Assembly: GCA_035999765.1 (NCBI GenBank)
Contig: CP108521.1
Location: 7,626,001-7,690,000, forward strand
Origin: Streptomyces sp. NBC_01231
Lineage (GTDB): Bacteria; Actinomycetota; Actinomycetes; Streptomycetales; Streptomycetaceae
DNA: 64,000 nt
Direction of reading: 5' to 3'
This document shows positions 1 through 64,000 of this stretch, one piece after another. How positions within the stretch are numbered: the stretch's first letter is position 1; each line of letters opens with the position of its first letter. Under the pieces are notes generated by a model that did no database searches, had not been told where the DNA came from, and saw only the letters and a list, made by a program, of their open reading frames with translations. The translations under genes were made by a program, and so were the position numbers.

Positions 1-172
1 CCAGGCCCCAGGCCCCGGGTTCACCTACCCCGGCCCAACGGCCCGGTTCACCCGCCCCGGACCCGTCGGCCCGGACCCGTCGGCCCAGCCACACCGGCCC
101 GGGCCCCCGCCCCACACCCGTCGGATGCCGCAAGCGCCCAGCGCGGCATCCGACGCTCGGAGGAACGCGAGC
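1..172. other. Non-coding left edge with short GC-rich direct repeats
   Basis: No convincing gene is visible here. The stretch is very rich in C and contains short tandem words: AGGCCCC is repeated near the start, and a 14-bp unit around GGACCCGTCGGCC is repeated head to tail at about 57-84. It ends in a ribosome binding site (GGAGGAA near 159) for the first permease. The substrate-binding protein that normally precedes such permeases is probably just outside the window. Confidence 0.5.
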
Positions 173-1102
173 ATGACAGCCACCGCAACTCTCGCACCCG
201 TCCGGACCGATACGACCCCCGCGGCGGACCACCGGGCCCGCCGGGCACACCAGCGGCGCCGTTCCCTGGTCAACCACCTGCTCGTCGCCCCGGCCCTGCT
301 CCTGTCGGTCCTGGTCGTCGTCGTGCCTGGCGTCCTGACCGCGATGGCGGCCTTCACCGACTGGACCGGCGTCGGCTTCCACGCGAACTACGTCGGCCTG
401 CGGAACTTCCGCGACATCCTGGCCGACCCCGTCTTCGCCACCGCGCTGGGCAACAACATCACGTGGCTGGCCCTCTTCCTCACCGTCCCCGCCGCCATCG
501 GCCTGCTCACGGCGGCGATGCTGCTCCACCGACGCCGGACGCGCACCTTCTACCAGGTCGTCTTCCTCATGCCGTACGTCCTGGCGCCCGTGGTCAACGC
601 GCTGGTGTGGCTGAGCATCATCTACAACCCCAACGGCGGGGTCACCGGCGCCCTGCACATCAGTTCACCGCTGGCCGACGTGCACGGCGCGCTCTACGCG
701 GCCGCCGCCGTCGACATGTGGCACTACTGGGGCTTCCTCACCGTCGTCTACCTCGGGGCCATGCGGCAGACACCGCTGGAGCAGGTGGAGGCGGCCGTCG
801 TCGACGGCGCCGGCACCTGGCAGGTCTTCCGGCACGTCTACCTCCCGAGCATCCGCCCCACACTGCTGCTCATGGGCGTGATGACGGTCATCTTCTCCTT
901 CCTCGCCTTCGACTACGTCTACCTGCTCACGCAGGGCGGCCCCGCGCACGGCAGCGAGGTGATGGGCACCTACGCCTACGCCTTCGCGTTCTCCGCGTTC
1001 CAGTTCGGCAAGGCGGCCGCCGTCGGGATCATCATGAGCTTCTTCGGACTGATCGCCTCGTGCGTCTACACGTGGATGAGCCGGAGGCAACTGACCTCAT
1101 GA
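173..1102 (+). CDS. Carbohydrate ABC transporter permease (MalF/CUT1 type)
   Basis: This is an inner-membrane subunit of a sugar importer, 309 residues with the start chosen here. An in-frame ATG lies 48 bases upstream, but the ATG at 173 follows GGAGGAAC at a good distance. After a basic N-terminus (residues 20-32) there are about six hydrophobic segments. The permease EAA loop begins at residue 206 (EAAVVDGAG), where the subunit docks on its ATPase. The next permease gene overlaps this stop codon by 4 bp, so the two are translationally coupled. No ATPase gene lies nearby. The sugar cannot be read from the permease; the kinase and SIS genes downstream suggest a sugar that is phosphorylated and then cleaved or isomerised. 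Confidence 0.93.
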   Translation: MTATATLAPVRTDTTPAADHRARRAHQRRRSLVNHLLVAPALLLSVLVVVVPGVLTAMAAFTDWTGVGFHANYVGLRNFRDILADPVFATALGNNITWLALFLTVPAAIGLLTAAMLLHRRRTRTFYQVVFLMPYVLAPVVNALVWLSIIYNPNGGVTGALHISSPLADVHGALYAAAAVDMWHYWGFLTVVYLGAMRQTPLEQVEAAVVDGAGTWQVFRHVYLPSIRPTLLLMGVMTVIFSFLAFDYVYLLTQGGPAHGSEVMGTYAYAFAFSAFQFGKAAAVGIIMSFFGLIASCVYTWMSRRQLTS

Positions 1103-1983
1103 AACAGCACAGCCTTAAACAGCACAGCGTGAAGCGGCACAGCGTGAAGAAGCCCCGGATGAGCAACCGCTCCCACGGCCTCGCGGCCCACGTCGTGCTC
1201 GTGGTGTTCGCCGCCACCGCTCTCGCCCCCCTCCTGCTGGTCCTCCTCAACAGCTTCAAGTCCAACTCCGGCGTCACCGGCAGCCCCTTCGCGCTCCCGA
1301 AGTCCCTCAGCCTGTCGAACTTCGAGACGGCCTGGCAGTACGGCGCCTTCGGCAGCGGATTCCTCAACAGCGTCCTGCTCACCGGGACCACGGTCGTCGT
1401 CGTCCTGCTCTGCGCGTCCCTGGCCGGGTACGTCCTGGCCGGGCAGCGGATCCGCATGTGGCCCGCCGTGATGATCTACCTGACCATGGCCATGACCGTG
1501 CCGATCCAGCTCTTCGTCTTCCCCCTCTACGCGGGGGTCGCCGCCCTGGGGCTGCTCGACAATGTCTTCGTGGTCGGCGTGATCCTCGCCGCGATCAACA
1601 TGCCGTTCGCGACCTTCCTGATGCGCACCTTCTTCCTCAACGTCCCCAGGGAACTCGAAGAGGCGGCACGGATCGACGGCGCCAACGTCCTCCAGCTGAT
1701 CCACCGGGTCCTGCTGCCCGTGGTACGGCCCGGACTGATCACCGTGGGAGTCATCGTCGGCCTCAGCGCCTGGAACGACTTCCTCATCTCCTCGACCTTC
1801 CTGCACGACCCGTCCGACCAGACCGTCACCCTCGGCTTCCTGTCGATGAACGGCACCTTCTCCACCCAGCTGGGCGCCATGATGGCGGGCGCCCTCATCC
1901 TCATCCTCCCGGTCCTCGGCGTCTTCATCGCCCTCCAGCGCTACGTCGTGGACGGCATGGCCGGCGGCGCGGTCAAGGGCTGA
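1099..1983 (+). CDS. Carbohydrate ABC transporter permease (MalG/CUT1 type)
   Basis: This is the partner permease of the gene at 173-1102, 294 residues. Its ATG overlaps the previous TGA (ATGA). The N-terminus carries a short degenerate repeat (KQHSLKQHSVKRHSVKK) before the first membrane segment; a second ATG at 1159 (MSNRSHG) would remove it and is a possible alternative start. About six membrane segments follow, with the EAA loop (EEAARIDGAN) at roughly residues 190-200 and the usual C-terminal GGAVKG ending. The two permeases would form the membrane channel of a CUT1 importer that depends on a remote ATPase. Confidence 0.92.
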   Translation: MKQHSLKQHSVKRHSVKKPRMSNRSHGLAAHVVLVVFAATALAPLLLVLLNSFKSNSGVTGSPFALPKSLSLSNFETAWQYGAFGSGFLNSVLLTGTTVVVVLLCASLAGYVLAGQRIRMWPAVMIYLTMAMTVPIQLFVFPLYAGVAALGLLDNVFVVGVILAAINMPFATFLMRTFFLNVPRELEEAARIDGANVLQLIHRVLLPVVRPGLITVGVIVGLSAWNDFLISSTFLHDPSDQTVTLGFLSMNGTFSTQLGAMMAGALILILPVLGVFIALQRYVVDGMAGGAVKG

Positions 1984-2029
1984 CGCGTACGGCCGAGCAC
2001 CTCATCACCCGGATACGAAGGACGCTTCC

Positions 2030-2482
2030 ATGAGTACTCCCCCCACGATCGGCAAGTGGCTGCGCTTCAGCGTGAACACCAAGCCCGCCGACGGCTTCGC
2101 CGCTCCCGTCGGTTTCACCGACCTCACTCCCCGGCTCAGGGACGCCGTCCCGCCGCAACTGGGCGACGGGACGCTCACGGTCTACCTCCCGCACACCACC
2201 TGCACGCTGATCCTCAACTCCGGCGTGGACGGCACCACACTGCACGACATCCGGCTGTTCATCGAGGGGCAGATACCCGTGCACCGTCCCTTCGTCCACC
2301 TGCACGACGGACCGCAGGACGCGGCCGCGCACGTGCGGTGCGTGTTCGGCGCCCAGTCGCTGACCCTGCCGGTCGTCGACGGCGAACTGGGGATCGGCCA
2401 CAGCCAGGGCGTCTACCTCCTGGAGATGGACGGGCCGCGCGACCGCACCATCCAGTACGCCTTCTCCCGGTTCGCCCCGTGA
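2030..2482 (+). CDS. YjbQ (UPF0047) family protein
   Basis: This 150-residue protein has the family pattern of YjbQ: the PHTTCTL motif at residues 54-60, HD-type residues near 91-93, AAHV near 99-102 and the EMDGPRDR block at 132-139. The usual GTWQ near the C-terminus reads GHSQ here (residues 123-126). YjbQ proteins are small metal-linked trimeric enzymes with weak thiamine-phosphate synthase activity in vitro and an uncertain true role. The gene sits inside a sugar operon: it follows the permease gene by 46 bp and overlaps the kinase gene by 4 bp (GTGA). This placement suggests a job in handling the imported sugar or its phosphate rather than in thiamine synthesis. That role is inference. 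Confidence 0.88.
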   Translation: MSTPPTIGKWLRFSVNTKPADGFAAPVGFTDLTPRLRDAVPPQLGDGTLTVYLPHTTCTLILNSGVDGTTLHDIRLFIEGQIPVHRPFVHLHDGPQDAAAHVRCVFGAQSLTLPVVDGELGIGHSQGVYLLEMDGPRDRTIQYAFSRFAP

Positions 2483-3579
2483 CGCTGGTCGGCATCCACG
2501 CCGGCCTGTCGGTCGATCACCTCGTCAGCGAGCCGGCCGGGGTGCGCTTCTCGTGCCCCGGCGGGCCGGCGCTGTTCGCGGCACTCGGCGCACGGCTCGT
2601 CACCGGCACGGACGTCCGCGTGAACTGCCCGCTGCCCGAGGACGACCCCAGGTTCGCGCGGATCTTCGACGAGTGCGGCGTCGACCGCCGCCACTGCCGT
2701 CGGGTGTCCACCGTGCCGAGGCTGTGGATCCTGAACTCCGCCCGAGGACGCCGCATCATCACCCAGGACCCGACATCGGGCACCGAACTGGAGGAGCACC
2801 GGCCTGAACTGGATGAGCACCGGCCCGAGTTGGAGGACCACGGGCCCGGGAGGGAAGAGCGCCGACCCGAGTTGGGGCAGCACGGGCCCGGGAGGGAAGA
2901 GTACCGGCCCGAGTTGGAGGACCACGGGCCCGGGAGGGAAGAGTACCGACCCGAGTTGGAGCGGCACCGGCCCGAGAGGGAAGAGCGCCCGCCCGAGTCG
3001 GAGGAGCACACACCCGCGGGGGAGGAGAACCCGCTTCCCTCGCCGGCGGCCGGTTTCCACGTCGGCCTCGACGGGCTGGTCGCGTCGTCCCCCGCCGAGC
3101 GGCCCACCGCCGACCCGAGGACCCTGGTCGGCCTCGACCCTCACCAGACCCTGGTCGCGGAGCAGGGCCTGCGGTATCTGCGCCGGGTGGTCTCGGCGAC
3201 GACCGTACTGCTCCCGAGCCGGGTCCAGCTGAACCTGCTGGACCGCGACCCGCGCCGCGCCGCCCGGTCGCTGGCGGACGGACTGGGCCTGCCGGTGATC
3301 GCCCGCCTCGACGCCGAGGGCTGCTACGTCGTCACGGCCGACGGCAACTGGTCGGTACGCGACCGCGCGGTCACCGTCGTCGAGACGACCGGGGCGGGAG
3401 ACGCCGGCGCGGCCGCCGTCGTGGCCGCCCTCGCCGCCGGCGCCGACCCGGTCGAGGCCGCCATGTTCGGCACCAGTGTCGCCCGCACCGCGCTCGCGGG
3501 CTGGGGTCACACGGCGCTCGCCGCGGCCACCCCCCTCTCACGTCCCTTCCCCGACGTCACCACCCGCAAGGAGAACTAG
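2479..3579 (+). CDS. PfkB/ribokinase-family sugar kinase with a charged repeat insert
   Basis: This is a predicted cytoplasmic sugar kinase of 366 residues. The GTG start overlaps the YjbQ stop. The C-terminal half carries the PfkB signature ETTGAGDAGAAA, whose Asp is the catalytic base and whose GAG forms the anion hole. A glycine-rich CPGGPALFAALGA block near the N-terminus fits the substrate site. Residues about 103-184 (2785-3030) are a low-complexity tract of repeated units of the form PELxxHxPGREE, very rich in Glu, Arg, Pro and His, inserted between the N-terminal strands and the nucleotide-binding half. The frame is kept through the insert, so this is not a frameshift. FrlD-type fructosamine kinases belong to the same family, which fits the operon. 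The substrate is not known. Confidence 0.85.
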   Translation: MTLVGIHAGLSVDHLVSEPAGVRFSCPGGPALFAALGARLVTGTDVRVNCPLPEDDPRFARIFDECGVDRRHCRRVSTVPRLWILNSARGRRIITQDPTSGTELEEHRPELDEHRPELEDHGPGREERRPELGQHGPGREEYRPELEDHGPGREEYRPELERHRPEREERPPESEEHTPAGEENPLPSPAAGFHVGLDGLVASSPAERPTADPRTLVGLDPHQTLVAEQGLRYLRRVVSATTVLLPSRVQLNLLDRDPRRAARSLADGLGLPVIARLDAEGCYVVTADGNWSVRDRAVTVVETTGAGDAGAAAVVAALAAGADPVEAAMFGTSVARTALAGWGHTALAAATPLSRPFPDVTTRKEN

Positions 3580-3583
3580 ATCC

Positions 3584-4603
3584 ATGCCCGCCGCACCCGA
3601 CTCCCACTCCGCCGCCGCACCCGCACCCCGCTCCCACTCCGCTCCCGCCGCACCTGCGCCCCACTCCACCGCCGATTCGCTGTACGCCGCGCTGCTCGCC
3701 ACGCCCCCGGTCTCCGCCGCCGGCGTCCCGGACCTGGGACGCGCGGTCTTCGTCGGCTCGGGGGACTCACTGGCCTCCGGCCTGATCGCCACCGGCTTCG
3801 GTCACCGCGCCCAGTCGGCGGGCGATGTCGCCTGGAGCGAGACGCTGCCCGCCGCCTGCGACGCCCTGGTGGGCATCTCGCACTCCGGAACCTCCGGTGC
3901 CACCGTCAGGGCCCTGCGCATGGCACGGAGCGCCGGACTGAGGACCGTCGCCGTCACCTCACAGGCCGCCTCACCGCTGGCGGACAGCGCCGACGAGGTC
4001 CAACCGGTGCCCACGCTGCGGGTGGCGGAACTCGTCCCCTGCGCCGGACACGTCATGCTCGCCCAGGGGGTGGCCGCCGTGTGCGGAGTCGACACCTCGC
4101 CCTTCAACCGGGCTCTCGCGCAGACCCTGGACCGCGTGCGCGCGACGGTCGAGGCGCAGCTGGCCGTTCTGCCCAAGACCGCGCCGGCCGCCGTGTCGGT
4201 GCTGTCCCTTCCGGAGCTGTGCAGCGGGGCCGACTTCTGGGTCCTGAAGCTGATCGAGGCGTGCGGACTGGCGGTGCGCAACGTACCCCTGGAGGAGAGC
4301 GGACACGTCGACTACTTCATCGGCCCCGAGCGGCACCTCACCCTCCAGCTCATGGGTGTGCACGGCCGGCCACGCTTCGACCGACTGGCCGACGCCTTGC
4401 GCACCACCGGTCAGACCGTCCGTCAGATCGACACCCGCGACCTCACCGACCCCGGTGTGCGGGACGCCGGCATCCTGCGTGACATCGCCACGGCGGTGGC
4501 GGGTGCCTGGTTCGCCCAGGGCGCGGCGCTGCGCTGGGGCCGTCCGCCCTTCCGCGGCGGAGCGGTCAACATGGACGCGCAACACATCAAGCTCGACTCC
4601 TGA
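3584..4603 (+). CDS. SIS-domain sugar-phosphate isomerase/deglycase
   Basis: The 339-residue product contains SIS (phosphosugar-binding) domains. The first shows GRAVFVGSGDS followed by GISHSGTSGATVRALRMAR, the Ser/Thr-rich loop that grips a sugar phosphate. A second, weaker SIS half follows, with KLIEACGLAVRNVPLEESGH resembling the glutamate region of GlmS and FrlB. The N-terminal 25 residues are Ala/Pro/His/Ser-rich and repetitive. The start at 3584 follows AAGGAG. With the kinase just upstream, the protein would act on the phosphorylated sugar, either isomerising an amino-sugar phosphate or removing an amine from a fructosamine-6-phosphate as FrlB does. FrlB, AgaS and GlmS-like roles cannot be separated by eye. 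Confidence 0.85.
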   Translation: MPAAPDSHSAAAPAPRSHSAPAAPAPHSTADSLYAALLATPPVSAAGVPDLGRAVFVGSGDSLASGLIATGFGHRAQSAGDVAWSETLPAACDALVGISHSGTSGATVRALRMARSAGLRTVAVTSQAASPLADSADEVQPVPTLRVAELVPCAGHVMLAQGVAAVCGVDTSPFNRALAQTLDRVRATVEAQLAVLPKTAPAAVSVLSLPELCSGADFWVLKLIEACGLAVRNVPLEESGHVDYFIGPERHLTLQLMGVHGRPRFDRLADALRTTGQTVRQIDTRDLTDPGVRDAGILRDIATAVAGAWFAQGAALRWGRPPFRGGAVNMDAQHIKLDS

Positions 4604-4647
4604 CACCCGCGCCGGTACCTTCGCGCGGCCCCGCCGCTCCCGCGAGC

Positions 4648-4655
4648 CGTATACG
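4648..4655. promoter_or_regulatory. Candidate GntR-family operator
   Basis: CGTATACG is an 8-bp palindrome whose GTA-TAC core fits the general GntR-family half-site rule. It lies 71 bp upstream of the GntR gene start, in the only AT-rich patch of the intergenic region (TATACGATAGGTGATAAGATTAAG). It may be the autoregulatory site of the regulator that follows. The core is short, so chance is possible. Confidence 0.35.
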
Positions 4656-4725
4656 ATAGGTGATAAGATTAAGACCAATTGCGCGGCGTCGAGTGCGGCG
4701 CGCGAAGGGCGAGGGGAGTTCGTAC

Positions 4726-5505
4726 GTGTCCGTCGTCGATGGCGCGAGGACCGGCCGGGGACGCTTGTCCGTGCACCCGGTGGATCGCAGGTCGCCCATG
4801 CCCGCGTGGGCGCAGGTGCAGCGCGATCTGCGCCGGCAGATCGGCCAGGAACTGCCGACGGGCTACCAGTTGCCCACCGAGCGTGAACTCTCCGAGCTCT
4901 ACGGAGTCAGCCGCATCACGATCCGTCAGGCGCTGGGCGCTCTGGCCGCGGACGGCTACGTCGAGCGCCGGCAGGGCGCCGGAACCTTCGTCGCCGACAT
5001 TCCCGAACCGGTCCAGCACGACTTCGCGCTCACCACGCCCTGGCGGGACCGCTTCCACGCGGCGGGGCAGACCGCGAAGTCCGTCCACCTGACCGATGAG
5101 CCCGCCGAGCCTGAACCCCGTGAGCTGATCAAGCTCATCACCCCGGAGGAAGCCTCCGCCGGGCAACTCCACCTCAAGCGGCTTCACGTGGTCAACGACC
5201 GGGCCATCGGGCTCACGGACTCGTGGGTCCCCGAGTCCGTCGCGCCCGGGCTGTCGGATCACGTCCTCATCGACGGCTCCCTCTCCCGGACCCTTCGCGA
5301 GAACTTCGACCTCGTCCCCTCCGGCACCAACCACTACCTCGAGGTCGGCGCGGCCAATTCCCATGAGGCCCGCCTGCTGAACACCACCCTCGACGCGCCG
5401 CTGTTCGTGGTGTGGTCGGTGGCCCGTCTGGACGACGGTCACCTGCTGGACGCGACACGGACGGTGTGGATCGGGAGCAGGGTGCGCTTCCACTACACGG
5501 TCTGA
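4726..5505 (+). CDS. GntR-family transcriptional regulator (HutC/UTRA type)
   Basis: This is a predicted DNA-binding regulator of 259 residues. The GTG at 4726 was chosen because GAGGGGAG lies just upstream; a start at 4660 would add 22 basic residues. A winged helix-turn-helix is clear (TERELSELYGVSRITIRQALGALAADGYVERRQGAGTFV, residues about 51-89). It is followed by a UTRA effector domain with the typical late block SHEARLLNTTLDAPLFVVWSVARLDD. UTRA domains bind sugar phosphates or related ligands, as in DasR, FrlR and NagR. It stands at the end of the sugar operon behind its own 122-bp intergenic region and probably controls the operon. Confidence 0.92.
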   Translation: MSVVDGARTGRGRLSVHPVDRRSPMPAWAQVQRDLRRQIGQELPTGYQLPTERELSELYGVSRITIRQALGALAADGYVERRQGAGTFVADIPEPVQHDFALTTPWRDRFHAAGQTAKSVHLTDEPAEPEPRELIKLITPEEASAGQLHLKRLHVVNDRAIGLTDSWVPESVAPGLSDHVLIDGSLSRTLRENFDLVPSGTNHYLEVGAANSHEARLLNTTLDAPLFVVWSVARLDDGHLLDATRTVWIGSRVRFHYTV

Positions 5506-5577
5506 ACGCCGCCTGCGGGGCCGGGTCGGCATCGCCGGTGGGCCACCCTCACCGCGACCGCCCTTGTGCGCCAGGCG

Positions 5578-5606
5578 TTTACAAGTCGGCCGGTCGGCGA
5601 TAACTT
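5578..5606 (+). promoter_or_regulatory. Candidate sigma70-type promoter of the LPMO gene
   Basis: TTTACA (5578-5583) and TAACTT (5601-5606) are separated by 17 bp, a plausible HrdB-type -35/-10 pair. The CebR box begins 15 bp downstream of the -10, so a bound repressor would block early elongation. Confidence 0.5.
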
Positions 5607-5620
5607 CCCAAGGAGGTGGG

Positions 5621-5634
5621 TGGGAGCGCTCCCA
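5621..5634. promoter_or_regulatory. CebR box (cellobiose/cellotriose-responsive operator)
   Basis: TGGGAGCGCTCCCA is a perfect 14-bp palindrome. It is identical to the operator described for CebR, the LacI-family repressor of cellulose-use genes in Streptomyces. It lies 99 bp upstream of the LPMO start and just after a plausible promoter. Release of CebR by cello-oligosaccharides would switch on the downstream cellulose-active enzyme. Confidence 0.88.
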
Positions 5635-5732
5635 CGTGGTGGACCGGAACCCGCCCCGAGGTCGCTCCCGCCCCCCGCATCCGCACCCACGCATCCACAC
5701 GGCCCGTACCTCAAGGAACGGACTGATCTGTC

Positions 5733-6848
5733 ATGATCATGACAAGAACAGGAGTGGAGTCCCCGGACTCCCCGCGCCGATTACTGTCCGGCCCCCGCTT
5801 CCCGCTCCCCACCCGCGCCCGCGCCCTCTTCCTCGTACTGGTCTCCCTGCTCGCCACGATCCCGGCCCTCAGCCTGGTCGTCACGGCCGGTGGCAAGGCG
5901 GAGGCGCACGGCACCCCCATGAAGCCCGCCAGCCGCACCTTCCTGTGCTGGCAGGACGGGCTGACCGACACCGGTGAGATCAAACCGATCAACCCGGCCT
6001 GCAAGAACGCGCAACAGGTCAGCGGCACCACGCCGTTCTACAACTGGTTCTCGGTGCTGCGCTCGGACGGCGCCGGCCGCACCCGCGGCTTCGTGCCGGA
6101 CGGCGAACTGTGCAGCGGCGGCAACACCAACTTCACGGGCTTCAACGCGGCCCGCGACGACTGGCCGCTCACCCATCTCACCTCGGGCAAGACGGTCGAC
6201 TTCTCCTACAACGCCTGGGCCGCGCACCCGGGTTGGTTCTACGTCTACGTCACCAAGGACGGCTTCGACCCCAAGAAGACCCTCACCTGGAACGACATGG
6301 AGTCCCAGCCCTTCCTGAGTGTCGACCACCCGCCGCTCAACGGCAGTCCGGGCACGGTCGAGGCCAATTACTCCTGGACCGGCCAGCTCCCGGCGAACAA
6401 GTCGGGGCGGCACATCATCTACATGGTGTGGCAGCGTTCGGACAGCGCGGAGACCTTCTACTCCTGCTCCGACGTCGTCTTCGACGGCGGCAACGGCGAG
6501 GTCACCGGCATCCATGAGCCGGGCAACCCGACCGATCCGGTGCCGGGCACCTGTACGGCCACCCGTAAGACGACGGGCAGTTGGAACGGCGGATACCAGT
6601 CCGAGGTGACCGTCACCAACTCCGGCGACGTCCCGATGCTGGGCTGGATGGTCGACTGGACGCTGCCGGGCGGCCAGAAGGTCGAGAGCCTGTGGAGCGG
6701 CAACGCCACCTACACCGGGCAGAACGTGATGGTGCACAACGCCAACTGGAACGGCTCACTGGATCCGGGGAAGAGTGCGACGTTCGGCTACGTCGTCTCC
6801 GGGTCCGGCGGTGACGCGACGGCGACGCTTCCCTGCCGGGTCGGCTGA
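5733..6848 (+). CDS. Secreted AA10 lytic polysaccharide monooxygenase with CBM2
   Basis: This copper enzyme oxidatively cleaves crystalline polysaccharide, most likely cellulose given its CBM2 and the CebR box. The 371-residue precursor has a signal peptide ending AEA, so the mature protein begins at His59, the first ligand of the copper histidine brace. The second ligand is His165 in AWAAHPGWFYVYV. Phe242 in AETFYSCSD may be the axial aromatic. The catalytic domain runs to about residue 257. A Pro/Thr linker leads to a CBM2 (about 273-369) bounded by Cys274 and Cys368 with several exposed Trp residues. Codon 17 (5781-5783) is TTA, so translation should need the bldA tRNA; no alternative start lies downstream of it. 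ATG 5733 or 5739 may be used. Confidence 0.95.
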   Translation: MIMTRTGVESPDSPRRLLSGPRFPLPTRARALFLVLVSLLATIPALSLVVTAGGKAEAHGTPMKPASRTFLCWQDGLTDTGEIKPINPACKNAQQVSGTTPFYNWFSVLRSDGAGRTRGFVPDGELCSGGNTNFTGFNAARDDWPLTHLTSGKTVDFSYNAWAAHPGWFYVYVTKDGFDPKKTLTWNDMESQPFLSVDHPPLNGSPGTVEANYSWTGQLPANKSGRHIIYMVWQRSDSAETFYSCSDVVFDGGNGEVTGIHEPGNPTDPVPGTCTATRKTTGSWNGGYQSEVTVTNSGDVPMLGWMVDWTLPGGQKVESLWSGNATYTGQNVMVHNANWNGSLDPGKSATFGYVVSGSGGDATATLPCRVG

Positions 6849-7058
6849 GCCGCCGTCGGCTGATCCGTCGTTCACAACCGCCGCTCAGGGCGGACCCGGT
6901 GGGAGATGTGTGCCGCCGGGTCCGCGAGCCGGGCCGGCGAAGGCGAGAGTGCGGGCTCCGGGTCCGGTCCGCGCTCACCCCATTCCGCTGGGAGGCCCGG
7001 GCGGCGGCGAGCGGATCGGGCGCCCGATGCCGGCGCCCGAACACGGACCCGCCCGCGC
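6849..7058. other. Non-coding gap between convergent LPMO and esterase genes
   Basis: No gene is apparent. A 14-bp perfect palindrome, ATCGGGCGCCCGAT (7015-7028), lies 30 bp past the esterase stop and may be part of a terminator. No clear T-run follows on either strand. Confidence 0.4.
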
Positions 7059-8072
7059 TCATGCCGGCTCCGGGCCGACGCCGGGTCCTCCCAATACATC
7101 TGCCAGCCAGTCGAGTTGGCGGCGGACGTGCACGGCGTCGCCGCCTTCGTGGCCGTTGTACGGATAGGCGTGGATCTCCTTGCGGGGGTCCTCGCCGGCC
7201 AGTTCCGCATAGCGGTTGAACGCGGCGTACGCCCCACTCGGCGGGCACACCGTGTCGCGCAGGCCCACCCCGAAGTGGGCCGGGGCCTGCGCGCGCCGGG
7301 CGAGGGAGATGCCCTCCAGGTAGGAGAGCGTGCGGTACGCGGCCCGCTCGGCGCCCCGGTGGACGGACAGGTACGCGGTGATCTCGCCGTAGGGGGCCGC
7401 GTCGGTGAGGTCCAGTGCCCGCCGGATCCCGCACAGGAAGGGCGCGGTGACCAGGACCGCCGTGAGATCCGGGACCAGTCCGGCGACGGCAAGGGCGAGC
7501 CCGCCTCCCTGGCTGTTGCCGACGGCGACGGTCCGGGACGCGTCCACCCCGGGGAGCGCTCGGACCGCGGCCACCGCGCGGACCGCGTCCGTGATCAGAC
7601 GGCGGTAGTGGCTGTCCTGCGGGGCGAGCAGACCGCGTACCGCCGGACCCGGACCGCCGGGCACGGTAGCGTGCGGGTCCGGGGTGTCGCCCCCGCAGCC
7701 GTACTGGTCGCCCTGACCCCGGTTGTCCATCAGCAGATGCGCGTACCCGGCGTTCACCCAGGTCAGCCGCTCGTGGGGGAGACCTCGCCCGCGGCCGTAA
7801 CCGGCGTACTCGACAACGGCCGGCAGCGGTTCGGGCACTTTGGCCGGCCGGCTGAACCAGGCCCGCACCGGATCGCCGGCGAAGCCGCGGAAGGTCACGT
7901 CCCAGGTCTTTGTCAGCCGCAGACCGGTCGCCACCGGCCGCGCCGAGACCACCGGGTCCCTCTGCCCGGCCTCCTTGAGCGTGCTCAGCCAGAACTCGTC
8001 GAAGTCGGCGGGCTCCTCGGGCTCCGGTCGGTAATGTTCGAGCTCCTTCAGCGGCATGTCGAACGCTGGCAC
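7059..8072 (-). CDS. Acetyl xylan esterase (CE7, AXE1 family)
   Basis: This is an alpha/beta hydrolase of 337 residues, close to the usual CE7 length of about 320, which removes acetyl groups from xylo-oligosaccharides. Family marks are RGQ at 118-120, GNSQGG with Ser187, Asp273 in GLRDTVCPP and His308 in NGHEGG. There is no signal peptide, so it acts in the cytoplasm on imported acetylated oligosaccharides. It is divergent from the LplB-type operon across a 267-bp region that contains a LacI-type operator, so the two are probably regulated together. Cephalosporin C deacetylase activity is also known in this family, but the context favours hemicellulose. Confidence 0.93.
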   Translation of the reverse strand: MPAFDMPLKELEHYRPEPEEPADFDEFWLSTLKEAGQRDPVVSARPVATGLRLTKTWDVTFRGFAGDPVRAWFSRPAKVPEPLPAVVEYAGYGRGRGLPHERLTWVNAGYAHLLMDNRGQGDQYGCGGDTPDPHATVPGGPGPAVRGLLAPQDSHYRRLITDAVRAVAAVRALPGVDASRTVAVGNSQGGGLALAVAGLVPDLTAVLVTAPFLCGIRRALDLTDAAPYGEITAYLSVHRGAERAAYRTLSYLEGISLARRAQAPAHFGVGLRDTVCPPSGAYAAFNRYAELAGEDPRKEIHAYPYNGHEGGDAVHVRRQLDWLADVLGGPGVGPEPA

Positions 8073-8243
8073 GACGGCACCTCACAGGCGTCAACGGGGC
8101 GGCTCGGTCCGATCGTTGCGGTCGTAAGCCAGAAAGTTCCGACGTAACCACGCCGATCCCTTCATCCCTTCCACTCTCGCCCCGTGGTGAATCCAGGGCG
8201 GCGCAACCGTCTCACCGCCCAACCTTCCCTTACGCGGCCCCCA

Positions 8244-8272
8244 TTGACAGCGCTTTCTGCTGCCCCTAAGTT
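8244..8272 (+). promoter_or_regulatory. Sigma70-type promoter overlapped by a LacI-type operator
   Basis: TTGACA (8244-8249) and TAAGTT (8267-8272) with a 17-bp spacer form a good HrdB-type promoter 68 bp before lplB. The word TGACAGCGCTTTCT (8245-8258), with the AGCGCT core of LacI-family operators, covers the -35. Exactly the same 14 bases occur, inverted, at 49060-49073 upstream of the beta-mannoside importer. Confidence 0.72.
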
Positions 8273-8339
8273 GCCGCGAAGTTACCGGTAAGAGCTCGAA
8301 AGTTTCGGTTCCGCGTCCCATGCCACGGGAGGCCCGAGC

Positions 8340-9335
8340 ATGAGCACGTCCACAACATCGGCCCCACCGCCGGGCACCCAGGACCCGCCACCGGCAAGAG
8401 CCGCCCCCCGTCGCCGCGCGCGGACACCGGCCCGCACCGGCTGGCGGCGGGCGCTGCGCAGGGACTGGCAGCTGTACTCGCTCGCCGTACTGCCCCTGCT
8501 CTTCTTCCTCGTCTTCCGCTATCTGCCGATGATCGGCAACGTGATCGCCTTCCGGCGCTTCGAGCCGGGCGGTTCGATCTTCGGCGAGCAGTGGGTGGGC
8601 CTGCGGTATGTCGAGATGTTCCTCAGCGACCCCACCTTCTGGCAGGTCTTCCGCAACACCCTGTGGCTCGGCGGCCTGACGCTCGTCTTCTGCTTCCCGA
8701 TCCCGATCGTGCTGGCGCTGCTGCTCAACGAGGTACGCAGGCGCTCGCTCAAGCGGTTCGTGCAGTCGGTGTCGTACCTGCCGCACTTCCTGTCGATCGT
8801 GATCGTCGCGGGCATCACCCTGCAGATGCTCGCCACGGACGGGCCGGTCAACCACGTCCTGGGCCGGCTCGGGCACGATCCGATCCGTTTCATCCAGGAA
8901 CCGGAGTGGTTCCGCACGATCTACGTCGGCTCGGAGATCTGGCAGACCGCGGGGTGGGGCACCATCCTCTACCTCGCCGCGCTCACCACCATCGACGACG
9001 ATCTGTACGAGGCCGCGCGCATCGACGGTGCCAACCGCTGGCAGCAGATCTGGCACGTCACGCTGCCCGGCATCCGCCCCACCATGATCACGCTGCTGAT
9101 CCTCAACGTCGGCACCTTCCTGGCGGTCGGCTTCGAGAAGGTCCTGCTGCTGTACAACCCGCTGACGTACCCGACCGGCGACGTGATCTCGACGTACGTC
9201 TACCGGTCCGGAGTCGAGTCCAACAGCTTCAGCTATGCCGCGGCCATCGGTCTGTTCGAGGCGATCATCGGCCTGGTCCTGATCACGTCCGCCAACACGC
9301 TCTCACGCCGCACAGTGGGGACGAGCCTGTGGTGA
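8340..9335 (+). CDS. Oligosaccharide ABC transporter permease (LplB type)
   Basis: This 331-residue membrane protein belongs to the LplB branch of sugar permeases, used mostly for plant polysaccharide fragments. The N-terminus is Pro/Arg-rich and cytoplasmic. Membrane segments begin near residue 48 (LAVLPLLFFLVFRYLPMIG), and the EAA loop is seen as YEAARIDGANRWQQIWHVTLPGIRPT. It is the first gene of a run of lplB, lplC, binding protein, DUF624 and GH42. No ATPase is encoded nearby. Confidence 0.93.
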   Translation: MSTSTTSAPPPGTQDPPPARAAPRRRARTPARTGWRRALRRDWQLYSLAVLPLLFFLVFRYLPMIGNVIAFRRFEPGGSIFGEQWVGLRYVEMFLSDPTFWQVFRNTLWLGGLTLVFCFPIPIVLALLLNEVRRRSLKRFVQSVSYLPHFLSIVIVAGITLQMLATDGPVNHVLGRLGHDPIRFIQEPEWFRTIYVGSEIWQTAGWGTILYLAALTTIDDDLYEAARIDGANRWQQIWHVTLPGIRPTMITLLILNVGTFLAVGFEKVLLLYNPLTYPTGDVISTYVYRSGVESNSFSYAAAIGLFEAIIGLVLITSANTLSRRTVGTSLW

Positions 9336-10210
9336 GTGTCAACCGGCCCACGCGCGGCTATCGCGTCTTCCAGGGCGTCAACGGGGTGATCCTCACTCTC
9401 GTCGTGGTGGTGACCCTGTACCCCTTCGTCAACATCGTCGCGAGGTCCTTCAGCGGGGAGCGCCAGATCCGCGCGGGTGACGTCACCTTGTGGCCCAAGG
9501 GGTTCAATCTCACCACGTACAAGATCGTGTTCCAGGACTCGATGTTCTGGCGGAACTACGGCAACACCGTGCTGTACACGGTGGTGGCCACCGCCGTCGC
9601 CATGGTCCTGACGACCTGTTACGCCTACGTCCTGTCGAAGAAGAACCTCAAGGGCCGCACCGCGCTCGTCGGTATCGCCGTGTTCACCATGTTCTTCACC
9701 GGCGGCCTGATCCCCAACTACCTCCTGATCACCAACCTCGGCCTGAAGAACAGCGTCTGGGCGATCGCGCTGCCCAACGCGATCAGCGTCTTCAACCTCC
9801 TGGTGATGAAGGCCTTCTTCGAGAGCCTGCCGACCGAACTGGAGGAGGCCGCGCAGATCGACGGCCTGAGCACGTACGGCGTCCTGCTCAGGATCGTGCT
9901 GCCGCTGTCCAAGGCGGTGGTCGCGACGATGGTGCTGTTCTACTCGGTGTCCTTCTGGAACTCCTGGTTCAGCGCGTTCCTCTACATGGACCGGACGGAC
10001 CTGATGCCGGTCACCGTCTATCTGCGCAACCTGATCTCCGGCGCCACCACGGGCGGCAACGCCGGCGCCGCCGACGCGCAGCTCAGCCAGGTCGGGGCGA
10101 ATATCCAGGCCGTCACGATCGTGCTGACCTCACTGCCCATTCTCTGTGTGTACCCGCTCGTGCAGCGCTACTTCGTCTCGGGCGTGATGCTCGGCGCGGT
10201 CAAGGGCTGA
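9332..10210 (+). CDS. Oligosaccharide ABC transporter permease (LplC type)
   Basis: This is the partner of the LplB-type permease, 292 residues. GTG 9332 overlaps the previous stop (GTGA), so the two are coupled. Hallmarks are an early TLYPFVNIVARSFS segment, the EAA loop (ELEEAAQIDGLSTYGVLLRIVLPLSKAV) and the C-terminal GVMLGAVKG typical of LplC/YtcP-like proteins. Confidence 0.93.
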   Translation: MSVNRPTRGYRVFQGVNGVILTLVVVVTLYPFVNIVARSFSGERQIRAGDVTLWPKGFNLTTYKIVFQDSMFWRNYGNTVLYTVVATAVAMVLTTCYAYVLSKKNLKGRTALVGIAVFTMFFTGGLIPNYLLITNLGLKNSVWAIALPNAISVFNLLVMKAFFESLPTELEEAAQIDGLSTYGVLLRIVLPLSKAVVATMVLFYSVSFWNSWFSAFLYMDRTDLMPVTVYLRNLISGATTGGNAGAADAQLSQVGANIQAVTIVLTSLPILCVYPLVQRYFVSGVMLGAVKG

Positions 10211-10267
10211 CCGCCTCGGCACGTGCCGCACCTCTCCTCAACCGGCGTACGGAACAAAGGAGTTCCC

Positions 10268-11923
10268 GTGAAGAACGCAGGACAACTGTCGCGGCGCCAG
10301 ATCCTGGCCGCCGCGGGTTTCGTCGGCCTCGCCACCCTCACCGGCTGCGGCAGCGGTGACGACGGCGGTGACTCCAAGGACCTGTCGAAGAAGCAGAACG
10401 GCGCGATGAAGGAGTACCGCGTCGGCCAGCAGTTCAAGGCGGCGAAGCCGCTGTCCTTCTCGGTCCTGCACAACGAGAACCCGGTCTACCCGATGAAGAA
10501 CGACTGGCTGTTCTGGAAGGAGCTGACCAAGCGCACCGGCGTCACCCTGAAGCCCGTCTCCGTCCCCCTCATGGACTACGAGAAGAAGCGCAGCGTCCTC
10601 ATCGGCTCGGGTGACGCCCCGTTCCTGATCCCCAAGACGTACCACCCCTCGGAGGTCGCCTTCGTGTCCTCGGGCGCGATCCTCCCGGTGAGCGACTACG
10701 TCCACCTGATGCCCAACTTCCGCGACAGGCTGAGGAAGTGGAAGCTGGAGCCGGAGATCGACTCCATTCGCCAGTCCGACGGCAAGTTCTACCTGCTGCC
10801 CGGCCTGCACGAGAAGGTCAGGTCCGGCTACTCGCTGTCGCTGCGCATGGACGTCCTCGACCGGCTCGGTCTGACCGCGCCCACCACCTGGGACGAGGTG
10901 TACGACGTCTTCACGGCGATCAGACGGGAGTACCCGGACCGCTACCCCTTCTCCGACCGCTGGAGCAAGAACACGCCCTATCCGGCCGCCGCGCTCTTCA
11001 GCTATCTCGGCCAGGCGTACGGGGTGCGGGCGGGCTGGACGTACGACAACATCAGCTGGGACGCGGACGCGAACACGTTCGTCTTCACCGGCGCGACCGA
11101 CGCCTTCCGGCAGATGATCGCGTTCGTGCGGAAACTGGTCGCCGAGAAGCTGGTCGACCCGGAGAGCTTCACCCAGACCGACGACGACGCGACGCAGAAG
11201 CTGCTCGCTCAGAAGTCGTTCGCGATCAGCGCCAACCCCCAGGCGCTGGTGCAGGAGTACCGCTTCAACCTGGAGAAACAGGTCGAGGGCGCGAGAATCG
11301 AGATGGTGCCGGTGCCGCTCGGTCCGGCGGGAGCGGTGGTACTGGGTGGTGCCCGGCTGGAGAACGGCGTCATGATCTCCAGCAAGGCTCTCAAGAGCGA
11401 CTCCTTCGTCGCGATGATGCAGTTCGTGGACTGGCTCTGGTACTCGGACGAGGGCCAGCGGTTCGCCCGGTGGGGAGTCGAGGGAGTCACCTACACCCGC
11501 TCCGGCGGCCGGTACCGGCCCAAGGACGGCATCAGCCTCATGGGCTCCGACCCGGACGCCCCGAAGGACATGCAGAAGAACTACGGCTTCTACAACGGCG
11601 TGTTCGCCTACGGAGGCAGTTGGGATCTCGTCTCCTCCATGTTCAGCCCCGACGAGCAGAAGTTCCAGGACGCCATGGCCCAGCGCAAGCAGCTGCCCGT
11701 CGCCCCGGCACACCCGCTGCAGTCCGTCGAGCAGGAGCAGGCGTCGCTGTGGGACACCCCGCTGCGGGACCACGTCACGCAGAACACCCTCAAGTTCGTC
11801 CTCGGCAAGCGCCCCCTGTCCGAATGGGGCGCGTACGTCACCGAGTTGAAGGCCAAGAACATGCAGCAGCTCGTCGACATGCACAACAAGGCGTACGACC
11901 GCTTCCAGAAGGAGAACGGGTGA
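10268..11923 (+). CDS. Extracellular solute-binding lipoprotein (LipO/LplA-like)
   Basis: This is the substrate-binding protein of the LplBC importer, 551 residues. GTG 10268 follows AAAGGAG. The N-terminus shows twin arginines (SRRQILAAAG) followed by a lipobox, LTGC, so it is likely a Tat-exported lipoprotein held on the outer face of the membrane. The large size is usual for LplA-type proteins that bind oligosaccharides, and blocks such as FWKELTKRTGVTLKPVSVP are typical. The GH42, GH67 and CE7 genes around it suggest a branched or acetylated hemicellulose fragment. Confidence 0.92.
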   Translation: MKNAGQLSRRQILAAAGFVGLATLTGCGSGDDGGDSKDLSKKQNGAMKEYRVGQQFKAAKPLSFSVLHNENPVYPMKNDWLFWKELTKRTGVTLKPVSVPLMDYEKKRSVLIGSGDAPFLIPKTYHPSEVAFVSSGAILPVSDYVHLMPNFRDRLRKWKLEPEIDSIRQSDGKFYLLPGLHEKVRSGYSLSLRMDVLDRLGLTAPTTWDEVYDVFTAIRREYPDRYPFSDRWSKNTPYPAAALFSYLGQAYGVRAGWTYDNISWDADANTFVFTGATDAFRQMIAFVRKLVAEKLVDPESFTQTDDDATQKLLAQKSFAISANPQALVQEYRFNLEKQVEGARIEMVPVPLGPAGAVVLGGARLENGVMISSKALKSDSFVAMMQFVDWLWYSDEGQRFARWGVEGVTYTRSGGRYRPKDGISLMGSDPDAPKDMQKNYGFYNGVFAYGGSWDLVSSMFSPDEQKFQDAMAQRKQLPVAPAHPLQSVEQEQASLWDTPLRDHVTQNTLKFVLGKRPLSEWGAYVTELKAKNMQQLVDMHNKAYDRFQKENG

Positions 11924-11984
11924 TCCGCGTGGGGGCCCCGTCGTGGTGGGATGAGCGCCGGCCGCCCGGAAGGGAGCCCGCCCC

Positions 11985-12668
11985 GTGAGCACACCTCAGG
12001 CCACCGCCTTCGGCGACGGTCCCCTCTCCCGCGCCGCCGCGCTGATCCACACCCTGGTCACCGTCGAGGCCCTGCTGCTCGGCGCGGCCGCACCGGGCCT
12101 GGCCGGGCTGCTGGTCGTGGGCACCGACCCGGCCAACCTGCCGCTGGCCGCCGTATGCCTGCTGCCCCTCGGCCCGGCCCTGTCCGCCGCCCTGTACGCG
12201 CTCCACCACCGTGACCGCGACCTCACCGACCTCCACCCGGCCCGCGCCTACCGGCGCGGCTGGCGCCTCAACGCGCTCCCGGCCCTGAAGCTGTGGACGC
12301 CGCTGCTCGCCTGGCTCACCGTGATCGCCTTCACCCTGACCCACTTCTCCGCCACCGGACTGCCCGGCTGGTGGGCCGTCCTGCTCGTGGTCATCGGCGT
12401 CGGCTCGCTCCTGTGGGGCGCGCACGCGCTCGTGCTCACCTCGCTGTTCGTGTTCCGCGCCCGGGACACCGCCCGCCTCGCCGGGTACTTCCTGATCCGC
12501 CGAGGCGGCGCCACCCTCGGCGCCGCCTCGCTGCTCGTCCTCACGGGCGCCATGACCGTCCTGCTGACCGAGGCCCTGCCCGCCCTGCTGGCCGCCCCGC
12601 TGCTGCTGTCCCTACTGCACAGCAGCCGGCCGGTGATCGCCGAGACCCAGGAGGACTTCACCCTATGA
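11985..12668 (+). CDS. DUF624 (YesL-like) membrane protein
   Basis: This 227-residue protein has about five or six hydrophobic helices. It looks like the DUF624/YesL family, which occurs almost only next to LplABC-type polysaccharide importers in Gram-positive bacteria. Its function is unproven. The GTG start lies 61 bp after the binding-protein gene, and the GH42 gene overlaps its stop by 4 bp (ATGA). The helices are Leu/Ala-rich, with a charged loop HHRDRDLTDLHPARAYRR near residue 80. Confidence 0.78.
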   Translation: MSTPQATAFGDGPLSRAAALIHTLVTVEALLLGAAAPGLAGLLVVGTDPANLPLAAVCLLPLGPALSAALYALHHRDRDLTDLHPARAYRRGWRLNALPALKLWTPLLAWLTVIAFTLTHFSATGLPGWWAVLLVVIGVGSLLWGAHALVLTSLFVFRARDTARLAGYFLIRRGGATLGAASLLVLTGAMTVLLTEALPALLAAPLLLSLLHSSRPVIAETQEDFTL

Positions 12669-14683
12669 CCCCGCCCCGCACCCCGAAGGTCCCCTACGGC
12701 GGCGACTACAACCCCGAGCAGTGGCCGCAGGAGGTGTGGGACGAGGACCACCGCCTCTTCACCCGGGCCGGCATCGACACCCTCACCGTCGGCGTCTTCT
12801 CCTGGTCGCTCACCCAACCCGCCGAGGACACCTACGACTTCACGATCCTCGACCGTGTCCTCGACCGGGCCGCCGCCGAGGGACGGCAGGTCTGCCTGGC
12901 CACCGGCACAGCCGCCCTGCCGCCCTGGCTCGCCAGGAAGTACCCCGAGGTCAACCGCACCGACTTCGAGGGTCGCCGGCACCGCTACGGCCAGCGCCAC
13001 ACCTTCTGCCCCAGCTCACCCGCCTACCGCCGCCTGTCCACCGCACTGGCCGCACGGCTGGCCGAACGGTACGCGGACCACCCGGCGTTGCTCGCCTGGC
13101 ACATCAACAACGAGTACGGCGGCACCTGTTACTGCGAGCTGTGCGCCGACGCGTTCAGGCGATGGCTCCGCGACGGGTACGCGACCCTCGACGCCCTCAA
13201 CGACGCCTGGTGCACGACCTTCTGGTCGCACCACTACACCGACTGGGACGAGATCGAGCCCCCGAGCGCCCTCACCGAACACTGGCGCGGCCCCGACCAC
13301 ACCGCCTTCCAGGGCACCACCCTCGACTACTTCCGCTTCACCACCGACGCGCTCCTCGGCTGCTTCCTCGCCGAGAAGGAGGCGATCCGCGCCCATGACC
13401 AGGACACACCCGTCACCACCAACTTCATGGGCATGTTTCGCCCCCTCGACTACCACCGCTGGGCACCCCACCTCGACTTCGCGTCCTGGGACAGCTACCC
13501 GCCCCTCGACGCCCCGCCCACCTGGCCCGCCCTCGCCCACGACCTGATGCGCGGCCTCAAGGGCGGCGCCCCCTTCTGGCTGATGGAACAGACCCCGTCC
13601 ACCACCGCCTGCCGTGACGTCAACCCGCTGCGGCGACCGGGCGAACTGCGTCTGGCCACCTTCCAGGCGGTCGCCCACGGCGCCGACGCGGCCCTCTACT
13701 TCCAGATGCGCGCCTCACGCGGCGCCTGCGAGAAGTACCACGGAGCCGTCATCGGCCACGCGGGCCGCGACGACACCCGTGTCTTCCGCGAAGTGGCGGA
13801 CCTGGGCCGCGAGTTGGAGCTGCTCGGCGGCGCGACCCTGGGCGCCCGCACCCCCGCCCGCACCGCCCTGGTCTTCGACTGGGACAGCTGGTGGGCCCTG
13901 GAGATCTCCGACGGCCCCTCCCGCCTGGTCCGCTACCAGGACACCGTCCACGCCTACTACCGGGCCGCCCGCGAGGCCGGCGCCGACGTGGACGTGATCC
14001 CGCAGAGCGCCGACCTCACCCCGTACGACGTGGTGCTCGCGCCCGTCCTGCACATGGTCAAGGGCGACCTGGCCGACCGCCTCGAAGCGGTCGCCGCACG
14101 CGGCGGCACGGTCCTGTCCACCTTCCTCTCCGGCCGCGTCGACGCACACGACCGGGCCTTCCTCGCCGATGTCCCCGGCCCGCTCGCCCCTCTCCTGGGC
14201 ATCCGCGTCGACGAATGGGACTCCCGCCCCCAGGACGTCGTACAACCCGTCGACCTGGGGGAGTCGAGCTGCGCGGCACGCCTGGTCTTCGAGATCGTGC
14301 AGCCGCGCGGTGCCGAGCCGGTCGGCACCTACGGCGCCGACTTCTACGCCGGCACCCCCGCCGTGACCCGCAACCGGTTCGGGGAGGGCGAGGGCTGGTA
14401 CGTCGCCACCGCCCTCGACCAGCCGGGCGTCGACCAGGTCGTCCGAGGGATCCTCGCCCGCCACGACCTGCTCGGCCCGTACGCCGACCACCCGAGCGTC
14501 GAGTCCGCGACCCGCGTCGCCCCCGACGGGACCCGCCTGCTCTTCCTCCTCAACCACGCACCCGAACCGGCCCGCCTGACCGCCCACGCCACCGCCACCG
14601 ACCTGCTCACCGGCAAACGGGTCGACCAGGGCGAGCCGCTCACCCTCGACCCGCTCGGCACCGTGATCCTGCGGACTCAGTAG
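12665..14683 (+). CDS. Beta-galactosidase, GH42
   Basis: This intracellular glycosidase of 672 residues is normal length for GH42. The TIM barrel begins with YGGDYNPEQWP. The acid/base is Glu150 in INNEYG, followed by a CYCELC cluster with Cys115 that fits the GH42 zinc site. The nucleophile is Glu309 in LMEQTP. A glutamine-amidotransferase-like trimerisation domain (about 390-600) and a small C-terminal beta domain follow. No signal peptide is present, so it would cleave imported galactosides or related oligosaccharides, for example side chains from hemicellulose or arabinogalactan. Its stop overlaps the 3' end of the convergent GH67 gene by 7 bp. Confidence 0.95.
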   Translation: MTPPRTPKVPYGGDYNPEQWPQEVWDEDHRLFTRAGIDTLTVGVFSWSLTQPAEDTYDFTILDRVLDRAAAEGRQVCLATGTAALPPWLARKYPEVNRTDFEGRRHRYGQRHTFCPSSPAYRRLSTALAARLAERYADHPALLAWHINNEYGGTCYCELCADAFRRWLRDGYATLDALNDAWCTTFWSHHYTDWDEIEPPSALTEHWRGPDHTAFQGTTLDYFRFTTDALLGCFLAEKEAIRAHDQDTPVTTNFMGMFRPLDYHRWAPHLDFASWDSYPPLDAPPTWPALAHDLMRGLKGGAPFWLMEQTPSTTACRDVNPLRRPGELRLATFQAVAHGADAALYFQMRASRGACEKYHGAVIGHAGRDDTRVFREVADLGRELELLGGATLGARTPARTALVFDWDSWWALEISDGPSRLVRYQDTVHAYYRAAREAGADVDVIPQSADLTPYDVVLAPVLHMVKGDLADRLEAVAARGGTVLSTFLSGRVDAHDRAFLADVPGPLAPLLGIRVDEWDSRPQDVVQPVDLGESSCAARLVFEIVQPRGAEPVGTYGADFYAGTPAVTRNRFGEGEGWYVATALDQPGVDQVVRGILARHDLLGPYADHPSVESATRVAPDGTRLLFLLNHAPEPARLTAHATATDLLTGKRVDQGEPLTLDPLGTVILRTQ

Positions 14684-16698
14684 ATGCGGCGCCCATGGGC
14701 GTCGGGCACACCCGACTTACGGAAGAAGTAGCTGTTGATCTGATCGCGCCACTCGCGGGCACCGCGGAGCTGCTCCTCGTACCGCTCCGCGACCCGCGCG
14801 TGACGCGCCGGAGTGACGAGGTCCACGAGAGAGGCCCAGATCTGCTGAGCCCTCGCCACCTCCTCCACGCCCTCGAAGTGCGTGTCGTAGATGTGCTGGA
14901 TCACCGGCTTCCCGTTGTGCAGCAGGTGCCCGTACGCCATGTGGTGGAAGAACAGGAGCAGTTCGTCGGGACAGGTGTCCGGCGACTCGTACACCTCGGC
15001 CCAGGGCTTGGCGTACTGCCCCGCGTAGCCCGTCCCGGTCGCCACACTCCGGTCGACACCGATGCCGTCCCGATCGGCGAAGTGGTAGGTCCCCCAGGGG
15101 CTGTACTCGTAGCCGTCGACGCTCGGCCCGTAGTGATGGCCCGGCTGCACCATGAAACCCACCCCGAGCGGCGCGGTGTACTTCTCGTACGTCCGCCACG
15201 AACCGTCGAGCACGGCGTGCAGCCCCGCCTCCAGACGAGCGGCGTCCGAGGTCGCGCCGGGCGTGAAGGTGAGCCGGATCCACTCGTCGAGGACGTCACC
15301 GGGATCCGCGTCCGGCCACCAGGCCAGCCGTCCGAAGGTGTACAGGTTCGCCTGAGCGAGGGGATGCCCGGTCCAGAACGGGTCGTCGCCGGCATTGGAC
15401 ACCGCCACCAGCCCGCCCCGCGCCAGCGACCCGACCGAGTCGCCGCCGTCCGGCCGGAACCGCAGCACCTCGCTCCACATCGGGCCGAGCCAGCACACGT
15501 GCCGCTGCTGCCCGGTGTACTCCTGGGTGGCCTGCACCTCCACCGCCAGCCGGGTCCGCGGCATCGCGCCGATCAGCGGTGACACCGGTTCACGTACCTG
15601 GAAGTCCAGCGGCCCGTGCTTCACCTGGAGGACCGCGTTGTCGGCGAACTCCCCGTCCAGCGGCGTGAAGTGGTCGTACGCGGCCCGCGCCCGGTCCGTC
15701 GTCCGGTCCCGCCAGTCCTGCCGGTGGTCGTAGACGAAGGCCCGCCAGTGCACGGTCCCGCCGTACCCCGAGGCGGAGCCGCTGCCGGCTGCGGCGAGCG
15801 CGGCGGCCAGCATGTTCGCGCCGTCCGCGTGGCTGCGCCCGTACGCGAAGGGACCCGGCTGGCCCTCCGAGTCGGCCTTCACCACGTATCCGCCGAAGTC
15901 CGGTATCGCCTCGTACACCCGTGCGGTCGCCTCGGCCCACCATGCGCGCACCGCCTCGTCCAGCGGGTCGGCCGTCGGGAGCCCGCCGAGCACCATGGGC
16001 GCGGCGAAGCCGACCGAGAGATGCGTCCTGATCCCGTACGGCCGCAACGCGTCCGCGATGTCGGCGACCTCACCGATCCGGTCCGTGAGCAGGTGTGCCT
16101 CGGCCTCGTGCACGTTGACGTTGTTCACCGCCACGGCGTTGATCCCGCAGGCCGCCAGCAGCCGGCCGTAGGCCCGCACCCGGGCCCACTCCTCGCGCGC
16201 CCGGCCGTCGGCCCAGAACAGCGACCCGCCCGCGTAGCCGCGCTCCACCTGGCCCATGACCGGGTGCACGGCCACGTTGTCCCAGTGGTCCACCATCCGC
16301 AGCGCCACCGCCGGACGGTGGGTCCGGCGGGTCGGCTCCCCTGCGAAGGCGTCCTCGCCGAGCCGGACGACGTGGAACAGGCCGTACAGCAACCCGGCCT
16401 GCCCTGAAGCGGTCACGGTCGTCCGGCCGCCCTCGCGTACGAACGTGAAGGCCTCGGATTCCTCCTCGGCACCGGTCAGTTCCAGCACCAGGTCGTACCC
16501 GGGAGCGCCCGGCTCGGGGTCGCGTACGACACGACCACCGAACCGGGCGCAGGCCTCGGCCACCTCCCCGTGAACCGTCTCCACCAACGGCCCCGATCCG
16601 CGGATCAGGGTGAGCCGGCCACCGAGAGGCCGAAAGGCCTCAGGCGGCAGCCAGGCCGGGTCGACACCCTCGGGCAGGACGGGCACGGAAAACGGCAT
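14677..16698 (-). CDS. Alpha-glucuronidase, GH67
   Basis: The 673-residue intracellular enzyme removes 4-O-methyl-glucuronic acid from the end of xylo-oligosaccharides. It is normal length for GH67. Catalytic candidates are the acid Glu278 in KADSEGQPGP and the base pair Asp365 (HGPLDFQ) and Glu393 (QATQEY), the last two at the same numbers as in the Cellvibrio enzyme from memory. There is no signal peptide. ATG 16698 lies 20 bp after the GH92 stop behind GGGGGT, so the two genes form an operon. It would work with the CE7 esterase and importer on acetylated glucuronoxylan fragments. Confidence 0.95.
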   Translation of the reverse strand: MPFSVPVLPEGVDPAWLPPEAFRPLGGRLTLIRGSGPLVETVHGEVAEACARFGGRVVRDPEPGAPGYDLVLELTGAEEESEAFTFVREGGRTTVTASGQAGLLYGLFHVVRLGEDAFAGEPTRRTHRPAVALRMVDHWDNVAVHPVMGQVERGYAGGSLFWADGRAREEWARVRAYGRLLAACGINAVAVNNVNVHEAEAHLLTDRIGEVADIADALRPYGIRTHLSVGFAAPMVLGGLPTADPLDEAVRAWWAEATARVYEAIPDFGGYVVKADSEGQPGPFAYGRSHADGANMLAAALAAAGSGSASGYGGTVHWRAFVYDHRQDWRDRTTDRARAAYDHFTPLDGEFADNAVLQVKHGPLDFQVREPVSPLIGAMPRTRLAVEVQATQEYTGQQRHVCWLGPMWSEVLRFRPDGGDSVGSLARGGLVAVSNAGDDPFWTGHPLAQANLYTFGRLAWWPDADPGDVLDEWIRLTFTPGATSDAARLEAGLHAVLDGSWRTYEKYTAPLGVGFMVQPGHHYGPSVDGYEYSPWGTYHFADRDGIGVDRSVATGTGYAGQYAKPWAEVYESPDTCPDELLLFFHHMAYGHLLHNGKPVIQHIYDTHFEGVEEVARAQQIWASLVDLVTPARHARVAERYEEQLRGAREWRDQINSYFFRKSGVPDAHGRRIY

Positions 16699-16718
16699 GT
16701 GACCCCCAACTCGACTGC

Positions 16719-19700
16719 TCAGACGAGCAGTTCCACCTCCGACACCACCGCCTCGCCATCGACGACCAGACGGTACTTGTCGTAGGTACCCGGGGCCCTC
16801 ACCGAGAACGCACGGGTCTGCCTGTCCCACGCGAAGGACTGCCCGGAGCGCTCGTCCAGCGTCTTCCACGTGGTCCCGTCGGCCGAGCCCTGGAGCGTCC
16901 AGCCGGTCGGCGCCTTCGTGCGGTCCGCCGACGAGGTCAGCGTGTACTGGAGCGCCCTGACCCGCCCGGAGACCGGCAGATCCAGCGAGGACGCCACACG
17001 CGCGTCCGTCGCCGACGTGTTGTCGAACAGGGCGCCCTCGCCCTTCAGCGCGTCCGCACGCGGGGCGGGCACCTTGTCGTCCTGGGTGATCGACACGGGT
17101 GCCGCGTTCTTGCCGGTACCCCACGACGACGGCTTCGGCCCCATGGCGAAGTCCAGGACCCCGCCCTTCGCCAGCAGCGAGTGCGGCAGTGAAGTCGACG
17201 TCCACGCACGGCCGTTGACCTTCAGTCCCTGCACGTACACGTTCTTCGCGCTGTTCTTCGGCGCCCTGACGACCAGGTCGCGGCCGTTCTCCAGATGGAC
17301 CGTCGCCTTGGTGAACAGCGGGGAGCCGACGGCGTATTCGCCGCTGCCCATCACCAGCGGGTAGAAGCCGAGCGCGGAGAACAGGAACCAGGCCGACTGC
17401 TCGCCGTTGTCCTCGTCGCCGTGATAGCCCTGCCCGATCTCGCTGCCGGTGTACAGCCGCGACAGCACCTCACGCACGTTGTTCTGGGTCTTCCAGGGCT
17501 GCCCGGCCGCGTCGTACATGTAGTTCACGTGGTGCGCGACCTGGTTGGAGTGCCCGTACATGCCCATCCGGACGTCCCGCGCCTCCGTCATCTCGTGGAT
17601 GACACCGCCGTAGGAGCCGACGAAGTCCGGCGAGGCGGTCTCCGGGGTGGCGAAGTACTCGTCCAGTTTCTCCGCGAGGCCGCCGCGGCCGCCGTACAGG
17701 TTGGCGAGGCCCCGGCTGTCCTGCGGGGCGGTGAAGGCGTAGCCCCAGCCGTTGGTCTCGGTGTAGTCGTAGCCCCACACGCGCGGGTCGTACGCCGAGG
17801 ACTCGACGCGCCAGTCGCCCTTCGCGTCCCGGCCCTGGAAGAAGCCCGCCTTCCGGTCGAACAGATTCACATAGTCCTGGGCCCGGTTGAGGAAGTACTC
17901 CGACTCCTCCTTGTAGCGCTTCTCACCGGTCTTCTGGTAGAGGGCCTGGCCCATCCTCGCGATGCCGTAGTCGTTGAGGTAGCCCTCCAGTGCCCACGAC
18001 AGGCCCTCGTGCGTGTCGGTGCTCGTGTAGCCGAGGAACGGCGAGGTCGCCATGCCCTTGCGGCCCACGCCGGACGACGGGGGCACGACGGTGGCGTTCT
18101 TCAGGGCCGCGTCGTACGCCGACTTCGCGTCGAAGTCGACGCCCTTGACGTACGCGTCCGCGAAGGCCACGTCCGACGAGGTACCGGTCATCAGGTCCGC
18201 GTACCCGGGTGAGGACCAGCGTGAGGTCCAGCCGCCGTCCTTGTACTGCTGCACGAACCCGTCGGCCATCTCGCCCGCCTGAGAGGGCGTCAGGAGTGAG
18301 TACGCCGGCCAGGTGGTCCGATAGGTGTCCCAGAAACCGTTGTTGACGTACACCTTGCCGTCCACGATCTTCGCGCCGGTGTGCGTCGGCGTGTCCGGGC
18401 CGGGCATCGGCGAGAACGGCGAGGCGTACTGGTACTTCGAACCGACCTTCTCGAAGCCGGAGTTGGGGTACAGGTACAGCCGGTACAGGCTGGAGTACAG
18501 CGTGGTCAGCTGGTCCGGCGTCGCGCCCTCGACCTCGACCTTGCCGAGGATCCTGTCCCACTGCTGCTGGGCGCGCGACTTCACCTTCTCGAAGGAGGTG
18601 CCGTCCGGGATCTCCTGGCGCAGGTTGTCCTTCGCCTGGTCGAGGCTGATCAGCGAGGTCGCCAGGCGCAGGGTGACGGTCCGGTCGGCACCGGCGTCGA
18701 AGCGCAGATACCCCTTGACCCCGCCGGCGGCCCCGTCGCTCACGGGCTTGTCGAACACGCCGTACACGAAGAGTCGGGTGGCACCGGTCGACAGCCCGGA
18801 CTTCACGTCCGAGTACCCGGTGACGACCCCGTTCTCCTTGTCGAGCGTCAGGCCCGCCTGGTCGGTCACGTTGTCGAAGAGCACGCTCGCGTCGTCGCCC
18901 GGGTAGGTGAACCGGAGTGCCGCCGCATGATCGGTCGGCGTCATCTCCGCCTTCAGCCCGTTCTCGAACCGCACCCCGTAGTAGTACGGCCGCGCGGTCT
19001 CGTTCTCGTGCCGGAAGGCCAGCTCCCGCGCCTCACGTCCGGTGTCCGGGGTGCCGGACGCGGCCGACGGCATCACCTGGAAGGTCTGCCGGTCGCCCAT
19101 CCAGGGGCTCGGCTCGTGGCTCGCGCTGAACGCCTGGACGGTCGGCAGGTTGTCCGCGTTGTTGCCCCGCGCGTAGTCGTACAGCCAGCTCAGCGAGGAC
19201 GCGTTGGTCACCGGCGTCCAGAAGTTGAAGCCATGCGGCACCGCCGTCGCCGGGAAGTTGTTGCCCCGCGAGAAACCGCCGCTGGAGTTGGTGCCCCGGG
19301 TGGTCAGCGCGTAGTCCGACAGATGGGCCTTCGGCTTCTCGGGCGCGGCCCGCTCGATCCTCACGTCGTCCAGCCAGCCCCGGAACTTCGCCGGACCCTT
19401 CGGGGAGTCGTACGCCACCAGGATCCGGTCGACGGTCTTCCCGGCCGCGACCGACCCGATCCGCGAAGCGACGTTGTTCCACTGGTTGACGTAGAGCACC
19501 TTGGCGGCGCTCTGTCCCTGCGGTGAGAGGGCGAAACCGTGCTGGTCGGTGGCTTTGAGGCGGCTCAGATGGGTGCCGTCGGTGAAGGCCAGGTCCACGG
19601 ACACGTTCGTGGCGTCGTAGTCCCGGTCCCCGTCCGCCATCGACGGGAAGATCCGGTAGGAGAGCCGGGTGTCCCGGCCGACCGCCACGTTCACGTCGAA

Positions 19701-20552
19701 GACCTTGTTGTACGAGTAGGCCCGCCCGTCCGTCGTGTGCCGTCCGGCGTAACGCAGGGCCCTCTTTCCGGTGAAGCCGGCGCCCGCCTTCGCGGTGGGC
19801 GATCCGCTCGGGCCGCGGTCGACCAGCGAGAGCATGTCCCGCGGCACCGGGCCGTCGTCGCCGCCGGTGGAGAACTGCACGTCAGCGAGTTGCAGGATGC
19901 CGTCGGCGCCGTTGTTGCGGGTGATGTCCAGCCGGAAGTGCCGGTACTCCGCGGCGGCCGACACCGGGATGTCGTACGTCTTCGTCTGTAACCGCTCGGA
20001 GAAGGATTCGTCCGAGCGGGTGTCGAGTGTCTTCCAGCCCTTGCCGTCGGGGGAGCCCTTGAGCGTCCAGTCCTTCGGGTCGCGCTCCTCGACGTCGTTC
20101 GCCGAGGTCAGCGCGTACCTGACCACCTTCACCGGCTTGTCCAGGTCGAACTCGGCCCAGCCGGTGGACTCGAAGGCCAGCCACTTGGTGCCCGGTTCGC
20201 CGTCGACGAGGTTGTCCTTCACCTCGCCGCCGCCGGTGTTCTCGGCGCTGGCCCGGACGTCGGTGACGTGGTCGGTCACATTGCCCGGGATACCGGTGCC
20301 GAAGCCGCCGTCGACCCCGGCGGCGCGCTTGGTGCCGTCCGGTGCCGTGTCGACGGTGTTGAGCCAGTCGGGTGCCGGGTCGTCCGCCTCGAAGGAGGAC
20401 GCGAACCCCCGGTCGGCGGTCGCGGGCGCCTGTGGAAGGGCGACCGCCGCCCCCTGGGACCCCACCGCCAACGCGAAGGCGGCCGTCAACACGACCGCCG
20501 AACCCCGCGCACCCGTGGAACCCCGTCTGTGCCGAACCCTGTGCTGCTGCAT
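16719..20552 (-). CDS. Secreted GH92 alpha-mannosidase with flanking F5/8-type modules
   Basis: This large exo-alpha-mannosidase has 1277 residues. ATG 20552 was chosen because AGGAGGGG lies just upstream. A signal peptide (about residues 1-40, ending near AAVALPQAPATA) is followed by a discoidin/F5-8-like module (about 80-225), a GH92 N-terminal beta-sandwich, the (alpha/alpha)6 catalytic domain, and a second F5/8-like module at the C-terminus (about 1180-1277). GH92 marks are SPWMGDRQTF, GHSNQVAHHVNYMYD and GDEDNG, whose Asp residues serve the catalytic base. GH92 enzymes trim alpha-linked mannose from N-glycans or yeast mannan using calcium. Codon 188 (19989-19991) is TTA, so expression should depend on bldA. 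Confidence 0.95.
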   Translation of the reverse strand: MQQHRVRHRRGSTGARGSAVVLTAAFALAVGSQGAAVALPQAPATADRGFASSFEADDPAPDWLNTVDTAPDGTKRAAGVDGGFGTGIPGNVTDHVTDVRASAENTGGGEVKDNLVDGEPGTKWLAFESTGWAEFDLDKPVKVVRYALTSANDVEERDPKDWTLKGSPDGKGWKTLDTRSDESFSERLQTKTYDIPVSAAAEYRHFRLDITRNNGADGILQLADVQFSTGGDDGPVPRDMLSLVDRGPSGSPTAKAGAGFTGKRALRYAGRHTTDGRAYSYNKVFDVNVAVGRDTRLSYRIFPSMADGDRDYDATNVSVDLAFTDGTHLSRLKATDQHGFALSPQGQSAAKVLYVNQWNNVASRIGSVAAGKTVDRILVAYDSPKGPAKFRGWLDDVRIERAAPEKPKAHLSDYALTTRGTNSSGGFSRGNNFPATAVPHGFNFWTPVTNASSLSWLYDYARGNNADNLPTVQAFSASHEPSPWMGDRQTFQVMPSAASGTPDTGREARELAFRHENETARPYYYGVRFENGLKAEMTPTDHAAALRFTYPGDDASVLFDNVTDQAGLTLDKENGVVTGYSDVKSGLSTGATRLFVYGVFDKPVSDGAAGGVKGYLRFDAGADRTVTLRLATSLISLDQAKDNLRQEIPDGTSFEKVKSRAQQQWDRILGKVEVEGATPDQLTTLYSSLYRLYLYPNSGFEKVGSKYQYASPFSPMPGPDTPTHTGAKIVDGKVYVNNGFWDTYRTTWPAYSLLTPSQAGEMADGFVQQYKDGGWTSRWSSPGYADLMTGTSSDVAFADAYVKGVDFDAKSAYDAALKNATVVPPSSGVGRKGMATSPFLGYTSTDTHEGLSWALEGYLNDYGIARMGQALYQKTGEKRYKEESEYFLNRAQDYVNLFDRKAGFFQGRDAKGDWRVESSAYDPRVWGYDYTETNGWGYAFTAPQDSRGLANLYGGRGGLAEKLDEYFATPETASPDFVGSYGGVIHEMTEARDVRMGMYGHSNQVAHHVNYMYDAAGQPWKTQNNVREVLSRLYTGSEIGQGYHGDEDNGEQSAWFLFSALGFYPLVMGSGEYAVGSPLFTKATVHLENGRDLVVRAPKNSAKNVYVQGLKVNGRAWTSTSLPHSLLAKGGVLDFAMGPKPSSWGTGKNAAPVSITQDDKVPAPRADALKGEGALFDNTSATDARVASSLDLPVSGRVRALQYTLTSSADRTKAPTGWTLQGSADGTTWKTLDERSGQSFAWDRQTRAFSVRAPGTYDKYRLVVDGEAVVSEVELLV

Positions 20553-20577
20553 ACGCGAGCACCCCTCCTGCGCTGCG

Positions 20578-20589
20578 GACAACGTTGTC
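20578..20589. promoter_or_regulatory. 12-bp palindrome upstream of GH92 (LacI-type operator candidate)
   Basis: GACAACGTTGTC is a perfect palindrome with the central CG expected of LacI-family operators. It lies 26 bp upstream of the GH92 start codon, just ahead of the ribosome binding site, where a bound repressor would block transcription. No LacI gene is adjacent. Confidence 0.5.
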
Positions 20590-20762
20590 AACTACTCTGC
20601 GCAAGGACCAGTAGGTGCTCAAGTGGACAGTGGTGTCAAGGGTGTTGGCTGCGGCATTCGGGGCCTATGTCTGGGATTTTTCCGGCAAGCGGCGCACAGG
20701 GCGCTCATATTTCCACGAGGTCTCAACTCGGAAAAGACCGATGGCCAACCTTGCGTTCGATC

Positions 20763-20795
20763 TTGCTCCCTCGGCAAGAAGTGGACTATACCTGT
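20763..20795 (+). promoter_or_regulatory. Candidate ngcE promoter with DasR-like (dre) site
   Basis: TTGCTC (20763-20768) and CTATAC (20786-20791) are 17 bp apart. AGTGGACTATACCTGT (20780-20795) matches 12 of 16 positions of the remembered DasR site AGTGGTCTAGACCACT and covers the -10. DasR is the GlcNAc-responsive GntR regulator, and ngcEFG is a known type of target. A binding test is needed because four positions differ. Confidence 0.5.
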
Positions 20796-20805
20796 CGGCA
20801 ATTCA

Positions 20806-20845
20806 CACGATCCGCACGGCATGATCGAATTTCACGATCCGCACG
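20806..20845 (+). repeat. 13-bp direct repeat CACGATCCGCACG
   Basis: The 13-mer occurs at 20806-20818 and again at 20833-20845, a 27-bp period. It lies in the leader between the candidate promoter and ngcE. Two exact copies in a 40-bp stretch may be a second regulator site or a leader RNA element. Confidence 0.6.
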
Positions 20846-20931
20846 TCCTGCACAACCCTGCGTGACCTGACCGCGGTGCCCGGGAGGATCCGGTTCACCG
20901 CCTGAGTCCTGGAGAAGGCGAGGACTTGAGC

Positions 20932-22386
20932 ATGGGATCCACTTCCGCCGAGAACAACGGCACCGGTGGTGTCGGCCGCCGCGATCTGATCAAGCGGTCC
21001 GCCGCGCTGGGCCTGATCTCCGTCCCCACGATGAGCTTCCTGTCGGCGTGCGCGAGCAGTGGCGGCGGCGACAGCGGCGACAAGGCCAAGGCCGGCAAGA
21101 AGACCGCGAAGAACCCGCTGGCCGTGAACGAGACCGCGGGAATGGAATTCGTCCTGTTCGACGGCGGCTTCGGCAAGGAGTACGCCGAGGATGCCGTGAA
21201 GATCTACGAGAAGAACTTCCCCAAGGCCAAGGTGAAGTTCTCCGCCACCCAGAAGATCCAGTCCACCCTCCAGCCCCGCTTCAACCAGGGCACCCCGCCG
21301 GACCTGATCGACAACTCCGGCGCCGAGCAGATGGACATGGGCGTCCTGGCCGGAAAGAGCCAGCTCACCGACCTCACCCCGCTGCTGGACGCCCCCTCCT
21401 ACGACGACCCGAACAAGAAGGTCCGTGACACGCTGCGCCCCGGCATCGTGGAGATGGGCCAGCTCGACGGCGACCCGGTCTGGATCATGTACTACGCCTA
21501 CACGGTGTACGGCGTCTGGTACTCGCAGAAGGCCCTGGACTCCCTCGACGCCACCTATCCCGAGACCTGGGACCAGATGCTCGCGGTGTGCGAGAAGGCC
21601 AAGAAGAAGGGCATGGCGGGCTGGACGTACGCGGGCAAGTACCCGTACTACCTCCCCTTCTCGCTCTACCCGATGATCGGCAAGGTGGGCGGCGTCGAGG
21701 TGCTCGACGCCATCGACAACCTGGAGCCGAACGCCTGGAAGAACCCCGCGGTCAAGGCGTGTTTCGAGGCCTACTACGAGCTCTACAAGAAGGGCTACAT
21801 CCTCAAGGGCACCCCCGGCCTGGACCACATCCAGTCGCAGACCGCGTGGGCCAAGGGCAAGGCGCTGTTCATCCCGAACGGCTCCTGGGTGGAGAACGAG
21901 TCGGCGAACGTCATCCCGAAGGACTTCGACCTGGCCGTCTCCGCGCCCACCGGTATCGACTCCTCCGACAAGATGCCCTTCGGCACCATCTGGGCCTCCG
22001 GCGGCGAGCCCTTCATCGTCCCGGCCAAGGCGAAGAACGGCCAGGGCGGCATGGAGCAGCTGCGCATCATGCTCAGCGAGGCGTCCTCGAAGAACTTCAC
22101 CAGCAAGGTCAAGTCGCTGACCGCGTACAACGGCGGCACCGACGGCATCACCCTCACCCCGGGCCTCAAGTCCGGCGTCGCGGCGCTGGAGAAGGCCGGC
22201 ACCAACGTGGTGAATCCGCGGATGCAGGACTGGTACGTGCAGCTGCAGAAGGAGAAGATCGGCGTGTCCGGCCTGGGCGAGATGATGGCCGGCCGCCTCA
22301 CTCCGGCCGAGGCCATCAAGAAGATCCAGGCCTACGCCGACGAGACCGCCAAGGACAGCTCAATCAAGCACTACAAGCACCAGTAG
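20932..22386 (+). CDS. ngcE: NgcE-type sugar-binding lipoprotein (GlcNAc/chitobiose importer)
   Basis: This 484-residue binding protein closely resembles, from memory, NgcE of Streptomyces, including the N-terminal VGRRDLIKRSAALGLISVP and the later TQKIQSTLQPRFNQGTPPDLIDNSGAEQMDMG blocks. Twin arginines followed by a lipobox (LSAC) indicate a Tat-exported lipoprotein. NgcE-type proteins deliver N-acetylglucosamine and chitobiose to a CUT1 importer. A TTG lies 6 bases upstream, but the ATG fits the GGAGAAGGCGAGG region better. The two permeases follow directly and the ROK regulator lies downstream, the same order as in S. coelicolor. Confidence 0.9.
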   Translation: MGSTSAENNGTGGVGRRDLIKRSAALGLISVPTMSFLSACASSGGGDSGDKAKAGKKTAKNPLAVNETAGMEFVLFDGGFGKEYAEDAVKIYEKNFPKAKVKFSATQKIQSTLQPRFNQGTPPDLIDNSGAEQMDMGVLAGKSQLTDLTPLLDAPSYDDPNKKVRDTLRPGIVEMGQLDGDPVWIMYYAYTVYGVWYSQKALDSLDATYPETWDQMLAVCEKAKKKGMAGWTYAGKYPYYLPFSLYPMIGKVGGVEVLDAIDNLEPNAWKNPAVKACFEAYYELYKKGYILKGTPGLDHIQSQTAWAKGKALFIPNGSWVENESANVIPKDFDLAVSAPTGIDSSDKMPFGTIWASGGEPFIVPAKAKNGQGGMEQLRIMLSEASSKNFTSKVKSLTAYNGGTDGITLTPGLKSGVAALEKAGTNVVNPRMQDWYVQLQKEKIGVSGLGEMMAGRLTPAEAIKKIQAYADETAKDSSIKHYKHQ

Positions 22387-22402
22387 ACGGACCGGAGAAT
22401 CG

Positions 22403-23329
22403 ATGCAGCACGGCAAGTACCGGTTCATCGTGGGGTTTCTGGCGCTGCCCCTCGGACTGTACGCGCTCTTCGTGGTCTGGCCGTTCATCCAGTCCATCTA
22501 CTACTCGTTCACGGACTGGACCGGCCTGAGCCCCGAATTCAAGATGGTCGGCCTGGACAATTACCGGAGGATGCTGGACGACGAAATCTTCTGGAAGTCC
22601 TTGCAGCACAGCTTGATGTTCGCGGTCGTGCTGCCGCTCGTGACGATCAGCCTGGCGCTGTTCTTCGCCTTCATGATCAATGTCGGTGGGCGCAGGAGGA
22701 GGGGCGGCCCGGTCATTTCCGGTGTCCGGGGCTCCTCCTTCTACAAGATCGTCTACTTCTTCCCGCAGGTGCTCTCGATCGCGATCGTCGCCCTGCTGTT
22801 CGCTTTCGCGTACAACCCGGACAGCGGCGCCATCAACTCGCTGCTGCGCGGGATCGGCCTCGACAGCGTCCAGCCGCTCTGGCTGGGCGACCCGAGCCTG
22901 GCCCTGTGGTGCGTGATGGCGGTGCTCGTGTGGTCCACGGTCGGCTTCTTCGTGGTCCTCTTCTCCGCCGGCATGGCCTCCATCCCGGCGGACCTCTACG
23001 AGGCCGCGCTGCTGGACGGGGCCGGTCGCGCCGCCACGTTCTTCCGGATCACCCTGCCGCTGCTGTGGGACACCGTGCAGTCCGGCTGGGTCTACATGGG
23101 CATCCTCGCCCTGGGGGCCGAGTCGTTCGCGGTCGTGCAGATCATGACGACCGGGCCGGGCGGTCCCGACTACTCGACCACCGTCATGGTCCTGTACGTG
23201 TACCAGAAGGCGTTCCGTGACGGGCAGGCCGCCTATGCCACCACCATCGGCGTCGCCCTGCTCGTCGTCACGCTGGCCTTCGCCGCCCTCGTGATGCGGC
23301 TCGGACGGCGCGAGCGGCTGGAGTACTGA
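22403..23329 (+). CDS. ngcF: NgcF-type ABC transporter permease
   Basis: This is a membrane subunit of the NgcEFG-type importer, 308 residues with about six helices. The first helix is at residues 10-35 (IVGFLALPLGLYALFVVWPFIQS), and the EAA loop is YEAALLDGAGRAATFFRITLPLLWDT. The start is 16 bp after the ngcE stop, and the next permease begins 3 bp after this stop, giving a tight operon. Like other Streptomyces CUT1 systems it has no partner ATPase here. Confidence 0.88.
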   Translation: MQHGKYRFIVGFLALPLGLYALFVVWPFIQSIYYSFTDWTGLSPEFKMVGLDNYRRMLDDEIFWKSLQHSLMFAVVLPLVTISLALFFAFMINVGGRRRRGGPVISGVRGSSFYKIVYFFPQVLSIAIVALLFAFAYNPDSGAINSLLRGIGLDSVQPLWLGDPSLALWCVMAVLVWSTVGFFVVLFSAGMASIPADLYEAALLDGAGRAATFFRITLPLLWDTVQSGWVYMGILALGAESFAVVQIMTTGPGGPDYSTTVMVLYVYQKAFRDGQAAYATTIGVALLVVTLAFAALVMRLGRRERLEY

Positions 23330-23332
23330 CAG

Positions 23333-24256
23333 ATGAAGACGACCGAGCCCCCCGCCCACCTGCCGGCCGAGTCCGGTGTGCCCGTCGCCAAGGTCGACGT
23401 CCCGACCGGCCCCGCCCCGAAGGGGAAGAAGGAGGGCGGCGTCCTCAACGCCTTCTCGCACGGGATCCTGGTCCTCTGGGCGATCATGGTCGTGCTGCCG
23501 CTGGTCTGGGCGGTCATGACGTCCTTCAAGAACGACAGCGCCATCTTCGGCTCGCCCTGGTCGCTGCCGGACACGCTGCACTTCGACAACTGGTCGCGGG
23601 CCTGGACCGAGGCCAACATGAGCGACTACTTCCTCAACACCATCCTGGTGGTGGGAGGGTCACTCATCGGCACCCTGGTGCTCGGCTCGATGGCGGCCTA
23701 CGTGCTGGCCCGCTTCGACTTCCCGGGCAACCGGTTCATCTACTACCTGTTCATCGGCGGCATGAGCTTCCCGATCATGCTGGCGCTGGTCCCGCTGTTC
23801 TACGTCGTGAACAACATGGGCCTGCTGAACACGATCCACGGGCTGATCCTGGTCTACATCGCCTACTCGCTGCCGTTCACGGTGTTCTTCCTGACCGCGT
23901 TCTTCCGCACCCTGCCGACCTCGGTCGCGGAGGCGGCGTTCGTGGACGGGGCCTCACATTCCCGGACGTTCTTCCAGATCATGCTGCCGATGGCCAAGCC
24001 CGGCCTGATCAGCGTGGGGATCTTCAACTTCCTGGGGCAGTGGAACCAGTACATGCTGCCGACCGTGCTGAACACCGACCCGGACAAGCGCGTCCTCACC
24101 CAGGGCTTGGTGCAGCTCGCGGTCAGTCAGGGATACAAGGGCGACTGGTCCGGCCTGTTCGCGGGCCTGGTCATGGCGATGCTGCCGGTGCTCGCGGCGT
24201 ACATCGTCTTCCAGCGTCAGGTGGTGCAGGGGCTGACCGCCGGTGCCCTGAAGTAG
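23333..24256 (+). CDS. ngcG: NgcG-type ABC transporter permease
   Basis: This is the second permease of the importer, 307 residues. It has a 40-residue Pro/Lys-rich cytoplasmic N-terminus, then about six helices, with an EAA loop (VAEAAFVDGASHSRTFFQIMLPMAKPG) in which the usual Ile-Asp-Gly is Val-Asp-Gly. The C-terminal QGLTAGALK is typical of MalG-type permeases. A stem-loop follows at 24279. Confidence 0.88.
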   Translation: MKTTEPPAHLPAESGVPVAKVDVPTGPAPKGKKEGGVLNAFSHGILVLWAIMVVLPLVWAVMTSFKNDSAIFGSPWSLPDTLHFDNWSRAWTEANMSDYFLNTILVVGGSLIGTLVLGSMAAYVLARFDFPGNRFIYYLFIGGMSFPIMLALVPLFYVVNNMGLLNTIHGLILVYIAYSLPFTVFFLTAFFRTLPTSVAEAAFVDGASHSRTFFQIMLPMAKPGLISVGIFNFLGQWNQYMLPTVLNTDPDKRVLTQGLVQLAVSQGYKGDWSGLFAGLVMAMLPVLAAYIVFQRQVVQGLTAGALK

Positions 24257-24278
24257 CCGCTCGACCACGGTGTGCGGC

Positions 24279-24304
24279 GCCGCTCCCGGCTCCTCGGGGG
24301 CGGC
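24279..24304 (+). terminator. Stem-loop after ngcG
   Basis: GCCGCTCCCG pairs with CGGGGGCGGC (one G-U) around a 6-base loop, 22 bp past the ngcG stop. It probably separates the importer operon from the regulator gene. No long T-run follows, as is usual in Streptomyces. Confidence 0.6.
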
Positions 24305-24439
24305 GTTCGCGTGTGTGTTCAGGAACCCGGATGCGGTTCAACCTCTTGACGGGAGGCGACCCGAACAGCTCAGCTTAGAGTTCACTAGTTGGACATAGAC
24401 GGGGTCTCGTTGAAGCGGCCCCGCGCGCAGGAGGTCGTC

Positions 24440-25639
24440 GTGGAGACTCCGGGGTCGCAGTCGTCGCTGCACCGAGCCAACCTGGAACGGGTGGTACGAG
24501 CCGTGCGGCTGGCCGGGTCGCTCACGCAGGCGGAGATCGCGCGGACGACGGGCCTGTCCGCAGCGACCGTCTCCAACATCGTGCGCGAGCTCAAGGACGG
24601 CGGAACCGTCGAGGTCACGCCCACGTCGGCGGGTGGCCGAAGGGCTCGCAGCGTCTCCCTGAGCGGGGACGCCGGCATCGTCATAGGGGTCGACTTCGGG
24701 CACACCCATCTGCGGGTGGCGGTCGGAAACCTGGCCCATCAGGTGTTGGCCGAGGAGTCCGAGCCGCTTGATGTGGACGCGTCCTCGGCGCAGGGCTTCG
24801 ACCGGGCGGAACAGCTGGTCACCCGTTTGATCGAGGCCACCGGAGTGGATCGCTCCAAGGTCGCCGGCGTGGGCCTCGGCGTCCCCGGCCCGATCGACGT
24901 GGAGTCCGGCACCCTCGGCTCGACCGCCATCCTGCCCGGCTGGAGCGGCACCCGGCCCGCGGAGGAGATGCGCGGCCGGCTCGGCGTGCCTGTTCACGTG
25001 GACAACGACGCCAACCTCGGCGCCCTGGGCGAGCTGGTCTGGGGGAGTGGCCGGGGGGTGCGTGACCTGGCCTACATCAAGGTCGCGAGCGGTGTGGGCG
25101 CGGGCCTGGTGATCAGCGGGAAGATCTATCGCGGCCCGGGTGGCACTGCGGGAGAAATCGGACATATTACACTTGACGAGTCCGGCCCGGTCTGCCGTTG
25201 CGGGAACCGGGGCTGCCTGGAGACCTTCGCGGCCGCGCGGTATGTGCTTCCGCTGCTCCAGTCCAGCCACGGCACCGATCTGACGATGGAAGGCGTGGTG
25301 CGCTTGGCGCGGGACGGAGACCCTGGTTGTCGTCGGGTGATCGCCGACGTCGGCCGCCATATCGGCAGTGGAGTCGCCAATCTCTGCAATCTGCTGAACC
25401 CGAGCCGGGTGGTCCTGGGCGGTGATCTCGCCGAGGCCGGTGAGCTGGTGCTCGGGCCGATCAGGGAGTCAGTGGGCCGCTATGCGATCCCCAGTGCGGC
25501 ACGCCAGCTCTCCGTTCTCCCGGGGGCCCTCGGTGGCCGTGCGGAGGTGCTCGGAGCACTCGCTCTCGCGCTCAGCGAGATGGGTGATTCAACCCTTTTG
25601 GACGGCACGCTGCATGCCGCGACACCTGCCTTCACTTAG
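24440..25639 (+). CDS. rok7B7: ROK-family transcriptional regulator Rok7B7
   Basis: The product is a 399-residue ROK repressor. GTG 24440 follows CAGGAGG; a TTG at 24389 would add 17 residues. The N-terminal winged helix is clear (LTQAEIARTTGLSAATVSNIVRELKDGG, residues about 28-55). It is followed by the sugar-kinase-like ROK fold with the phosphate loop GVDFGHTHLRVAVG, the ROK signature and the zinc motif CRCGNRGCLE. Placement between an ngcEFG-type operon and xylFGH is the same as for Rok7B7 of S. coelicolor, reported to affect xylose use, carbon catabolite repression and antibiotic production. It probably controls its neighbours on both sides. Confidence 0.92.
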   Translation: METPGSQSSLHRANLERVVRAVRLAGSLTQAEIARTTGLSAATVSNIVRELKDGGTVEVTPTSAGGRRARSVSLSGDAGIVIGVDFGHTHLRVAVGNLAHQVLAEESEPLDVDASSAQGFDRAEQLVTRLIEATGVDRSKVAGVGLGVPGPIDVESGTLGSTAILPGWSGTRPAEEMRGRLGVPVHVDNDANLGALGELVWGSGRGVRDLAYIKVASGVGAGLVISGKIYRGPGGTAGEIGHITLDESGPVCRCGNRGCLETFAAARYVLPLLQSSHGTDLTMEGVVRLARDGDPGCRRVIADVGRHIGSGVANLCNLLNPSRVVLGGDLAEAGELVLGPIRESVGRYAIPSAARQLSVLPGALGGRAEVLGALALALSEMGDSTLLDGTLHAATPAFT

Positions 25640-25641
25640 AG

Positions 25642-25668
25642 AACGGATGGCACCGTTGCCAACCCGTT
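25642..25668. promoter_or_regulatory. Inverted repeat between rok7B7 and xylF
   Basis: AACGG, TGGCA, a CCGT spacer, TGCCA and CCGTT form a nested inverted repeat starting 3 bp past the rok7B7 stop. It could be the rok7B7 terminator or an operator for xylF; the sequence alone does not decide. Confidence 0.5.
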
Positions 25669-25673
25669 AAGGA

Positions 25674-25686
25674 TTTACTTCTTGAC
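25674..25686 (+). promoter_or_regulatory. Candidate Rok7B7 binding site upstream of xylF
   Basis: TTTACTTCTTGAC fits every position of the degenerate consensus TTKAMKHSTTSAV that I recall for Rok7B7 sites. It lies 75 bp upstream of xylF and overlaps a TTGACG word that could be the -35. The consensus is from memory and should be checked. Confidence 0.5.
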
Positions 25687-25760
25687 GTCGCACGTGTGGC
25701 CGAGTTGACTTCCAGCCACCTCGGCCGCAATGACGCGGCCTCGTCAGGGAGGTTTCTGAA

Positions 25761-26873
25761 GTGAACACGCGTATGCGTCGTGCCGCTGTTGCCGTCGCCG
25801 CCGGTGCCATGGCGGTTTCGCTGGCCGCCTGTGGCAGCGCCAAGGAGTCCGGAGACAAGGCCGAGTCCTCCGGCTCCGCCTCGAAGGGCAACGACATCAA
25901 GGTCGGTCTGCTCCTTCCGGAGAACAAGACCGCACGGTACGAGAAGTTCGACAAGCCCCTGATCGAGAAGAAGATCAAGGAGCTCACGGACAACAAGGCC
26001 GAAATCCTGTACAACAACGCGCGGCAGGACGCGAGCCTTCAGTCCCAGCAGGTCGACACGATGATCACCAACAAGGTGGACGTGCTCATCGTGGACGCGG
26101 TGGACGCGAAGGCCATCAAGAACTCCGTTCAGAAGGCCGTGGACCAGGGCATCAAGGTCGTCGCCTACGACCGTCTCGCCGAAGGCCCGATCAGCGCCTA
26201 CACCTCGTTCGACAACGAGGAGGTCGGCAGGACCCAGGGCAACGCCCTGCTGAAGGCCCTGGGCGCCAAGGCCACCAAGTCCTCCAAGATCGTCATGATC
26301 AACGGTTCGGTCACCGACCCGAACGCCGCCCAGTTCAAGGCGGGCGCGCACTCCGCTCTGGACGGCAAGGTCACCGTCGCCAAGGAGTACGACACCAAGG
26401 AGTGGTCGCCGGACAACGCCAACTCCGAGATGGAGGCGGCGATCTCCGCGGTCGGCGGCAAGAACATCGTGGGCGTCTACTCCGCGAACGACGGCATGGC
26501 CGGCGGTATCATCACCGCCCTCAAGGCCGCCGGTCTCAAGGTTCCCGTCACCGGCCAGGACGCCGAACTCTCCGCCGTTCAGCGGGTCATCGTCGGCGAC
26601 CAGTACATGAGCGTGTTCAAGTCCTACCCGTCGGAGGCGAGCGTCGCCGGCGAGATGGCCGTCGCGCTGGCCAAGGGCGAGAGCCTGAGCTCCATCGCCA
26701 AGGACAAGGTCTCCAGCGGCAGCGCGAACGACGTCCCGTCGGTCCTGGTCCCGGTCGTCTCGCTGACCAAGGACAACATCAACGACACGGTGATCAAGGA
26801 AGGCTATTACACGCCCGCCGAGATCTGCACCGGCAAGTACAAGGCCGCCTGCGACGAGCTCGGCATCAAGTAA
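25761..26873 (+). CDS. xylF: D-xylose-binding lipoprotein XylF
   Basis: This is the periplasmic-type binding protein of the CUT2 xylose importer, 370 residues. A lipoprotein signal ends at LAAC (about residues 1-23). The mature protein has the sugar-binding fold of the ribose/xylose group, with DASLQSQQVDTMITNKVDVLIVDAVD and YDRLAEGPISAYTSFDNEEVG typical of XylF. GTG 25761 follows a GGGAGG region. It is the first gene of xylFGH and is separated from xylG by a stem-loop, an arrangement that usually yields more binding protein than ATPase. Confidence 0.92.
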   Translation: MNTRMRRAAVAVAAGAMAVSLAACGSAKESGDKAESSGSASKGNDIKVGLLLPENKTARYEKFDKPLIEKKIKELTDNKAEILYNNARQDASLQSQQVDTMITNKVDVLIVDAVDAKAIKNSVQKAVDQGIKVVAYDRLAEGPISAYTSFDNEEVGRTQGNALLKALGAKATKSSKIVMINGSVTDPNAAQFKAGAHSALDGKVTVAKEYDTKEWSPDNANSEMEAAISAVGGKNIVGVYSANDGMAGGIITALKAAGLKVPVTGQDAELSAVQRVIVGDQYMSVFKSYPSEASVAGEMAVALAKGESLSSIAKDKVSSGSANDVPSVLVPVVSLTKDNINDTVIKEGYYTPAEICTGKYKAACDELGIK

Positions 26874-26893
26874 GCAGCCTCAAGTCCCCTTCT

Positions 26894-26933
26894 GGGTACG
26901 GGAGTTCGACTGTGAAGCCGAATCCCCGTACCC
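26894..26933 (+). promoter_or_regulatory. Intercistronic stem-loop between xylF and xylG
   Basis: GGGTACGGG (26894-26902) pairs with CCCGTACCC (26925-26933), and a GTTCG/CGAAT extension closes further inside. The 216-bp gap has no other gene. It may act as a partial terminator or an RNA stabiliser that sets the ratio of xylF to xylGH. Confidence 0.65.
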
Positions 26934-27089
26934 GGAATCTCCGTGGGGACATGGCTGCTCCCCATGCTCCGCCGGTGCCCCGCACATCAGACAGCCCCGC
27001 AAGCTCGTCGCGGGGCGCCGGACGGAACATCCCCAGAGTCCTTTCTGCACAACCTCCCGCCGGGTCAGGCGGCGAAGGAGATGGTTCAC

Positions 27090-27881
27090 GTGTCCGCTAC
27101 GCCCGTGCTGGCGTTGCGCGGGGTCTCCAAGCGGTTCGGTGCCGTTCAGGCGCTCACCGACGTAGAGCTTGAGGTCCACGCCGGTGAGGTGGTCGCCCTG
27201 GTGGGCGACAACGGCGCCGGAAAGTCCACGCTGGTCAAGACGATCGCCGGCGTGCACCCCATCGATGAGGGCGTCATCGAGTGGGACGGCAGGTCCGTCC
27301 AGATCAACCGGCCGCACGACGCCCAGGCCCTGGGCATCGCGACGGTCTACCAGGACCTCGCGCTGTGCGACAACATCGACGTCGTCGGCAACCTCTTCCT
27401 CGGCCGCGAGGTGAGGAAGTGGGGCGTGCTCGACGAGGTCGAGATGGAGCGACGCTCCCAGGAACTGCTGCGGACGCTGTCCATCCGCATCCCCAGCGTC
27501 CGTATCCCGATCGCCTCGCTCTCCGGCGGTCAGCGTCAGACGGTGGCCATCGCCCGTTCCATGCTCGGCGAGCCCAAGCTGGTCATCCTGGACGAGCCCA
27601 CCGCCGCCCTCGGCGTCGAGCAGACCGCGCAGGTCCTCGACCTCGTCGAGCGGCTGCGCGAGCGCGGCCACGCGGTGATCCTCATCAGCCACAACATGGC
27701 CGACGTCAAGGCGGTGGCCGACAAGGTCGCCGTGCTGCGCCTGGGCCGCAACAACGGTGTCTTCGAGGTCAAGACGACCTCGCAGGAGGAGATCATCTCC
27801 GCCATCACCGGTGCCACCGAAAATGCCGTGACCCGTCGTGCGGCGCGCACGACCAGCACGAGCGGGGAGGTTTCGAAGTGA
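27090..27881 (+). CDS. xylG: Xylose ABC transporter ATPase XylG
   Basis: This is a single-domain ATPase of 263 residues, shorter than the double-domain E. coli XylG but usual for actinobacteria. GTG 27090 is 9 bp after AAGGAG; an ATG at 27081 directly abuts that site and is less likely. Walker A GDNGAGKS is at 39-46, the Q-loop Gln at 88, LSGGQ at 144-148, the Walker B region LVILDE at about 164-169 and the switch His at 201. It powers XylH and is the only sugar-importer ATPase in the window. Confidence 0.94.
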   Translation: MSATPVLALRGVSKRFGAVQALTDVELEVHAGEVVALVGDNGAGKSTLVKTIAGVHPIDEGVIEWDGRSVQINRPHDAQALGIATVYQDLALCDNIDVVGNLFLGREVRKWGVLDEVEMERRSQELLRTLSIRIPSVRIPIASLSGGQRQTVAIARSMLGEPKLVILDEPTAALGVEQTAQVLDLVERLRERGHAVILISHNMADVKAVADKVAVLRLGRNNGVFEVKTTSQEEIISAITGATENAVTRRAARTTSTSGEVSK

Positions 27882-29173
27882 GTATCGACAAGACCTCCGC
27901 GACAACGCAGGGCGACGTCGCCGTCGACAACCCCGATGCCGCCGCTGCCGCGGTGACCGCGGTCGACCCCCGACTGCTCGTCCGCGAGCAGGGCCTGACG
28001 GGCTACCTCGGTGAGTTCAAGCGCAAGATGAAGACCGGCGAGCTCGGCTCGATCCCGGTCGTCATCGGCCTGATCGTCATCTGCGTCGTCTTCCAGAGCC
28101 TGAACTCCAACTTCCTGTCCGCGCAGAACCTGAGCGACATCACCGTCACCATGGTCGGCACGGGCATGATCTCCGTCGGCATCGTCTTCGTGCTGCTGCT
28201 CGGCGAGATCGACCTGTCGGTCGGCTCGGTCAGTGGCGCGGCCAGCGCCATCGCGGCCGTCCTGGCGGTCAACCAGGGCTGGCCCGAGTGGTTGGCGGTG
28301 CTCGTCGCCGTCGCCGCGGGCGCGGCCATCGGCGCGGCGCACGGTTTCTTCTTCGCGGTGCTCGGCGCTCCCGCCTTCGCCGTGACCCTGGCCGGCCTGC
28401 TGTTCTGGCTGGGCTTCATGCTCAAGATCCTGGGCGAGAACGGCACGATCAACCTCGACAGCGAGGGGCTGATCGGCAAGCTGACCACGTACTTCTTCGC
28501 GGACGTGGCCGCCGCGTACGTGCTGGCCGCCGTGGTCGTCGCGGTGTTCTTCCTCACCTCGTTCCTGGGCAACCGGCGCCGGGAGGCCGTGGGCATTCCG
28601 TCCCGGCCGCTCAGCGACACGCTCGCGCGGACGGTCCTGCTGGCCGTGGTCGCCTTCGCGGCGGCGTACATGTACAACCAGTACAAGGGCCTGCCGCTGG
28701 CCACGGTGGTCTTCCTGGTGTTCCTGATCGCGACCGACTTCCTGCTGCGTCGCACCGCCTACGGTCGCAAGATCTTCGCGCTCGGCGGCAGCGTCGAGGC
28801 GTCCCGGCGTGCGGGCATCAACGTCACCGCGGTCCGGGTCTCGGTCTTCGCGATCTCCGGCGGCTTCGCGGCGATCGGCGGTCTGTTCCTGGCGTCGAAG
28901 ATCGCGTCGGCCAACCAGAGCGCCGGCACCGGTGACCTGCTGATGAACGCGATCGCCGCGGCCGTCATCGGCGGCACCTCGCTGTTCGGTGGCCGTGGCC
29001 GGACCTGGAACGCGCTCCTCGGTGTGCTGGTCATCGTCTCGATCCAGTACGGCCTCCAGCTGGAGTCCATCGCCGAGCCGGTCAAGTACATGATCACCGC
29101 GGCGGTCCTGCTGACCACGGTCGTCATCGACTCGGTCACCCGCAAGACACAGAAGACCGCGGGTCGCGCGTAA
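27878..29173 (+). CDS. xylH: Xylose ABC transporter permease XylH
   Basis: This CUT2 permease has 431 residues. GTG 27878 overlaps the xylG stop by 4 bp behind GGGGAGG. A 55-residue soluble N-terminus precedes about ten membrane helices. Family blocks include LLLGEIDLSVGSVSG near residue 110 and the late GRKIFALGGSVEASRRAGINV and NAIAAAVIGGTSLFGGRGRTWNALLGVLV. With XylF and XylG it forms the complete xylose uptake system. Confidence 0.94.
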   Translation: MSIDKTSATTQGDVAVDNPDAAAAAVTAVDPRLLVREQGLTGYLGEFKRKMKTGELGSIPVVIGLIVICVVFQSLNSNFLSAQNLSDITVTMVGTGMISVGIVFVLLLGEIDLSVGSVSGAASAIAAVLAVNQGWPEWLAVLVAVAAGAAIGAAHGFFFAVLGAPAFAVTLAGLLFWLGFMLKILGENGTINLDSEGLIGKLTTYFFADVAAAYVLAAVVVAVFFLTSFLGNRRREAVGIPSRPLSDTLARTVLLAVVAFAAAYMYNQYKGLPLATVVFLVFLIATDFLLRRTAYGRKIFALGGSVEASRRAGINVTAVRVSVFAISGGFAAIGGLFLASKIASANQSAGTGDLLMNAIAAAVIGGTSLFGGRGRTWNALLGVLVIVSIQYGLQLESIAEPVKYMITAAVLLTTVVIDSVTRKTQKTAGRA

Positions 29174-29214
29174 CCGGCGGACGACCGCGGGTCGTGCGTC
29201 ACCGCACGAACTCC

Positions 29215-29246
29215 TGTGCCCGGCACCCATGGTGGTGCCGGGCACA
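29215..29246 (+). terminator. Terminator after xylFGH
   Basis: TGTGCCCGGCACC pairs perfectly with GGTGCCGGGCACA around a 6-base CATGGT loop, 42 bp past the xylH stop. The 13-bp GC-rich stem is a strong factor-independent terminator of the Streptomyces type. It isolates the sugar operon from dxs. Confidence 0.85.
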
Positions 29247-29396
29247 GTCATGTCGTAGGAACGGCACATCTTGGGTACAGCTACAGCCGATCGCGTGACC
29301 TATCACGCACCGCCCGGGCGTCGGCCGCACAGCCGGAACATTAGACTCGACGAGCCCGGCAACAGCTCGATCAGCTCTACTTGCAAGGAGGTACGG

Positions 29397-31358
29397 GTGC
29401 CGCTGCTGACCCGCATCAGGGGACCGCGCGATCTGGACCGGCTCAGCCTGGAGCAGCTGGACCAGCTGGCCGGGGAGATCCGGAACTTCCTCGTCGACGC
29501 CGTCTCCAAGACCGGCGGCCACCTCGGCCCCAACCTCGGTGTGGTCGAGCTCACCATCGCCCTGCACCGGGTGTTCGAATCGCCCAAGGACAAGGTGCTC
29601 TGGGACACCGGCCACCAGTCCTACGTGCACAAGCTCCTCACCGGCCGTCAGGACTTCTCCAGGCTGAAGATGAAGGGCGGTCTGTCGGGCTACCCCTCGC
29701 AGGCCGAGTCCGAGCACGACGTCATCGAGAACAGCCACGCCTCCACGGTTCTCGGCTGGGCCGACGGCATCGCCAAGGCCAACCAGATCCTCGACCGCGA
29801 GGACCACGTGGTCGCCGTGATCGGCGACGGCGCCCTCACCGGAGGGATGGCCTGGGAGGCGCTCAACAACATCGCCGACGCCAAGGACCGCCCGCTGGTC
29901 ATCGTCGTCAACGACAACGAGCGGTCGTACGCGCCGACCATCGGCGGCCTCGCCAACCACCTCGCGACCCTGCGGACCACCGACGGGTACGAGCGCTTCC
30001 TGGCCCGCGGCAAGGACCTCCTGGAGCGCACCCCGGTCGTCGGCAGGCCCCTCTACGAGACCCTCCACGGCGCCAAGAAGGGCCTCAAGGACTTCATCGC
30101 GCCCCAGGGCATGTTCGAGGACCTCGGCCTGAAGTACGTCGGCCCGATCGACGGCCACGACATCGAGGCCCTCGAGTCCGCGCTGGCCCGTGCCAAGCGC
30201 TTCGGTGGACCCGTCATCGTGCACTGCCTCACCGAGAAGGGCCGCGGCTACCAGCCCGCCCTCCAGGACGAGGCCGACCGCTTCCACGGCATCGGCCCCA
30301 TCCACCCGGACACGGGCCTGCCGATCAAGGCCTCGGGCGCCGACTGGACCTCCGTCTTCGGCGACGAGATGGTCCGGCTCGGCAAGGAGCGCGAGGACAT
30401 CGTCGCGATCACCGCGGCGATGCTGCAGCCCGTCGGCCTGAAGAAGTTCGCGGACGCCTTCCCGGACCGCATCTACGACGTCGGCATCGCGGAACAGCAC
30501 GCCGCCGTCTCCGCCGCGGGCCTGGCCAAGGGCGGGGTGCATCCGGTGTTCGCGGTGTACGCCACATTCCTCAATCGTGCCTTCGACCAGGTCCTGATGG
30601 ACGTTGCCCTCCACAAGTGCGGTGTGACGTTCGTACTGGACCGGGCCGGTGTCACCGGCACCGACGGCGCCTCCCACAACGGCATGTGGGACATGTCGAT
30701 CCTCCAGGTGGTGCCGGGCCTCAGGCTGTCCGCCCCGCGCGACGCCGACCAGGTCCGCGCCCAGCTCCGAGAGGCCGTGGCCGTCGACGACGCGCCGACC
30801 GTGGTCCGCTTCTCCAAGGGAGCCGTCGGCCCCGCCGTGCCGGCCGTGGGACGCGTCGGCGGCATGGACGTGCTGCGCGAGCCGGGCACCGACACCCCCG
30901 ACGTCCTCCTCGTCTCGGTGGGCGCCCTCGCGCCGATGTGCCTGGAGATCGCGAACCTGCTCGACAAGCAGGGGATCTCCACCACCGTCGTCGACCCGCG
31001 CTGGGTCAAACCCGTCGACGAGGCCATGGCCCCGCTCGCCGAGCGGCACCGCGTGGTCGTCACCGTCGAGGACAACTCCCGCGTCGGCGGCGTCGGCTCG
31101 ACGATCGCGCAGGCCCTGCGGGACGCGGGCGTCGACGTGCCGCTGCGCGACTTCGGCATCCCGCCACGCTTCCTCGACCACGCCTCCCGGGCCGAGGTGA
31201 TGACGGAGATCGGGCTGACCGCACCCGACATCGCCCGCCAGGTCACCGGCCTGGTCTCGAAGCTGGACGGCATCCCCCACTCCCGGCTTCGCCCGAACGA
31301 GGGGACCCCCGTCGGGAGCACGACCGAGGTCGAATCGGTGGAGCCCGCCCGCGACTGA
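29397..31358 (+). CDS. dxs: 1-deoxy-D-xylulose-5-phosphate synthase
   Basis: This enzyme makes DXP from pyruvate and glyceraldehyde-3-phosphate, the first step of the MEP route to isoprenoids, using thiamine diphosphate. The product has 653 residues, the usual length. GTG 29397 was chosen because AAGGAGG lies 6 bp upstream. Key blocks are GGHLGPNLG, the thiamine-diphosphate motif [16 protein letters not shown], the general-acid region [17 protein letters not shown] and the C-terminal transketolase domain. It follows the xylFGH terminator with its own leader and ends in a strong stem-loop, so it is a single-gene unit. Confidence 0.96.
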
Positions 31359-31365
31359 CCCGCCC

Positions 31366-31413
31366 GAACGGGCCTGTCATCTCACTCCTGCCAGTGGGAT
31401 GACCGGCCCGTTC
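31366..31413. terminator. Stem-loop terminator after dxs
   Basis: GAACGGGCC pairs with GGCCCGTTC and GTCATC with GATGAC, each separated by one unpaired base, 7 bp after the dxs stop. This gives a long stem of about 15 pairs with a 16-base loop. Confidence 0.8.
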
Positions 31414-31487
31414 GCGTGAATGCGCCCGCGCTGGGCATACGCACTACGCCCCCTCTCATCGAGGACGACCCAGCGTGGGAGGTACCC

Positions 31488-33011
31488 GTGAGCAGCACCC
31501 TCTTCCGGACGAAGAAGGTCGAGCAGTCCATCCTCGATACCGAGGAACCCGAGCACGCGCTGAAGAAATCCCTCTCCGCGCTGGATCTGACCGTCTTCGG
31601 TGTCGGTGTCGTCATCGGCACCGGCATCTTCGTCCTGACCGGCACGGTGGCCAAGGACAACGCCGGTCCCGCCACCGCACTGGCCTTCGTCGTGGCCGGT
31701 GTCGTCTGCGCGCTCGCCGCGCTCTGCTACGCCGAGTTCGCCTCCGCCGTCCCGGTGGCCGGCTCCGCGTACACCTTCTCGTACGCCTCGCTCGGTGAAC
31801 TGCCCGCCTGGATCATCGGCTGGGACCTGGTCCTGGAGTTCGCGCTCGGCACCGCGGTGGTCGCCGTCGGCTGGTCCGGCTACATCGCCTCGCTGCTGGA
31901 CAACGCGGGCTGGCACCTGCCGGCGGCGCTCAGCGGTAGAGAGGGAGCCGACGGCTTCGGCTTCGACATCCTCGCCGCCGCCCTCGTCCTGGTGCTCACG
32001 GCCGTCCTCGTCGTCGGCACGAAGCTCTCCGCGCGGGTCACCGCCGTCGTGGTCGCCATCAAGGTGGCCGTCGTCCTGACCGTGATCGTCGCGGGCGCCT
32101 TCCTCATCGACGGCGACAACTACGACCCGTTCATCCCCAAGGCGCAGACCGTGGACGCGGGCGGTGGTCTCGACTCCCCGCTCATCCAGCTGATGTTCGG
32201 CTGGGCTCCCTCCAACTTCGGCGTGATGGGCATCTTCACCGCCGCCTCCGTCGTCTTCTTCGCGTTCATCGGCTTCGACGTGGTGGCCACCGCCGCGGAG
32301 GAGACCCGTCACCCGCAGCGCGACATGCCCCGCGGCATCCTCGGCTCGCTCCTCATCTGCACCACCCTGTACGTCCTCGTGTCGATCGTGGTGACCGGCA
32401 TGCAGCACTACACCAAGCTGTCCGTGGACGCCCCGCTGGCGGACGCGTTCAAGGCCACCGGGCATCCCTGGTTCGCCGGCTTCATCAGCTTCGGCGCCGC
32501 GGTCGGTCTGACGACGGTCTGCATGATCCTGCTGCTCGGCCAGACCCGGGTCTTCTTCGCGATGAGCCGCGACGGGCTGCTGCCCCGCCTCTTCTCCCAC
32601 GTCCACCCGCGGTTCAAGACCCCGCACCGCCCGACCATCCTGCTCGGTGTGATCATCGCGATCCTCGCCGGCTTCACCAGCCTGAGCGAGCTCGCCGAGC
32701 TGGTGAACATCGGCACGCTGTTCGCGTTCATCGTCGTCGCCATCGGGGTGATCATCCTCCGCAGGACCCGCCCCGACCTGCCCCGCACCTTCCGCACCCC
32801 GCTGGTGCCCGTCCTGCCGATCGTGTCGGTGGTCGCCTCCCTGTGGCTGATGCTCAACCTGCCGGCCGAGACCTGGCTGCGCTTCGGCATCTGGATGGCC
32901 GTCGGCTTCGCCGTGTACTTCCTCTACGGCCGCGGCCACAGCCGTCTCGGACTGCAACAGCGGGCCACCGCCGGCCAGGCGGCGAAGCCGCCGCACGGCA
33001 CCGCGGAGTAG
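31488..33011 (+). CDS. APC-family amino acid permease (YfnA/CAT-like)
   Basis: This membrane transporter has 507 residues and about 12-14 helices. GTG 31488 follows GGGAGG; an upstream GTG at 31416 would add 24 residues. The first helices carry FGVGVVIGTGIFVLTGTVAKDNAGPA, the substrate-binding GTGIF motif of the APC superfamily, and GFDVVATAAEETRHPQRDMPRGI is the classic cationic-amino-acid-transporter block. The C-terminal tail is short and charged. The substrate is probably a cationic or branched amino acid, but this cannot be assigned by eye. Confidence 0.9.
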   Translation: MSSTLFRTKKVEQSILDTEEPEHALKKSLSALDLTVFGVGVVIGTGIFVLTGTVAKDNAGPATALAFVVAGVVCALAALCYAEFASAVPVAGSAYTFSYASLGELPAWIIGWDLVLEFALGTAVVAVGWSGYIASLLDNAGWHLPAALSGREGADGFGFDILAAALVLVLTAVLVVGTKLSARVTAVVVAIKVAVVLTVIVAGAFLIDGDNYDPFIPKAQTVDAGGGLDSPLIQLMFGWAPSNFGVMGIFTAASVVFFAFIGFDVVATAAEETRHPQRDMPRGILGSLLICTTLYVLVSIVVTGMQHYTKLSVDAPLADAFKATGHPWFAGFISFGAAVGLTTVCMILLLGQTRVFFAMSRDGLLPRLFSHVHPRFKTPHRPTILLGVIIAILAGFTSLSELAELVNIGTLFAFIVVAIGVIILRRTRPDLPRTFRTPLVPVLPIVSVVASLWLMLNLPAETWLRFGIWMAVGFAVYFLYGRGHSRLGLQQRATAGQAAKPPHGTAE

Positions 33012-33078
33012 CCGACGCGGAGTAACCGACCGGCTCCGGTGAAGTGGCGGGCCGGGCCGAGGGCGGTGGTGCCGACGT

Positions 33079-33104
33079 GCACGGTCAGGACGGCCTGACC
33101 GTGC
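33079..33104. terminator. Bidirectional stem-loop between permease and NYN gene
   Basis: GCACGGTCAGG pairs perfectly with CCTGACCGTGC around a 4-base ACGG loop. The element overlaps the last codons of the convergent small gene at 33085-33459 and lies 68 bp past the permease stop, so it may serve both. Confidence 0.65.
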
Positions 33105-33459
33105 GCGGCCCCGTCACCTCCGCCCCCAACTCGCCCACCCTGCGCCTGAGTTCGCGATCCGCCGTGACGACCAGCACGGGGCGCCCGCCGGCCCGCGCCA
33201 CCAGCTCGACCATGTGGTCGTCCCCGCTGCCGGGCGCCGCCTCGACCCGTACCCCCGGCACCGGCTCCACACCACGCGCCGCGCCCTCGACCACGAGAAC
33301 GATCTCCACGGGGCCGGAACGCCCCGGCACGCCGTCCGCCGCCAGGCGGTCCCGCAGCCGTTCCGCGGCCCCTCGCCGGTCCCGCCACCAACCGTCGGGC
33401 ACCGACCCGACGACGTTCGCGGCGTCCACGATCACCAGCAGCGGGGCGTTGTCGTCCAT
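33085..33459 (-). CDS. Small NYN/PIN-like nuclease-fold protein
   Basis: This 124-residue cytoplasmic protein has the acidic pattern of the NYN/PIN fold: VIVDAANVVGS at the N-terminus, an Arg-rich helix RRGAAERLRDRLA, SGDDHMVELVARAG in the middle and VLVVTADRELRRRV near the end. The three Asp-containing strand ends fit a metal site. It resembles small YacP-like NTP-binding proteins conserved in Streptomyces. The target RNA is unknown. It ends inside a stem-loop shared with the amino-acid permease. Confidence 0.75.
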   Translation of the reverse strand: MDDNAPLLVIVDAANVVGSVPDGWWRDRRGAAERLRDRLAADGVPGRSGPVEIVLVVEGAARGVEPVPGVRVEAAPGSGDDHMVELVARAGGRPVLVVTADRELRRRVGELGAEVTGPRTVRPS

Positions 33460-33537
33460 GCGGCCAGGGTGCCACGCGCCGCGCCCCGGGGCCTACGCCC
33501 CGGCAGCGCGGGGCCGCCCCGTCGGCCCCCTCAGGTC

Positions 33538-34425
33538 TCAGGCTTCCTTCTCGTCGAAACTGGCGAAGTAGGCGGCGACCATGTCCTCGTCGGCGTGTCC
33601 CTGCGCGGCGGCCCGCTCCAGCCGCTCCGCGCTCGCGGCGGCCACGTCGAGCCGTACGCCGCTCAGCTCGCCGGCCCGGACGATGAGCCGGGCATCCTTG
33701 GCGGCCGTGGAGACCGCGAACTGGGCGGGCGTGAGCCGGTCGTCGAGCACGAGCTGGGACTTGGCCCGCAGATAGCCCATGTCGAGCGGGCCGCCGGCGA
33801 TGGCCTCGAAGAAGGTGTGCGGGTCCACGCCGAGTGCCTGGGACAGGGCCAGCACCTCACCGGCGGCCGCGGTGGCGGCGATGACCCAGCTGTTGGCCAC
33901 CAGCTTCAGCCGGGTCGCGCTGCCCTGGGCGCCGTCCTCGCCGGTCCACACGATGCGGGCGCCGACCGCGTCCAGGACGGGAGCCACCGCGTCGCGGCTC
34001 CCGGTGGGCCCGGCGGCCAGGACGAGCAGCTGTCCGGCCTCGGCGGGCTCGCGGGTGCCCAGCACCGGCGCGTCGAAGAAGACCAGCCGGTGCGCGCGGG
34101 CGAAGTCGGCCAGCTCGCCGATCATCTCGATGCCGGCGGTCGTCGACTGGAGCCAGGCGGCCCCCGGACGCAGGGCGGACGCCGCCTGGCCCATGACGTC
34201 GAGGGCGGCGGGACCGTCGTACAGCATGGTGAGGACGACATCGGCGTCCCGGACGGCCTCGGCCGGGGTGTCGGTGACCGTGATGCCGTCGGCGCCGAGC
34301 GGCTCGGCCTTGTCGCGGGTGCGGTTCCAGGCCCGGACGGTGTGCCCCGCGCGGGCCAGGTTGCGGGCCATCCCGGCTCCCATGATCCCGGTGCCCAGGA
34401 CGCTTACGGTGATGCTGTCGGTCAT
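33538..34425 (-). CDS. NAD(P)-dependent beta-hydroxyacid dehydrogenase family protein
   Basis: This 295-residue oxidoreductase belongs to the 3-hydroxyisobutyrate dehydrogenase / tartronate semialdehyde reductase group. The nucleotide-binding GTGIMGAGMA is at residues 11-20, Asn34-Arg35 follow the second strand, and the catalytic Lys174 sits in RLKLVANSW with Asn178. The substrate-binding motif near residue 119 (DAPVLGTREPAEAGQL) has Thr124 where many members have Ser or Gly. It could also belong to the imine-reductase or glyoxylate-reductase side of the family. It stands alone on this strand. Confidence 0.85.
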   Translation of the reverse strand: MTDSITVSVLGTGIMGAGMARNLARAGHTVRAWNRTRDKAEPLGADGITVTDTPAEAVRDADVVLTMLYDGPAALDVMGQAASALRPGAAWLQSTTAGIEMIGELADFARAHRLVFFDAPVLGTREPAEAGQLLVLAAGPTGSRDAVAPVLDAVGARIVWTGEDGAQGSATRLKLVANSWVIAATAAAGEVLALSQALGVDPHTFFEAIAGGPLDMGYLRAKSQLVLDDRLTPAQFAVSTAAKDARLIVRAGELSGVRLDVAAASAERLERAAAQGHADEDMVAAYFASFDEKEA

Positions 34426-34576
34426 GACGTCGACTTCCTGTTCTCGTACGGCGGTTCTCGTACGGCGGTTCTCGCTGAGGACCAGCCTGCCCGTTCACGG
34501 CGACGACAGCCCGCGGGGGCGACGCCTGTCAGGGGGTGGAACGCGCCGGGTCCCCACGTCCGCTTAGAGTGAACCG

Positions 34577-35593
34577 GTGAACGGCGACTGGCTCATACGC
34601 GGCCGTGACGGCCGGCTCAGCGTGTATCTGCCCGCGGATGACGCCGTCCTGTGCCGGGCCGAGCGCGGCCCGGACGGCCCGTGGGACGCTCCCCGCCGGG
34701 TGGGCGGCGACCAGCGGCTGCAGCCCGTGCTCGCGGTCGGGCAGGGCGGCGACGGCTACGCCCATCTGGCCGCCTGGCGGACCGTCAAGCCCGGTCAGTC
34801 GGCCCTGGTGCACTCGACGCACTTCCGGCCCCGCCTCGCGGCCCTCGACTGGAGTCCGATCGGGCACCCCGACAAGGCGGGCGAGCGCACCGGCGTGCCC
34901 GCCGTCGCGGTCGACGCCCAGGGCCGCGCCCATGTCTTCGTCCGCAACAAGGGCGGCGGGGTGAGCATGGTCGCGCAGAAGGAGAAGGGCGGCTGGAACC
35001 CCTGGCGCGACCTCAAGGGGCGTGACACGCAGGACGAGTTGGCGGCGGTGACGGGGGAGTCCGGACGCGTCGAGCTGTACGCGGCCACGTCCGGCGGGAT
35101 GTCGCACTGGCGTCAGGAGGAGGCGGGCGCCCAGCCGGTTCTGGGGGAGACGATCGAGATCCCGGTCCGTCCCGGCACCCTGCGCGCCCTGGCCACCTCC
35201 CCGGACAGCAGCACGCTCTTCTTCACGGACGTCTCCGGTGACCTGTGCGCCTGGCGTCCCGGCGCCAAGCCCGTCACCCTGCTGGCCTCCGCCGGTCCCG
35301 GCCCGGTCGCCGCCGTGCGCTGCGAACTCGACGGCCATGACTGCACGTTGCTCGCCCAGCGTTCCGCGAGCGGCCGGGTCGCCTTCGCCGCGTACCCCAC
35401 CGAGCAGGAGTCGGCCGGCGCCTGGTGGACCGAGTCGGGGCCCCAACTCCCCCTGGACTCCGAGGTGTCGCTGGCCGTGGACGAGGACGACCGGGTGGTC
35501 GCGGCCACCCTCTCCCCGTCCACCGGACACCTGTTGCTGACCCGGCGCAAGGACGAGCCGGGGCTGGCCCTGGAGGCCTGGCGCCCCGTCTGA
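34577..35593 (+). CDS. Hypothetical protein, beta-propeller-like
   Basis: This 338-residue soluble protein has no clear signal peptide or membrane segment. It is built of repeated beta-rich units with motifs such as GDWLIRGRDGRLSVYLP, AVDAQGRAHVFVRNKGGGVSM and SVAVDEDDRVVAATLSPSTGHLLLT. Tryptophans recur at unit edges (PWDAP, WNPWRDL, SHW, CAWRPG). This looks like a six- or seven-bladed propeller or fucolectin-like fold, but no function can be assigned. GTG 34577 has only a weak GAG-rich site upstream. It precedes the polysaccharide locus by 278 bp; a functional link is unproven. Confidence 0.65.
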   Translation: MNGDWLIRGRDGRLSVYLPADDAVLCRAERGPDGPWDAPRRVGGDQRLQPVLAVGQGGDGYAHLAAWRTVKPGQSALVHSTHFRPRLAALDWSPIGHPDKAGERTGVPAVAVDAQGRAHVFVRNKGGGVSMVAQKEKGGWNPWRDLKGRDTQDELAAVTGESGRVELYAATSGGMSHWRQEEAGAQPVLGETIEIPVRPGTLRALATSPDSSTLFFTDVSGDLCAWRPGAKPVTLLASAGPGPVAAVRCELDGHDCTLLAQRSASGRVAFAAYPTEQESAGAWWTESGPQLPLDSEVSLAVDEDDRVVAATLSPSTGHLLLTRRKDEPGLALEAWRPV

Positions 35594-35871
35594 AGTCCCC
35601 GGCCCCGAGGGCGGCGTGACGTCCCGTCACCTGACGCCGGTACCTGGCACAGGGACCTGACGCGGAAAGCTGATGCGTCAGAGACCTGGGACACATGAAA
35701 CGCACAGAGGGTTGTACGGACGTGCGCGTGACAAGGGCAACGTCAAGAATCTGTGGGTAAAGCGTGAAAATCCTTGTTAGCCTCCCTGCGTTTGTTCGAT
35801 TTCTATCGGGAGACCGACGTATCACCGGCAGCCGACCGAGAGGTCGGTGCAACGGGGTTGGGAATGTTGTT
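35594..35871. other. Leader/promoter region of the polysaccharide locus
   Basis: No gene is seen. A 7-bp stem (CTGACGC / GCGTCAG, 35657-35681) lies 64 bp past the previous stop and may be its weak terminator. The stretch 35740-35830 is AT-rich for this genome and is the likely promoter area. An in-frame upstream start at 35764 exists but has no good ribosome site. Confidence 0.45.
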
Positions 35872-37143
35872 GTGAGCAGATCCTCCACGGTGGATCTTGT
35901 CGTTGTCGGACTCGGTTACGTGGGGCTGCCGCTGGCCCGCTCCGCCGCCGGCGCGGGCCTGAAGGTGATCGGTCTCGACCGCAGCCGGCGTGTGGTCGAC
36001 CAACTGAACGCCGGCCGTTCACATGTGGACGACATCACCGACTCCGAGGTCGGCGCGATGCTCGATCAGGGTTTCCAGGCGGTCGACCGGGCCGAGGTCA
36101 TCGCCGATGCCGCCGCCGTCGTCGTCTGCGTCCCCACCCCGCTCACCGACCACGGCGCCCCCGACCTCGGCGCGGTGCACGCCGCCGTGGACGACATCGC
36201 CGCCCACCTCAGGCCCGGCACGCTCGTGGTGCTGGAGTCGACGACGTACCCGGGCACCACCGACGAGGTCGTCCGCCCCCGTCTGGAGGCCGGTGGCCTG
36301 CGCGTCGGCACCGACTTCCACCTCGCCTTCTCCCCGGAGCGCATCGACCCGGGCAACGCCTCCTTCGGCCTGGAGAACACGCCCAAGGTCGTCGGCGGCA
36401 TCACCGCCGACTGCACCAAGGCCGCCCGCGCCCTGTACGAGCGCTTCGTGCACCGCGTCGTCGAGGCCAAGGGCACTCGCGAGGCCGAGATGGCCAAGCT
36501 GCTGGAGAACACCTACCGGCACGTCAACATCGCGCTCGTCAACGAGATGTCGATGTTCTGCCGCGAGATCGGCGTCGACCTGTGGGACGCGATCAACTGC
36601 GCCTCCACCAAGCCGTTCGGCTTCGCACCGTTCTACCCGGGTCCGGGCGTCGGCGGCCACTGCATCCCGATCGACCCCAACTACCTGTCGTACAAGGTGC
36701 GTTCGCTCGGCATCCCGTTCCGGTTCGTGGAGCTGGCGCAGGAGATCAACCAGCGCATGCCCGTGCATGTGGTCAACCGTGCCGCCGACCTGCTCAACGA
36801 CCAGGGCAAGGCCGTCCGCGGTGCCCGTGTGCTGTTACTCGGCGTGACCTACAAGCCGGACATCTCCGACCAGCGGGAGAGCCCGGCCCTCGCGGTGGCG
36901 GAGAACCTCCTCGCGCGCGGGGCCGAACTCGTCTACTTCGACCCGCGTGTCGAGGACTGGGAGGTCGCCGGCCGGCGCGTCGAGCGGGTGGACGACTACC
37001 TTGCCGAGGCCGCGTCCGCCGACCTCACCGTCCTTCTCCAGCCGCATCGCGAGATCGACCTCGCCGAACTCGCCGACCGTGCAAGGGCGTTGTTCGACAC
37101 CCGGGGCAAGTCCGCCGACCACCCTCGGGTGGTCAAGCTGTGA
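35872..37143 (+). CDS. Nucleotide-sugar 6-dehydrogenase (UDP-GlcNAc/WbpA-TviB-like)
   Basis: This 423-residue NAD-dependent enzyme oxidises carbon 6 of a UDP-sugar to a uronic acid. The Rossmann start VVGLGYVGLPLA is at residues 11-22. The catalytic block is YPGPGVGGHCIPIDPNYL with Cys264, preceded by ENTYRHVNIALVNEMSMFC and TKPFGF. That pattern is typical of WbpA/TviB UDP-N-acetylglucosamine dehydrogenases, whereas UDP-glucose dehydrogenases show GGSCFPKD. It probably makes a UDP-HexNAc uronate, although UDP-glucose cannot be excluded. Codon 322 (36835-36837) is TTA, so the gene should need the bldA tRNA. It overlaps the glycosyltransferase gene by 4 bp and is probably its precursor supplier. 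The GTG start has a weak ribosome site. Confidence 0.9.
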   Translation: MSRSSTVDLVVVGLGYVGLPLARSAAGAGLKVIGLDRSRRVVDQLNAGRSHVDDITDSEVGAMLDQGFQAVDRAEVIADAAAVVVCVPTPLTDHGAPDLGAVHAAVDDIAAHLRPGTLVVLESTTYPGTTDEVVRPRLEAGGLRVGTDFHLAFSPERIDPGNASFGLENTPKVVGGITADCTKAARALYERFVHRVVEAKGTREAEMAKLLENTYRHVNIALVNEMSMFCREIGVDLWDAINCASTKPFGFAPFYPGPGVGGHCIPIDPNYLSYKVRSLGIPFRFVELAQEINQRMPVHVVNRAADLLNDQGKAVRGARVLLLGVTYKPDISDQRESPALAVAENLLARGAELVYFDPRVEDWEVAGRRVERVDDYLAEAASADLTVLLQPHREIDLAELADRARALFDTRGKSADHPRVVKL

Positions 37144-38882
37144 CGTCCGAAGACCCGTACATAGCCGGAGCCGTCGACTCCGGTGGCGAGCGAGGGCACC
37201 GCAAACGCCGGCACCTGAAGGTCTCGTACATCGTCTTCCTCGGCCTCGCCGCGCTGATCGCCACCCGGCTGGACGCGGGCTCCCTGCACCTGTACTCGCT
37301 GGGCGCCATGAGTCTGTTGGCCCTGAAGATGTTCGGTGCCCTCTTCTACCGTCCGGCGAAGGCCGGGCGGGAGGAACTGGAGTACCTGGAGGACGCCTGG
37401 GTCACCGCGGTCATTCCGATCTACAACGAGGACCCGGTGATGTTCGAGCAGGGCATGCGCAGTCTCCTCGCGCAGAGCCGGCTGCCCAACGAGATCCACA
37501 TCATCGACGACGCCAGCGCCAGCGACTCCGGCATCCGGACGGCGAAGAAGATCCGCCGCGAGTTCGAGGCCAAGGGCGTCAAGTACACGGTCAGCGTGCA
37601 GCCCGAGAACAAGGGCAAGCGCGAGGCCCTCGCCCTGGGGTTCCAGGCCGCGCCCTACTCGGACATCTTCCTCTGCGTCGACTCGGACACCGTGCTGTCC
37701 CGGGACACCGTCCGTGAGTTGCTGCTGCCGCTGGCCGACGAGAAGATCATGGCCTCCACCGGCATGGTGCTGGCGCTCAACCATGACAGCAACATCTTCA
37801 CGCGCCTGCAGGACCTGCGCTACGGCAACTCCTTCCTCTTCGAACGGGCCGCGTACTCGCGCCTGAAGTCGGTCCTGTGCTGCTGCGGCGCGCTCTCCGC
37901 CTACCGCGGCACGCTGGTGCGCAAGTACCTCGACGACTTCCTCAACCAGCAGTTCCTGGGGAAGCCGGCCGTCTTCGGCGACGACCGCCGCATGACCAAC
38001 TACTGCCTGATGGAGGGCCAGGTCGTCTTCCAGGAGACCGCCGTGGGCTACACGGCCGTCCCCGAGAAGCTGCCGCACTTCCTGCGCCAGCAGGTCCGCT
38101 GGAACAAGTCCTTCTTCCGCGAGTCCCTGTGGGCCTTCCGCAACCAGAAGAAGTACCGGCCCGCCTTCTGGCTGACCTGCATGGAACTGGCGCTGTGGCT
38201 GGTCTTCGGCTCGGCGATGTTCTACTCGATGGTCATCCTGCCCATCATGAAGCCCGCCCAGTTCGTCAACCACATCGGTGACTACCTGGTCTTCATGGTG
38301 CTCATGGGCTACCTCCGCAATGTGCGCTACCTCGACTTCCCGCGCCGCGGCATGGGCTTCGTCAAACGGTTCGGCATGTTCCTGCTCGCGCCGATCTACG
38401 GCGTGATCCAGCTGACGCTGCTCACCCCGTTGCGCTTCTACGCCCTCTTCACCCTGCACAAGGGCAGTTGGGGCACCCGCCAGGGCGGCGTCGAGGTGTC
38501 CGTGGCCGGCGACCACGAGGCCGACGTGACGGAGATCTTCGAGGAAGAGGACCCGTACTCGGACAAGAAGGTCACCGAGACGCTCCAGTTGATGCGCCTC
38601 GAAGGCGTGGCCCTGCGCACCCGGCCCCGCCCCTCCGACGGCATCCCCAGCCAGCCGCAGCCGCTGCCCGGGTACGACGAGCAGCACGCGCACGTCCCCC
38701 AGCAGCCCGTCACCTGGGGGACACCGGAACCGGCCGGCCGGCAGCAGTGGCAGGGCGGCGGACAGCACGACCCGTACCAGCAGGGGTACGACCCCCAGCA
38801 CCAGAGCGCCCAGCACCAGGGCGGCTACCCGGACCCGTCCTGGCAGCAGGGCGACGGCCAGGGGCACGGACCGGGCTGGTAG
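37140..38882 (+). CDS. Processive GT2 polysaccharide synthase (hyaluronan-synthase-like)
   Basis: This 580-residue membrane glycosyltransferase starts at a GTG overlapping the dehydrogenase stop. Two N-terminal helices (about 28-70) precede a GT2 domain with VIPIYNED (91-98), the metal motif DSD (181-183), GDDR with the acceptor Asp (280-283) and QQVRWNKSFFRES (317-329), the Q(Q/R)xRW motif of processive synthases in nearly the form found in hyaluronan synthases. C-terminal helices at about 341-440 would form the export channel. Residues 500-580 are a Gln/Gly/His/Pro/Tyr-rich, probably disordered cytoplasmic tail absent from class I hyaluronan synthases. With the upstream dehydrogenase it would make a uronic-acid-containing chain. 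The exact sugars are inference. Confidence 0.88.
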   Translation: MTSEDPYIAGAVDSGGERGHRKRRHLKVSYIVFLGLAALIATRLDAGSLHLYSLGAMSLLALKMFGALFYRPAKAGREELEYLEDAWVTAVIPIYNEDPVMFEQGMRSLLAQSRLPNEIHIIDDASASDSGIRTAKKIRREFEAKGVKYTVSVQPENKGKREALALGFQAAPYSDIFLCVDSDTVLSRDTVRELLLPLADEKIMASTGMVLALNHDSNIFTRLQDLRYGNSFLFERAAYSRLKSVLCCCGALSAYRGTLVRKYLDDFLNQQFLGKPAVFGDDRRMTNYCLMEGQVVFQETAVGYTAVPEKLPHFLRQQVRWNKSFFRESLWAFRNQKKYRPAFWLTCMELALWLVFGSAMFYSMVILPIMKPAQFVNHIGDYLVFMVLMGYLRNVRYLDFPRRGMGFVKRFGMFLLAPIYGVIQLTLLTPLRFYALFTLHKGSWGTRQGGVEVSVAGDHEADVTEIFEEEDPYSDKKVTETLQLMRLEGVALRTRPRPSDGIPSQPQPLPGYDEQHAHVPQQPVTWGTPEPAGRQQWQGGGQHDPYQQGYDPQHQSAQHQGGYPDPSWQQGDGQGHGPGW

Positions 38883-38938
38883 GCCCGGGACGGGCCCTCT
38901 CCAGGGCTTCGAGACGGGCCTCTCCAGGGCTCGGTGAA

Positions 38939-38980
38939 CGCAAAAGAGGGGGCGGCCACGTGGCCGCCCCCTCTTTTGCG
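38939..38980. terminator. 42-bp perfect palindrome, bidirectional terminator
   Basis: The 42 bases are an unbroken perfect palindrome centred on CAC/GTG, with AAAAGAGG on the left and CCTCTTTT on the right of each strand. It therefore forms a long hairpin followed by a T-run in both directions. It sits between the convergent glycosyltransferase and deacetylase genes and should end both operons. Confidence 0.9.
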
Positions 38981-38990
38981 TTGCCGGGCC

Positions 38991-40454
38991 TCACGTGTAG
39001 GAGGCCATCGCCTCCTCGACCGTGAGCACCGGGATGCCCCGGTCCTTGATCGCCTGCATCAGCGTGGTGAGACCGGCCTTGCCGATCTCCGTGCTGCTCG
39101 CCGGGGCGCCCTCGACGATCCTGTGGAGGCACAGGATGAGCCAGTCACCGTTGTTCGCGCATCGGTCGAGCTTGCCGCCCGCGCCCGTCACCTTCGACAG
39201 GGCCGTGCCGCCGATGCCCGTGCCGTCGTTGATGCCCGTCAGCGCCTTCAGGCGGTACGGCATGGCCGGGGCGAAGGACTCGATCGTCTCGGAGACGATC
39301 GACCGGGCCGTGGTGAAGTGCCGGCTCGCGATCTGGTCCACCGGAACGCCGTCCGTCGTCTTCTCGAACGACCCGTGCGGATAGGCGAAATGCTCGCTGG
39401 AGAAGCCGTTGCCCACCAGCCACTCGCGCAGCTTCCGGAAGTCCTCGTCCGCCTGTTCCGCGGTGAGCTTGGGGTAGCTGGCGGTGTGCGTGGCGTTCGC
39501 GTAGGAGTGCCCGGCCATCTCCCAGCCCGAGAAGTCCTGCATGGAACGCATCTGATTGACCGTCAGAAAGCTGCCGGTACCGATCGCGTCGGCGATGTTG
39601 TAGACCGTGCCCGGGAAGCCGAACTGGTCCATCGCCGGACGGGCCAGGTCGTGGATCGACTTGTGGGAGTCGTCGAAGGTGAGGGAGACGACGCCCTTCG
39701 GGAACACCGAGGCGGTGTCCGGTATCAGCTCGACGGCCTGCAGCCGGTAGGTCACCGGCCCGCCCGCGTTGTCGTACACGGCGAACGACATGTCGGTGAA
39801 GCCGGTTTTGGTGGACGGTGTGCCCGAGGCGGAGATCGAGTACGTTCCGGCCGCGCCGGCGACGTCGGCCCACTGCAGGTGGACGGTCACCCACTCCCCG
39901 GACTGCACGTAGTTGGCCGATGTCGTCGAATGGGCGTGGAAGGTCCAGGAGAAGTAGTTCGCGAGCGAGCCGCTGCCCAGGTAGAAGACCAGCTTGGACA
40001 GGTTGGCCACGTCGTCGACCCGGAAGACGAGCCTGATCATCTTGCCGGTCAGGTTCTGCGCCGTCATACCGGTCCTGCGGACGTACGACTGCTTGCCGGT
40101 GCCGTTGGTGGTGACCCGCACCGACTGCGTCCCGCGCACGAAGCCCGACGTGTCGTTCGCCTCGGCCGACGCGGTGCCCGCGCCCGCCGGAGTCCAGCCG
40201 TGGGAGGCCTGGAACTGCTGGGACCAGGTGGCCCGGCGGTACTTGGGGCGGCGCCCTGACGGGGCGTAGGCCGGAGGCGTGGTGAGGCCTCCGATGGCCG
40301 CCTCGGCGGCCGTGGCAGCCGCGGGCTGGGCCGCATGGGCGCCCAGCCACGCACCACCTCCGCCCGCCAGGGCGACACCTCCCGTGCCCCCCATGAGCAG
40401 TGCGGCACGCCGGCTCAGTGAGCGGACCGAGGTCCGGGAATGCTCCTTGCTCAA
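38991..40454 (-). CDS. Tat-exported polysaccharide deacetylase (CE4/NodB-like)
   Basis: This 487-residue protein starts at a TTG that overlaps the upstream stop (TTGA) and lies 6 bp after AGGAG; no other start keeps the signal peptide. SLSRRAALLMGG followed by a Gly/Ala-rich stretch is a twin-arginine signal (about 1-50). A beta-sandwich module (about 75-245) with many Thr/Ser/Trp residues precedes a NodB deacetylase domain with SLTFDDSHKS (Asp261, Asp262), GHSYANATH (His316, His323) and AYPHGS. The usual HxxxH metal pair is HxxxN here, with His323 three residues later, so metal binding may differ. It probably modifies the polymer made by the convergent synthase, but a cell-wall target is possible. 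Confidence 0.88.
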   Translation of the reverse strand: MSKEHSRTSVRSLSRRAALLMGGTGGVALAGGGGAWLGAHAAQPAAATAAEAAIGGLTTPPAYAPSGRRPKYRRATWSQQFQASHGWTPAGAGTASAEANDTSGFVRGTQSVRVTTNGTGKQSYVRRTGMTAQNLTGKMIRLVFRVDDVANLSKLVFYLGSGSLANYFSWTFHAHSTTSANYVQSGEWVTVHLQWADVAGAAGTYSISASGTPSTKTGFTDMSFAVYDNAGGPVTYRLQAVELIPDTASVFPKGVVSLTFDDSHKSIHDLARPAMDQFGFPGTVYNIADAIGTGSFLTVNQMRSMQDFSGWEMAGHSYANATHTASYPKLTAEQADEDFRKLREWLVGNGFSSEHFAYPHGSFEKTTDGVPVDQIASRHFTTARSIVSETIESFAPAMPYRLKALTGINDGTGIGGTALSKVTGAGGKLDRCANNGDWLILCLHRIVEGAPASSTEIGKAGLTTLMQAIKDRGIPVLTVEEAMASYT

Positions 40455-41899
40455 CGATTCTCCTGAACGGTGTCGAAGTAGTTCATGCCGTTGTCGCTGT
40501 ACTCCTTGACCGCCGCGTCGACCTGCTGGGCGGAGAGCACGTCCTCGGCGTTGTAGTACAGCCAGTCGACCTGCATGTCCCAGGCGCGGTCGCCCTTGAA
40601 CGGCAGGTCGACGAACCAGTGGTTGAAGTTGATCGACATGCCGGCGCGCGGAGCGTACTTGCCGCTGCTGGAGAAGAGTTTCCTGTCGTCCATCCGGTAC
40701 GTCACCACGTCGTCCTCGACCGTGATCATCATCGTGTGCCAGCCGGCCAGGCTCTTGTTGGTGGTTCTGTAGACGCGGTCGTTCTGCTCGTGGTCGTACC
40801 AGGACACGGTGTCGAGCTTCGGACCGAGCCGGCCCCAACCGCCGTTCGGCATGTACTCGTTGTCGAGCTCGCTGTACGTCTTTCCGCTGCCGCCGATGGT
40901 GTAGAAGGTCTGGTTGACGTGGTCGCCGCCCTTGCCCTCGGCCGGATCGTCGCTGAAGTGGACCCGGGCGGCGTAGGTTCCGTCGCGGAACTCACGCCTC
41001 GCGGTGCCGAGGCTGGCCTGTGAGGTGCCGGACGTGGTGCCGTCGGTGGCCGCGCGCAGGTTCAGCACCTGACCGTCGCCCAGCGCGTCCTTCTCGGCGG
41101 GGAAGGTGACCCCGTCGGCCGACCAGGTGTCGTCGATGCCCGGTCCGCCCTTGCTGCTGCGGACCAGCCAGCCGTGCTTGAACAGCGCGGGGTCCTTGGC
41201 GCCGACGTAGGCGAAGTTGTCGAACAGCACCCCGGGCGGGGCGGCCGGCAGGGGGGCGGGCGCGGTGGCGGCCTTGGCCGACGCGCCCTTCTCACCGCCG
41301 CCGTCCGGCTCGTCACCCCAGGCGAGGACACCCCGCTTGTAGGCGGTGACCGTCTTCGACTCCTTGTACGTGGTCTTCTCCGCGTCGAAGGACCGGTCGT
41401 TGGACTGCGTCAGCTTCTTGTGGTCGGCGCGGTACAACTGGACGTCGATGCCCTTGCTGTTGGCGCCCGACTTCAGCGTGCCCGCGTCCTCGGTGAACCG
41501 CAGCTCCAGGTAGTGGTCGGCGTCCGCGGTGGGGTCGTCGAGCTTCGTCACGGTCCCGGCGATGTTCGAGCAACCCACGGCGGCCTGGACGCAGTTGTAG
41601 GCGTACCCGGAGCCCGCGTCCGTGTCGGCGTCCGCGGTGAAGTAGTACCGCAGCGTCAGATCGGTGAGCGGAAGCGGCTTCTTCGCGTCGTTGAACACCT
41701 CGAGCGACGGCTTGGCCGCCGCGGCGGTGGCCGGGGTGTCGGTGCGGTACCGGACGACGAGCTCCGGCGGATCGGGGTTCGCCGCCTTCCACACGGGATA
41801 CAGCGCGGTGGCACCTGCGGCGACCACACAGACCAGGAGGAGCAGCCTGATCTTGGGCCATAACCGTCGTCGGGGCGGGCGGCGGCGGGTGGACGCCAC
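40451..41899 (-). CDS. Membrane-anchored or secreted CBM3-GH16 protein
   Basis: This 482-residue protein has GTG 41899 placed 5 bp after GAAGGAG. A basic N-terminus and one hydrophobic segment (about 15-35) form a signal anchor or signal peptide. Residues about 62-200 match a family 3 carbohydrate-binding module (SLEVFNDAKKPLPLTDLTLRYYFTAD, HYLELRFTEDAGTL, TQSNDRSFD, GVLAWGDEP). An Ala/Pro linker leads to a jelly-roll domain with ELDNE (344-348), the ExDxE catalytic motif of GH16, whose first and last Glu are nucleophile and acid/base. It would bind and cleave or remodel a beta-glucan-like chain outside the cell. Codon 13 (41861-41863) is TTA. It is translationally coupled to the deacetylase. 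Confidence 0.85.
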   Translation of the reverse strand: MASTRRRPPRRRLWPKIRLLLLVCVVAAGATALYPVWKAANPDPPELVVRYRTDTPATAAAAKPSLEVFNDAKKPLPLTDLTLRYYFTADADTDAGSGYAYNCVQAAVGCSNIAGTVTKLDDPTADADHYLELRFTEDAGTLKSGANSKGIDVQLYRADHKKLTQSNDRSFDAEKTTYKESKTVTAYKRGVLAWGDEPDGGGEKGASAKAATAPAPLPAAPPGVLFDNFAYVGAKDPALFKHGWLVRSSKGGPGIDDTWSADGVTFPAEKDALGDGQVLNLRAATDGTTSGTSQASLGTARREFRDGTYAARVHFSDDPAEGKGGDHVNQTFYTIGGSGKTYSELDNEYMPNGGWGRLGPKLDTVSWYDHEQNDRVYRTTNKSLAGWHTMMITVEDDVVTYRMDDRKLFSSSGKYAPRAGMSINFNHWFVDLPFKGDRAWDMQVDWLYYNAEDVLSAQQVDAAVKEYSDNGMNYFDTVQENR

Positions 41900-42004
41900 G
41901 AGTACTCCTTCGCACGGCACTGAGCGGTTAGTGGGTCGAAACCGTCAGCACAATGTAAACAACTGGTCGGATTATGTGAGGATCCTATCCGTCGGGGCAT
42001 GTCA

Positions 42005-42052
42005 AAGGGGGGCGGAACGCATGGATCGTTACCATGCGCCCCACCCCCCTCA
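42005..42052 (-). terminator. Terminator of the fadA-fadB operon
   Basis: CGCATGG (42018-42024) pairs with CCATGCG (42032-42038), and outer G6CGG and CCCCACCCCCC arms extend the stem. On the minus strand it follows the fadB stop by about 12 bp and leads into a short T-run. Confidence 0.75.
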
Positions 42053-42063
42053 GGGGTATCGCG

Positions 42064-44190
42064 TTACGCCGGGACGCTCGCCACGCCCGGGGCCAGGAAG
42101 GCCTTGCCGTTCACGCGCTCGGAGACACCCTCGCGGTCCAGGTACGGCGTGATGCCGCCCAGGTGGAAGGGCCAGCCGGCACCCGTGATCAGGCAGAGGT
42201 CGATGTCCTGGGCCTCGGCGACGACGCCCTCGTCGAGCATGAGCCCGATCTCCTGCGCCACGGTGTCGAGGACGCGCTCGCGGACCCGCTCCTCGGTGAG
42301 GACGGTGTCGCCCTGCTTCAGCAGCGCGGCTACCTCCGGGTCCAACTCCGGCTTGCCGCTGTCGTAGACGTAGAAGCCACGCTTGCCCGCCTTGACGACG
42401 GCCGCGAGGTTCTCGGAGACCGTGAAGCGGTCCGGGAAGGCCCGGTTGAGGGTCTCGGAGACGTGCAGGCCGATCGCCGGGCCGACCAACTCCAGGAGCA
42501 CCAGCGGGGACATCGGCAGTCCGAGCGGCTCGACGGCCTTCTCGGCGACCTCGACCGGGGTGCCCTCGTCGATGACGTTCTGGATCTCGCCCATGAAGCG
42601 GGTCAGGATGCGGTTGACGACGAACGCCGGGGCGTCCTTCACCAGAACCGCCGTCTTCTTCAGCTTCTTGGCGACACCGAACGCGGTGGCCAGCGAGGCG
42701 TCGTCGGTCTGCTCGCCGCGGACGATCTCGAGCAGCGGGAGGATCGCGACCGGGTTGAAGAAGTGGAAGCCCACGACCCGCTCGGGGTTCTTCAGCTTCG
42801 ACGCCATCTCGGTGACCGACAGCGAGGAGGTGTTGGTGGCGAGGATCGCGTGCGCCGGGGCGACCGCCTCGACCTCCGCGAACACCTGCTGCTTGACACC
42901 GATCTCCTCGAACACGGCCTCGATGATGAAGTCCGCGTCCGCGAAGCCCTCGGCCTTGTCCAGCACACCGGAGACCAGGGCCTTGAGGCGGTTGGCCTTG
43001 TCCTGGTTGATGCGGCCCTTGCCGAGCAGCTTGTCGATCTCGGCGTGGACGTAGCCCACACCCTTGTCGACGCGCTCCTGGTCGATGTCGGTCAGGACGA
43101 CCGGCACCTCGAGGCGGCGCAGGAACAGCAGCGCGAGCTGCGAGGCCATCAGACCGGCGCCGACGACACCCACCTTGGTGACCGGGCGGGCCAGCGACTT
43201 GTCCGGCGCACCGGCCGGGCGCTTGGCGCGCTTCTGCACCAGGTTGAACGCGTAGATGCCGGACCGCAGTTCGCCACCCATGATCAGGTCGGCGAGCGCC
43301 TTGTCCTCGGCGTCGTACCCCTGCTGGAGGTCGCCGTTCTTGGCGGCGGCGATGATGTCGAGGGCGCGGTAGGCGGCCGGAGCGGCCCCGTGCACCTTGC
43401 TGTCCGCGATGAAGCGGCCCTTGGCGACGGCCTGGTCCCAGGCCTCGCCGCGGTCGATCACCGGGCGCTCGACCTCGACGTCGCCCTTGAGGACCTGGGC
43501 GGTCCAGATCAGCGACTGCTCCAGGAAGTCGGCGCCCTCGAAGATCGCGTCGGCGATCCCGAGGTCGAAGACCTGCTGACCCTTGAGCTGCTTGTTCTGG
43601 TTGAGCGAGTTCTCGATGATCACCGAGACGGCCTTGTCGGCGCCGATCAGGTTCGGCAGCAGGGTGCAGCCGCCCCAGCCGGGGACCAGACCGAGGAAGA
43701 CCTCGGGGAGGGAGAACGCCGGGAGCGCCTTGGAGACGGTCCGGTACGCGCAGTGCAGACCGACCTCGACGCCGCCGCCCATCGCCGCGCCGTTGTAGTA
43801 CGCGAAGGTCGGGACCGCGATGCCGGCCAGCCGCTTGAAGACCTCGTGGCCGCCCTTGCCGATGGCCAGCGCGTCCTTGTGCTCCTTCAGCAGCTCGACG
43901 CCCTTGAGGTCGGCGCCGACGGCGAAGATGAACGGCTTGCCGGTGATGCCGACACCGACGATCTCGCCGGCCGTGGCCTCCTTCTCGACCTGGTCGATGG
44001 CGGTGTCGAGGTTCGCCAGCGACGCCGGACCGAAGGTGGTCGGCTTGGTGTGGTCGAAGCCGTTGTCCAGCGTGATGAGCGCGAACCGGCCCGCACCGAA
44101 CGGCAGGTCGAGGTGGCGGACGTGCGCCGACGTCACGACCTCGTCGGGGAACAGCTCGGCCGCGCCCTTCAGGAGTTCAGTGGTGCTCAC
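42064..44190 (-). CDS. fadB: Fatty acid oxidation complex alpha subunit (enoyl-CoA hydratase / 3-hydroxyacyl-CoA dehydrogenase)
   Basis: This bifunctional beta-oxidation enzyme has 708 residues. GTG 44190 overlaps the thiolase stop by 4 bp. The N-terminal crotonase domain carries ITGKPFIFAVGADLKG, the oxyanion-loop block YNGAAMGGGVEVGLHCAYR and EVFLGLVPGWGGCTLLP with its catalytic Glu. The Rossmann start VGVVGAGLMASQLALLFL marks the dehydrogenase half, followed by ATNTSSLSVTEMA and GFHFFNPVAILPLLEIVRG with the catalytic His. With FadA it degrades fatty acyl-CoA in the cytoplasm. Length and domain order are normal. Confidence 0.95.
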   Translation of the reverse strand: MSTTELLKGAAELFPDEVVTSAHVRHLDLPFGAGRFALITLDNGFDHTKPTTFGPASLANLDTAIDQVEKEATAGEIVGVGITGKPFIFAVGADLKGVELLKEHKDALAIGKGGHEVFKRLAGIAVPTFAYYNGAAMGGGVEVGLHCAYRTVSKALPAFSLPEVFLGLVPGWGGCTLLPNLIGADKAVSVIIENSLNQNKQLKGQQVFDLGIADAIFEGADFLEQSLIWTAQVLKGDVEVERPVIDRGEAWDQAVAKGRFIADSKVHGAAPAAYRALDIIAAAKNGDLQQGYDAEDKALADLIMGGELRSGIYAFNLVQKRAKRPAGAPDKSLARPVTKVGVVGAGLMASQLALLFLRRLEVPVVLTDIDQERVDKGVGYVHAEIDKLLGKGRINQDKANRLKALVSGVLDKAEGFADADFIIEAVFEEIGVKQQVFAEVEAVAPAHAILATNTSSLSVTEMASKLKNPERVVGFHFFNPVAILPLLEIVRGEQTDDASLATAFGVAKKLKKTAVLVKDAPAFVVNRILTRFMGEIQNVIDEGTPVEVAEKAVEPLGLPMSPLVLLELVGPAIGLHVSETLNRAFPDRFTVSENLAAVVKAGKRGFYVYDSGKPELDPEVAALLKQGDTVLTEERVRERVLDTVAQEIGLMLDEGVVAEAQDIDLCLITGAGWPFHLGGITPYLDREGVSERVNGKAFLAPGVASVPA

Positions 44191-45413
44191 TTGTCGCCTC
44201 CGGCGTCCTTGTGGTGCGGGTTCTCCCAGATGACCGTCGCGCCCATGCCGAAGCCGACGCACATGGTGGTGAGGCCGTAACGGACCTCCGGCTGCTCCTC
44301 GAACTGGCGGGCCAGCTGCGTCATCAGACGGACGCCGGAGGAGGCCAGCGGGTGGCCGTACGCGATGGCTCCGCCGTACTGGTTGACGCGGGCGTCGTCG
44401 TCCGCGATGCCGTAGTGCTCCAGGAAGGCCAGGACCTGGACCGCGAAGGCCTCGTTGACCTCGAAGAGGTTGATGTCCTCGATCGACAGACCGGCCTGGG
44501 CGAGGGCCTTCTCGGTGGCCGGGATCGGGCCGTAGCCCATGACCTCCGGCTCGACACCCGCGAAGGCGTAGGAGACCAGGCGCATCTTCACCGGCAGGTT
44601 GTGCTCGCGGGCGAAGTCCTCGCTCGCGATGATCGACGCGGTGGCGCCGTCGTTCAGACCGGCCGCGTTGCCGGCGGTTACCCGGCCGTGCACGCGGAAC
44701 GGGGTCTTGAGGCCGGAGAGGTTCTCCAGCGTGGTGCCCGGGCGCATGGGCTCGTCGGCGGTGACCAGACCCCAGCCCGTCTCACCGGCCTCGGCGTTGG
44801 TGCGGCGCACCGAGATCGGGACCAGGTCGGCCTGGATCTTGCCGTTGGCGTACGCCTTCGCGGCCTTCTCCTGCGAGCGCACCGCGTACTCGTCGGCGCG
44901 CTGCTTGGTGATGGTCGGGTAGCGGTCGTGCAGGTTCTCGGCGGTCATGCCCATGAACAGGGCGGACTCGTCGACCAGCTTCTCGCTGACGAAGCGCGGG
45001 TTCGGGTCCACGCCCTCACCCATCGGGTGGCGGCCCATGTGCTCGACACCACCGGCGATGACGGCGTCGTAGGCGCCGAACGCGATGGAGCCCGCGGTGG
45101 TGGTGACGGCCGTGAGCGCACCGGCGCACATGCGGTCGATCGAGTAGCCCGGGACCGACTGGGGGAGACCGGCGAGGATGCCGGCCGTGCGGCCCAGCGT
45201 CAGGCCCTGGTCGCCGATCTGCGTGGTCGCGGCGATGGCGACCTCGTCGATCTTCTTCGGGTCGAGGCCGGGGTTGCGGCGCAGCAGCTCCCGGATCGCC
45301 TTCACGACGAGGTCGTCGGCCCGGGTCTCGTGGTAGATGCCCTTCGGGCCCGCCTTGCCGAACGGGGTGCGGACGCCGTCGACGAAGACGACGTCCTTGA
45401 CGGTACGAGGCAC
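44187..45413 (-). CDS. fadA: Acetyl-CoA acyltransferase (thiolase)
   Basis: This thiolase has 408 residues. The acyl-accepting Cys96 lies in SIDRMCAGAL, and His354 in AYGHPLASSG and Cys385 in TMCVGFGMG complete the triad. It catalyses thiolytic release of acetyl-CoA in beta-oxidation. It is the first gene of the fadA-fadB pair, with the 4-bp overlap typical of a tight enzyme complex. A GC-rich 16-bp palindrome lies 45 bp upstream of its start. Confidence 0.95.
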   Translation of the reverse strand: MPRTVKDVVFVDGVRTPFGKAGPKGIYHETRADDLVVKAIRELLRRNPGLDPKKIDEVAIAATTQIGDQGLTLGRTAGILAGLPQSVPGYSIDRMCAGALTAVTTTAGSIAFGAYDAVIAGGVEHMGRHPMGEGVDPNPRFVSEKLVDESALFMGMTAENLHDRYPTITKQRADEYAVRSQEKAAKAYANGKIQADLVPISVRRTNAEAGETGWGLVTADEPMRPGTTLENLSGLKTPFRVHGRVTAGNAAGLNDGATASIIASEDFAREHNLPVKMRLVSYAFAGVEPEVMGYGPIPATEKALAQAGLSIEDINLFEVNEAFAVQVLAFLEHYGIADDDARVNQYGGAIAYGHPLASSGVRLMTQLARQFEEQPEVRYGLTTMCVGFGMGATVIWENPHHKDAGGDK

Positions 45414-45457
45414 GATGGCTCTCCTCCAGGGTGCGGGATCGGCACTGCTGCGATGCG

Positions 45458-45473
45458 CTGAGCGCGCGCTCAG
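45458..45473. promoter_or_regulatory. 16-bp palindrome upstream of fadA (TetR-type operator candidate)
   Basis: CTGAGCGCGCGCTCAG is a perfect palindrome 45 bp before the fadA start. A second small inverted repeat, TACTTATGAGTA, lies 10 bp further upstream. Fatty-acid genes in actinobacteria are often controlled by TetR-family FadR-like repressors that use such sites. No regulator gene is adjacent. Confidence 0.5.
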
Positions 45474-45532
45474 TACCCATGCTACTTATGAGTAACGTAG
45501 CTGCACAGTCCCCCCGCCCCAAGCGGCGAACG

Positions 45533-46570
45533 TCACACTTTCGGCGGCGCCGTCGAGCCCCGCGGAGTCAGTACCGGAGTGGGCACGGGATGGGACCCAG
45601 GGCCCTCTCCCATGATCACACCGAACAGTGTCCGGGCCGCCTCCGCCCCGAAACCGTGCACGTCGTGGCTCATCGCGGAGAGGGTCGGATGCGTGAGCCG
45701 GCACAGCTGGGAGTCGTCCCAGGCGAGCAGGGAGACGTCGTCCGGCACGCTCAGCCCCATCTCGGCGGCCACCGAGAGCCCCGCCACGGCCATGATGTCG
45801 TTGTCGTACACGATGGCGGTCGGCCGGTCCGGGGGCGCCGCCGTCAGCAGCGCCCGCGTCGCCCGCGCCCCCGCCTCCCCGGAGTAGTCCGTGGCCACCT
45901 GCCGCGCCCCGGCCAGCTTCAGCGCGCGGGCCGCCTCGTCGAAGGCGGCGGTACGCATGGAGGTGTGCCCGAGGGCCGCCGCGCCCCCGACCCGGGCGAT
46001 CCGCCGGTGCCCGAGCGCCGCGAGATAGCGCACCGCCTCCGTCACTGCGTCGGCGTCCTCGGTCCACACGGAGGTGAGGCCACCGGTCAGCGAGGGGTGC
46101 CCGACGGCGACCGCCGGCATCCCGAGCCGCTCGACCCCGGCCACCCGGGGATCGTCCGCGCGGAAGTCGACGAGGATGGATCCGCCGATCTGCCGCCCCC
46201 GCCACCAGGTCTCCTGGAGCCCGACCTCCTCCTCCACGCTCCGCACCAGCCGCAGCAGCAACGAGCAGGAACGCTCGATCAGGACGCTCTCCACCCCCGA
46301 GACGAAGTCCATGTAGAAGGGCTCCAGGCCGAGCAGCCGGGCGGGCCGGCAGATCGCCAGCCCCACCACGTCCACTCGCGACCCGGCCAGCGTCCGGGCG
46401 GTCGGGCTCGGCGCCCAGCCCAGTTCCCGGGCCGCCTCGAAGATCCGGTCGCGGGTCGCCTCCGACAGGCCCGGCTTGTGGTTGAAGGCGAGGGACACGG
46501 CCCCCTTGGACACGCCGGCGCGCGCGGCGACGTCCTTGATGGTGACGCGGGAGGCCGACTGGGCTGTCAT
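45533..46570 (-). CDS. LacI-family transcriptional regulator
   Basis: This is a 345-residue repressor. The N-terminal helix-turn-helix and hinge are classic (VTIKDVAARAGVSKGAVSLAFNHKPGLSEATRDRIFEAARELGWAPSPTARTLAG, residues 9-63), followed by a periplasmic-binding-protein-like effector domain. Its ATG overlaps the beta-mannosidase stop by 4 bp (ATGA), so it is made with the enzyme. The obvious local target is the operator-like word at 49060-49073 between the beta-mannosidase and the importer, with a manno-oligosaccharide or mannose as likely inducer. The same word at 8245-8258 suggests a second target. Confidence 0.93.
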   Translation of the reverse strand: MTAQSASRVTIKDVAARAGVSKGAVSLAFNHKPGLSEATRDRIFEAARELGWAPSPTARTLAGSRVDVVGLAICRPARLLGLEPFYMDFVSGVESVLIERSCSLLLRLVRSVEEEVGLQETWWRGRQIGGSILVDFRADDPRVAGVERLGMPAVAVGHPSLTGGLTSVWTEDADAVTEAVRYLAALGHRRIARVGGAAALGHTSMRTAAFDEAARALKLAGARQVATDYSGEAGARATRALLTAAPPDRPTAIVYDNDIMAVAGLSVAAEMGLSVPDDVSLLAWDDSQLCRLTHPTLSAMSHDVHGFGAEAARTLFGVIMGEGPGSHPVPTPVLTPRGSTAPPKV

Positions 46571-48981
46571 CGATGGGGCTCCATGCAGTACAAGGCTTCG
46601 CGGGCGGCGGCTGCGTCCCGACCGTCCCGAGCCTTCCACCCCCGCACACCGATGGTCACCCGTTCTCCGGGCAGCAGCGTGAGGCGCCCCCGGTCGGCCC
46701 GCGCCGCCGGATCCAGCCGGTCGGCCTGGAGCAGCAGATCCCGTACCAGGGTGCGCGCCGTCACCTCGATCCCGCCCGGCACCAGCGCGACGTCGAACTC
46801 CGGCCGGGGATAGGGGATCTCGCGGTCCGCGGCCGGGAAGTGCAGGGCACGCAGCGCTTCCCCGGTCCCGGCGTCGCTCGAGCGGGGGGACCCCCATGCG
46901 TCCGCGACCAGAAACTCCTTGGGGCCCACGGGCTCCAGCTCCCGCGGCACCCCGAAGTCCGCCACCGACCGCGCCCCGGCCGTGAAGCTCACGCTCGCCG
47001 TGCCGATCACCAGCCCCTCGACGGACATCCGCCGCAGGGTCAGGGTGCCGGACCATGCCTGCGCCGACTGGTTGACGGCGGCCGACACCAGCCCCCGCTC
47101 CCGCGCCTGAAGGGTGAGCAGCCGGTCCGCGTACAGCCGCCGCAGTTCGTGGTACAGCGGCTTCTCACGGCCGTCCCCGTCGATCGCCGCCCATGACGTC
47201 ACCGGCCAGCAGTCGTTGAGCTGCCAGACCACCGTGCCCGCGCACACCGGCCAGTGCGACCGCCAGTGCTCGATCCCGGCGGCGACCGCACGGGCCTGGT
47301 TGATCTGCGTGAGGTAGTGCCAGCGGTCGAAGTCCCCCTCCGGGAGGGCGAAATGACGGGCCAGCCCGCGCTCCAGCTTGCCGTTGCCGTCGTCGGCCTT
47401 CTGGTGGTGCAGCATCCCGGGGGAGTCCGGGGCGAGCTCCTCACCCGGCAGCGCGCGTCGCAGCGTGGCGTACGCGGGCGGCGCCTGCCATCCGAACTCG
47501 GCGACGAAACGCGGCACGTTCGCGCGGTAGTCCGCGTAGTCCTCCCGGTTCCACACCTCCCACGAATGGTGCGTACCGTGCGCCGGATCGTTCGGATGGT
47601 GCTCCCACGACCCGGACCAGGGACTGCCCGCCGCGTACGGCCGCGTCGGATCCAACTCGGCCACCACCCGCGGCAGTACGCCCAGGTAGTACCCCTCGCC
47701 CCAGGAGTCCCCGGCCAGCCGCTCCTCCCACCCCCAGTCCCTGAACCCCCACAGGTTCTCGTTGTTGCCGTTCCACAGGACCAGCGAGGGATGCGGCATC
47801 AGCCGTACGACGTTCTCGCGGGCCTCCGCCTCCACCTCGCCGCGCAGCGGCTGCTCCTCCGGGTAGGCCGCACACGCGAACGGGAAGTCCTGCCAGACCA
47901 GCAGCCCGAGTTCGTCGCAGGCGTCGTAGAAGTCCTCGCTCTCGTAGATCCCGCCGCCCCACACGCGCACCAGGTCCACACCGGCGTCGGCCGCCTGCCG
48001 CAGCCGCTCCCGGTAGCGGTCCCGGCCGATCCGGGACGGGAACACGTCGTCCGGGATCCAGTTCACGCCCCGCGCGAACAGCCGCTCCCCGTTGACGACG
48101 AAGGTGAAACCGGTGCCGTGCGGGTCGGGCCGACGGTCCAGTTCGACGGTCCTGAAACCGATCCGGCGCCGCCACACGTCCAGCGGGCGGTCCTCGTGAA
48201 GGAGCGTCAACTCGACGTTGTACAGCGGCTGTTCGCCGTAGCCACGCGGCCACCACAGTCGTACGTCAGGCACCTCGATCCGTACGGTCCCGGTCGTCCC
48301 GTCGATCTCCGCACGCGCCCGCACCCCGCCGACCGTCGCCTCCACCGCGAGCTCCGCCTCGACCCGGGAGCGCTCGACGTCCACCCGCACCTCGACCCGC
48401 CCCAGACCGTCCTCGACGGTCACCAGCGGGCGCACCCGCGCGATCCTGGCCGTCGACCACCGCTCCAGCCGCACCGGCCGCCAGATCCCGGCCGTCACCA
48501 GGGTCGGCCCCCAGTCCCAGCCGAAGGAGCAGGCCATCTTGCGGATGTACTGGTACGGCTCGGCATAGGCGGCGGGCCGCTCGCCCAACTGCCCGCGCAC
48601 GGCCTCCGCCTCGGCGTACGCGGAGGCGAACCGCACCGACAGCCGCCCGCCGAGGCCGGTCACGTCGAAGCGGTACGAGCGGTGCATGTTCCGCGTCCGG
48701 CCGAGGGGCCGGCCGTCGAGCAGGACTTCGGCGACGGTGTCGAGGCCGTCGAAGACCAGGTCGGTCTGCTCGTGCCCGTTCGTCGCCGCCAGGTCGGTCT
48801 CGTACGTCCACTCGCGTCGTCCCACCCACGCGACCTCGGTCTCGCCCTGTCCGAGGAACGGGTCCGGGATCACCCCCGCCGCCAGCAGATCGGTGTGCAC
48901 GCAACCCGGCACGGTCGCCGGGAGCCGGTCCCCCTCATGCTTCAGGATCCAGTCCTCGGTGAGCGGTGTGGCCTCCAGCAT
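46567..48981 (-). CDS. Beta-mannosidase, GH2
   Basis: This intracellular enzyme has 804 residues, usual for GH2 beta-mannosidases. It shows the sugar-binding jelly roll (WVGRREWTYETDL, FDGLDTVAEVLLDG), an Ig-like domain and a TIM barrel with the acid/base Glu408 in WNGNNENLWG and the nucleophile Glu495 in VAEFGWQ. YIRKMACSFGWDWGPTL and WGGGIYESEDFYDACDELGLLVWQDF are characteristic of mannosidases rather than beta-galactosidases. ATG 48981 was preferred over GTG 48987 because GGGAG would abut the latter. It would hydrolyse imported beta-1,4-manno-oligosaccharides. It lies divergent to an ABC importer and upstream of its LacI regulator. Confidence 0.95.
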   Translation of the reverse strand: MLEATPLTEDWILKHEGDRLPATVPGCVHTDLLAAGVIPDPFLGQGETEVAWVGRREWTYETDLAATNGHEQTDLVFDGLDTVAEVLLDGRPLGRTRNMHRSYRFDVTGLGGRLSVRFASAYAEAEAVRGQLGERPAAYAEPYQYIRKMACSFGWDWGPTLVTAGIWRPVRLERWSTARIARVRPLVTVEDGLGRVEVRVDVERSRVEAELAVEATVGGVRARAEIDGTTGTVRIEVPDVRLWWPRGYGEQPLYNVELTLLHEDRPLDVWRRRIGFRTVELDRRPDPHGTGFTFVVNGERLFARGVNWIPDDVFPSRIGRDRYRERLRQAADAGVDLVRVWGGGIYESEDFYDACDELGLLVWQDFPFACAAYPEEQPLRGEVEAEARENVVRLMPHPSLVLWNGNNENLWGFRDWGWEERLAGDSWGEGYYLGVLPRVVAELDPTRPYAAGSPWSGSWEHHPNDPAHGTHHSWEVWNREDYADYRANVPRFVAEFGWQAPPAYATLRRALPGEELAPDSPGMLHHQKADDGNGKLERGLARHFALPEGDFDRWHYLTQINQARAVAAGIEHWRSHWPVCAGTVVWQLNDCWPVTSWAAIDGDGREKPLYHELRRLYADRLLTLQARERGLVSAAVNQSAQAWSGTLTLRRMSVEGLVIGTASVSFTAGARSVADFGVPRELEPVGPKEFLVADAWGSPRSSDAGTGEALRALHFPAADREIPYPRPEFDVALVPGGIEVTARTLVRDLLLQADRLDPAARADRGRLTLLPGERVTIGVRGWKARDGRDAAAAREALYCMEPHR

Positions 48982-49059
48982 GCGCACTCCCTAAACCGGT
49001 CTATCCCAGCATTGAGCGCCATTTCTTCATCGTTGGCGGGAATCGGACTTTACCGGTTG

Positions 49060-49073
49060 AGAAAGCGCTGTCA
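49060..49073. promoter_or_regulatory. LacI-type operator in the mannoside divergent promoter
   Basis: AGAAAGCGCTGTCA is the exact reverse complement of TGACAGCGCTTTCT at 8245-8258. It lies 60 bp before the binding-protein gene and 79 bp before the beta-mannosidase gene, where one bound repressor could control both. The AGCGCT core is usual for LacI-family sites. Confidence 0.7.
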
Positions 49074-49132
49074 GAGTGCCGAATCAGCCATCTCGTACGT
49101 GCTCGTCCGTCCCATGAACGGAGCTGATGCAC

Positions 49133-50446
49133 ATGAACCGCCGTCACATCCTCGCCATGGTCGTCGGGGCCGCCCTGCTGGTACCCGGCTGCACCGGCAC
49201 CGGAGGAACGTCGAAGGGCGCCGACGCCAAGGCGCCCGACGATCCGTCGAAGGTCACCGGAACCATCAAGGTCCTCACCGTGCGGACCGACCTCGTGCAG
49301 GACGGCACGATGAAGAAGTACGCCGCCGAGTTCAACAAGACCTATCCGAAGGTCAAGGTCGAGTTCGAGGCCCTCACGAACTACGAGTCCGAAGTCAAGA
49401 TCCGTATGAACACGGAGAACTACGGCGATGTGCTGCTGATCCCCGCGGTGATCAAGAAGAGCGACTACCCGAAGTTCTTCGCCTCCCTGGGGACCCGGCA
49501 GGAGCGCGGCAAGAAGTACCGCTTCACCGACTTCACCACCGTCGACGGCAAGGTCTACGGACAGACCCCGGTCGGGGTGAGTCCCGGGTTCGTCTACAAC
49601 AAGCGGGTCTGGAAGGAGGCCGGCGTCACCGACTGGCCCACCACCCCGGCCGAGTTCCTCGACGACCTCAAGGCGATCAAGTCCAAGACCGACGCGATCC
49701 CGTACTACACCAACTTCGCGGCCGGCTGGACGCTGACCTCGTGGACGTCCGTCAACGGCTCCGTCCACTGCGACGCCAAGGCGACCGACAAGCTGGCCGA
49801 GGGCGACCCGTGGGCGAAGGACGCCGACCTGCGCGTGGGCGACACCCTGCTGTACGACACGGTCAAGTCGGGCCTGATCGAGAAGGACCCGACGACCAGC
49901 AACTGGGAGCAGTCCAAGCCCCGGACGGCGAAGGGCGAGATCGCCACCCAGTGGCTCGGCACCTGGGCGATCGTCCAGTTCCAGGACGCCGCCAAGAAGG
50001 CCGGCGTGAACCCCGACGACATCGGCTTCATGCCCTTCCCGTCCCAGGTGGACGGAAAGTTCTGCGCGGTGATCGGCCCCGACTACAACCAGGCCGTCAA
50101 CGTCCACTCGAAGCACAAGGACGCGGCCCGCGCCTGGATCGACTGGTTCACCGACAAGTCGACCTATGCCCAGGACAACCTGGCCATCTCCCCGCTCAAG
50201 GACGCGCCGCTGCCCGCCGTGATGAAGCCGTACGAGGACGCGGGCGTGAAGTTCATCGAGGTGGACGACGGCAAGGGCGCCCAGGTCAAGAGCATCGACA
50301 ACCAGTCGGAGACCGGCATCTACGCACCCGAGTACCGGCAGAAGCTCGTCGACCTCGCCCGCGGCGCCCGCAAGGGCAGCCTCGACGACTTCTTCGCCGA
50401 CCTCAGCGAGCGCTGGACCGAGGCGCAGAAGAACTCGGGCTCCTGA
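49133..50446 (+). CDS. Sugar-binding lipoprotein of the mannoside importer
   Basis: This substrate-binding protein has 437 residues. ATG 49133 is 9 bp after GGAG; the ATG at 49127 is too close. The signal ends in a lipobox (LVPGC, about residues 16-20). The body shows blocks typical of CUT1 binding proteins, such as KYAAEFNKTYPKVKVEFEALTNYESEVKIRM and GQTPVGVSPGFVYNKRVWKEAG. The neighbouring beta-mannosidase suggests manno-oligosaccharides as ligand. The permease gene begins at the last base of its stop (TGATG). Confidence 0.9.
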   Translation: MNRRHILAMVVGAALLVPGCTGTGGTSKGADAKAPDDPSKVTGTIKVLTVRTDLVQDGTMKKYAAEFNKTYPKVKVEFEALTNYESEVKIRMNTENYGDVLLIPAVIKKSDYPKFFASLGTRQERGKKYRFTDFTTVDGKVYGQTPVGVSPGFVYNKRVWKEAGVTDWPTTPAEFLDDLKAIKSKTDAIPYYTNFAAGWTLTSWTSVNGSVHCDAKATDKLAEGDPWAKDADLRVGDTLLYDTVKSGLIEKDPTTSNWEQSKPRTAKGEIATQWLGTWAIVQFQDAAKKAGVNPDDIGFMPFPSQVDGKFCAVIGPDYNQAVNVHSKHKDAARAWIDWFTDKSTYAQDNLAISPLKDAPLPAVMKPYEDAGVKFIEVDDGKGAQVKSIDNQSETGIYAPEYRQKLVDLARGARKGSLDDFFADLSERWTEAQKNSGS

Positions 50447-51405
50447 TGGCGGACGTCACCGAGAAGACGGCCTTCCGGTCCGGGGCGGGCGCGGCACCCG
50501 CCGCCCCCGCCCCGGCCCCCGCCCCACCCCGGCGGCGGCTGCGGCTGCGGCGGGGCATCACCCCCTGGCTCTTCCTGATCGCCCCGCTCGCCCTGCTGAT
50601 CACCTTCACCTACGTGCCGATCGCCAACATGGCCGCGTACAGCCTCACCGACTGGGACGGTGTGAGCCCGGAACTGAACTACACGGGCGTCGGGAACTAC
50701 ACCGAGATCTTCACCCGGGAAGACCTCTTCCGGGTCTTCTTCGTCAGCGGCTACTACCTCGCTGCCTCCGTCGTGCAGATCGTCGCCGCGCTCTACTTCG
50801 CGACGATCCTGAGCTTCAACGTCCGGTTCCGGAACTTCTTCAAGGGCGTGCTCTTCTTCCCGTACCTGATCAACGGGGTCGCGATCGGCTTCGTGTTCCT
50901 CTACTTCTTCCAGGACGGCGGCACCCTCGACTCGGTGCTGAGCCTGTTCGGCTACCACTCCGACCACGCCTGGCTCGGCACCCCGGTCTCGGCGAACACC
51001 TCGCTGGCCGGCGTCTCGGTCTGGCGCTACATGGGCGTGAACTTCGTCCTGTTCCTCGGCGCGATCCAGTCCATCCCGGGGGAGTTGTACGAGGCCGCGG
51101 AACTGGACGGCGCGAACCGCTGGCACCAGTTCCGCTACATCATCGCGCCCGGCATCAAACCCGTGGTCACCCTCACGGTGATCCTGTCGATCTCCGGCTC
51201 GCTGTCCGCCTTCGAGATCCCGTACATCATGACCGGCGGGGCGACCGGTACCGCGACCTTCGTGATCCAGACGCTGAACCTGGCCTTCCGCTTCAACAAG
51301 ACGGGGCTCGCCTCGGCGGCCGCGATCGTGCTGCTGCTGATCATCCTGCTGGTGACCTGGGTACAGCGGCGCCTCGTCCCCGACGACAGGGTGGACCTCG
51401 TATGA
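50446..51405 (+). CDS. Sugar ABC transporter permease (MalF type, mannoside locus)
   Basis: This permease has 319 residues with a start that shares one base with the previous stop. The N-terminal 40 residues are an Ala/Pro run followed by an Arg-rich stretch. About six helices follow, with the EAA loop YEAAELDGANRWHQFRYIIAPGIKPV. It is the second gene of a three-gene importer with no ATPase. Confidence 0.92.
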   Translation: MADVTEKTAFRSGAGAAPAAPAPAPAPPRRRLRLRRGITPWLFLIAPLALLITFTYVPIANMAAYSLTDWDGVSPELNYTGVGNYTEIFTREDLFRVFFVSGYYLAASVVQIVAALYFATILSFNVRFRNFFKGVLFFPYLINGVAIGFVFLYFFQDGGTLDSVLSLFGYHSDHAWLGTPVSANTSLAGVSVWRYMGVNFVLFLGAIQSIPGELYEAAELDGANRWHQFRYIIAPGIKPVVTLTVILSISGSLSAFEIPYIMTGGATGTATFVIQTLNLAFRFNKTGLASAAAIVLLLIILLVTWVQRRLVPDDRVDLV

Positions 51406-52232
51406 CACGTCGTGCCGTGGCCCGGACGCTGGTGTATCTCTCGCTGATCGCCGCCACGCTGGTGGTCCTGCTCCCGCTCGGCGTCGTCCTGCTGACCTCC
51501 CTCAAGTCCGAGAAGGAGATGGCGGACGGCGGCGGGGCCCTGTCGCTCCCGGACGACCCGCTCAACTTCCACAACTACGTGTCGGCGTTCGAGGGCGGCG
51601 AGATGCTGTCGGCGTTCGGCAACACCGCCGTCATCCTGTTGTTCTCCATCGGCGGCACCGTCCTCATCGGCTCGATGACGGCGTACGCCATCGACCGCTT
51701 CACGTTCCGCTTCAGGAAACTGGTGGTCGCGCTCTTCCTGATCGCCGCGCTGGTCCCGGGCGTCACCACCCAGGTCGCGACCTTCCAGATCGTGAACAGC
51801 TTCGGGATGTTCGACTCGCTGTGGGCGCCGATCGTGCTCTACATGGGCACGGACATCGTCTCGATCTACATCTTCCTGCAGTTCGTACGGTCCATCCCGA
51901 TCTCCCTGGACGAGGCGGCCCGCCTGGACGGCGCGGGAGCCTTCACGATCTACCGCAAGGTCATCTTCCCCCTGCTCAGGCCGGCGATCGCGACGGTCGT
52001 GATCGTGAAGGGGATCACCGTCTACAACGACTTCTACATCCCGTTCCTCTACATGCCCTCGGAGGATCTTGGCGTGATCTCGACGTCGTTGTTCCGCTTC
52101 AAGGGCCCCTACGCCGCCCACTGGGAGACGATCTCGGCAGGAGCGGTCCTGGTGATCCTGCCGACCCTGATCGTCTTCCTGAGCCTGCAACGCTTCATCT
52201 ACAACGGCTTCATGCGAGGAGCGACGAGGTGA
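51402..52232 (+). CDS. Sugar ABC transporter permease (MalG type, mannoside locus)
   Basis: This 276-residue permease has an ATG that overlaps the previous stop by 4 bp. It has about six helices and the EAA loop LDEAARLDGAGAFTIYRKVIFPLLRPA, ending FIYNGFMRGATR. It converges on ribonuclease D with only a 15-bp gap and no visible terminator, so read-through antisense to rnd is possible. Confidence 0.92.
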   Translation: MTRRAVARTLVYLSLIAATLVVLLPLGVVLLTSLKSEKEMADGGGALSLPDDPLNFHNYVSAFEGGEMLSAFGNTAVILLFSIGGTVLIGSMTAYAIDRFTFRFRKLVVALFLIAALVPGVTTQVATFQIVNSFGMFDSLWAPIVLYMGTDIVSIYIFLQFVRSIPISLDEAARLDGAGAFTIYRKVIFPLLRPAIATVVIVKGITVYNDFYIPFLYMPSEDLGVISTSLFRFKGPYAAHWETISAGAVLVILPTLIVFLSLQRFIYNGFMRGATR

Positions 52233-52247
52233 GAGCGCCCGCGGCCG

Positions 52248-53552
52248 CTACGCGGACATCGCGGCCACCAGAACCGGCGTCACCTGCTCCACCTGCCACG
52301 GCCGAGCCCCGAACCCCGCCAGCGCGGCCGCCACGGACTGAGCGTCGACAACGGTGGGCGGCTCCCAGCAGACCCGTCGCACGGTGTCCGGCGTGATCAG
52401 GTTCTCCTGCGGCATGGTGAGCTGCTCGGCCAGCGCCGAGACGGCCGCCCGGGCCGCCGACAACCGAGCCGCGGCCTCGGGATCCTTGTCGGCCCAGGCC
52501 CTCGGCGGAGGCGGCCCCGTCACCGGCTGCCCCGGCTGCGGCAGCTGCGCGTCGGCCAGCTCCTTGGCCCGGTCGACGGCCGCCTGCCACTGCTCCAGCT
52601 GCCGCCGGCCCATCCGATGCCCGAACCCGTTCAACGCGGCGAGCGCGTGCACATTGGCCGGAACGGCGAGCGCCGCCTCGACGATGGCCGCGTCGGACAG
52701 CACCTTGCCCGGCGACACGTCCCGCCGCTGGGCGTTGCGGTCCCGCGTCTGCCACAGCTCGCGCACCACCGCGAGCTGCCGACGCCGCCGCACCTTGTGC
52801 ATCCCGGAGGTCCGCCGCCAGGGGTCCTTGCGCGGCTCCGGCGGCGGCGCCGACGCGATGGCGTCGAACTCCTGCTGCGCCCACTCCAGCTTGCCCTGCC
52901 GGTCCAGCTCCTTCTCCAGCGCGTCCCGCAGGTCGACGAGCAGCTCCACATCCAGTGCCGCGTAGCGCAGCCACGGCTCGGGCAGCGGCCGGGTCGACCA
53001 GTCGACGGCGGAGTGGCCCTTCTCCAGGACGAAGCCCAGCACGCCCTCGACCATCGCGCCGAGGCCCACCCGGGGGAACCCGGCGAGCCGGCCGGCCAGC
53101 TCGGTGTCGAACAGCCGAGTGGGGACCATGCCTATCTCCCGCAGGCACGGCAGGTCCTGGGTGGCGGCGTGCAGTACCCACTCCACACCGGAGAGCGCCT
53201 CGCCCAGGCCCGAGAGGTCGGGGCAGGCCACGGGGTCGATCAGCGCGGTCCCCGCGCCCTCACGGCGCAGCTGCACCAGATAGGCGCGCTGGCCGTAGCG
53301 GTAGCCGGACGCGCGCTCGGCGTCGACGGCGACGGGGCCGGAGCCGGCGGCGAAGGCGGCGATCACCTCCGCGAGCGACTCGTCGTCGGCGGTCACCGGC
53401 GGAATCCCCTCGCGTGGTTCCAGCAAGGGGATCGCTTCAGGGCCGGGCTCGGAGTTCGGCGCCCCCGTAACAGAAGATCCGCCGTCGTCCGGAGGGGCGC
53501 CTCCGGTGGTTCGCAGTGAAACGTCTGCTGCGGTCTCTTGGGCGTCGGTCAC
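52248..53552 (-). CDS. rnd: Ribonuclease D-like 3'-5' exoribonuclease with HRDC domain
   Basis: This 434-residue cytoplasmic RNase is expected to trim the 3' ends of tRNA and other small RNAs. The DEDDy active site is complete: Asp77 and Glu79 in VAVDAERASG, Asp133 in HAATQDLPCL, and Tyr197 with Asp201 in YAALDVELL. An HRDC domain (about 250-335) and a C-terminal helical region follow. The first 50 residues are a Pro/Glu/Gly-rich extension not found in the E. coli enzyme. It is a single gene with its own promoter region. Confidence 0.93.
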   Translation of the reverse strand: MTDAQETAADVSLRTTGGAPPDDGGSSVTGAPNSEPGPEAIPLLEPREGIPPVTADDESLAEVIAAFAAGSGPVAVDAERASGYRYGQRAYLVQLRREGAGTALIDPVACPDLSGLGEALSGVEWVLHAATQDLPCLREIGMVPTRLFDTELAGRLAGFPRVGLGAMVEGVLGFVLEKGHSAVDWSTRPLPEPWLRYAALDVELLVDLRDALEKELDRQGKLEWAQQEFDAIASAPPPEPRKDPWRRTSGMHKVRRRRQLAVVRELWQTRDRNAQRRDVSPGKVLSDAAIVEAALAVPANVHALAALNGFGHRMGRRQLEQWQAAVDRAKELADAQLPQPGQPVTGPPPPRAWADKDPEAAARLSAARAAVSALAEQLTMPQENLITPDTVRRVCWEPPTVVDAQSVAAALAGFGARPWQVEQVTPVLVAAMSA

Positions 53553-53578
53553 CTGTCAAGGGTATCCATGTATGGACA

Positions 53579-53612
53579 GCGCCCGCCGACGGAACGTTCC
53601 GTCGGCGGGCGC
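53579..53612. terminator. 34-bp perfect palindrome downstream of the LuxR-type regulator
   Basis: GCGCCCGCCGACGGAAC is followed directly by its exact reverse complement, centred on AACGTT. It lies 108 bp past the regulator stop and 27 bp before the rnd start, both on the minus strand, so it probably ends the regulator transcript ahead of rnd. Confidence 0.7.
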
Positions 53613-53719
53613 CTGGGGGTCGTAAACCAGTCAGCTCGGTGAAAGATCCGGCTCACTCGGGGTGGATACGCGGACGAAGATCGACGGTCGATCGGGTTCA
53701 CGTCCGTGAAGGGCGGGCG

Positions 53720-54382
53720 TCAGTGGATGATCCCGGTGCGCAGGGCCACCGCGACCATCCCGGCACGGTCACCCGTACCGAGCTTGCGGGCGATGCGGGC
53801 GAGGTGGCTCTTGACGGTCAGGGCGGACAGGCCCATCGAGACGCCGATCGCCTTGTTCGACTGGCCCTCCGCGACCAGTCGCAGCACCTCGACCTCCCGG
53901 CCGGACAGTTCGCGGTAGCCGCCCGGGTGACTCGGGGCACCCGGGGGGCGGCGGTGCATACGGGCGGCGGCGGCGCCGATGGGGGCGGCGCCGGGTCGGG
54001 TGGGGAGCCCGAGGTTGGTACGGGTGCCGGTGACGACGTAGCCCTTGACTCCGCCGGCGAGCGCGTTGCGTACGGCGCCGATGTCGTCGGCGGCGGACAG
54101 GGCGAGCCCGTTGGGCCAGCCCGCGGCGCGGGTCTCGGACAGGAGGGTGAGGCCGGAGCCGTCGGGCAGGTGGACGTCGGCGACGCAGATGTCGCGGGGG
54201 TTGCCGATGCGGGGACGAGCCTCCGCGACGGACGAGGCCTCGATGACGTCGCGCACACCGAGCGCCCACAGGTGGCGGGTGACGGTGGAGCGGACGCGCG
54301 GGTCGGCCACGACCACCATGGCGGTCGGCTTGTTCGGGCGGTAGGCGACCAGGCTTGCGGGCTGCTCGAGGAGAACGGACAC
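53720..54382 (-). CDS. Orphan LuxR/NarL-type response regulator with atypical receiver
   Basis: This 220-residue regulator starts at a GTG preceded by AGGAGG; an upstream GTG at 54472 lacks such a site. The receiver has the phosphorylation candidate Asp69 (CVADVHLPDGSG) and Lys113 (GGVKGYV), but only one Asp at the usual acidic pair (VVVADPRV). The C-terminal LuxR helix-turn-helix is intact (LSGREVEVLRLVAEGQSNKAIGVSMGLSALTVKSHLARIARKLG). There is no sensor kinase gene nearby. The reduced acidic pocket suggests phosphorylation-independent or ligand-controlled activity, but this is inference. Conserved next to rnd and hemE in Streptomyces, as I recall. Confidence 0.88.
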   Translation of the reverse strand: MSVLLEQPASLVAYRPNKPTAMVVVADPRVRSTVTRHLWALGVRDVIEASSVAEARPRIGNPRDICVADVHLPDGSGLTLLSETRAAGWPNGLALSAADDIGAVRNALAGGVKGYVVTGTRTNLGLPTRPGAAPIGAAAARMHRRPPGAPSHPGGYRELSGREVEVLRLVAEGQSNKAIGVSMGLSALTVKSHLARIARKLGTGDRAGMVAVALRTGIIH

Positions 54383-54680
54383 CAGGCCTCCTGGGTGGGG
54401 GACGGGGCCGGCTTGTGGGGAGGAAGCCGGGACGAATCGTGCTTTCAAGGTCACAGTCGTCTTCGGCACCAAACCCGTCCGCCTTTAGAGAATGATCACG
54501 ATCTAGTGAGTAACAATCCGTGCAATTCGGACACGCGATCGATCACCCGAAGATCGAACGGTTTCGCTCTGCGTCCAATACGTGGCCGAAAGTGGCCGTA
54601 TCGACAAAGAGATCGGAAAAAGAGGTCGACGAGGGTCGACCGTTGGTTCAGTGGTTGGTTCAGCGCCGGGCAGAGGGAGT
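54383..54680. other. Non-coding region between regulator and DUF3000 gene
   Basis: No gene is apparent. The region is AT-rich for this genome and should hold the minus-strand promoter of the regulator. GTTGGTTCAG occurs twice with a 2-bp gap (54642-54651 and 54654-54663), close to the 3' end of the DUF3000 gene. Confidence 0.5.
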
Positions 54681-55358
54681 TCAGCGCGACTGCGGGTCCC
54701 GGCGCTGCGGCAGTGTGACCACCGACGCGTCACCGGGACCGGCCGGCGGCAGTCCCGCGACCTGGGCCAGCAGATCGCACCAGGCCGCCAGGTGCGCCGC
54801 CGCGTCCGGCACCCCGCCCAGACCCTCCCGGGGTGTCCAGGACGCGCGGATCTCGATCTGCGAGGCGGCCGGACGTTCGGACAGACCACCGAAGTAGTGC
54901 GAGCTCGCACGGGTGACCGTGCCGCTCGGCTCGCCGCACGTCAGACCGCGCGCGGTGAGCGCTCCGGTCAGCCACGACCAGCAGACGTCGGGCAGCAGCG
55001 GATCGGCGGCCATCTCGGGCTCCAGCTCCGCGCGCACCAGCGTCACCAGCCGGAAGGTGCCCTGCCAGGCCTCGTGCCCGTCCGGGTCGTGCAGCAGCAC
55101 CAGCCGGCCGTCGGCCAGGTCCTGGTCGCCGTCGACGACCGCCGCTTCCAGCGCGTACGCGTGCGGAGCGAGCCGCCGCGGTGCCGGTGTCGGCTCCACC
55201 TCGATCTGCGGCCGCAACCGCGCCGCTCTCAGCGCGTCCACGGCCGCCCGGAAGGGCGGCGGAACCGACCTGCTCGTATGCCCCTCGCCCTCCTCGGTGT
55301 CCTTCGCCTCGTCCATCCCGCCAGTGCCGTCCGACAGTCGTCCCTGAGCCGCAGCCAT
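54681..55358 (-). CDS. DUF3000 family protein
   Basis: This 225-residue cytoplasmic protein matches the actinobacterial DUF3000 family by its conserved blocks ([70 protein letters not shown]-like [11 protein letters not shown]). Its function is unknown. The start is uncertain: ATG 55358 has no good ribosome site, and ATG 55316 ([12 protein letters not shown]) is a fair alternative. It is divergent from hemE, with 108 bp between the starts, a pairing conserved in Streptomyces as I recall. Confidence 0.82.
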
Positions 55359-55466
55359 GCGGGGAAGATTAAGGGGAACGGGGGCCTCGCGCAGGGAGGG
55401 ACACCCAGTTGCCGGGCGTCGGGGTTGCCGTCGGGGCCGGGTTCGGTGGCGTGCGAGACTTGCCCC

Positions 55467-56555
55467 GTGAGTGCCAACGAGAGCCAGGCGAGCCCGCGCC
55501 CGGCGCAGCCGACAGCCACGTCCGACGCCGTCAAGGATTCCGCCTTCCTCAGGGCCTGCAGGCGTGAGCCGGTGCCGCACACGCCCGTGTGGTTCATGCG
55601 GCAGGCCGGGCGCTCGCTGCCGGAGTACCGCAAGGTCCGCGAGGGCATCCCGATGCTCGAGTCCTGCATGCGGCCCGAGTTGGTCACCGAGATCACTCTC
55701 CAGCCGGTGCGCCGGCACGGCGTCGACGCGGCGATCTACTTCAGCGACATCGTCGTCCCGCTCAAGGCGATCGGCATCGACCTCGACATCAAGCCCGGCG
55801 TCGGCCCGGTCGTCGAGCGCCCGATCCGCACCCGCGCGGACCTCGCCCAGCTCCGCGACCTCACCCCCGAGGACGTCTCCTACGTCACCGAGGCCATCGG
55901 CCTGCTGACCGCCGAGCTCGGCTCCACCCCCCTCATCGGTTTCGCCGGCGCCCCTTTCACCCTCGCGAGCTACCTCGTCGAGGGCGGTCCGTCGCGCACG
56001 TACGAGAACGCCAAGGCGATCATGTACGGCGACCCCGAGCTCTGGGCGGACCTGCTCGACCGGCTCGCGGACATCACGGCCGCCTTCCTGAAGGTGCAGA
56101 TCGAGGCGGGCGCGAGCGCGGTCCAGCTGTTCGACTCCTGGGCCGGCGCGCTGGCTCCGGCGGACTACCGCAGGTCGGTGCTGCCCGCCTCCGCCAAGGT
56201 CTTCGAGGCCGTCGCCGGCTACGGCGTACCCCGCATCCACTTCGGCGTCGGCACCGGTGAGCTGCTGAAGCCGATGAGCGAGGCCGGCGCCGATGTCGTC
56301 GGCGTCGACTGGCGCGTCCCGCTCGACGAGGCCGTCCGCCGCGTCGGCCCCGGAAAGGCACTCCAGGGCAACCTCGACCCGACCGTCCTGTTCGCCGGCA
56401 CCGAGGCCGTCGAGACCAAGACCCGCGAGGTCCTCGACGCGGCCGCCGGCCTCGAGGGCCACATCTTCAACCTCGGCCACGGCGTCATGCCGTCCACCGA
56501 CCCGGACGCGCTGACCCGGCTCGTCGAGTACGTCCACACCCGGACCGTCCGCTGA
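55467..56555 (+). CDS. hemE: Uroporphyrinogen decarboxylase
   Basis: This haem enzyme converts uroporphyrinogen III to coproporphyrinogen III. The product from GTG 55467 has 362 residues, the usual length. Family signatures are [16 protein letters not shown] near the N-terminus, [16 protein letters not shown] with the catalytic Asp, [26 protein letters not shown] and the C-terminal [15 protein letters not shown]. No cofactor is needed. With hemG and hemQ 4 kb downstream it fits the coproporphyrin-dependent route of Gram-positive bacteria. Confidence 0.96.
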
Positions 56556-56568
56556 CGCCTGCGCGCGC

Positions 56569-57393
56569 TCACCATGTGTGCCGGGGCCTCGCCCGCCTGC
56601 CGAACAGCAGGCCGCGCGGCTCCGGCGGCGGGGGCGTCCCCGGCTTCAGCGGCCAGGCGAGCAGCATGCCCGCGAGGAAACCGACGATGTGCGCCGCGTA
56701 CGCCACGGTGCCCACGCCGGAGACGCCCTCGCCGGACGAGTACACCGCCTGGAGCACGAACCAGAAGCCCAGCACCAGCCAGGCCGGCAGCCGCAGCGGC
56801 AGGAAGACCAGGAACGGCACCAGCACCCACACCCTGGCCTTCGGATACAGCACCAGATAGGCGCCCAACACCCCCGCGATGGCTCCGGACGCGCCGATCA
56901 GCGGGTCGGCGGAGTCGGCGTTGAACAGCGCGAAGCCGTACGACGCCGCGTAGCCGCAGGCGACGTAGAAGAGCGCGTACCGCACATGGCCCATGCGGTC
57001 CTCGACGTTGTTGCCGAAGATCAGCAGGAACAGCATGTTGCCCAGCAGATGCAGCCAGCCGCCGTGCAGGAACATCGCCGTGAGGACGCTGAGGGGCGGC
57101 GACTTGTCGTACGTCGGCGGGCCCACCACACAGCCCGCGCCCCGCGCCCCCACCCCGACGTCGCCGGTGGGCACGAGCCGCGGCAGCTGATGGTGGATCA
57201 GCTCCTGCGGCACGGCCGCGTACTGGTCCAGGAACGCCTGGAGGTGGCACAGCTGGGCCAGGTTGCTGTCGCCCGCCACGGAACCGGAGAGGCCGGGCAT
57301 GAAAAGGAAGACGAGGACGTTCGCGGCGATCAGCGCATACGTCACCCAGGGAGTGCGGCTCACGGGGTTCACGTCATGGACGGGGATGACCAC
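56569..57393 (-). CDS. Rhomboid-family intramembrane serine protease
   Basis: This 274-residue membrane protease has six or seven helices. The catalytic Ser169 is in GASGAIAGVLGAYL and His235 in AAHIVGFLAG. The stabilising HGGWLHLLGNMLFLLIFGNNVED block lies before helix 2. A cytoplasmic Pro-rich, basic tail ends the protein. Substrates are unknown. It converges on hemE with a 13-bp gap. The GTG at 57393 has no strong ribosome site. Confidence 0.9.
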   Translation of the reverse strand: MVIPVHDVNPVSRTPWVTYALIAANVLVFLFMPGLSGSVAGDSNLAQLCHLQAFLDQYAAVPQELIHHQLPRLVPTGDVGVGARGAGCVVGPPTYDKSPPLSVLTAMFLHGGWLHLLGNMLFLLIFGNNVEDRMGHVRYALFYVACGYAASYGFALFNADSADPLIGASGAIAGVLGAYLVLYPKARVWVLVPFLVFLPLRLPAWLVLGFWFVLQAVYSSGEGVSGVGTVAYAAHIVGFLAGMLLAWPLKPGTPPPPEPRGLLFGRRARPRHTW

Positions 57394-57518
57394 AAGGAAG
57401 TAGTGCCCCCGATGCGGGCGGCGAATCGGTGAACGCCTCCGTCCGCCTGCGCGTATGTCTCCTCAACCGCCCGCGGCACGGGGAAGGCGGGTCGCGGGGA
57501 CGACGTGAGGAACAGGCG

Positions 57519-57839
57519 ATGAACGACCGAGTTACTCCTCCGATGCACGCAACGCCCGACGGCGAGGCGGAGATCTCGCTGGTGCTGCGACTGCCCTGGG
57601 AGGACGTGGCACGGCTGGGCCAGGAGGCGGGACGGATGGCCGCGCAGATGCAGCGGCCGGTGACCCTCGACGAGGCGGTGAGCAACCGGCTCCGGTCGGC
57701 CCGGTCGGCGGCCCACGCGAAGCCCGCGGGGGAGCAGCCGGCCCCCATGACCAGCAGCGCCTCCGTCTCGTCGCTGCCGCCGAGGCCTCCGGCCGACCAG
57801 GCGAGGCAGGCGATCGAGAGGATCAACGGCACCGCGTAG
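57519..57839 (+). CDS. Small hypothetical protein
   Basis: This 106-residue protein has its ATG 9 bp after GAGGAA. A central segment (EISLVLRLPWEDVARLGQEAGRMAAQMQRPVTLDEAVSNRLRSARS, about residues 18-62) looks like a short strand plus two helices. The C-terminus is Pro/Ser/Ala-rich. No known domain was recognised. Codon bias is that of a real Streptomyces gene, and a stem-loop follows. Confidence 0.65.
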   Translation: MNDRVTPPMHATPDGEAEISLVLRLPWEDVARLGQEAGRMAAQMQRPVTLDEAVSNRLRSARSAAHAKPAGEQPAPMTSSASVSSLPPRPPADQARQAIERINGTA

Positions 57840-57847
57840 GAGTCCGT

Positions 57848-57875
57848 TCCCGCGGAAAGGTCCCTTGCCGCGGGA
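57848..57875. terminator. Bidirectional stem-loop
   Basis: TCCCGCGG pairs with CCGCGGGA around a 12-base loop between the convergent small gene (9 bp after its stop) and the flavoprotein gene. It can serve both. Confidence 0.65.
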
Positions 57876-57901
57876 GCGTCCCGTACCCCGGATCTGTCGG
57901 T

Positions 57902-59296
57902 TCAGGAGGTCCGCACTTTCAGAGCTGCCTTGCGGGCCGCCACCAGGACCGGGTCCCAGACCGGGGAGAACGGAGGGGCATAGCCCAGGTCCAGGGCTGT
58001 CATCTGTTCCACCGTCATGCCGGCCGTCAGGGCCACCGCGGCGATGTCGACTCGCTTGCCCGCGCCCTCCCGGCCGACGATCTGCACGCCGAGCAGCCGT
58101 CCCGTGCGGCGCTCGGCGAGCATCTTCACCGTCATGGGGGCGGCGTCCGGGTAGTAGCCCGCACGGCTGGTCGACTCGATGGTGACCGACTCGAAGCTCA
58201 GGCCCACCCTGCGCGCGTCCTTCTCCCGCAGTCCCGTACGCGCGATCTCCAGGTCGCACACCTTGCTGACCGCCGTGCCGACCACGCCCGGGAACGTGGC
58301 GTACCCGCCGCCCGCGTTCGTGCCGATGACCTGTCCGTGCTTGTTGGCGTGCGTGCCCAGCGCGATGTGCCGCAGCTGGCCCGAGACCAGGTCGAGGACC
58401 TCCACGCAGTCGCCGCCGGCCCAGATGTTCTCGTGCCCGCGCACCCGCATCGCCAGGTCGGTCAACAGGCCGCCGTGGGCGCCGAGCGGCAGCCCCGCCG
58501 CCGCGGCGAGCCCCGTCTCGGGACGCACCCCGATACCGAGCACGACCACGTCCGCCGGGTACTCGGCGTCCTGCGTGGCCACCGCCCGCACCCGGCCGTC
58601 GTCGGCCGTGAGCACCTTGGTGACCTCGGCGTCGTCGACCATGGTGATGCCCAGGCCCGCCATCGCCTCGTGCACCAGCCGGCCCATGTCCGGGTCGAGC
58701 GTGGACATCGGCTCCCTGCCCCGGTTGACGACCGTCACCTGGTAGCCGCGGTTGATGAGCGCCTCGGCCATCTCGACGCCGATGTAGCCCGCGCCGACCA
58801 CGACCGCCCGACGGCCACGTGTGCCTGCCAGTGTGTCGATGAGCGCCTGGCCGTCGTCGAGCGTCTGCACGCCGTGCACCCCGGGCGCGTCCACGCCCGG
58901 AAGATCCGGCCGGACGGGGCGGGCACCGGTCGCGATCACGAGTTTGTCGTACGACGTCCAGGACTCGGCCCCGGAATCGACGTCACGCGCGCGTACCCGC
59001 CCGCCGGCCACGTCGATCTCCGTGACCTCGGTGCGTATCCGCAGGTCGATGTCGCGCGCCCGGTGCTCCTCGGGCGTCCGGGCGATCAGCTGGTCCCGAT
59101 CGGAGACGTCACCGCCCACCCAGTACGGGATCCCGCACGCCGAGTAGGACGTGAAGTGGCCGCGCTCGAACGCCACGATCTCCAGCTCGTCCGGGCCCTT
59201 CAGCCGTCGGGCCTGCGACGCCGCGGACATCCCCGCGGCGTCGCCGCCGATCACGACCAGACGCTCCGGCCCACGCTTCGTACGGCTCATGCTCAT
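57902..59296 (-). CDS. FAD/NAD(P)H flavoprotein, CoA-disulfide reductase-like
   Basis: This 464-residue oxidoreductase belongs to the single-cysteine group of disulfide reductases. FAD-binding LVVIGGDAAGMSAASQARR is at the N-terminus, and the redox-active Cys54 sits in SYSACGIPYWVGG. A second Rossmann motif RRAVVVGAGYIGVEMAEALI binds NAD(P)H, and IWAGGDCVEV near residue 300 contacts FAD. A dimerisation domain completes it. Known members reduce CoA disulfide, persulfides or oxygen. Streptomyces uses mycothiol, so the true substrate is uncertain. ATG 59290 is an equal alternative start. Confidence 0.9.
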   Translation of the reverse strand: MSMSRTKRGPERLVVIGGDAAGMSAASQARRLKGPDELEIVAFERGHFTSYSACGIPYWVGGDVSDRDQLIARTPEEHRARDIDLRIRTEVTEIDVAGGRVRARDVDSGAESWTSYDKLVIATGARPVRPDLPGVDAPGVHGVQTLDDGQALIDTLAGTRGRRAVVVGAGYIGVEMAEALINRGYQVTVVNRGREPMSTLDPDMGRLVHEAMAGLGITMVDDAEVTKVLTADDGRVRAVATQDAEYPADVVVLGIGVRPETGLAAAAGLPLGAHGGLLTDLAMRVRGHENIWAGGDCVEVLDLVSGQLRHIALGTHANKHGQVIGTNAGGGYATFPGVVGTAVSKVCDLEIARTGLREKDARRVGLSFESVTIESTSRAGYYPDAAPMTVKMLAERRTGRLLGVQIVGREGAGKRVDIAAVALTAGMTVEQMTALDLGYAPPFSPVWDPVLVAARKAALKVRTS

Positions 59297-59352
59297 ACAA
59301 ACACGCTACGTGGGCAGGGCATTTCAGTCCCACTCAATGCACCGGCAGCGGC

Positions 59353-60339
59353 TCAGTGCTCCTCGCCGCCCTCCCGCGGGCGGGTGGGCTCGGGCGCCTG
59401 GCGGGCCGTCGGCAGCGGGCCGAGCGCGGTCGACGCGGGCGCGGCGGCGGGGCGGCGCGGCAGCCGGGGGCGGACGATCCGCAGCCACACCAGGACGATC
59501 AGCGCGGCCACCGCCACGAACGGCAGCACCGCCCCGATCGCCACGGCCAGCCAGCGCAGCATCGTCACGAACGCGTCCCAGCCGCCCGCCAGCGCGTCCG
59601 TGAACCCGGGGTCGTCGTCCTCCTGGGCCGCCTTCTTCACCGGCGTCTCGGACAGGGACAGGGTGATGGTGGCCAGGCTGGTGCGGTCCTTCAGGGACGA
59701 CTGCTGGGCCAGCAGCGCCTCCAGGTCGGATTCCCGCCTGCTCAGCTCGCCCTCCAGCGTCACCACGTCGCTGAGATCGGTCGCCTGGTCCATCAGTTCG
59801 CGCACCCGCGCCACGCTGGCGCGCTGCGACCTGATGCGGCTGTCCACGTCGACGACCTGATCGGTGACGTCCTGCGCCTTCGCCGTGCGTTCGAGGAGCT
59901 TGCCGGCGCCCTGGAGCTCGTCGAGGACCGTGTCGTACCGGTCGACGGGCACCCGCAGCACCACCCGGGTGCGCTCGCGGCCGTCCCCGTCCCGGCTGGT
60001 GGACTCGTTGCCGACGTAGCCGCCCGCGTTCTCGACGGTGCCGCGCGCCTCGTCGAGGGCCTTCGGTACGTCCTTGACCTGCACGGTCAGGGACGCGGTG
60101 CGGATGATGTGGCTGGTGACCTTGGGCGGCGCGGTCGCCTTTACGGCGCCCGCCCCGCCGGCGCCGTCGGCCGCGCCGCCGGGTGCGGCCTCCTTCGCGT
60201 CGCTCTGCGCGTCGGCCTTGTCGGCCGTCGTGCCGGCGGAATCAGCGCCGTCGGCGCTGCAGCCGGTCAGCGCGAGGGCCGCGGCCAGCAGAAGACCGGC
60301 CAGGGCTTGAACGGGTCGTACGGAACGTCGTGCGCGCAT
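59353..60339 (-). CDS. DUF4349 lipoprotein with coiled coil and membrane segment
   Basis: This 328-residue precursor has a lipobox (LTGC, about residue 24-27) after a clear signal. An Ala/Gly/Asp-rich linker leads to the DUF4349 domain (about 75-270), which opens with IIRTASLTVQVKDVPKALDEARGTVENAGGYV and contains a coiled coil (RSQRASVARVRELMDQATDLSDVVTLEGELSRRESDLEALL). One transmembrane helix (about 270-297) and a basic Pro-rich tail follow. Having both a lipid anchor and a C-terminal helix is usual for this family. Its function is unknown; an envelope role is inferred. Confidence 0.85.
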   Translation of the reverse strand: MRARRSVRPVQALAGLLLAAALALTGCSADGADSAGTTADKADAQSDAKEAAPGGAADGAGGAGAVKATAPPKVTSHIIRTASLTVQVKDVPKALDEARGTVENAGGYVGNESTSRDGDGRERTRVVLRVPVDRYDTVLDELQGAGKLLERTAKAQDVTDQVVDVDSRIRSQRASVARVRELMDQATDLSDVVTLEGELSRRESDLEALLAQQSSLKDRTSLATITLSLSETPVKKAAQEDDDPGFTDALAGGWDAFVTMLRWLAVAIGAVLPFVAVAALIVLVWLRIVRPRLPRRPAAAPASTALGPLPTARQAPEPTRPREGGEEH

Positions 60340-60496
60340 GCGGGCTACCCCCGAGGGTTGTGACGACTGACGCTCCTACGACGCCGGAGCGGGCCCGGAC
60401 GTTGGAGAAAAACGGTCCCGATGCGGTCACGGTCGGGACTCGTGAAGGACACCGGGCCGCCGCGGGGGTGTCAGTGGGGTCTGAGAAAGTGGGGGG

Positions 60497-61951
60497 ATGA
60501 GCGCAACGGGTACGGACACCGGGCATGTCGTCGTCGTCGGAGCCGGGATCGCGGGGCTGGCCGCCGCACACCGGCTGCTGCGGCAGGGGGCCCGGGTGAC
60601 CGTGCTGGAGGCCTCGGAGCGCGTCGGCGGCAAGCTGCTGCCCGGCGAGATCGCGGGCGCCCGCGTCGACTTCGGCGCCGAGTCGATGCTCGCCCGCCGC
60701 CCCGAGGCCGTCACCCTCGCCCGTGAGGTGGGCCTGGCCGACCGCCTCCAGCCGCCCGCCACCGCGACCGCCTCGCTGTGGACCCGCGGCGTCCTGCGCC
60801 CGATGCCCAAGGGGCATGTGATGGGCGTCCCCGGCACCGCCGACGCCCTCACCGGCGTGCTGTCCGACGAGGGTCTCGCCCGCATCGGACAGGACGCCGA
60901 CCTGCCCCGCACGGAGGTCGGCGACGACGTGGCGGTCGGGGAGTACGTGGCGGCACGGCTGGGCCGCGAGGTCGTCGACCGCCTCGTGGAGCCGCTCCTC
61001 GGCGGGGTCTACGCGGGCGACGCGTACCGCATCTCGATGCGCTCGGCGGTCCCGCAGCTCTTCCAGGCCGCGCGGACACACGACTCGCTGACTCAGGCGG
61101 TCCGCGAGATCCAGGCGAAGGCCGCGGCCAACCAGCAGACCGGCCCGGTGTTCATGGGCATCGCGGGCGGGGTCGGCTCGCTGCCGCTCGCGGTGGCCGA
61201 GTCGGTGCGGGAGCGCGGCGGCGAGATCGTGACCGGGGCGCCCGTGACGGAGCTGCGCCGCGAGGCGTCCGGCGGCTGGCGGGTCGTCGCGGGGGACCGG
61301 ATCCGGCACGCCGACGCGGTGATCGTCGCCGCCCCCGCTCCCGTCGCCGCCGGTCTGCTGCGCACCGAGTCACCCGCGGCCGTCACCGAGCTCACCGCCG
61401 TCGAGTACGCCTCCATGGCCCTGGTCACCCTCGCCTTCCGCCGCGGGGACGTCACGCTCCCCGAGGGCAGCGGCTTCCTCGTCCCGCCCGTCGAGGGACG
61501 CACCATCAAGGCGTCGACGTTCGCCTCCCAGAAGTGGGGCTGGATCGGCGACGAGAACCCGGACCTCCTCGTCCTGCGCACCTCCGTCGGACGGTACGGC
61601 GAGACGGAGATCCTCCAGCGGGAGGACGCCGACCTGGTGGCTGTCTCCCGCCACGACCTGCGTGCGGCCACCGGCCTGGAAGCCGCCCCCGTCGAGACCC
61701 GCGTCACCCGCTGGACCGACGGACTGCCGCAGTACCCCGTCGGCCACCACGCGCGCGTGGCCCGCATCCGCGACCACGTCGGCAAGCTGCCGGGGCTCGC
61801 GGTGTGCGGCGCGCAGTACGACGGCGTCGGCATCCCGGCCTGCATCGCGAGCGCGTACGCGGCCGTGGACCAGATCCACGGTGACCTGCGCGGTCTGGAG
61901 GAGCTCACCGCCAACCCGGTGCAGAGCCTCCACGGCGGAGCGGGAGAATGA
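60497..61951 (+). CDS. hemG: Coproporphyrinogen III oxidase / protoporphyrinogen oxidase (HemY/HemG type)
   Basis: This FAD-dependent oxygen-using enzyme has 484 residues and an ATG closely after a G-rich ribosome site. The FAD motif [36 protein letters not shown] is at the N-terminus, [25 protein letters not shown] is the family middle block, and [18 protein letters not shown] closes the FAD site. In actinobacteria this enzyme (also called CgoX) oxidises coproporphyrinogen III to coproporphyrin III. The adjacent hemQ gene, starting 4 bp later, supports that role over protoporphyrinogen oxidation. Confidence 0.95.
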
Positions 61952-61955
61952 GGTC

Positions 61956-62687
61956 ATGAGTGACGACGCCCCCACCACCGAGTCCGGCAGGGTCCCGAAC
62001 AAGGGCAAGCTGGCCAAGGACCTCAACGAGACCATCCGCTACACCCTCTGGTCCGTCTTCCAGCTGAAGGACGTGCTCCCCGAGGACCGCGCGGGTTACG
62101 CCGACGAGGTCCAGGAGCTGTTCGACCAGCTCGCCGCCAAGGACGTGACCATCCGCGGCACCTACGACGTGTCCGGTCTGCGCGCCGACGCCGACCTCAT
62201 GATCTGGTGGCACGCGGAGACCAGCGACCAGCTCCAGGAGGCGTACAACCTCTTCCGCCGCACCAGGCTGGGCCGCGCCCTCACGCCGGTGTGGTCGAAC
62301 ATGGCGCTGCACCGCCCCGCCGAGTTCAACCGCGCGCACATCCCGGCGTTCCTCGCCGACGAGAAGCCCCGCGACTACGTCAGCGTCTACCCCTTCGTGC
62401 GCTCCTACGACTGGTACCTGCTCCCCGACGAGGACCGCCGCCGCATGCTCGCCGACCACGGCAAGATGGCACGCGGCTACCCGGACGTGCGCGCCAACAC
62501 CGTCGCCTCGTTCTCCCTCGGCGACTACGAGTGGATCCTCGCCTTCGAGGCCGACGAGCTGTACCGCATCGTCGACCTCATGCGCCACCTGCGTGCCTCC
62601 GAGGCCCGGATGCACGTCCGTGAAGAGGTCCCGTTCTACACGGGCCGCCGCAAGTCGGTCGCCGACTTGGTCGCCGGGCTCGCCTGA
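61956..62687 (+). CDS. hemQ: Coproheme decarboxylase (HemQ/ChdC, chlorite dismutase family)
   Basis: This final enzyme of the coproporphyrin-dependent haem route turns coproheme into haem b. It has 243 residues, the actinobacterial length. His168 in [12 protein letters not shown] should be the proximal ligand, Tyr145 in [15 protein letters not shown] the reactive tyrosine, and His128 the distal residue; all three are offset by 10 from the numbers I recall for the Corynebacterium enzyme. It starts 4 bp after the hemG stop. Its last 52 bp overlap the 3' end of the convergent hydrolase gene. Confidence 0.95.
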
Positions 62688-64000
62688 CGCGGTTCCGGTT
62701 CCGGGTGCGGCGCACACGCGGCGCGCCGCACCGGAAGCCGCCCTTCCAACAGGTACGCGTCGAGGTACCCGTTGACGCACGGGTTCGGCCCACCCGCGAT
62801 CCCGTGCGTCCCCGCGTCCCGCTCCGTCACCAGCACCGCCCCCGACAACCGCCGGCGCAACTCCAGCGCCCCCTCATAGGGCGCGGCAGCGTCCCGCTCG
62901 GCCGCCAGGATCAGCGTCCCCGGCACCTCACCAGGACCGGTACGCACGTCGAGGGGCCGCTGACGCGGCGCGGGCCAGTACGCGCAGGACAGGTTCGTCC
63001 ACACGTTGTCCCAGGTCTCGAAGGGTGCCACCCGCGCGAGCCGGGTGTTGTCCCGGTCCCACACCTGCCAATCCGTGGGCCAGGGCGCGTCGTTGCACTC
63101 GACGGCCGTGTAGACCGCGTGCGCGTTCTCCGCCTCGGCCGCCGTCTCCGGATGCGGCCCGGCCTGCTCGACCAGCGGCTCCGGGTCGCCCTTCAGATAC
63201 GCCGACAGCGCCTGCGCGCGGTGCGGCCAGTAGTCGTCGTAGTACCCGACCGACAGGAAGGCCTCCTGCAACTGGCCGGGGCCGACCGTCCCGCCCGCCG
63301 GCTTCGCGGCCAGCCGTGCCGCGGCCTTCTCGTAACTGCGCAGCACCTCGCCGGCCGTGTCACCCAGTGAGTACACGTCGTCGTGCCGGGCGGCCCACTC
63401 CCGGAAGTCCTGCCAGCGTCCCTCGAACGCGGCCGACTGGGCGAGGTTGCTGCGGTACCAGACCTGGTCGGGGTCCGGGTTCACCGCGGCGTCGAACACC
63501 ATCCGCCGTACGTGCGACGGGAAGAGGGTCGCGTACAGCGCCCCCAGGTAGGTGCCGTACGACGCGCCCACGAACGTCAGCCTCGACTCGCCGAGCGCGG
63601 CGCGCAGGACGTCCAGGTCACGGGCGTTGTTGAGGGAGGTGTAGTGCCGCAGGGCGTCTCCGGCGCGCTGGGCGCAGCCGCGCGCGTACGCCTTCGCCTG
63701 CGCGATGCGTTCCTTCTTGTACGCCTCCGAGGGGTGCGTCGGCGCCTGTGTCGGAGCCTTGAGGAACGTCTTGGGGTCCTCGCAGGACAGGTGCGCGGAC
63801 CGGCCCACGCCGCGCGGGGCGTAGCCCACGAGGTCGTACGCCGCCGCGAGCCGTTTCCACTCCGGGAGAGCGCCGATCAGCGGGAAGTACATGCCGGAGC
63901 CGCCCGGCCCGCCCGGGTTGAAGACCAGGGAGCCCTGCCCGGGCACCCGGCGCTTGCTGTTGCTCGGGTCCTTGTGGGTGGCCGGCACCCGGCTCACGGT
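62636..64000 (-). CDS. TAP-like alpha/beta hydrolase (tripeptidyl aminopeptidase type), partial
   Basis: The 5' end lies outside the window, and 454 residues are visible. The visible part starts inside the core: [17 protein letters not shown] is the oxyanion region, [16 protein letters not shown] follows, and [19 protein letters not shown] holds the nucleophile Ser. [23 protein letters not shown] and DAGTHGIAG supply the Asp and His of the triad, and a C-terminal TAP-like domain with paired Cys is present. Such proteins are usually secreted and release N-terminal tripeptides, or act as related esterases; the missing N-terminus should hold a signal peptide. Its 3' end overlaps hemQ by 52 bp. 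Confidence 0.9.

What the first reader, a model, noticed from the sequence alone, without database searches (positions are those of the whole stretch)
35872..41899. A compact polysaccharide locus pairing a hyaluronan-synthase-like GT2 with a UDP-HexNAc-type dehydrogenase, a deacetylase and a CBM3-GH16 protein
The sequence shows a synthase with DSD, GDDR and QQxRWNKS motifs fused in operon with a dehydrogenase whose GGHCIPIDP block is of the WbpA/TviB type rather than the UDP-glucose GGSCFPKD type. Facing it are a secreted deacetylase and a membrane or secreted CBM3-GH16 enzyme. Synthesis, precursor supply, modification and trimming are all present. A hyaluronan-like synthase fed by a UDP-GlcNAc-uronate, rather than UDP-GlcA, would give a polymer not matching known Streptomyces exopolysaccharides (CslA glucan, MatAB glucosamine polymer). 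The product identity is inference.
Basis: partly seen in the sequence, partly recalled or inferred. Interest (0 to 1): 0.82.

Follow-up and report, generated by a model that had tools for sequence, protein, structure and literature searches.

The report
Streptomyces hyaluronan-like polysaccharide locus
Four neighbouring genes, kept together in dozens of soil bacteria, look set to build, modify and trim a hyaluronan-like acidic sugar chain, probably one made with an amino-sugar acid instead of the usual glucuronic acid.

Summary
Two overlapping gene pairs converge on a 46-base perfect palindrome: nucleotide-sugar dehydrogenase plus hyaluronan-synthase (HAS)-like GT2 (+), and membrane-anchored CBM3-GH16 protein plus CE4 deacetylase (-). 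It is a real module: 44 of 53 close synthase loci keep all four genes, in several arrangements; in 199 same-genus genomes the close dehydrogenase is in the same 9 that carry the synthase, the deacetylase only in 8 of those 9. The synthase has HAS-type rather than NodC-type residues, including one channel arginine near the uronate, though overall identity to both is about 28-29%. The dehydrogenase falls with UDP-HexNAc rather than UDP-glucose dehydrogenases. UDP-ManNAc is unlikely: 11 of 22 carriers lack a UDP-GlcNAc 2-epimerase. A classical UDP-glucose dehydrogenase is in 13 of 13 carriers. Best reading: UDP-GlcNAc is oxidised to UDP-GlcNAcA and polymerised with GlcNAc by a HAS-like enzyme, then partly de-N-acetylated and cut or anchored outside. 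Nothing was assayed; the product is inference. The CBM3 has lost usual cellulose-binding residues. No listed paper describes the locus. New variant of a known kind.

The parts
35872..37143 (+). Nucleotide-sugar dehydrogenase, UDP-HexNAc type (GGHCIPIDP, ENTYRHVNIALVNE). Most of my searches used 35875-37143, one codon short; searches used the longer frame from 35764.
   Evidence: Pfam/NCBIfam; PDB alignments; tree
37140..38882 (+). Hyaluronan-synthase-like processive GT2, with a Gln/Pro/His-rich C-terminal tail; overlaps the dehydrogenase stop by 4 bases
   Evidence: sequence
38937..38982 (.). Perfect 46-base palindrome with A and T runs between the convergent pairs: likely bidirectional terminator
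   Evidence: checked; no terminator scan was run
38991..40454 (-). Secreted-type protein with a twin-arginine-like N-terminus (SRRAALL, by eye): N-terminal beta-sandwich plus CE4 deacetylase domain; TTG start overlaps the upstream stop by 4 bases
40451..41899 (-). N-terminal hydrophobic helix (residues 14-40) + CBM3-fold domain (about 45-199) + GH16-fold domain (about 220-453) with E-L-D-N-E

Best explanation
The locus makes a synthase-dependent acidic amino-polysaccharide. (1) The dehydrogenase oxidises C6 of a UDP-N-acetylhexosamine, most likely UDP-GlcNAc to UDP-GlcNAcA (inferred). (2) The HAS-like GT2 polymerises it, most likely alternating with GlcNAc, and pushes the chain through its own membrane channel (residues compared with solved HAS; donor inferred; the synthase was not modelled). 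(3) Outside, the CE4 enzyme removes some N-acetyl groups, giving free amines on an anionic chain (inferred from family). (4) The membrane-anchored CBM3-GH16 protein binds, cuts or transfers the chain at the cell surface (inferred). The overlapping reading frames within each pair (seen in sequence) would keep precursor supply with synthesis, and modification with trimming.
Against: No activity or polymer was measured. Overall identity of the synthase to CvHAS and XlHAS1 (28.8%, over the pieces aligned) is no better than to NodC (28.0-28.4%), and NodC is the best NCBIfam model; three basic residues tied to GlcA (K160, R236, R320) are in all 28 rows, NodC included. The dehydrogenase scores far below every equivalog cut-off (254 against 459 and 750), and its sister subfamily (63-66%) sits beside a UDP-GlcNAc 2-epimerase in 4 of 4 loci read, suggesting UDP-ManNAc there. 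CalS8, a TDP-glucose enzyme by recall, also falls on the HexNAc side with a long branch, so that side is not pure. Known hyaluronan loci often carry a dedicated UDP-glucose dehydrogenase although another exists (recalled), so redundancy is weak evidence. More distant synthases beside CBM3-GH16 genes (L160, L161) have no dehydrogenase in the stretch held. G203 and L072 (contigs of equal length, probably the same record) have neither deacetylase nor CBM3-GH16.
Confidence: 0.55

Rival explanations
1. True hyaluronan-like polymer: despite its HexNAc-type motif the dehydrogenase makes UDP-GlcA (or UDP-GlcA comes from the chromosomal enzyme), and the synthase alternates GlcA and GlcNAc as in class I HAS.
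For: The HAS-distinguishing residues are conserved. Two more distant HAS-like synthases (L085, L086) stand beside a classical GGGCLPKD dehydrogenase, and a classical enzyme exists in 13 of 13 carriers.
Against: The dehydrogenase has the GGHC and ENTYR signatures and groups with HexNAc enzymes at 100/99; a redundant second UDP-glucose dehydrogenase would have to have arisen from a HexNAc enzyme.
Confidence: 0.22
2. ManNAcA-containing polymer: the dehydrogenase is a WecC-type UDP-ManNAc 6-dehydrogenase.
For: Best equivalog-type NCBIfam scores are WecC and archaeal UDP-ManNAc dehydrogenase; the sister subfamily lies beside a UDP-GlcNAc 2-epimerase in 4 of 4 loci read.
Against: No epimerase in the locus; 11 of 22 carriers have no PF02350 match, among them two chromosomes in one contig (G236, and L031 S. 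coeruleorubidus).
Confidence: 0.1
3. Neutral chitin- or PNAG-like homopolymer of GlcNAc, later deacetylated; the dehydrogenase serves something else.
For: NodC is the best NCBIfam model (174.6 bits) and overall identity to NodC equals that to HAS; NodC lies beside the NodB deacetylase in the loci fetched; distant loci L160 and L161 have synthase + CBM3-GH16 without a dehydrogenase near.
Against: Score far below the NodC cut-off of 550; residues differ from NodC at R227, F232, L252, GDDR and WGT; dehydrogenase overlapping or next to the synthase in 52 of 53 loci.
Confidence: 0.08

Closest known systems
Class I hyaluronan synthase (CvHAS, XlHAS1) and has-type loci
   Same: Same catalytic motifs and the channel residues tested, WGT gating motif; dehydrogenase gene beside the synthase gene (has loci: recalled)
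   Different: Dehydrogenase is of the UDP-HexNAc type; a deacetylase and a CBM3-GH16 protein are added; 28.8% identity over the pieces aligned
UDP-HexNAc 6-dehydrogenases (WecC, Cap5O; WbpA/TviB reaction)
   Same: GGHC-x-x-x-D-P and ENT[YF]R signatures, common side of the tree
   Different: Below equivalog cut-offs; no 2-epimerase or glycan assembly genes beside it
NodC/NodB and PgaC/PgaB (IcaA/IcaB) synthase-deacetylase pairs
   Same: Processive GT2 with a CE4 deacetylase in one locus
   Different: HAS-type synthase residues, a dehydrogenase present, two-domain deacetylase
CslA-GlxA glucan and MatAB glucosamine polymer of Streptomyces
   Same: Surface polysaccharide by membrane synthase
   Different: Different gene sets and precursors (recalled; one search was seen as a listing only)

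Membership tests
Class I hyaluronan synthase | DxD, GDDR, QxxRW, WGT gating motif | tested here: met
Class I hyaluronan synthase | Residues of the acceptor collar and GlcA channel (XlHAS1 R287, Y288, F292, R296, C307) | tested here: met
   R227, Y228, F232, R236, C247 (roles from passages of PMC11750622). Of these only R227 and F232 separate HAS from NodC; R236 is in all 28 rows
Class I hyaluronan synthase | Makes [GlcNAc-GlcA]n from UDP-GlcNAc and UDP-GlcA | not testable with these tools
   needs enzyme assay
NodC (TIGR04242) | Score at or above cut-off 550 | tested here: not met
   174.6 bits; residues differ
UDP-HexNAc 6-dehydrogenase, broad group | Clusters with WecC/Cap5O apart from UDP-glucose dehydrogenases; GGHC motif | tested here: met
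   CalS8 (GGSC) also falls on this side; substrates of Cap5O and CalS8 recalled, of PH 4r16 from its title
WecC / archaeal UDP-ManNAc dehydrogenase / TviB equivalogs | Score at or above curated cut-off | tested here: not met
   253.7/459, 254.1/750, 184.5/592
UDP-glucose 6-dehydrogenase (TuaD, Ugd, AglM) | Equivalog score; GG[SGY]C-x-P-K-D motif | tested here: not met
   115/700, 45/757, 172/670; motif GGHCIPIDP
CE4 polysaccharide deacetylase | Fold and catalytic motifs (TFDD, His pair, YP-x-G, late His) | tested here: met
   [not shown]
GH16 | Beta-jelly-roll fold and E-x-D-x-E | tested here: met
   Pfam GH16 not called on this protein
CBM3 that binds crystalline cellulose | Planar strip residues (D56, H57, R112, W118 of CipA; recalled, numbering checked by hand on the printed sequence) | tested here: not met
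   [not shown]

The most novel reading that the evidence does not exclude
An 'amino-hyaluronan': a natural zwitterionic glycosaminoglycan of streptomycetes in which GlcNAcA replaces GlcA, partly N-deacetylated, made by a HAS-type synthase with its own UDP-GlcNAc dehydrogenase and remodelled by a dedicated membrane-bound GH16 enzyme.
Probability: 0.35. Interest if true: 0.78.

Novelty: new variant of a known kind. Interest (0 to 1): 0.57.

Why it matters
If right, HAS-type synthases accept an amino-uronic acid donor in nature, and a group of streptomycetes and relatives has an undescribed surface glycosaminoglycan. That would offer a source of a charged, partly deacetylated polymer and a test case for how HAS enzymes choose the acid donor. 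Even if the acid is plain GlcA, it would be hyaluronan-like polymer synthesis native to Streptomyces, which my searches did not list (the lists of 102 and 104 were cut to 12 of 359 and 12 of 616 papers).

Tried and rejected
Cellulose tether: I first thought CBM3 would tie the polymer to a cellulose-like hyphal glucan; the loss of binding-strip residues argues against it. K160, R236 and R320 (CvHAS K177, XlHAS1 R296, CvHAS R341) as proof of an acid donor: rejected, they are in all 28 rows, NodC included. A residue near G250 that tracks the dehydrogenase type: none seen by eye. An RNA element: none at gathering threshold in 30000-46000. Conserved promoter upstream of the dehydrogenase: a block (TGTTAGCCTCC and TTGTTCGA) recurs in many of the Streptomyces rows aligned and is weak or absent in Kitasatospora and Catenulispora; not pursued. 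Actinoplanes EPS clusters (PMC13390465; outline, abstract and passages): Wzx/Wzy and GtrA sets, not this one. A further gene conserved with the four in all clades: none stood out, but its output was cut, so this is weak. A paper search on UDP-GlcNAc dehydrogenase specificity gave nothing usable. In the first epimerase search I used a wrong reading frame; one search corrected it.

Full report
WHAT IS THERE. The window lies in an 11.34 Mb single-contig genome; the best homologues that bear a name are from Streptomyces. Two gene pairs converge. On the + strand a nucleotide-sugar dehydrogenase (35872-37143) overlaps by 4 bases a GT2 synthase (37140-38882). On the - strand a CBM3 protein (41899-40451) overlaps by 4 bases a polysaccharide deacetylase (40454-38991). 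A perfect 46-base palindrome with A and T runs lies between the pairs at 38937-38982. Pfam and NCBIfam agree with these families.

IS IT A UNIT? A scan of genome contigs with an alignment of 18 synthases found 112 stretches encoding a relative and kept 79 loci. I counted L021-L073, the 53 with at least 73% identity; the other 26, at 55% or less, are the distant set. Of the 53, 52 have the dehydrogenase, 49 the CBM3-GH16 gene, 46 the deacetylase, 44 all four. Of the nine incomplete ones, four are on stretches that stop short (L041, L046, L047, L053); L045, L056, L059, L068 and L072 are misses in the stretch held. L050 and L051 come from one assembly, so they are not independent genomes. The CBM3-GH16 gene lies beyond the deacetylase in most, upstream and divergent in seven (L053-L057, L062, L070), and directly after the synthase on the same strand in Catenulispora (L068). 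Flanking genes differ: the amino-acid permease and FadB genes of the window are not found in the stretches of the rearranged group, Kitasatospora and Catenulispora. Such retention through rearrangement argues for function.

In 199 same-genus genomes drawn evenly: synthase in 11 at E 1e-90 or better, 9 of them at 79% or more; dehydrogenase homologues at E 1e-100 or better in 196 of 199, but at 82% or more only in those same 9, the next best listed 67%; deacetylase (E 1e-80) in 8, all among the 9; CBM3-GH16 (E 1e-90) in 23, of which 8 at 58% or more, all among the 9. The ninth, G203, lacks both. In G234 the deacetylase is on another contig than the synthase, about 2 kb from a second CBM3-GH16 copy. 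Genomes are related, so these are not independent events.

THE SYNTHASE. Nearest solved relatives are CvHAS (E 3.8e-34) and XlHAS1 (3.3e-28). In an alignment of 28 rows (two of the rows, L014 and L068, are one sequence) the window protein, CvHAS, XlHAS1 and all 21 relatives put in have R at position 227 and F at 232; both NodC rows have E and C, the paralogue in this genome (L126) has E and C, and a S. canus plasmid synthase (L142) has W and Q. XlHAS1 numbering was checked by hand. By passages of PMC11750622, R287 (our R227) and R296 (our R236) lie near GlcA in the channel and Y288, F292 and C307 surround the first GlcNAc. By passages of PMC12987647, K177 and R341 of CvHAS clamp the GlcA carboxylate; these and R296 are kept here but also in NodC, so they do not discriminate. 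Overall identity does not discriminate either: 28.8% to both HAS pieces, 28.0 and 28.4% to the two NodC. I conclude, from R227, F232, GDDR and WGT, that the channel is more likely of the uronate type; which uronate is not shown.

THE DEHYDROGENASE. The motif is GGHCIPIDP in all 52 dehydrogenases found beside the 53 close synthases. In a tree of 25 rows a 100/99 branch separates E. coli Ugd, Pyrobaculum 3vtf, this genome's own L127, the S. canus enzyme and two synthase neighbours (L085, L086) from WecC, Cap5O, PH 4r16 and ours. CalS8 (long branch) and M. mazei 3g79 also fall on the HexNAc side; E. coli Ugd is a very long branch, and four reference rows have an unlike letter make-up. NCBIfam gives 254 bits to WecC and archaeal UDP-ManNAc models, below their cut-offs; only the general nucleotide-sugar dehydrogenase model is passed. 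The 63-66% sister subfamily lies beside a UDP-GlcNAc 2-epimerase in the four loci read, L154, L157, L158 and L159, with a GT4 between in the three that were scanned by Pfam, so that sister may use UDP-ManNAc. For ours, PF02350 is found in 5 of 8 and 6 of 14 carriers, 11 of 22 in all; half have no known route to UDP-ManNAc. A classical UDP-glucose dehydrogenase is in 13 of 13 carriers tested (the best match of one has an in-frame stop). UDP-GlcNAc is therefore the favoured substrate, UDP-GalNAc is not excluded, UDP-glucose remains a real rival.

ORIGIN. More distant synthases (45-46%) in G068 and G071 have a full-length CBM3-GH16 gene (42-44%) next door but no dehydrogenase in the 13.7 and 16.8 kb held. 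The synthase-GH16 link may thus be older than the link with the dehydrogenase. Other HAS-like synthases stand beside GGHC enzymes (Agromyces L079, L089; Bacillota bins L095, L097) or classical ones (L085, L086); for most of the 26 distant loci no dehydrogenase was found near.

LITERATURE. Searches of the open PMC library listed no paper on this locus; the lists of 102 and 104 were cut. I saw listings only, apart from passages of PMC12987647, PMC11750622 and PMC10939387 and the outline, abstract and passages of PMC13390465. Subscription papers are not held.

VERDICT. Observation confirmed; interpretation plausible and strengthened, product unproven. New variant of a known kind, interest 0.57.

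Noticed in passing
[not shown]
   Followed up: partly
L129 4577-5809 (own genome, about 6.22 Mb): A 51% paralogue of the dehydrogenase has lost the catalytic cysteine (GGHALAQD) and lies beside a glycerol-3-phosphate dehydrogenase gene; possible non-catalytic protein.
   Followed up: no
L126 3330-9811 (own genome, about 0.75 Mb): A second GT2 + GGHC dehydrogenase pair, with PHB-depolymerase-like and PETase-like esterase genes; this GT2 lacks the HAS residues.
   Followed up: partly
L142 5968-9036 (S. canus plasmid): Another related GT2 next to a GGSC dehydrogenase on a linear plasmid; it lacks the HAS residues R227 and F232.
   Followed up: no
L154, L157, L158, L159: Sister dehydrogenase subfamily beside a UDP-GlcNAc 2-epimerase, with a GT4 in three scanned: WecBC-like cassette in Streptomyces.
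   Followed up: partly
L059: In Streptomyces sp. NRRL S-646 the dehydrogenase is not found and the synthase matches only from residue 131, while the exported pair remains: a decaying locus or an assembly fault.
   Followed up: no
upstream of 35872: Conserved blocks TGTTAGCCTCC and TTGTTCGA upstream of the dehydrogenase in many Streptomyces rows aligned; regulator unknown.
   Followed up: no
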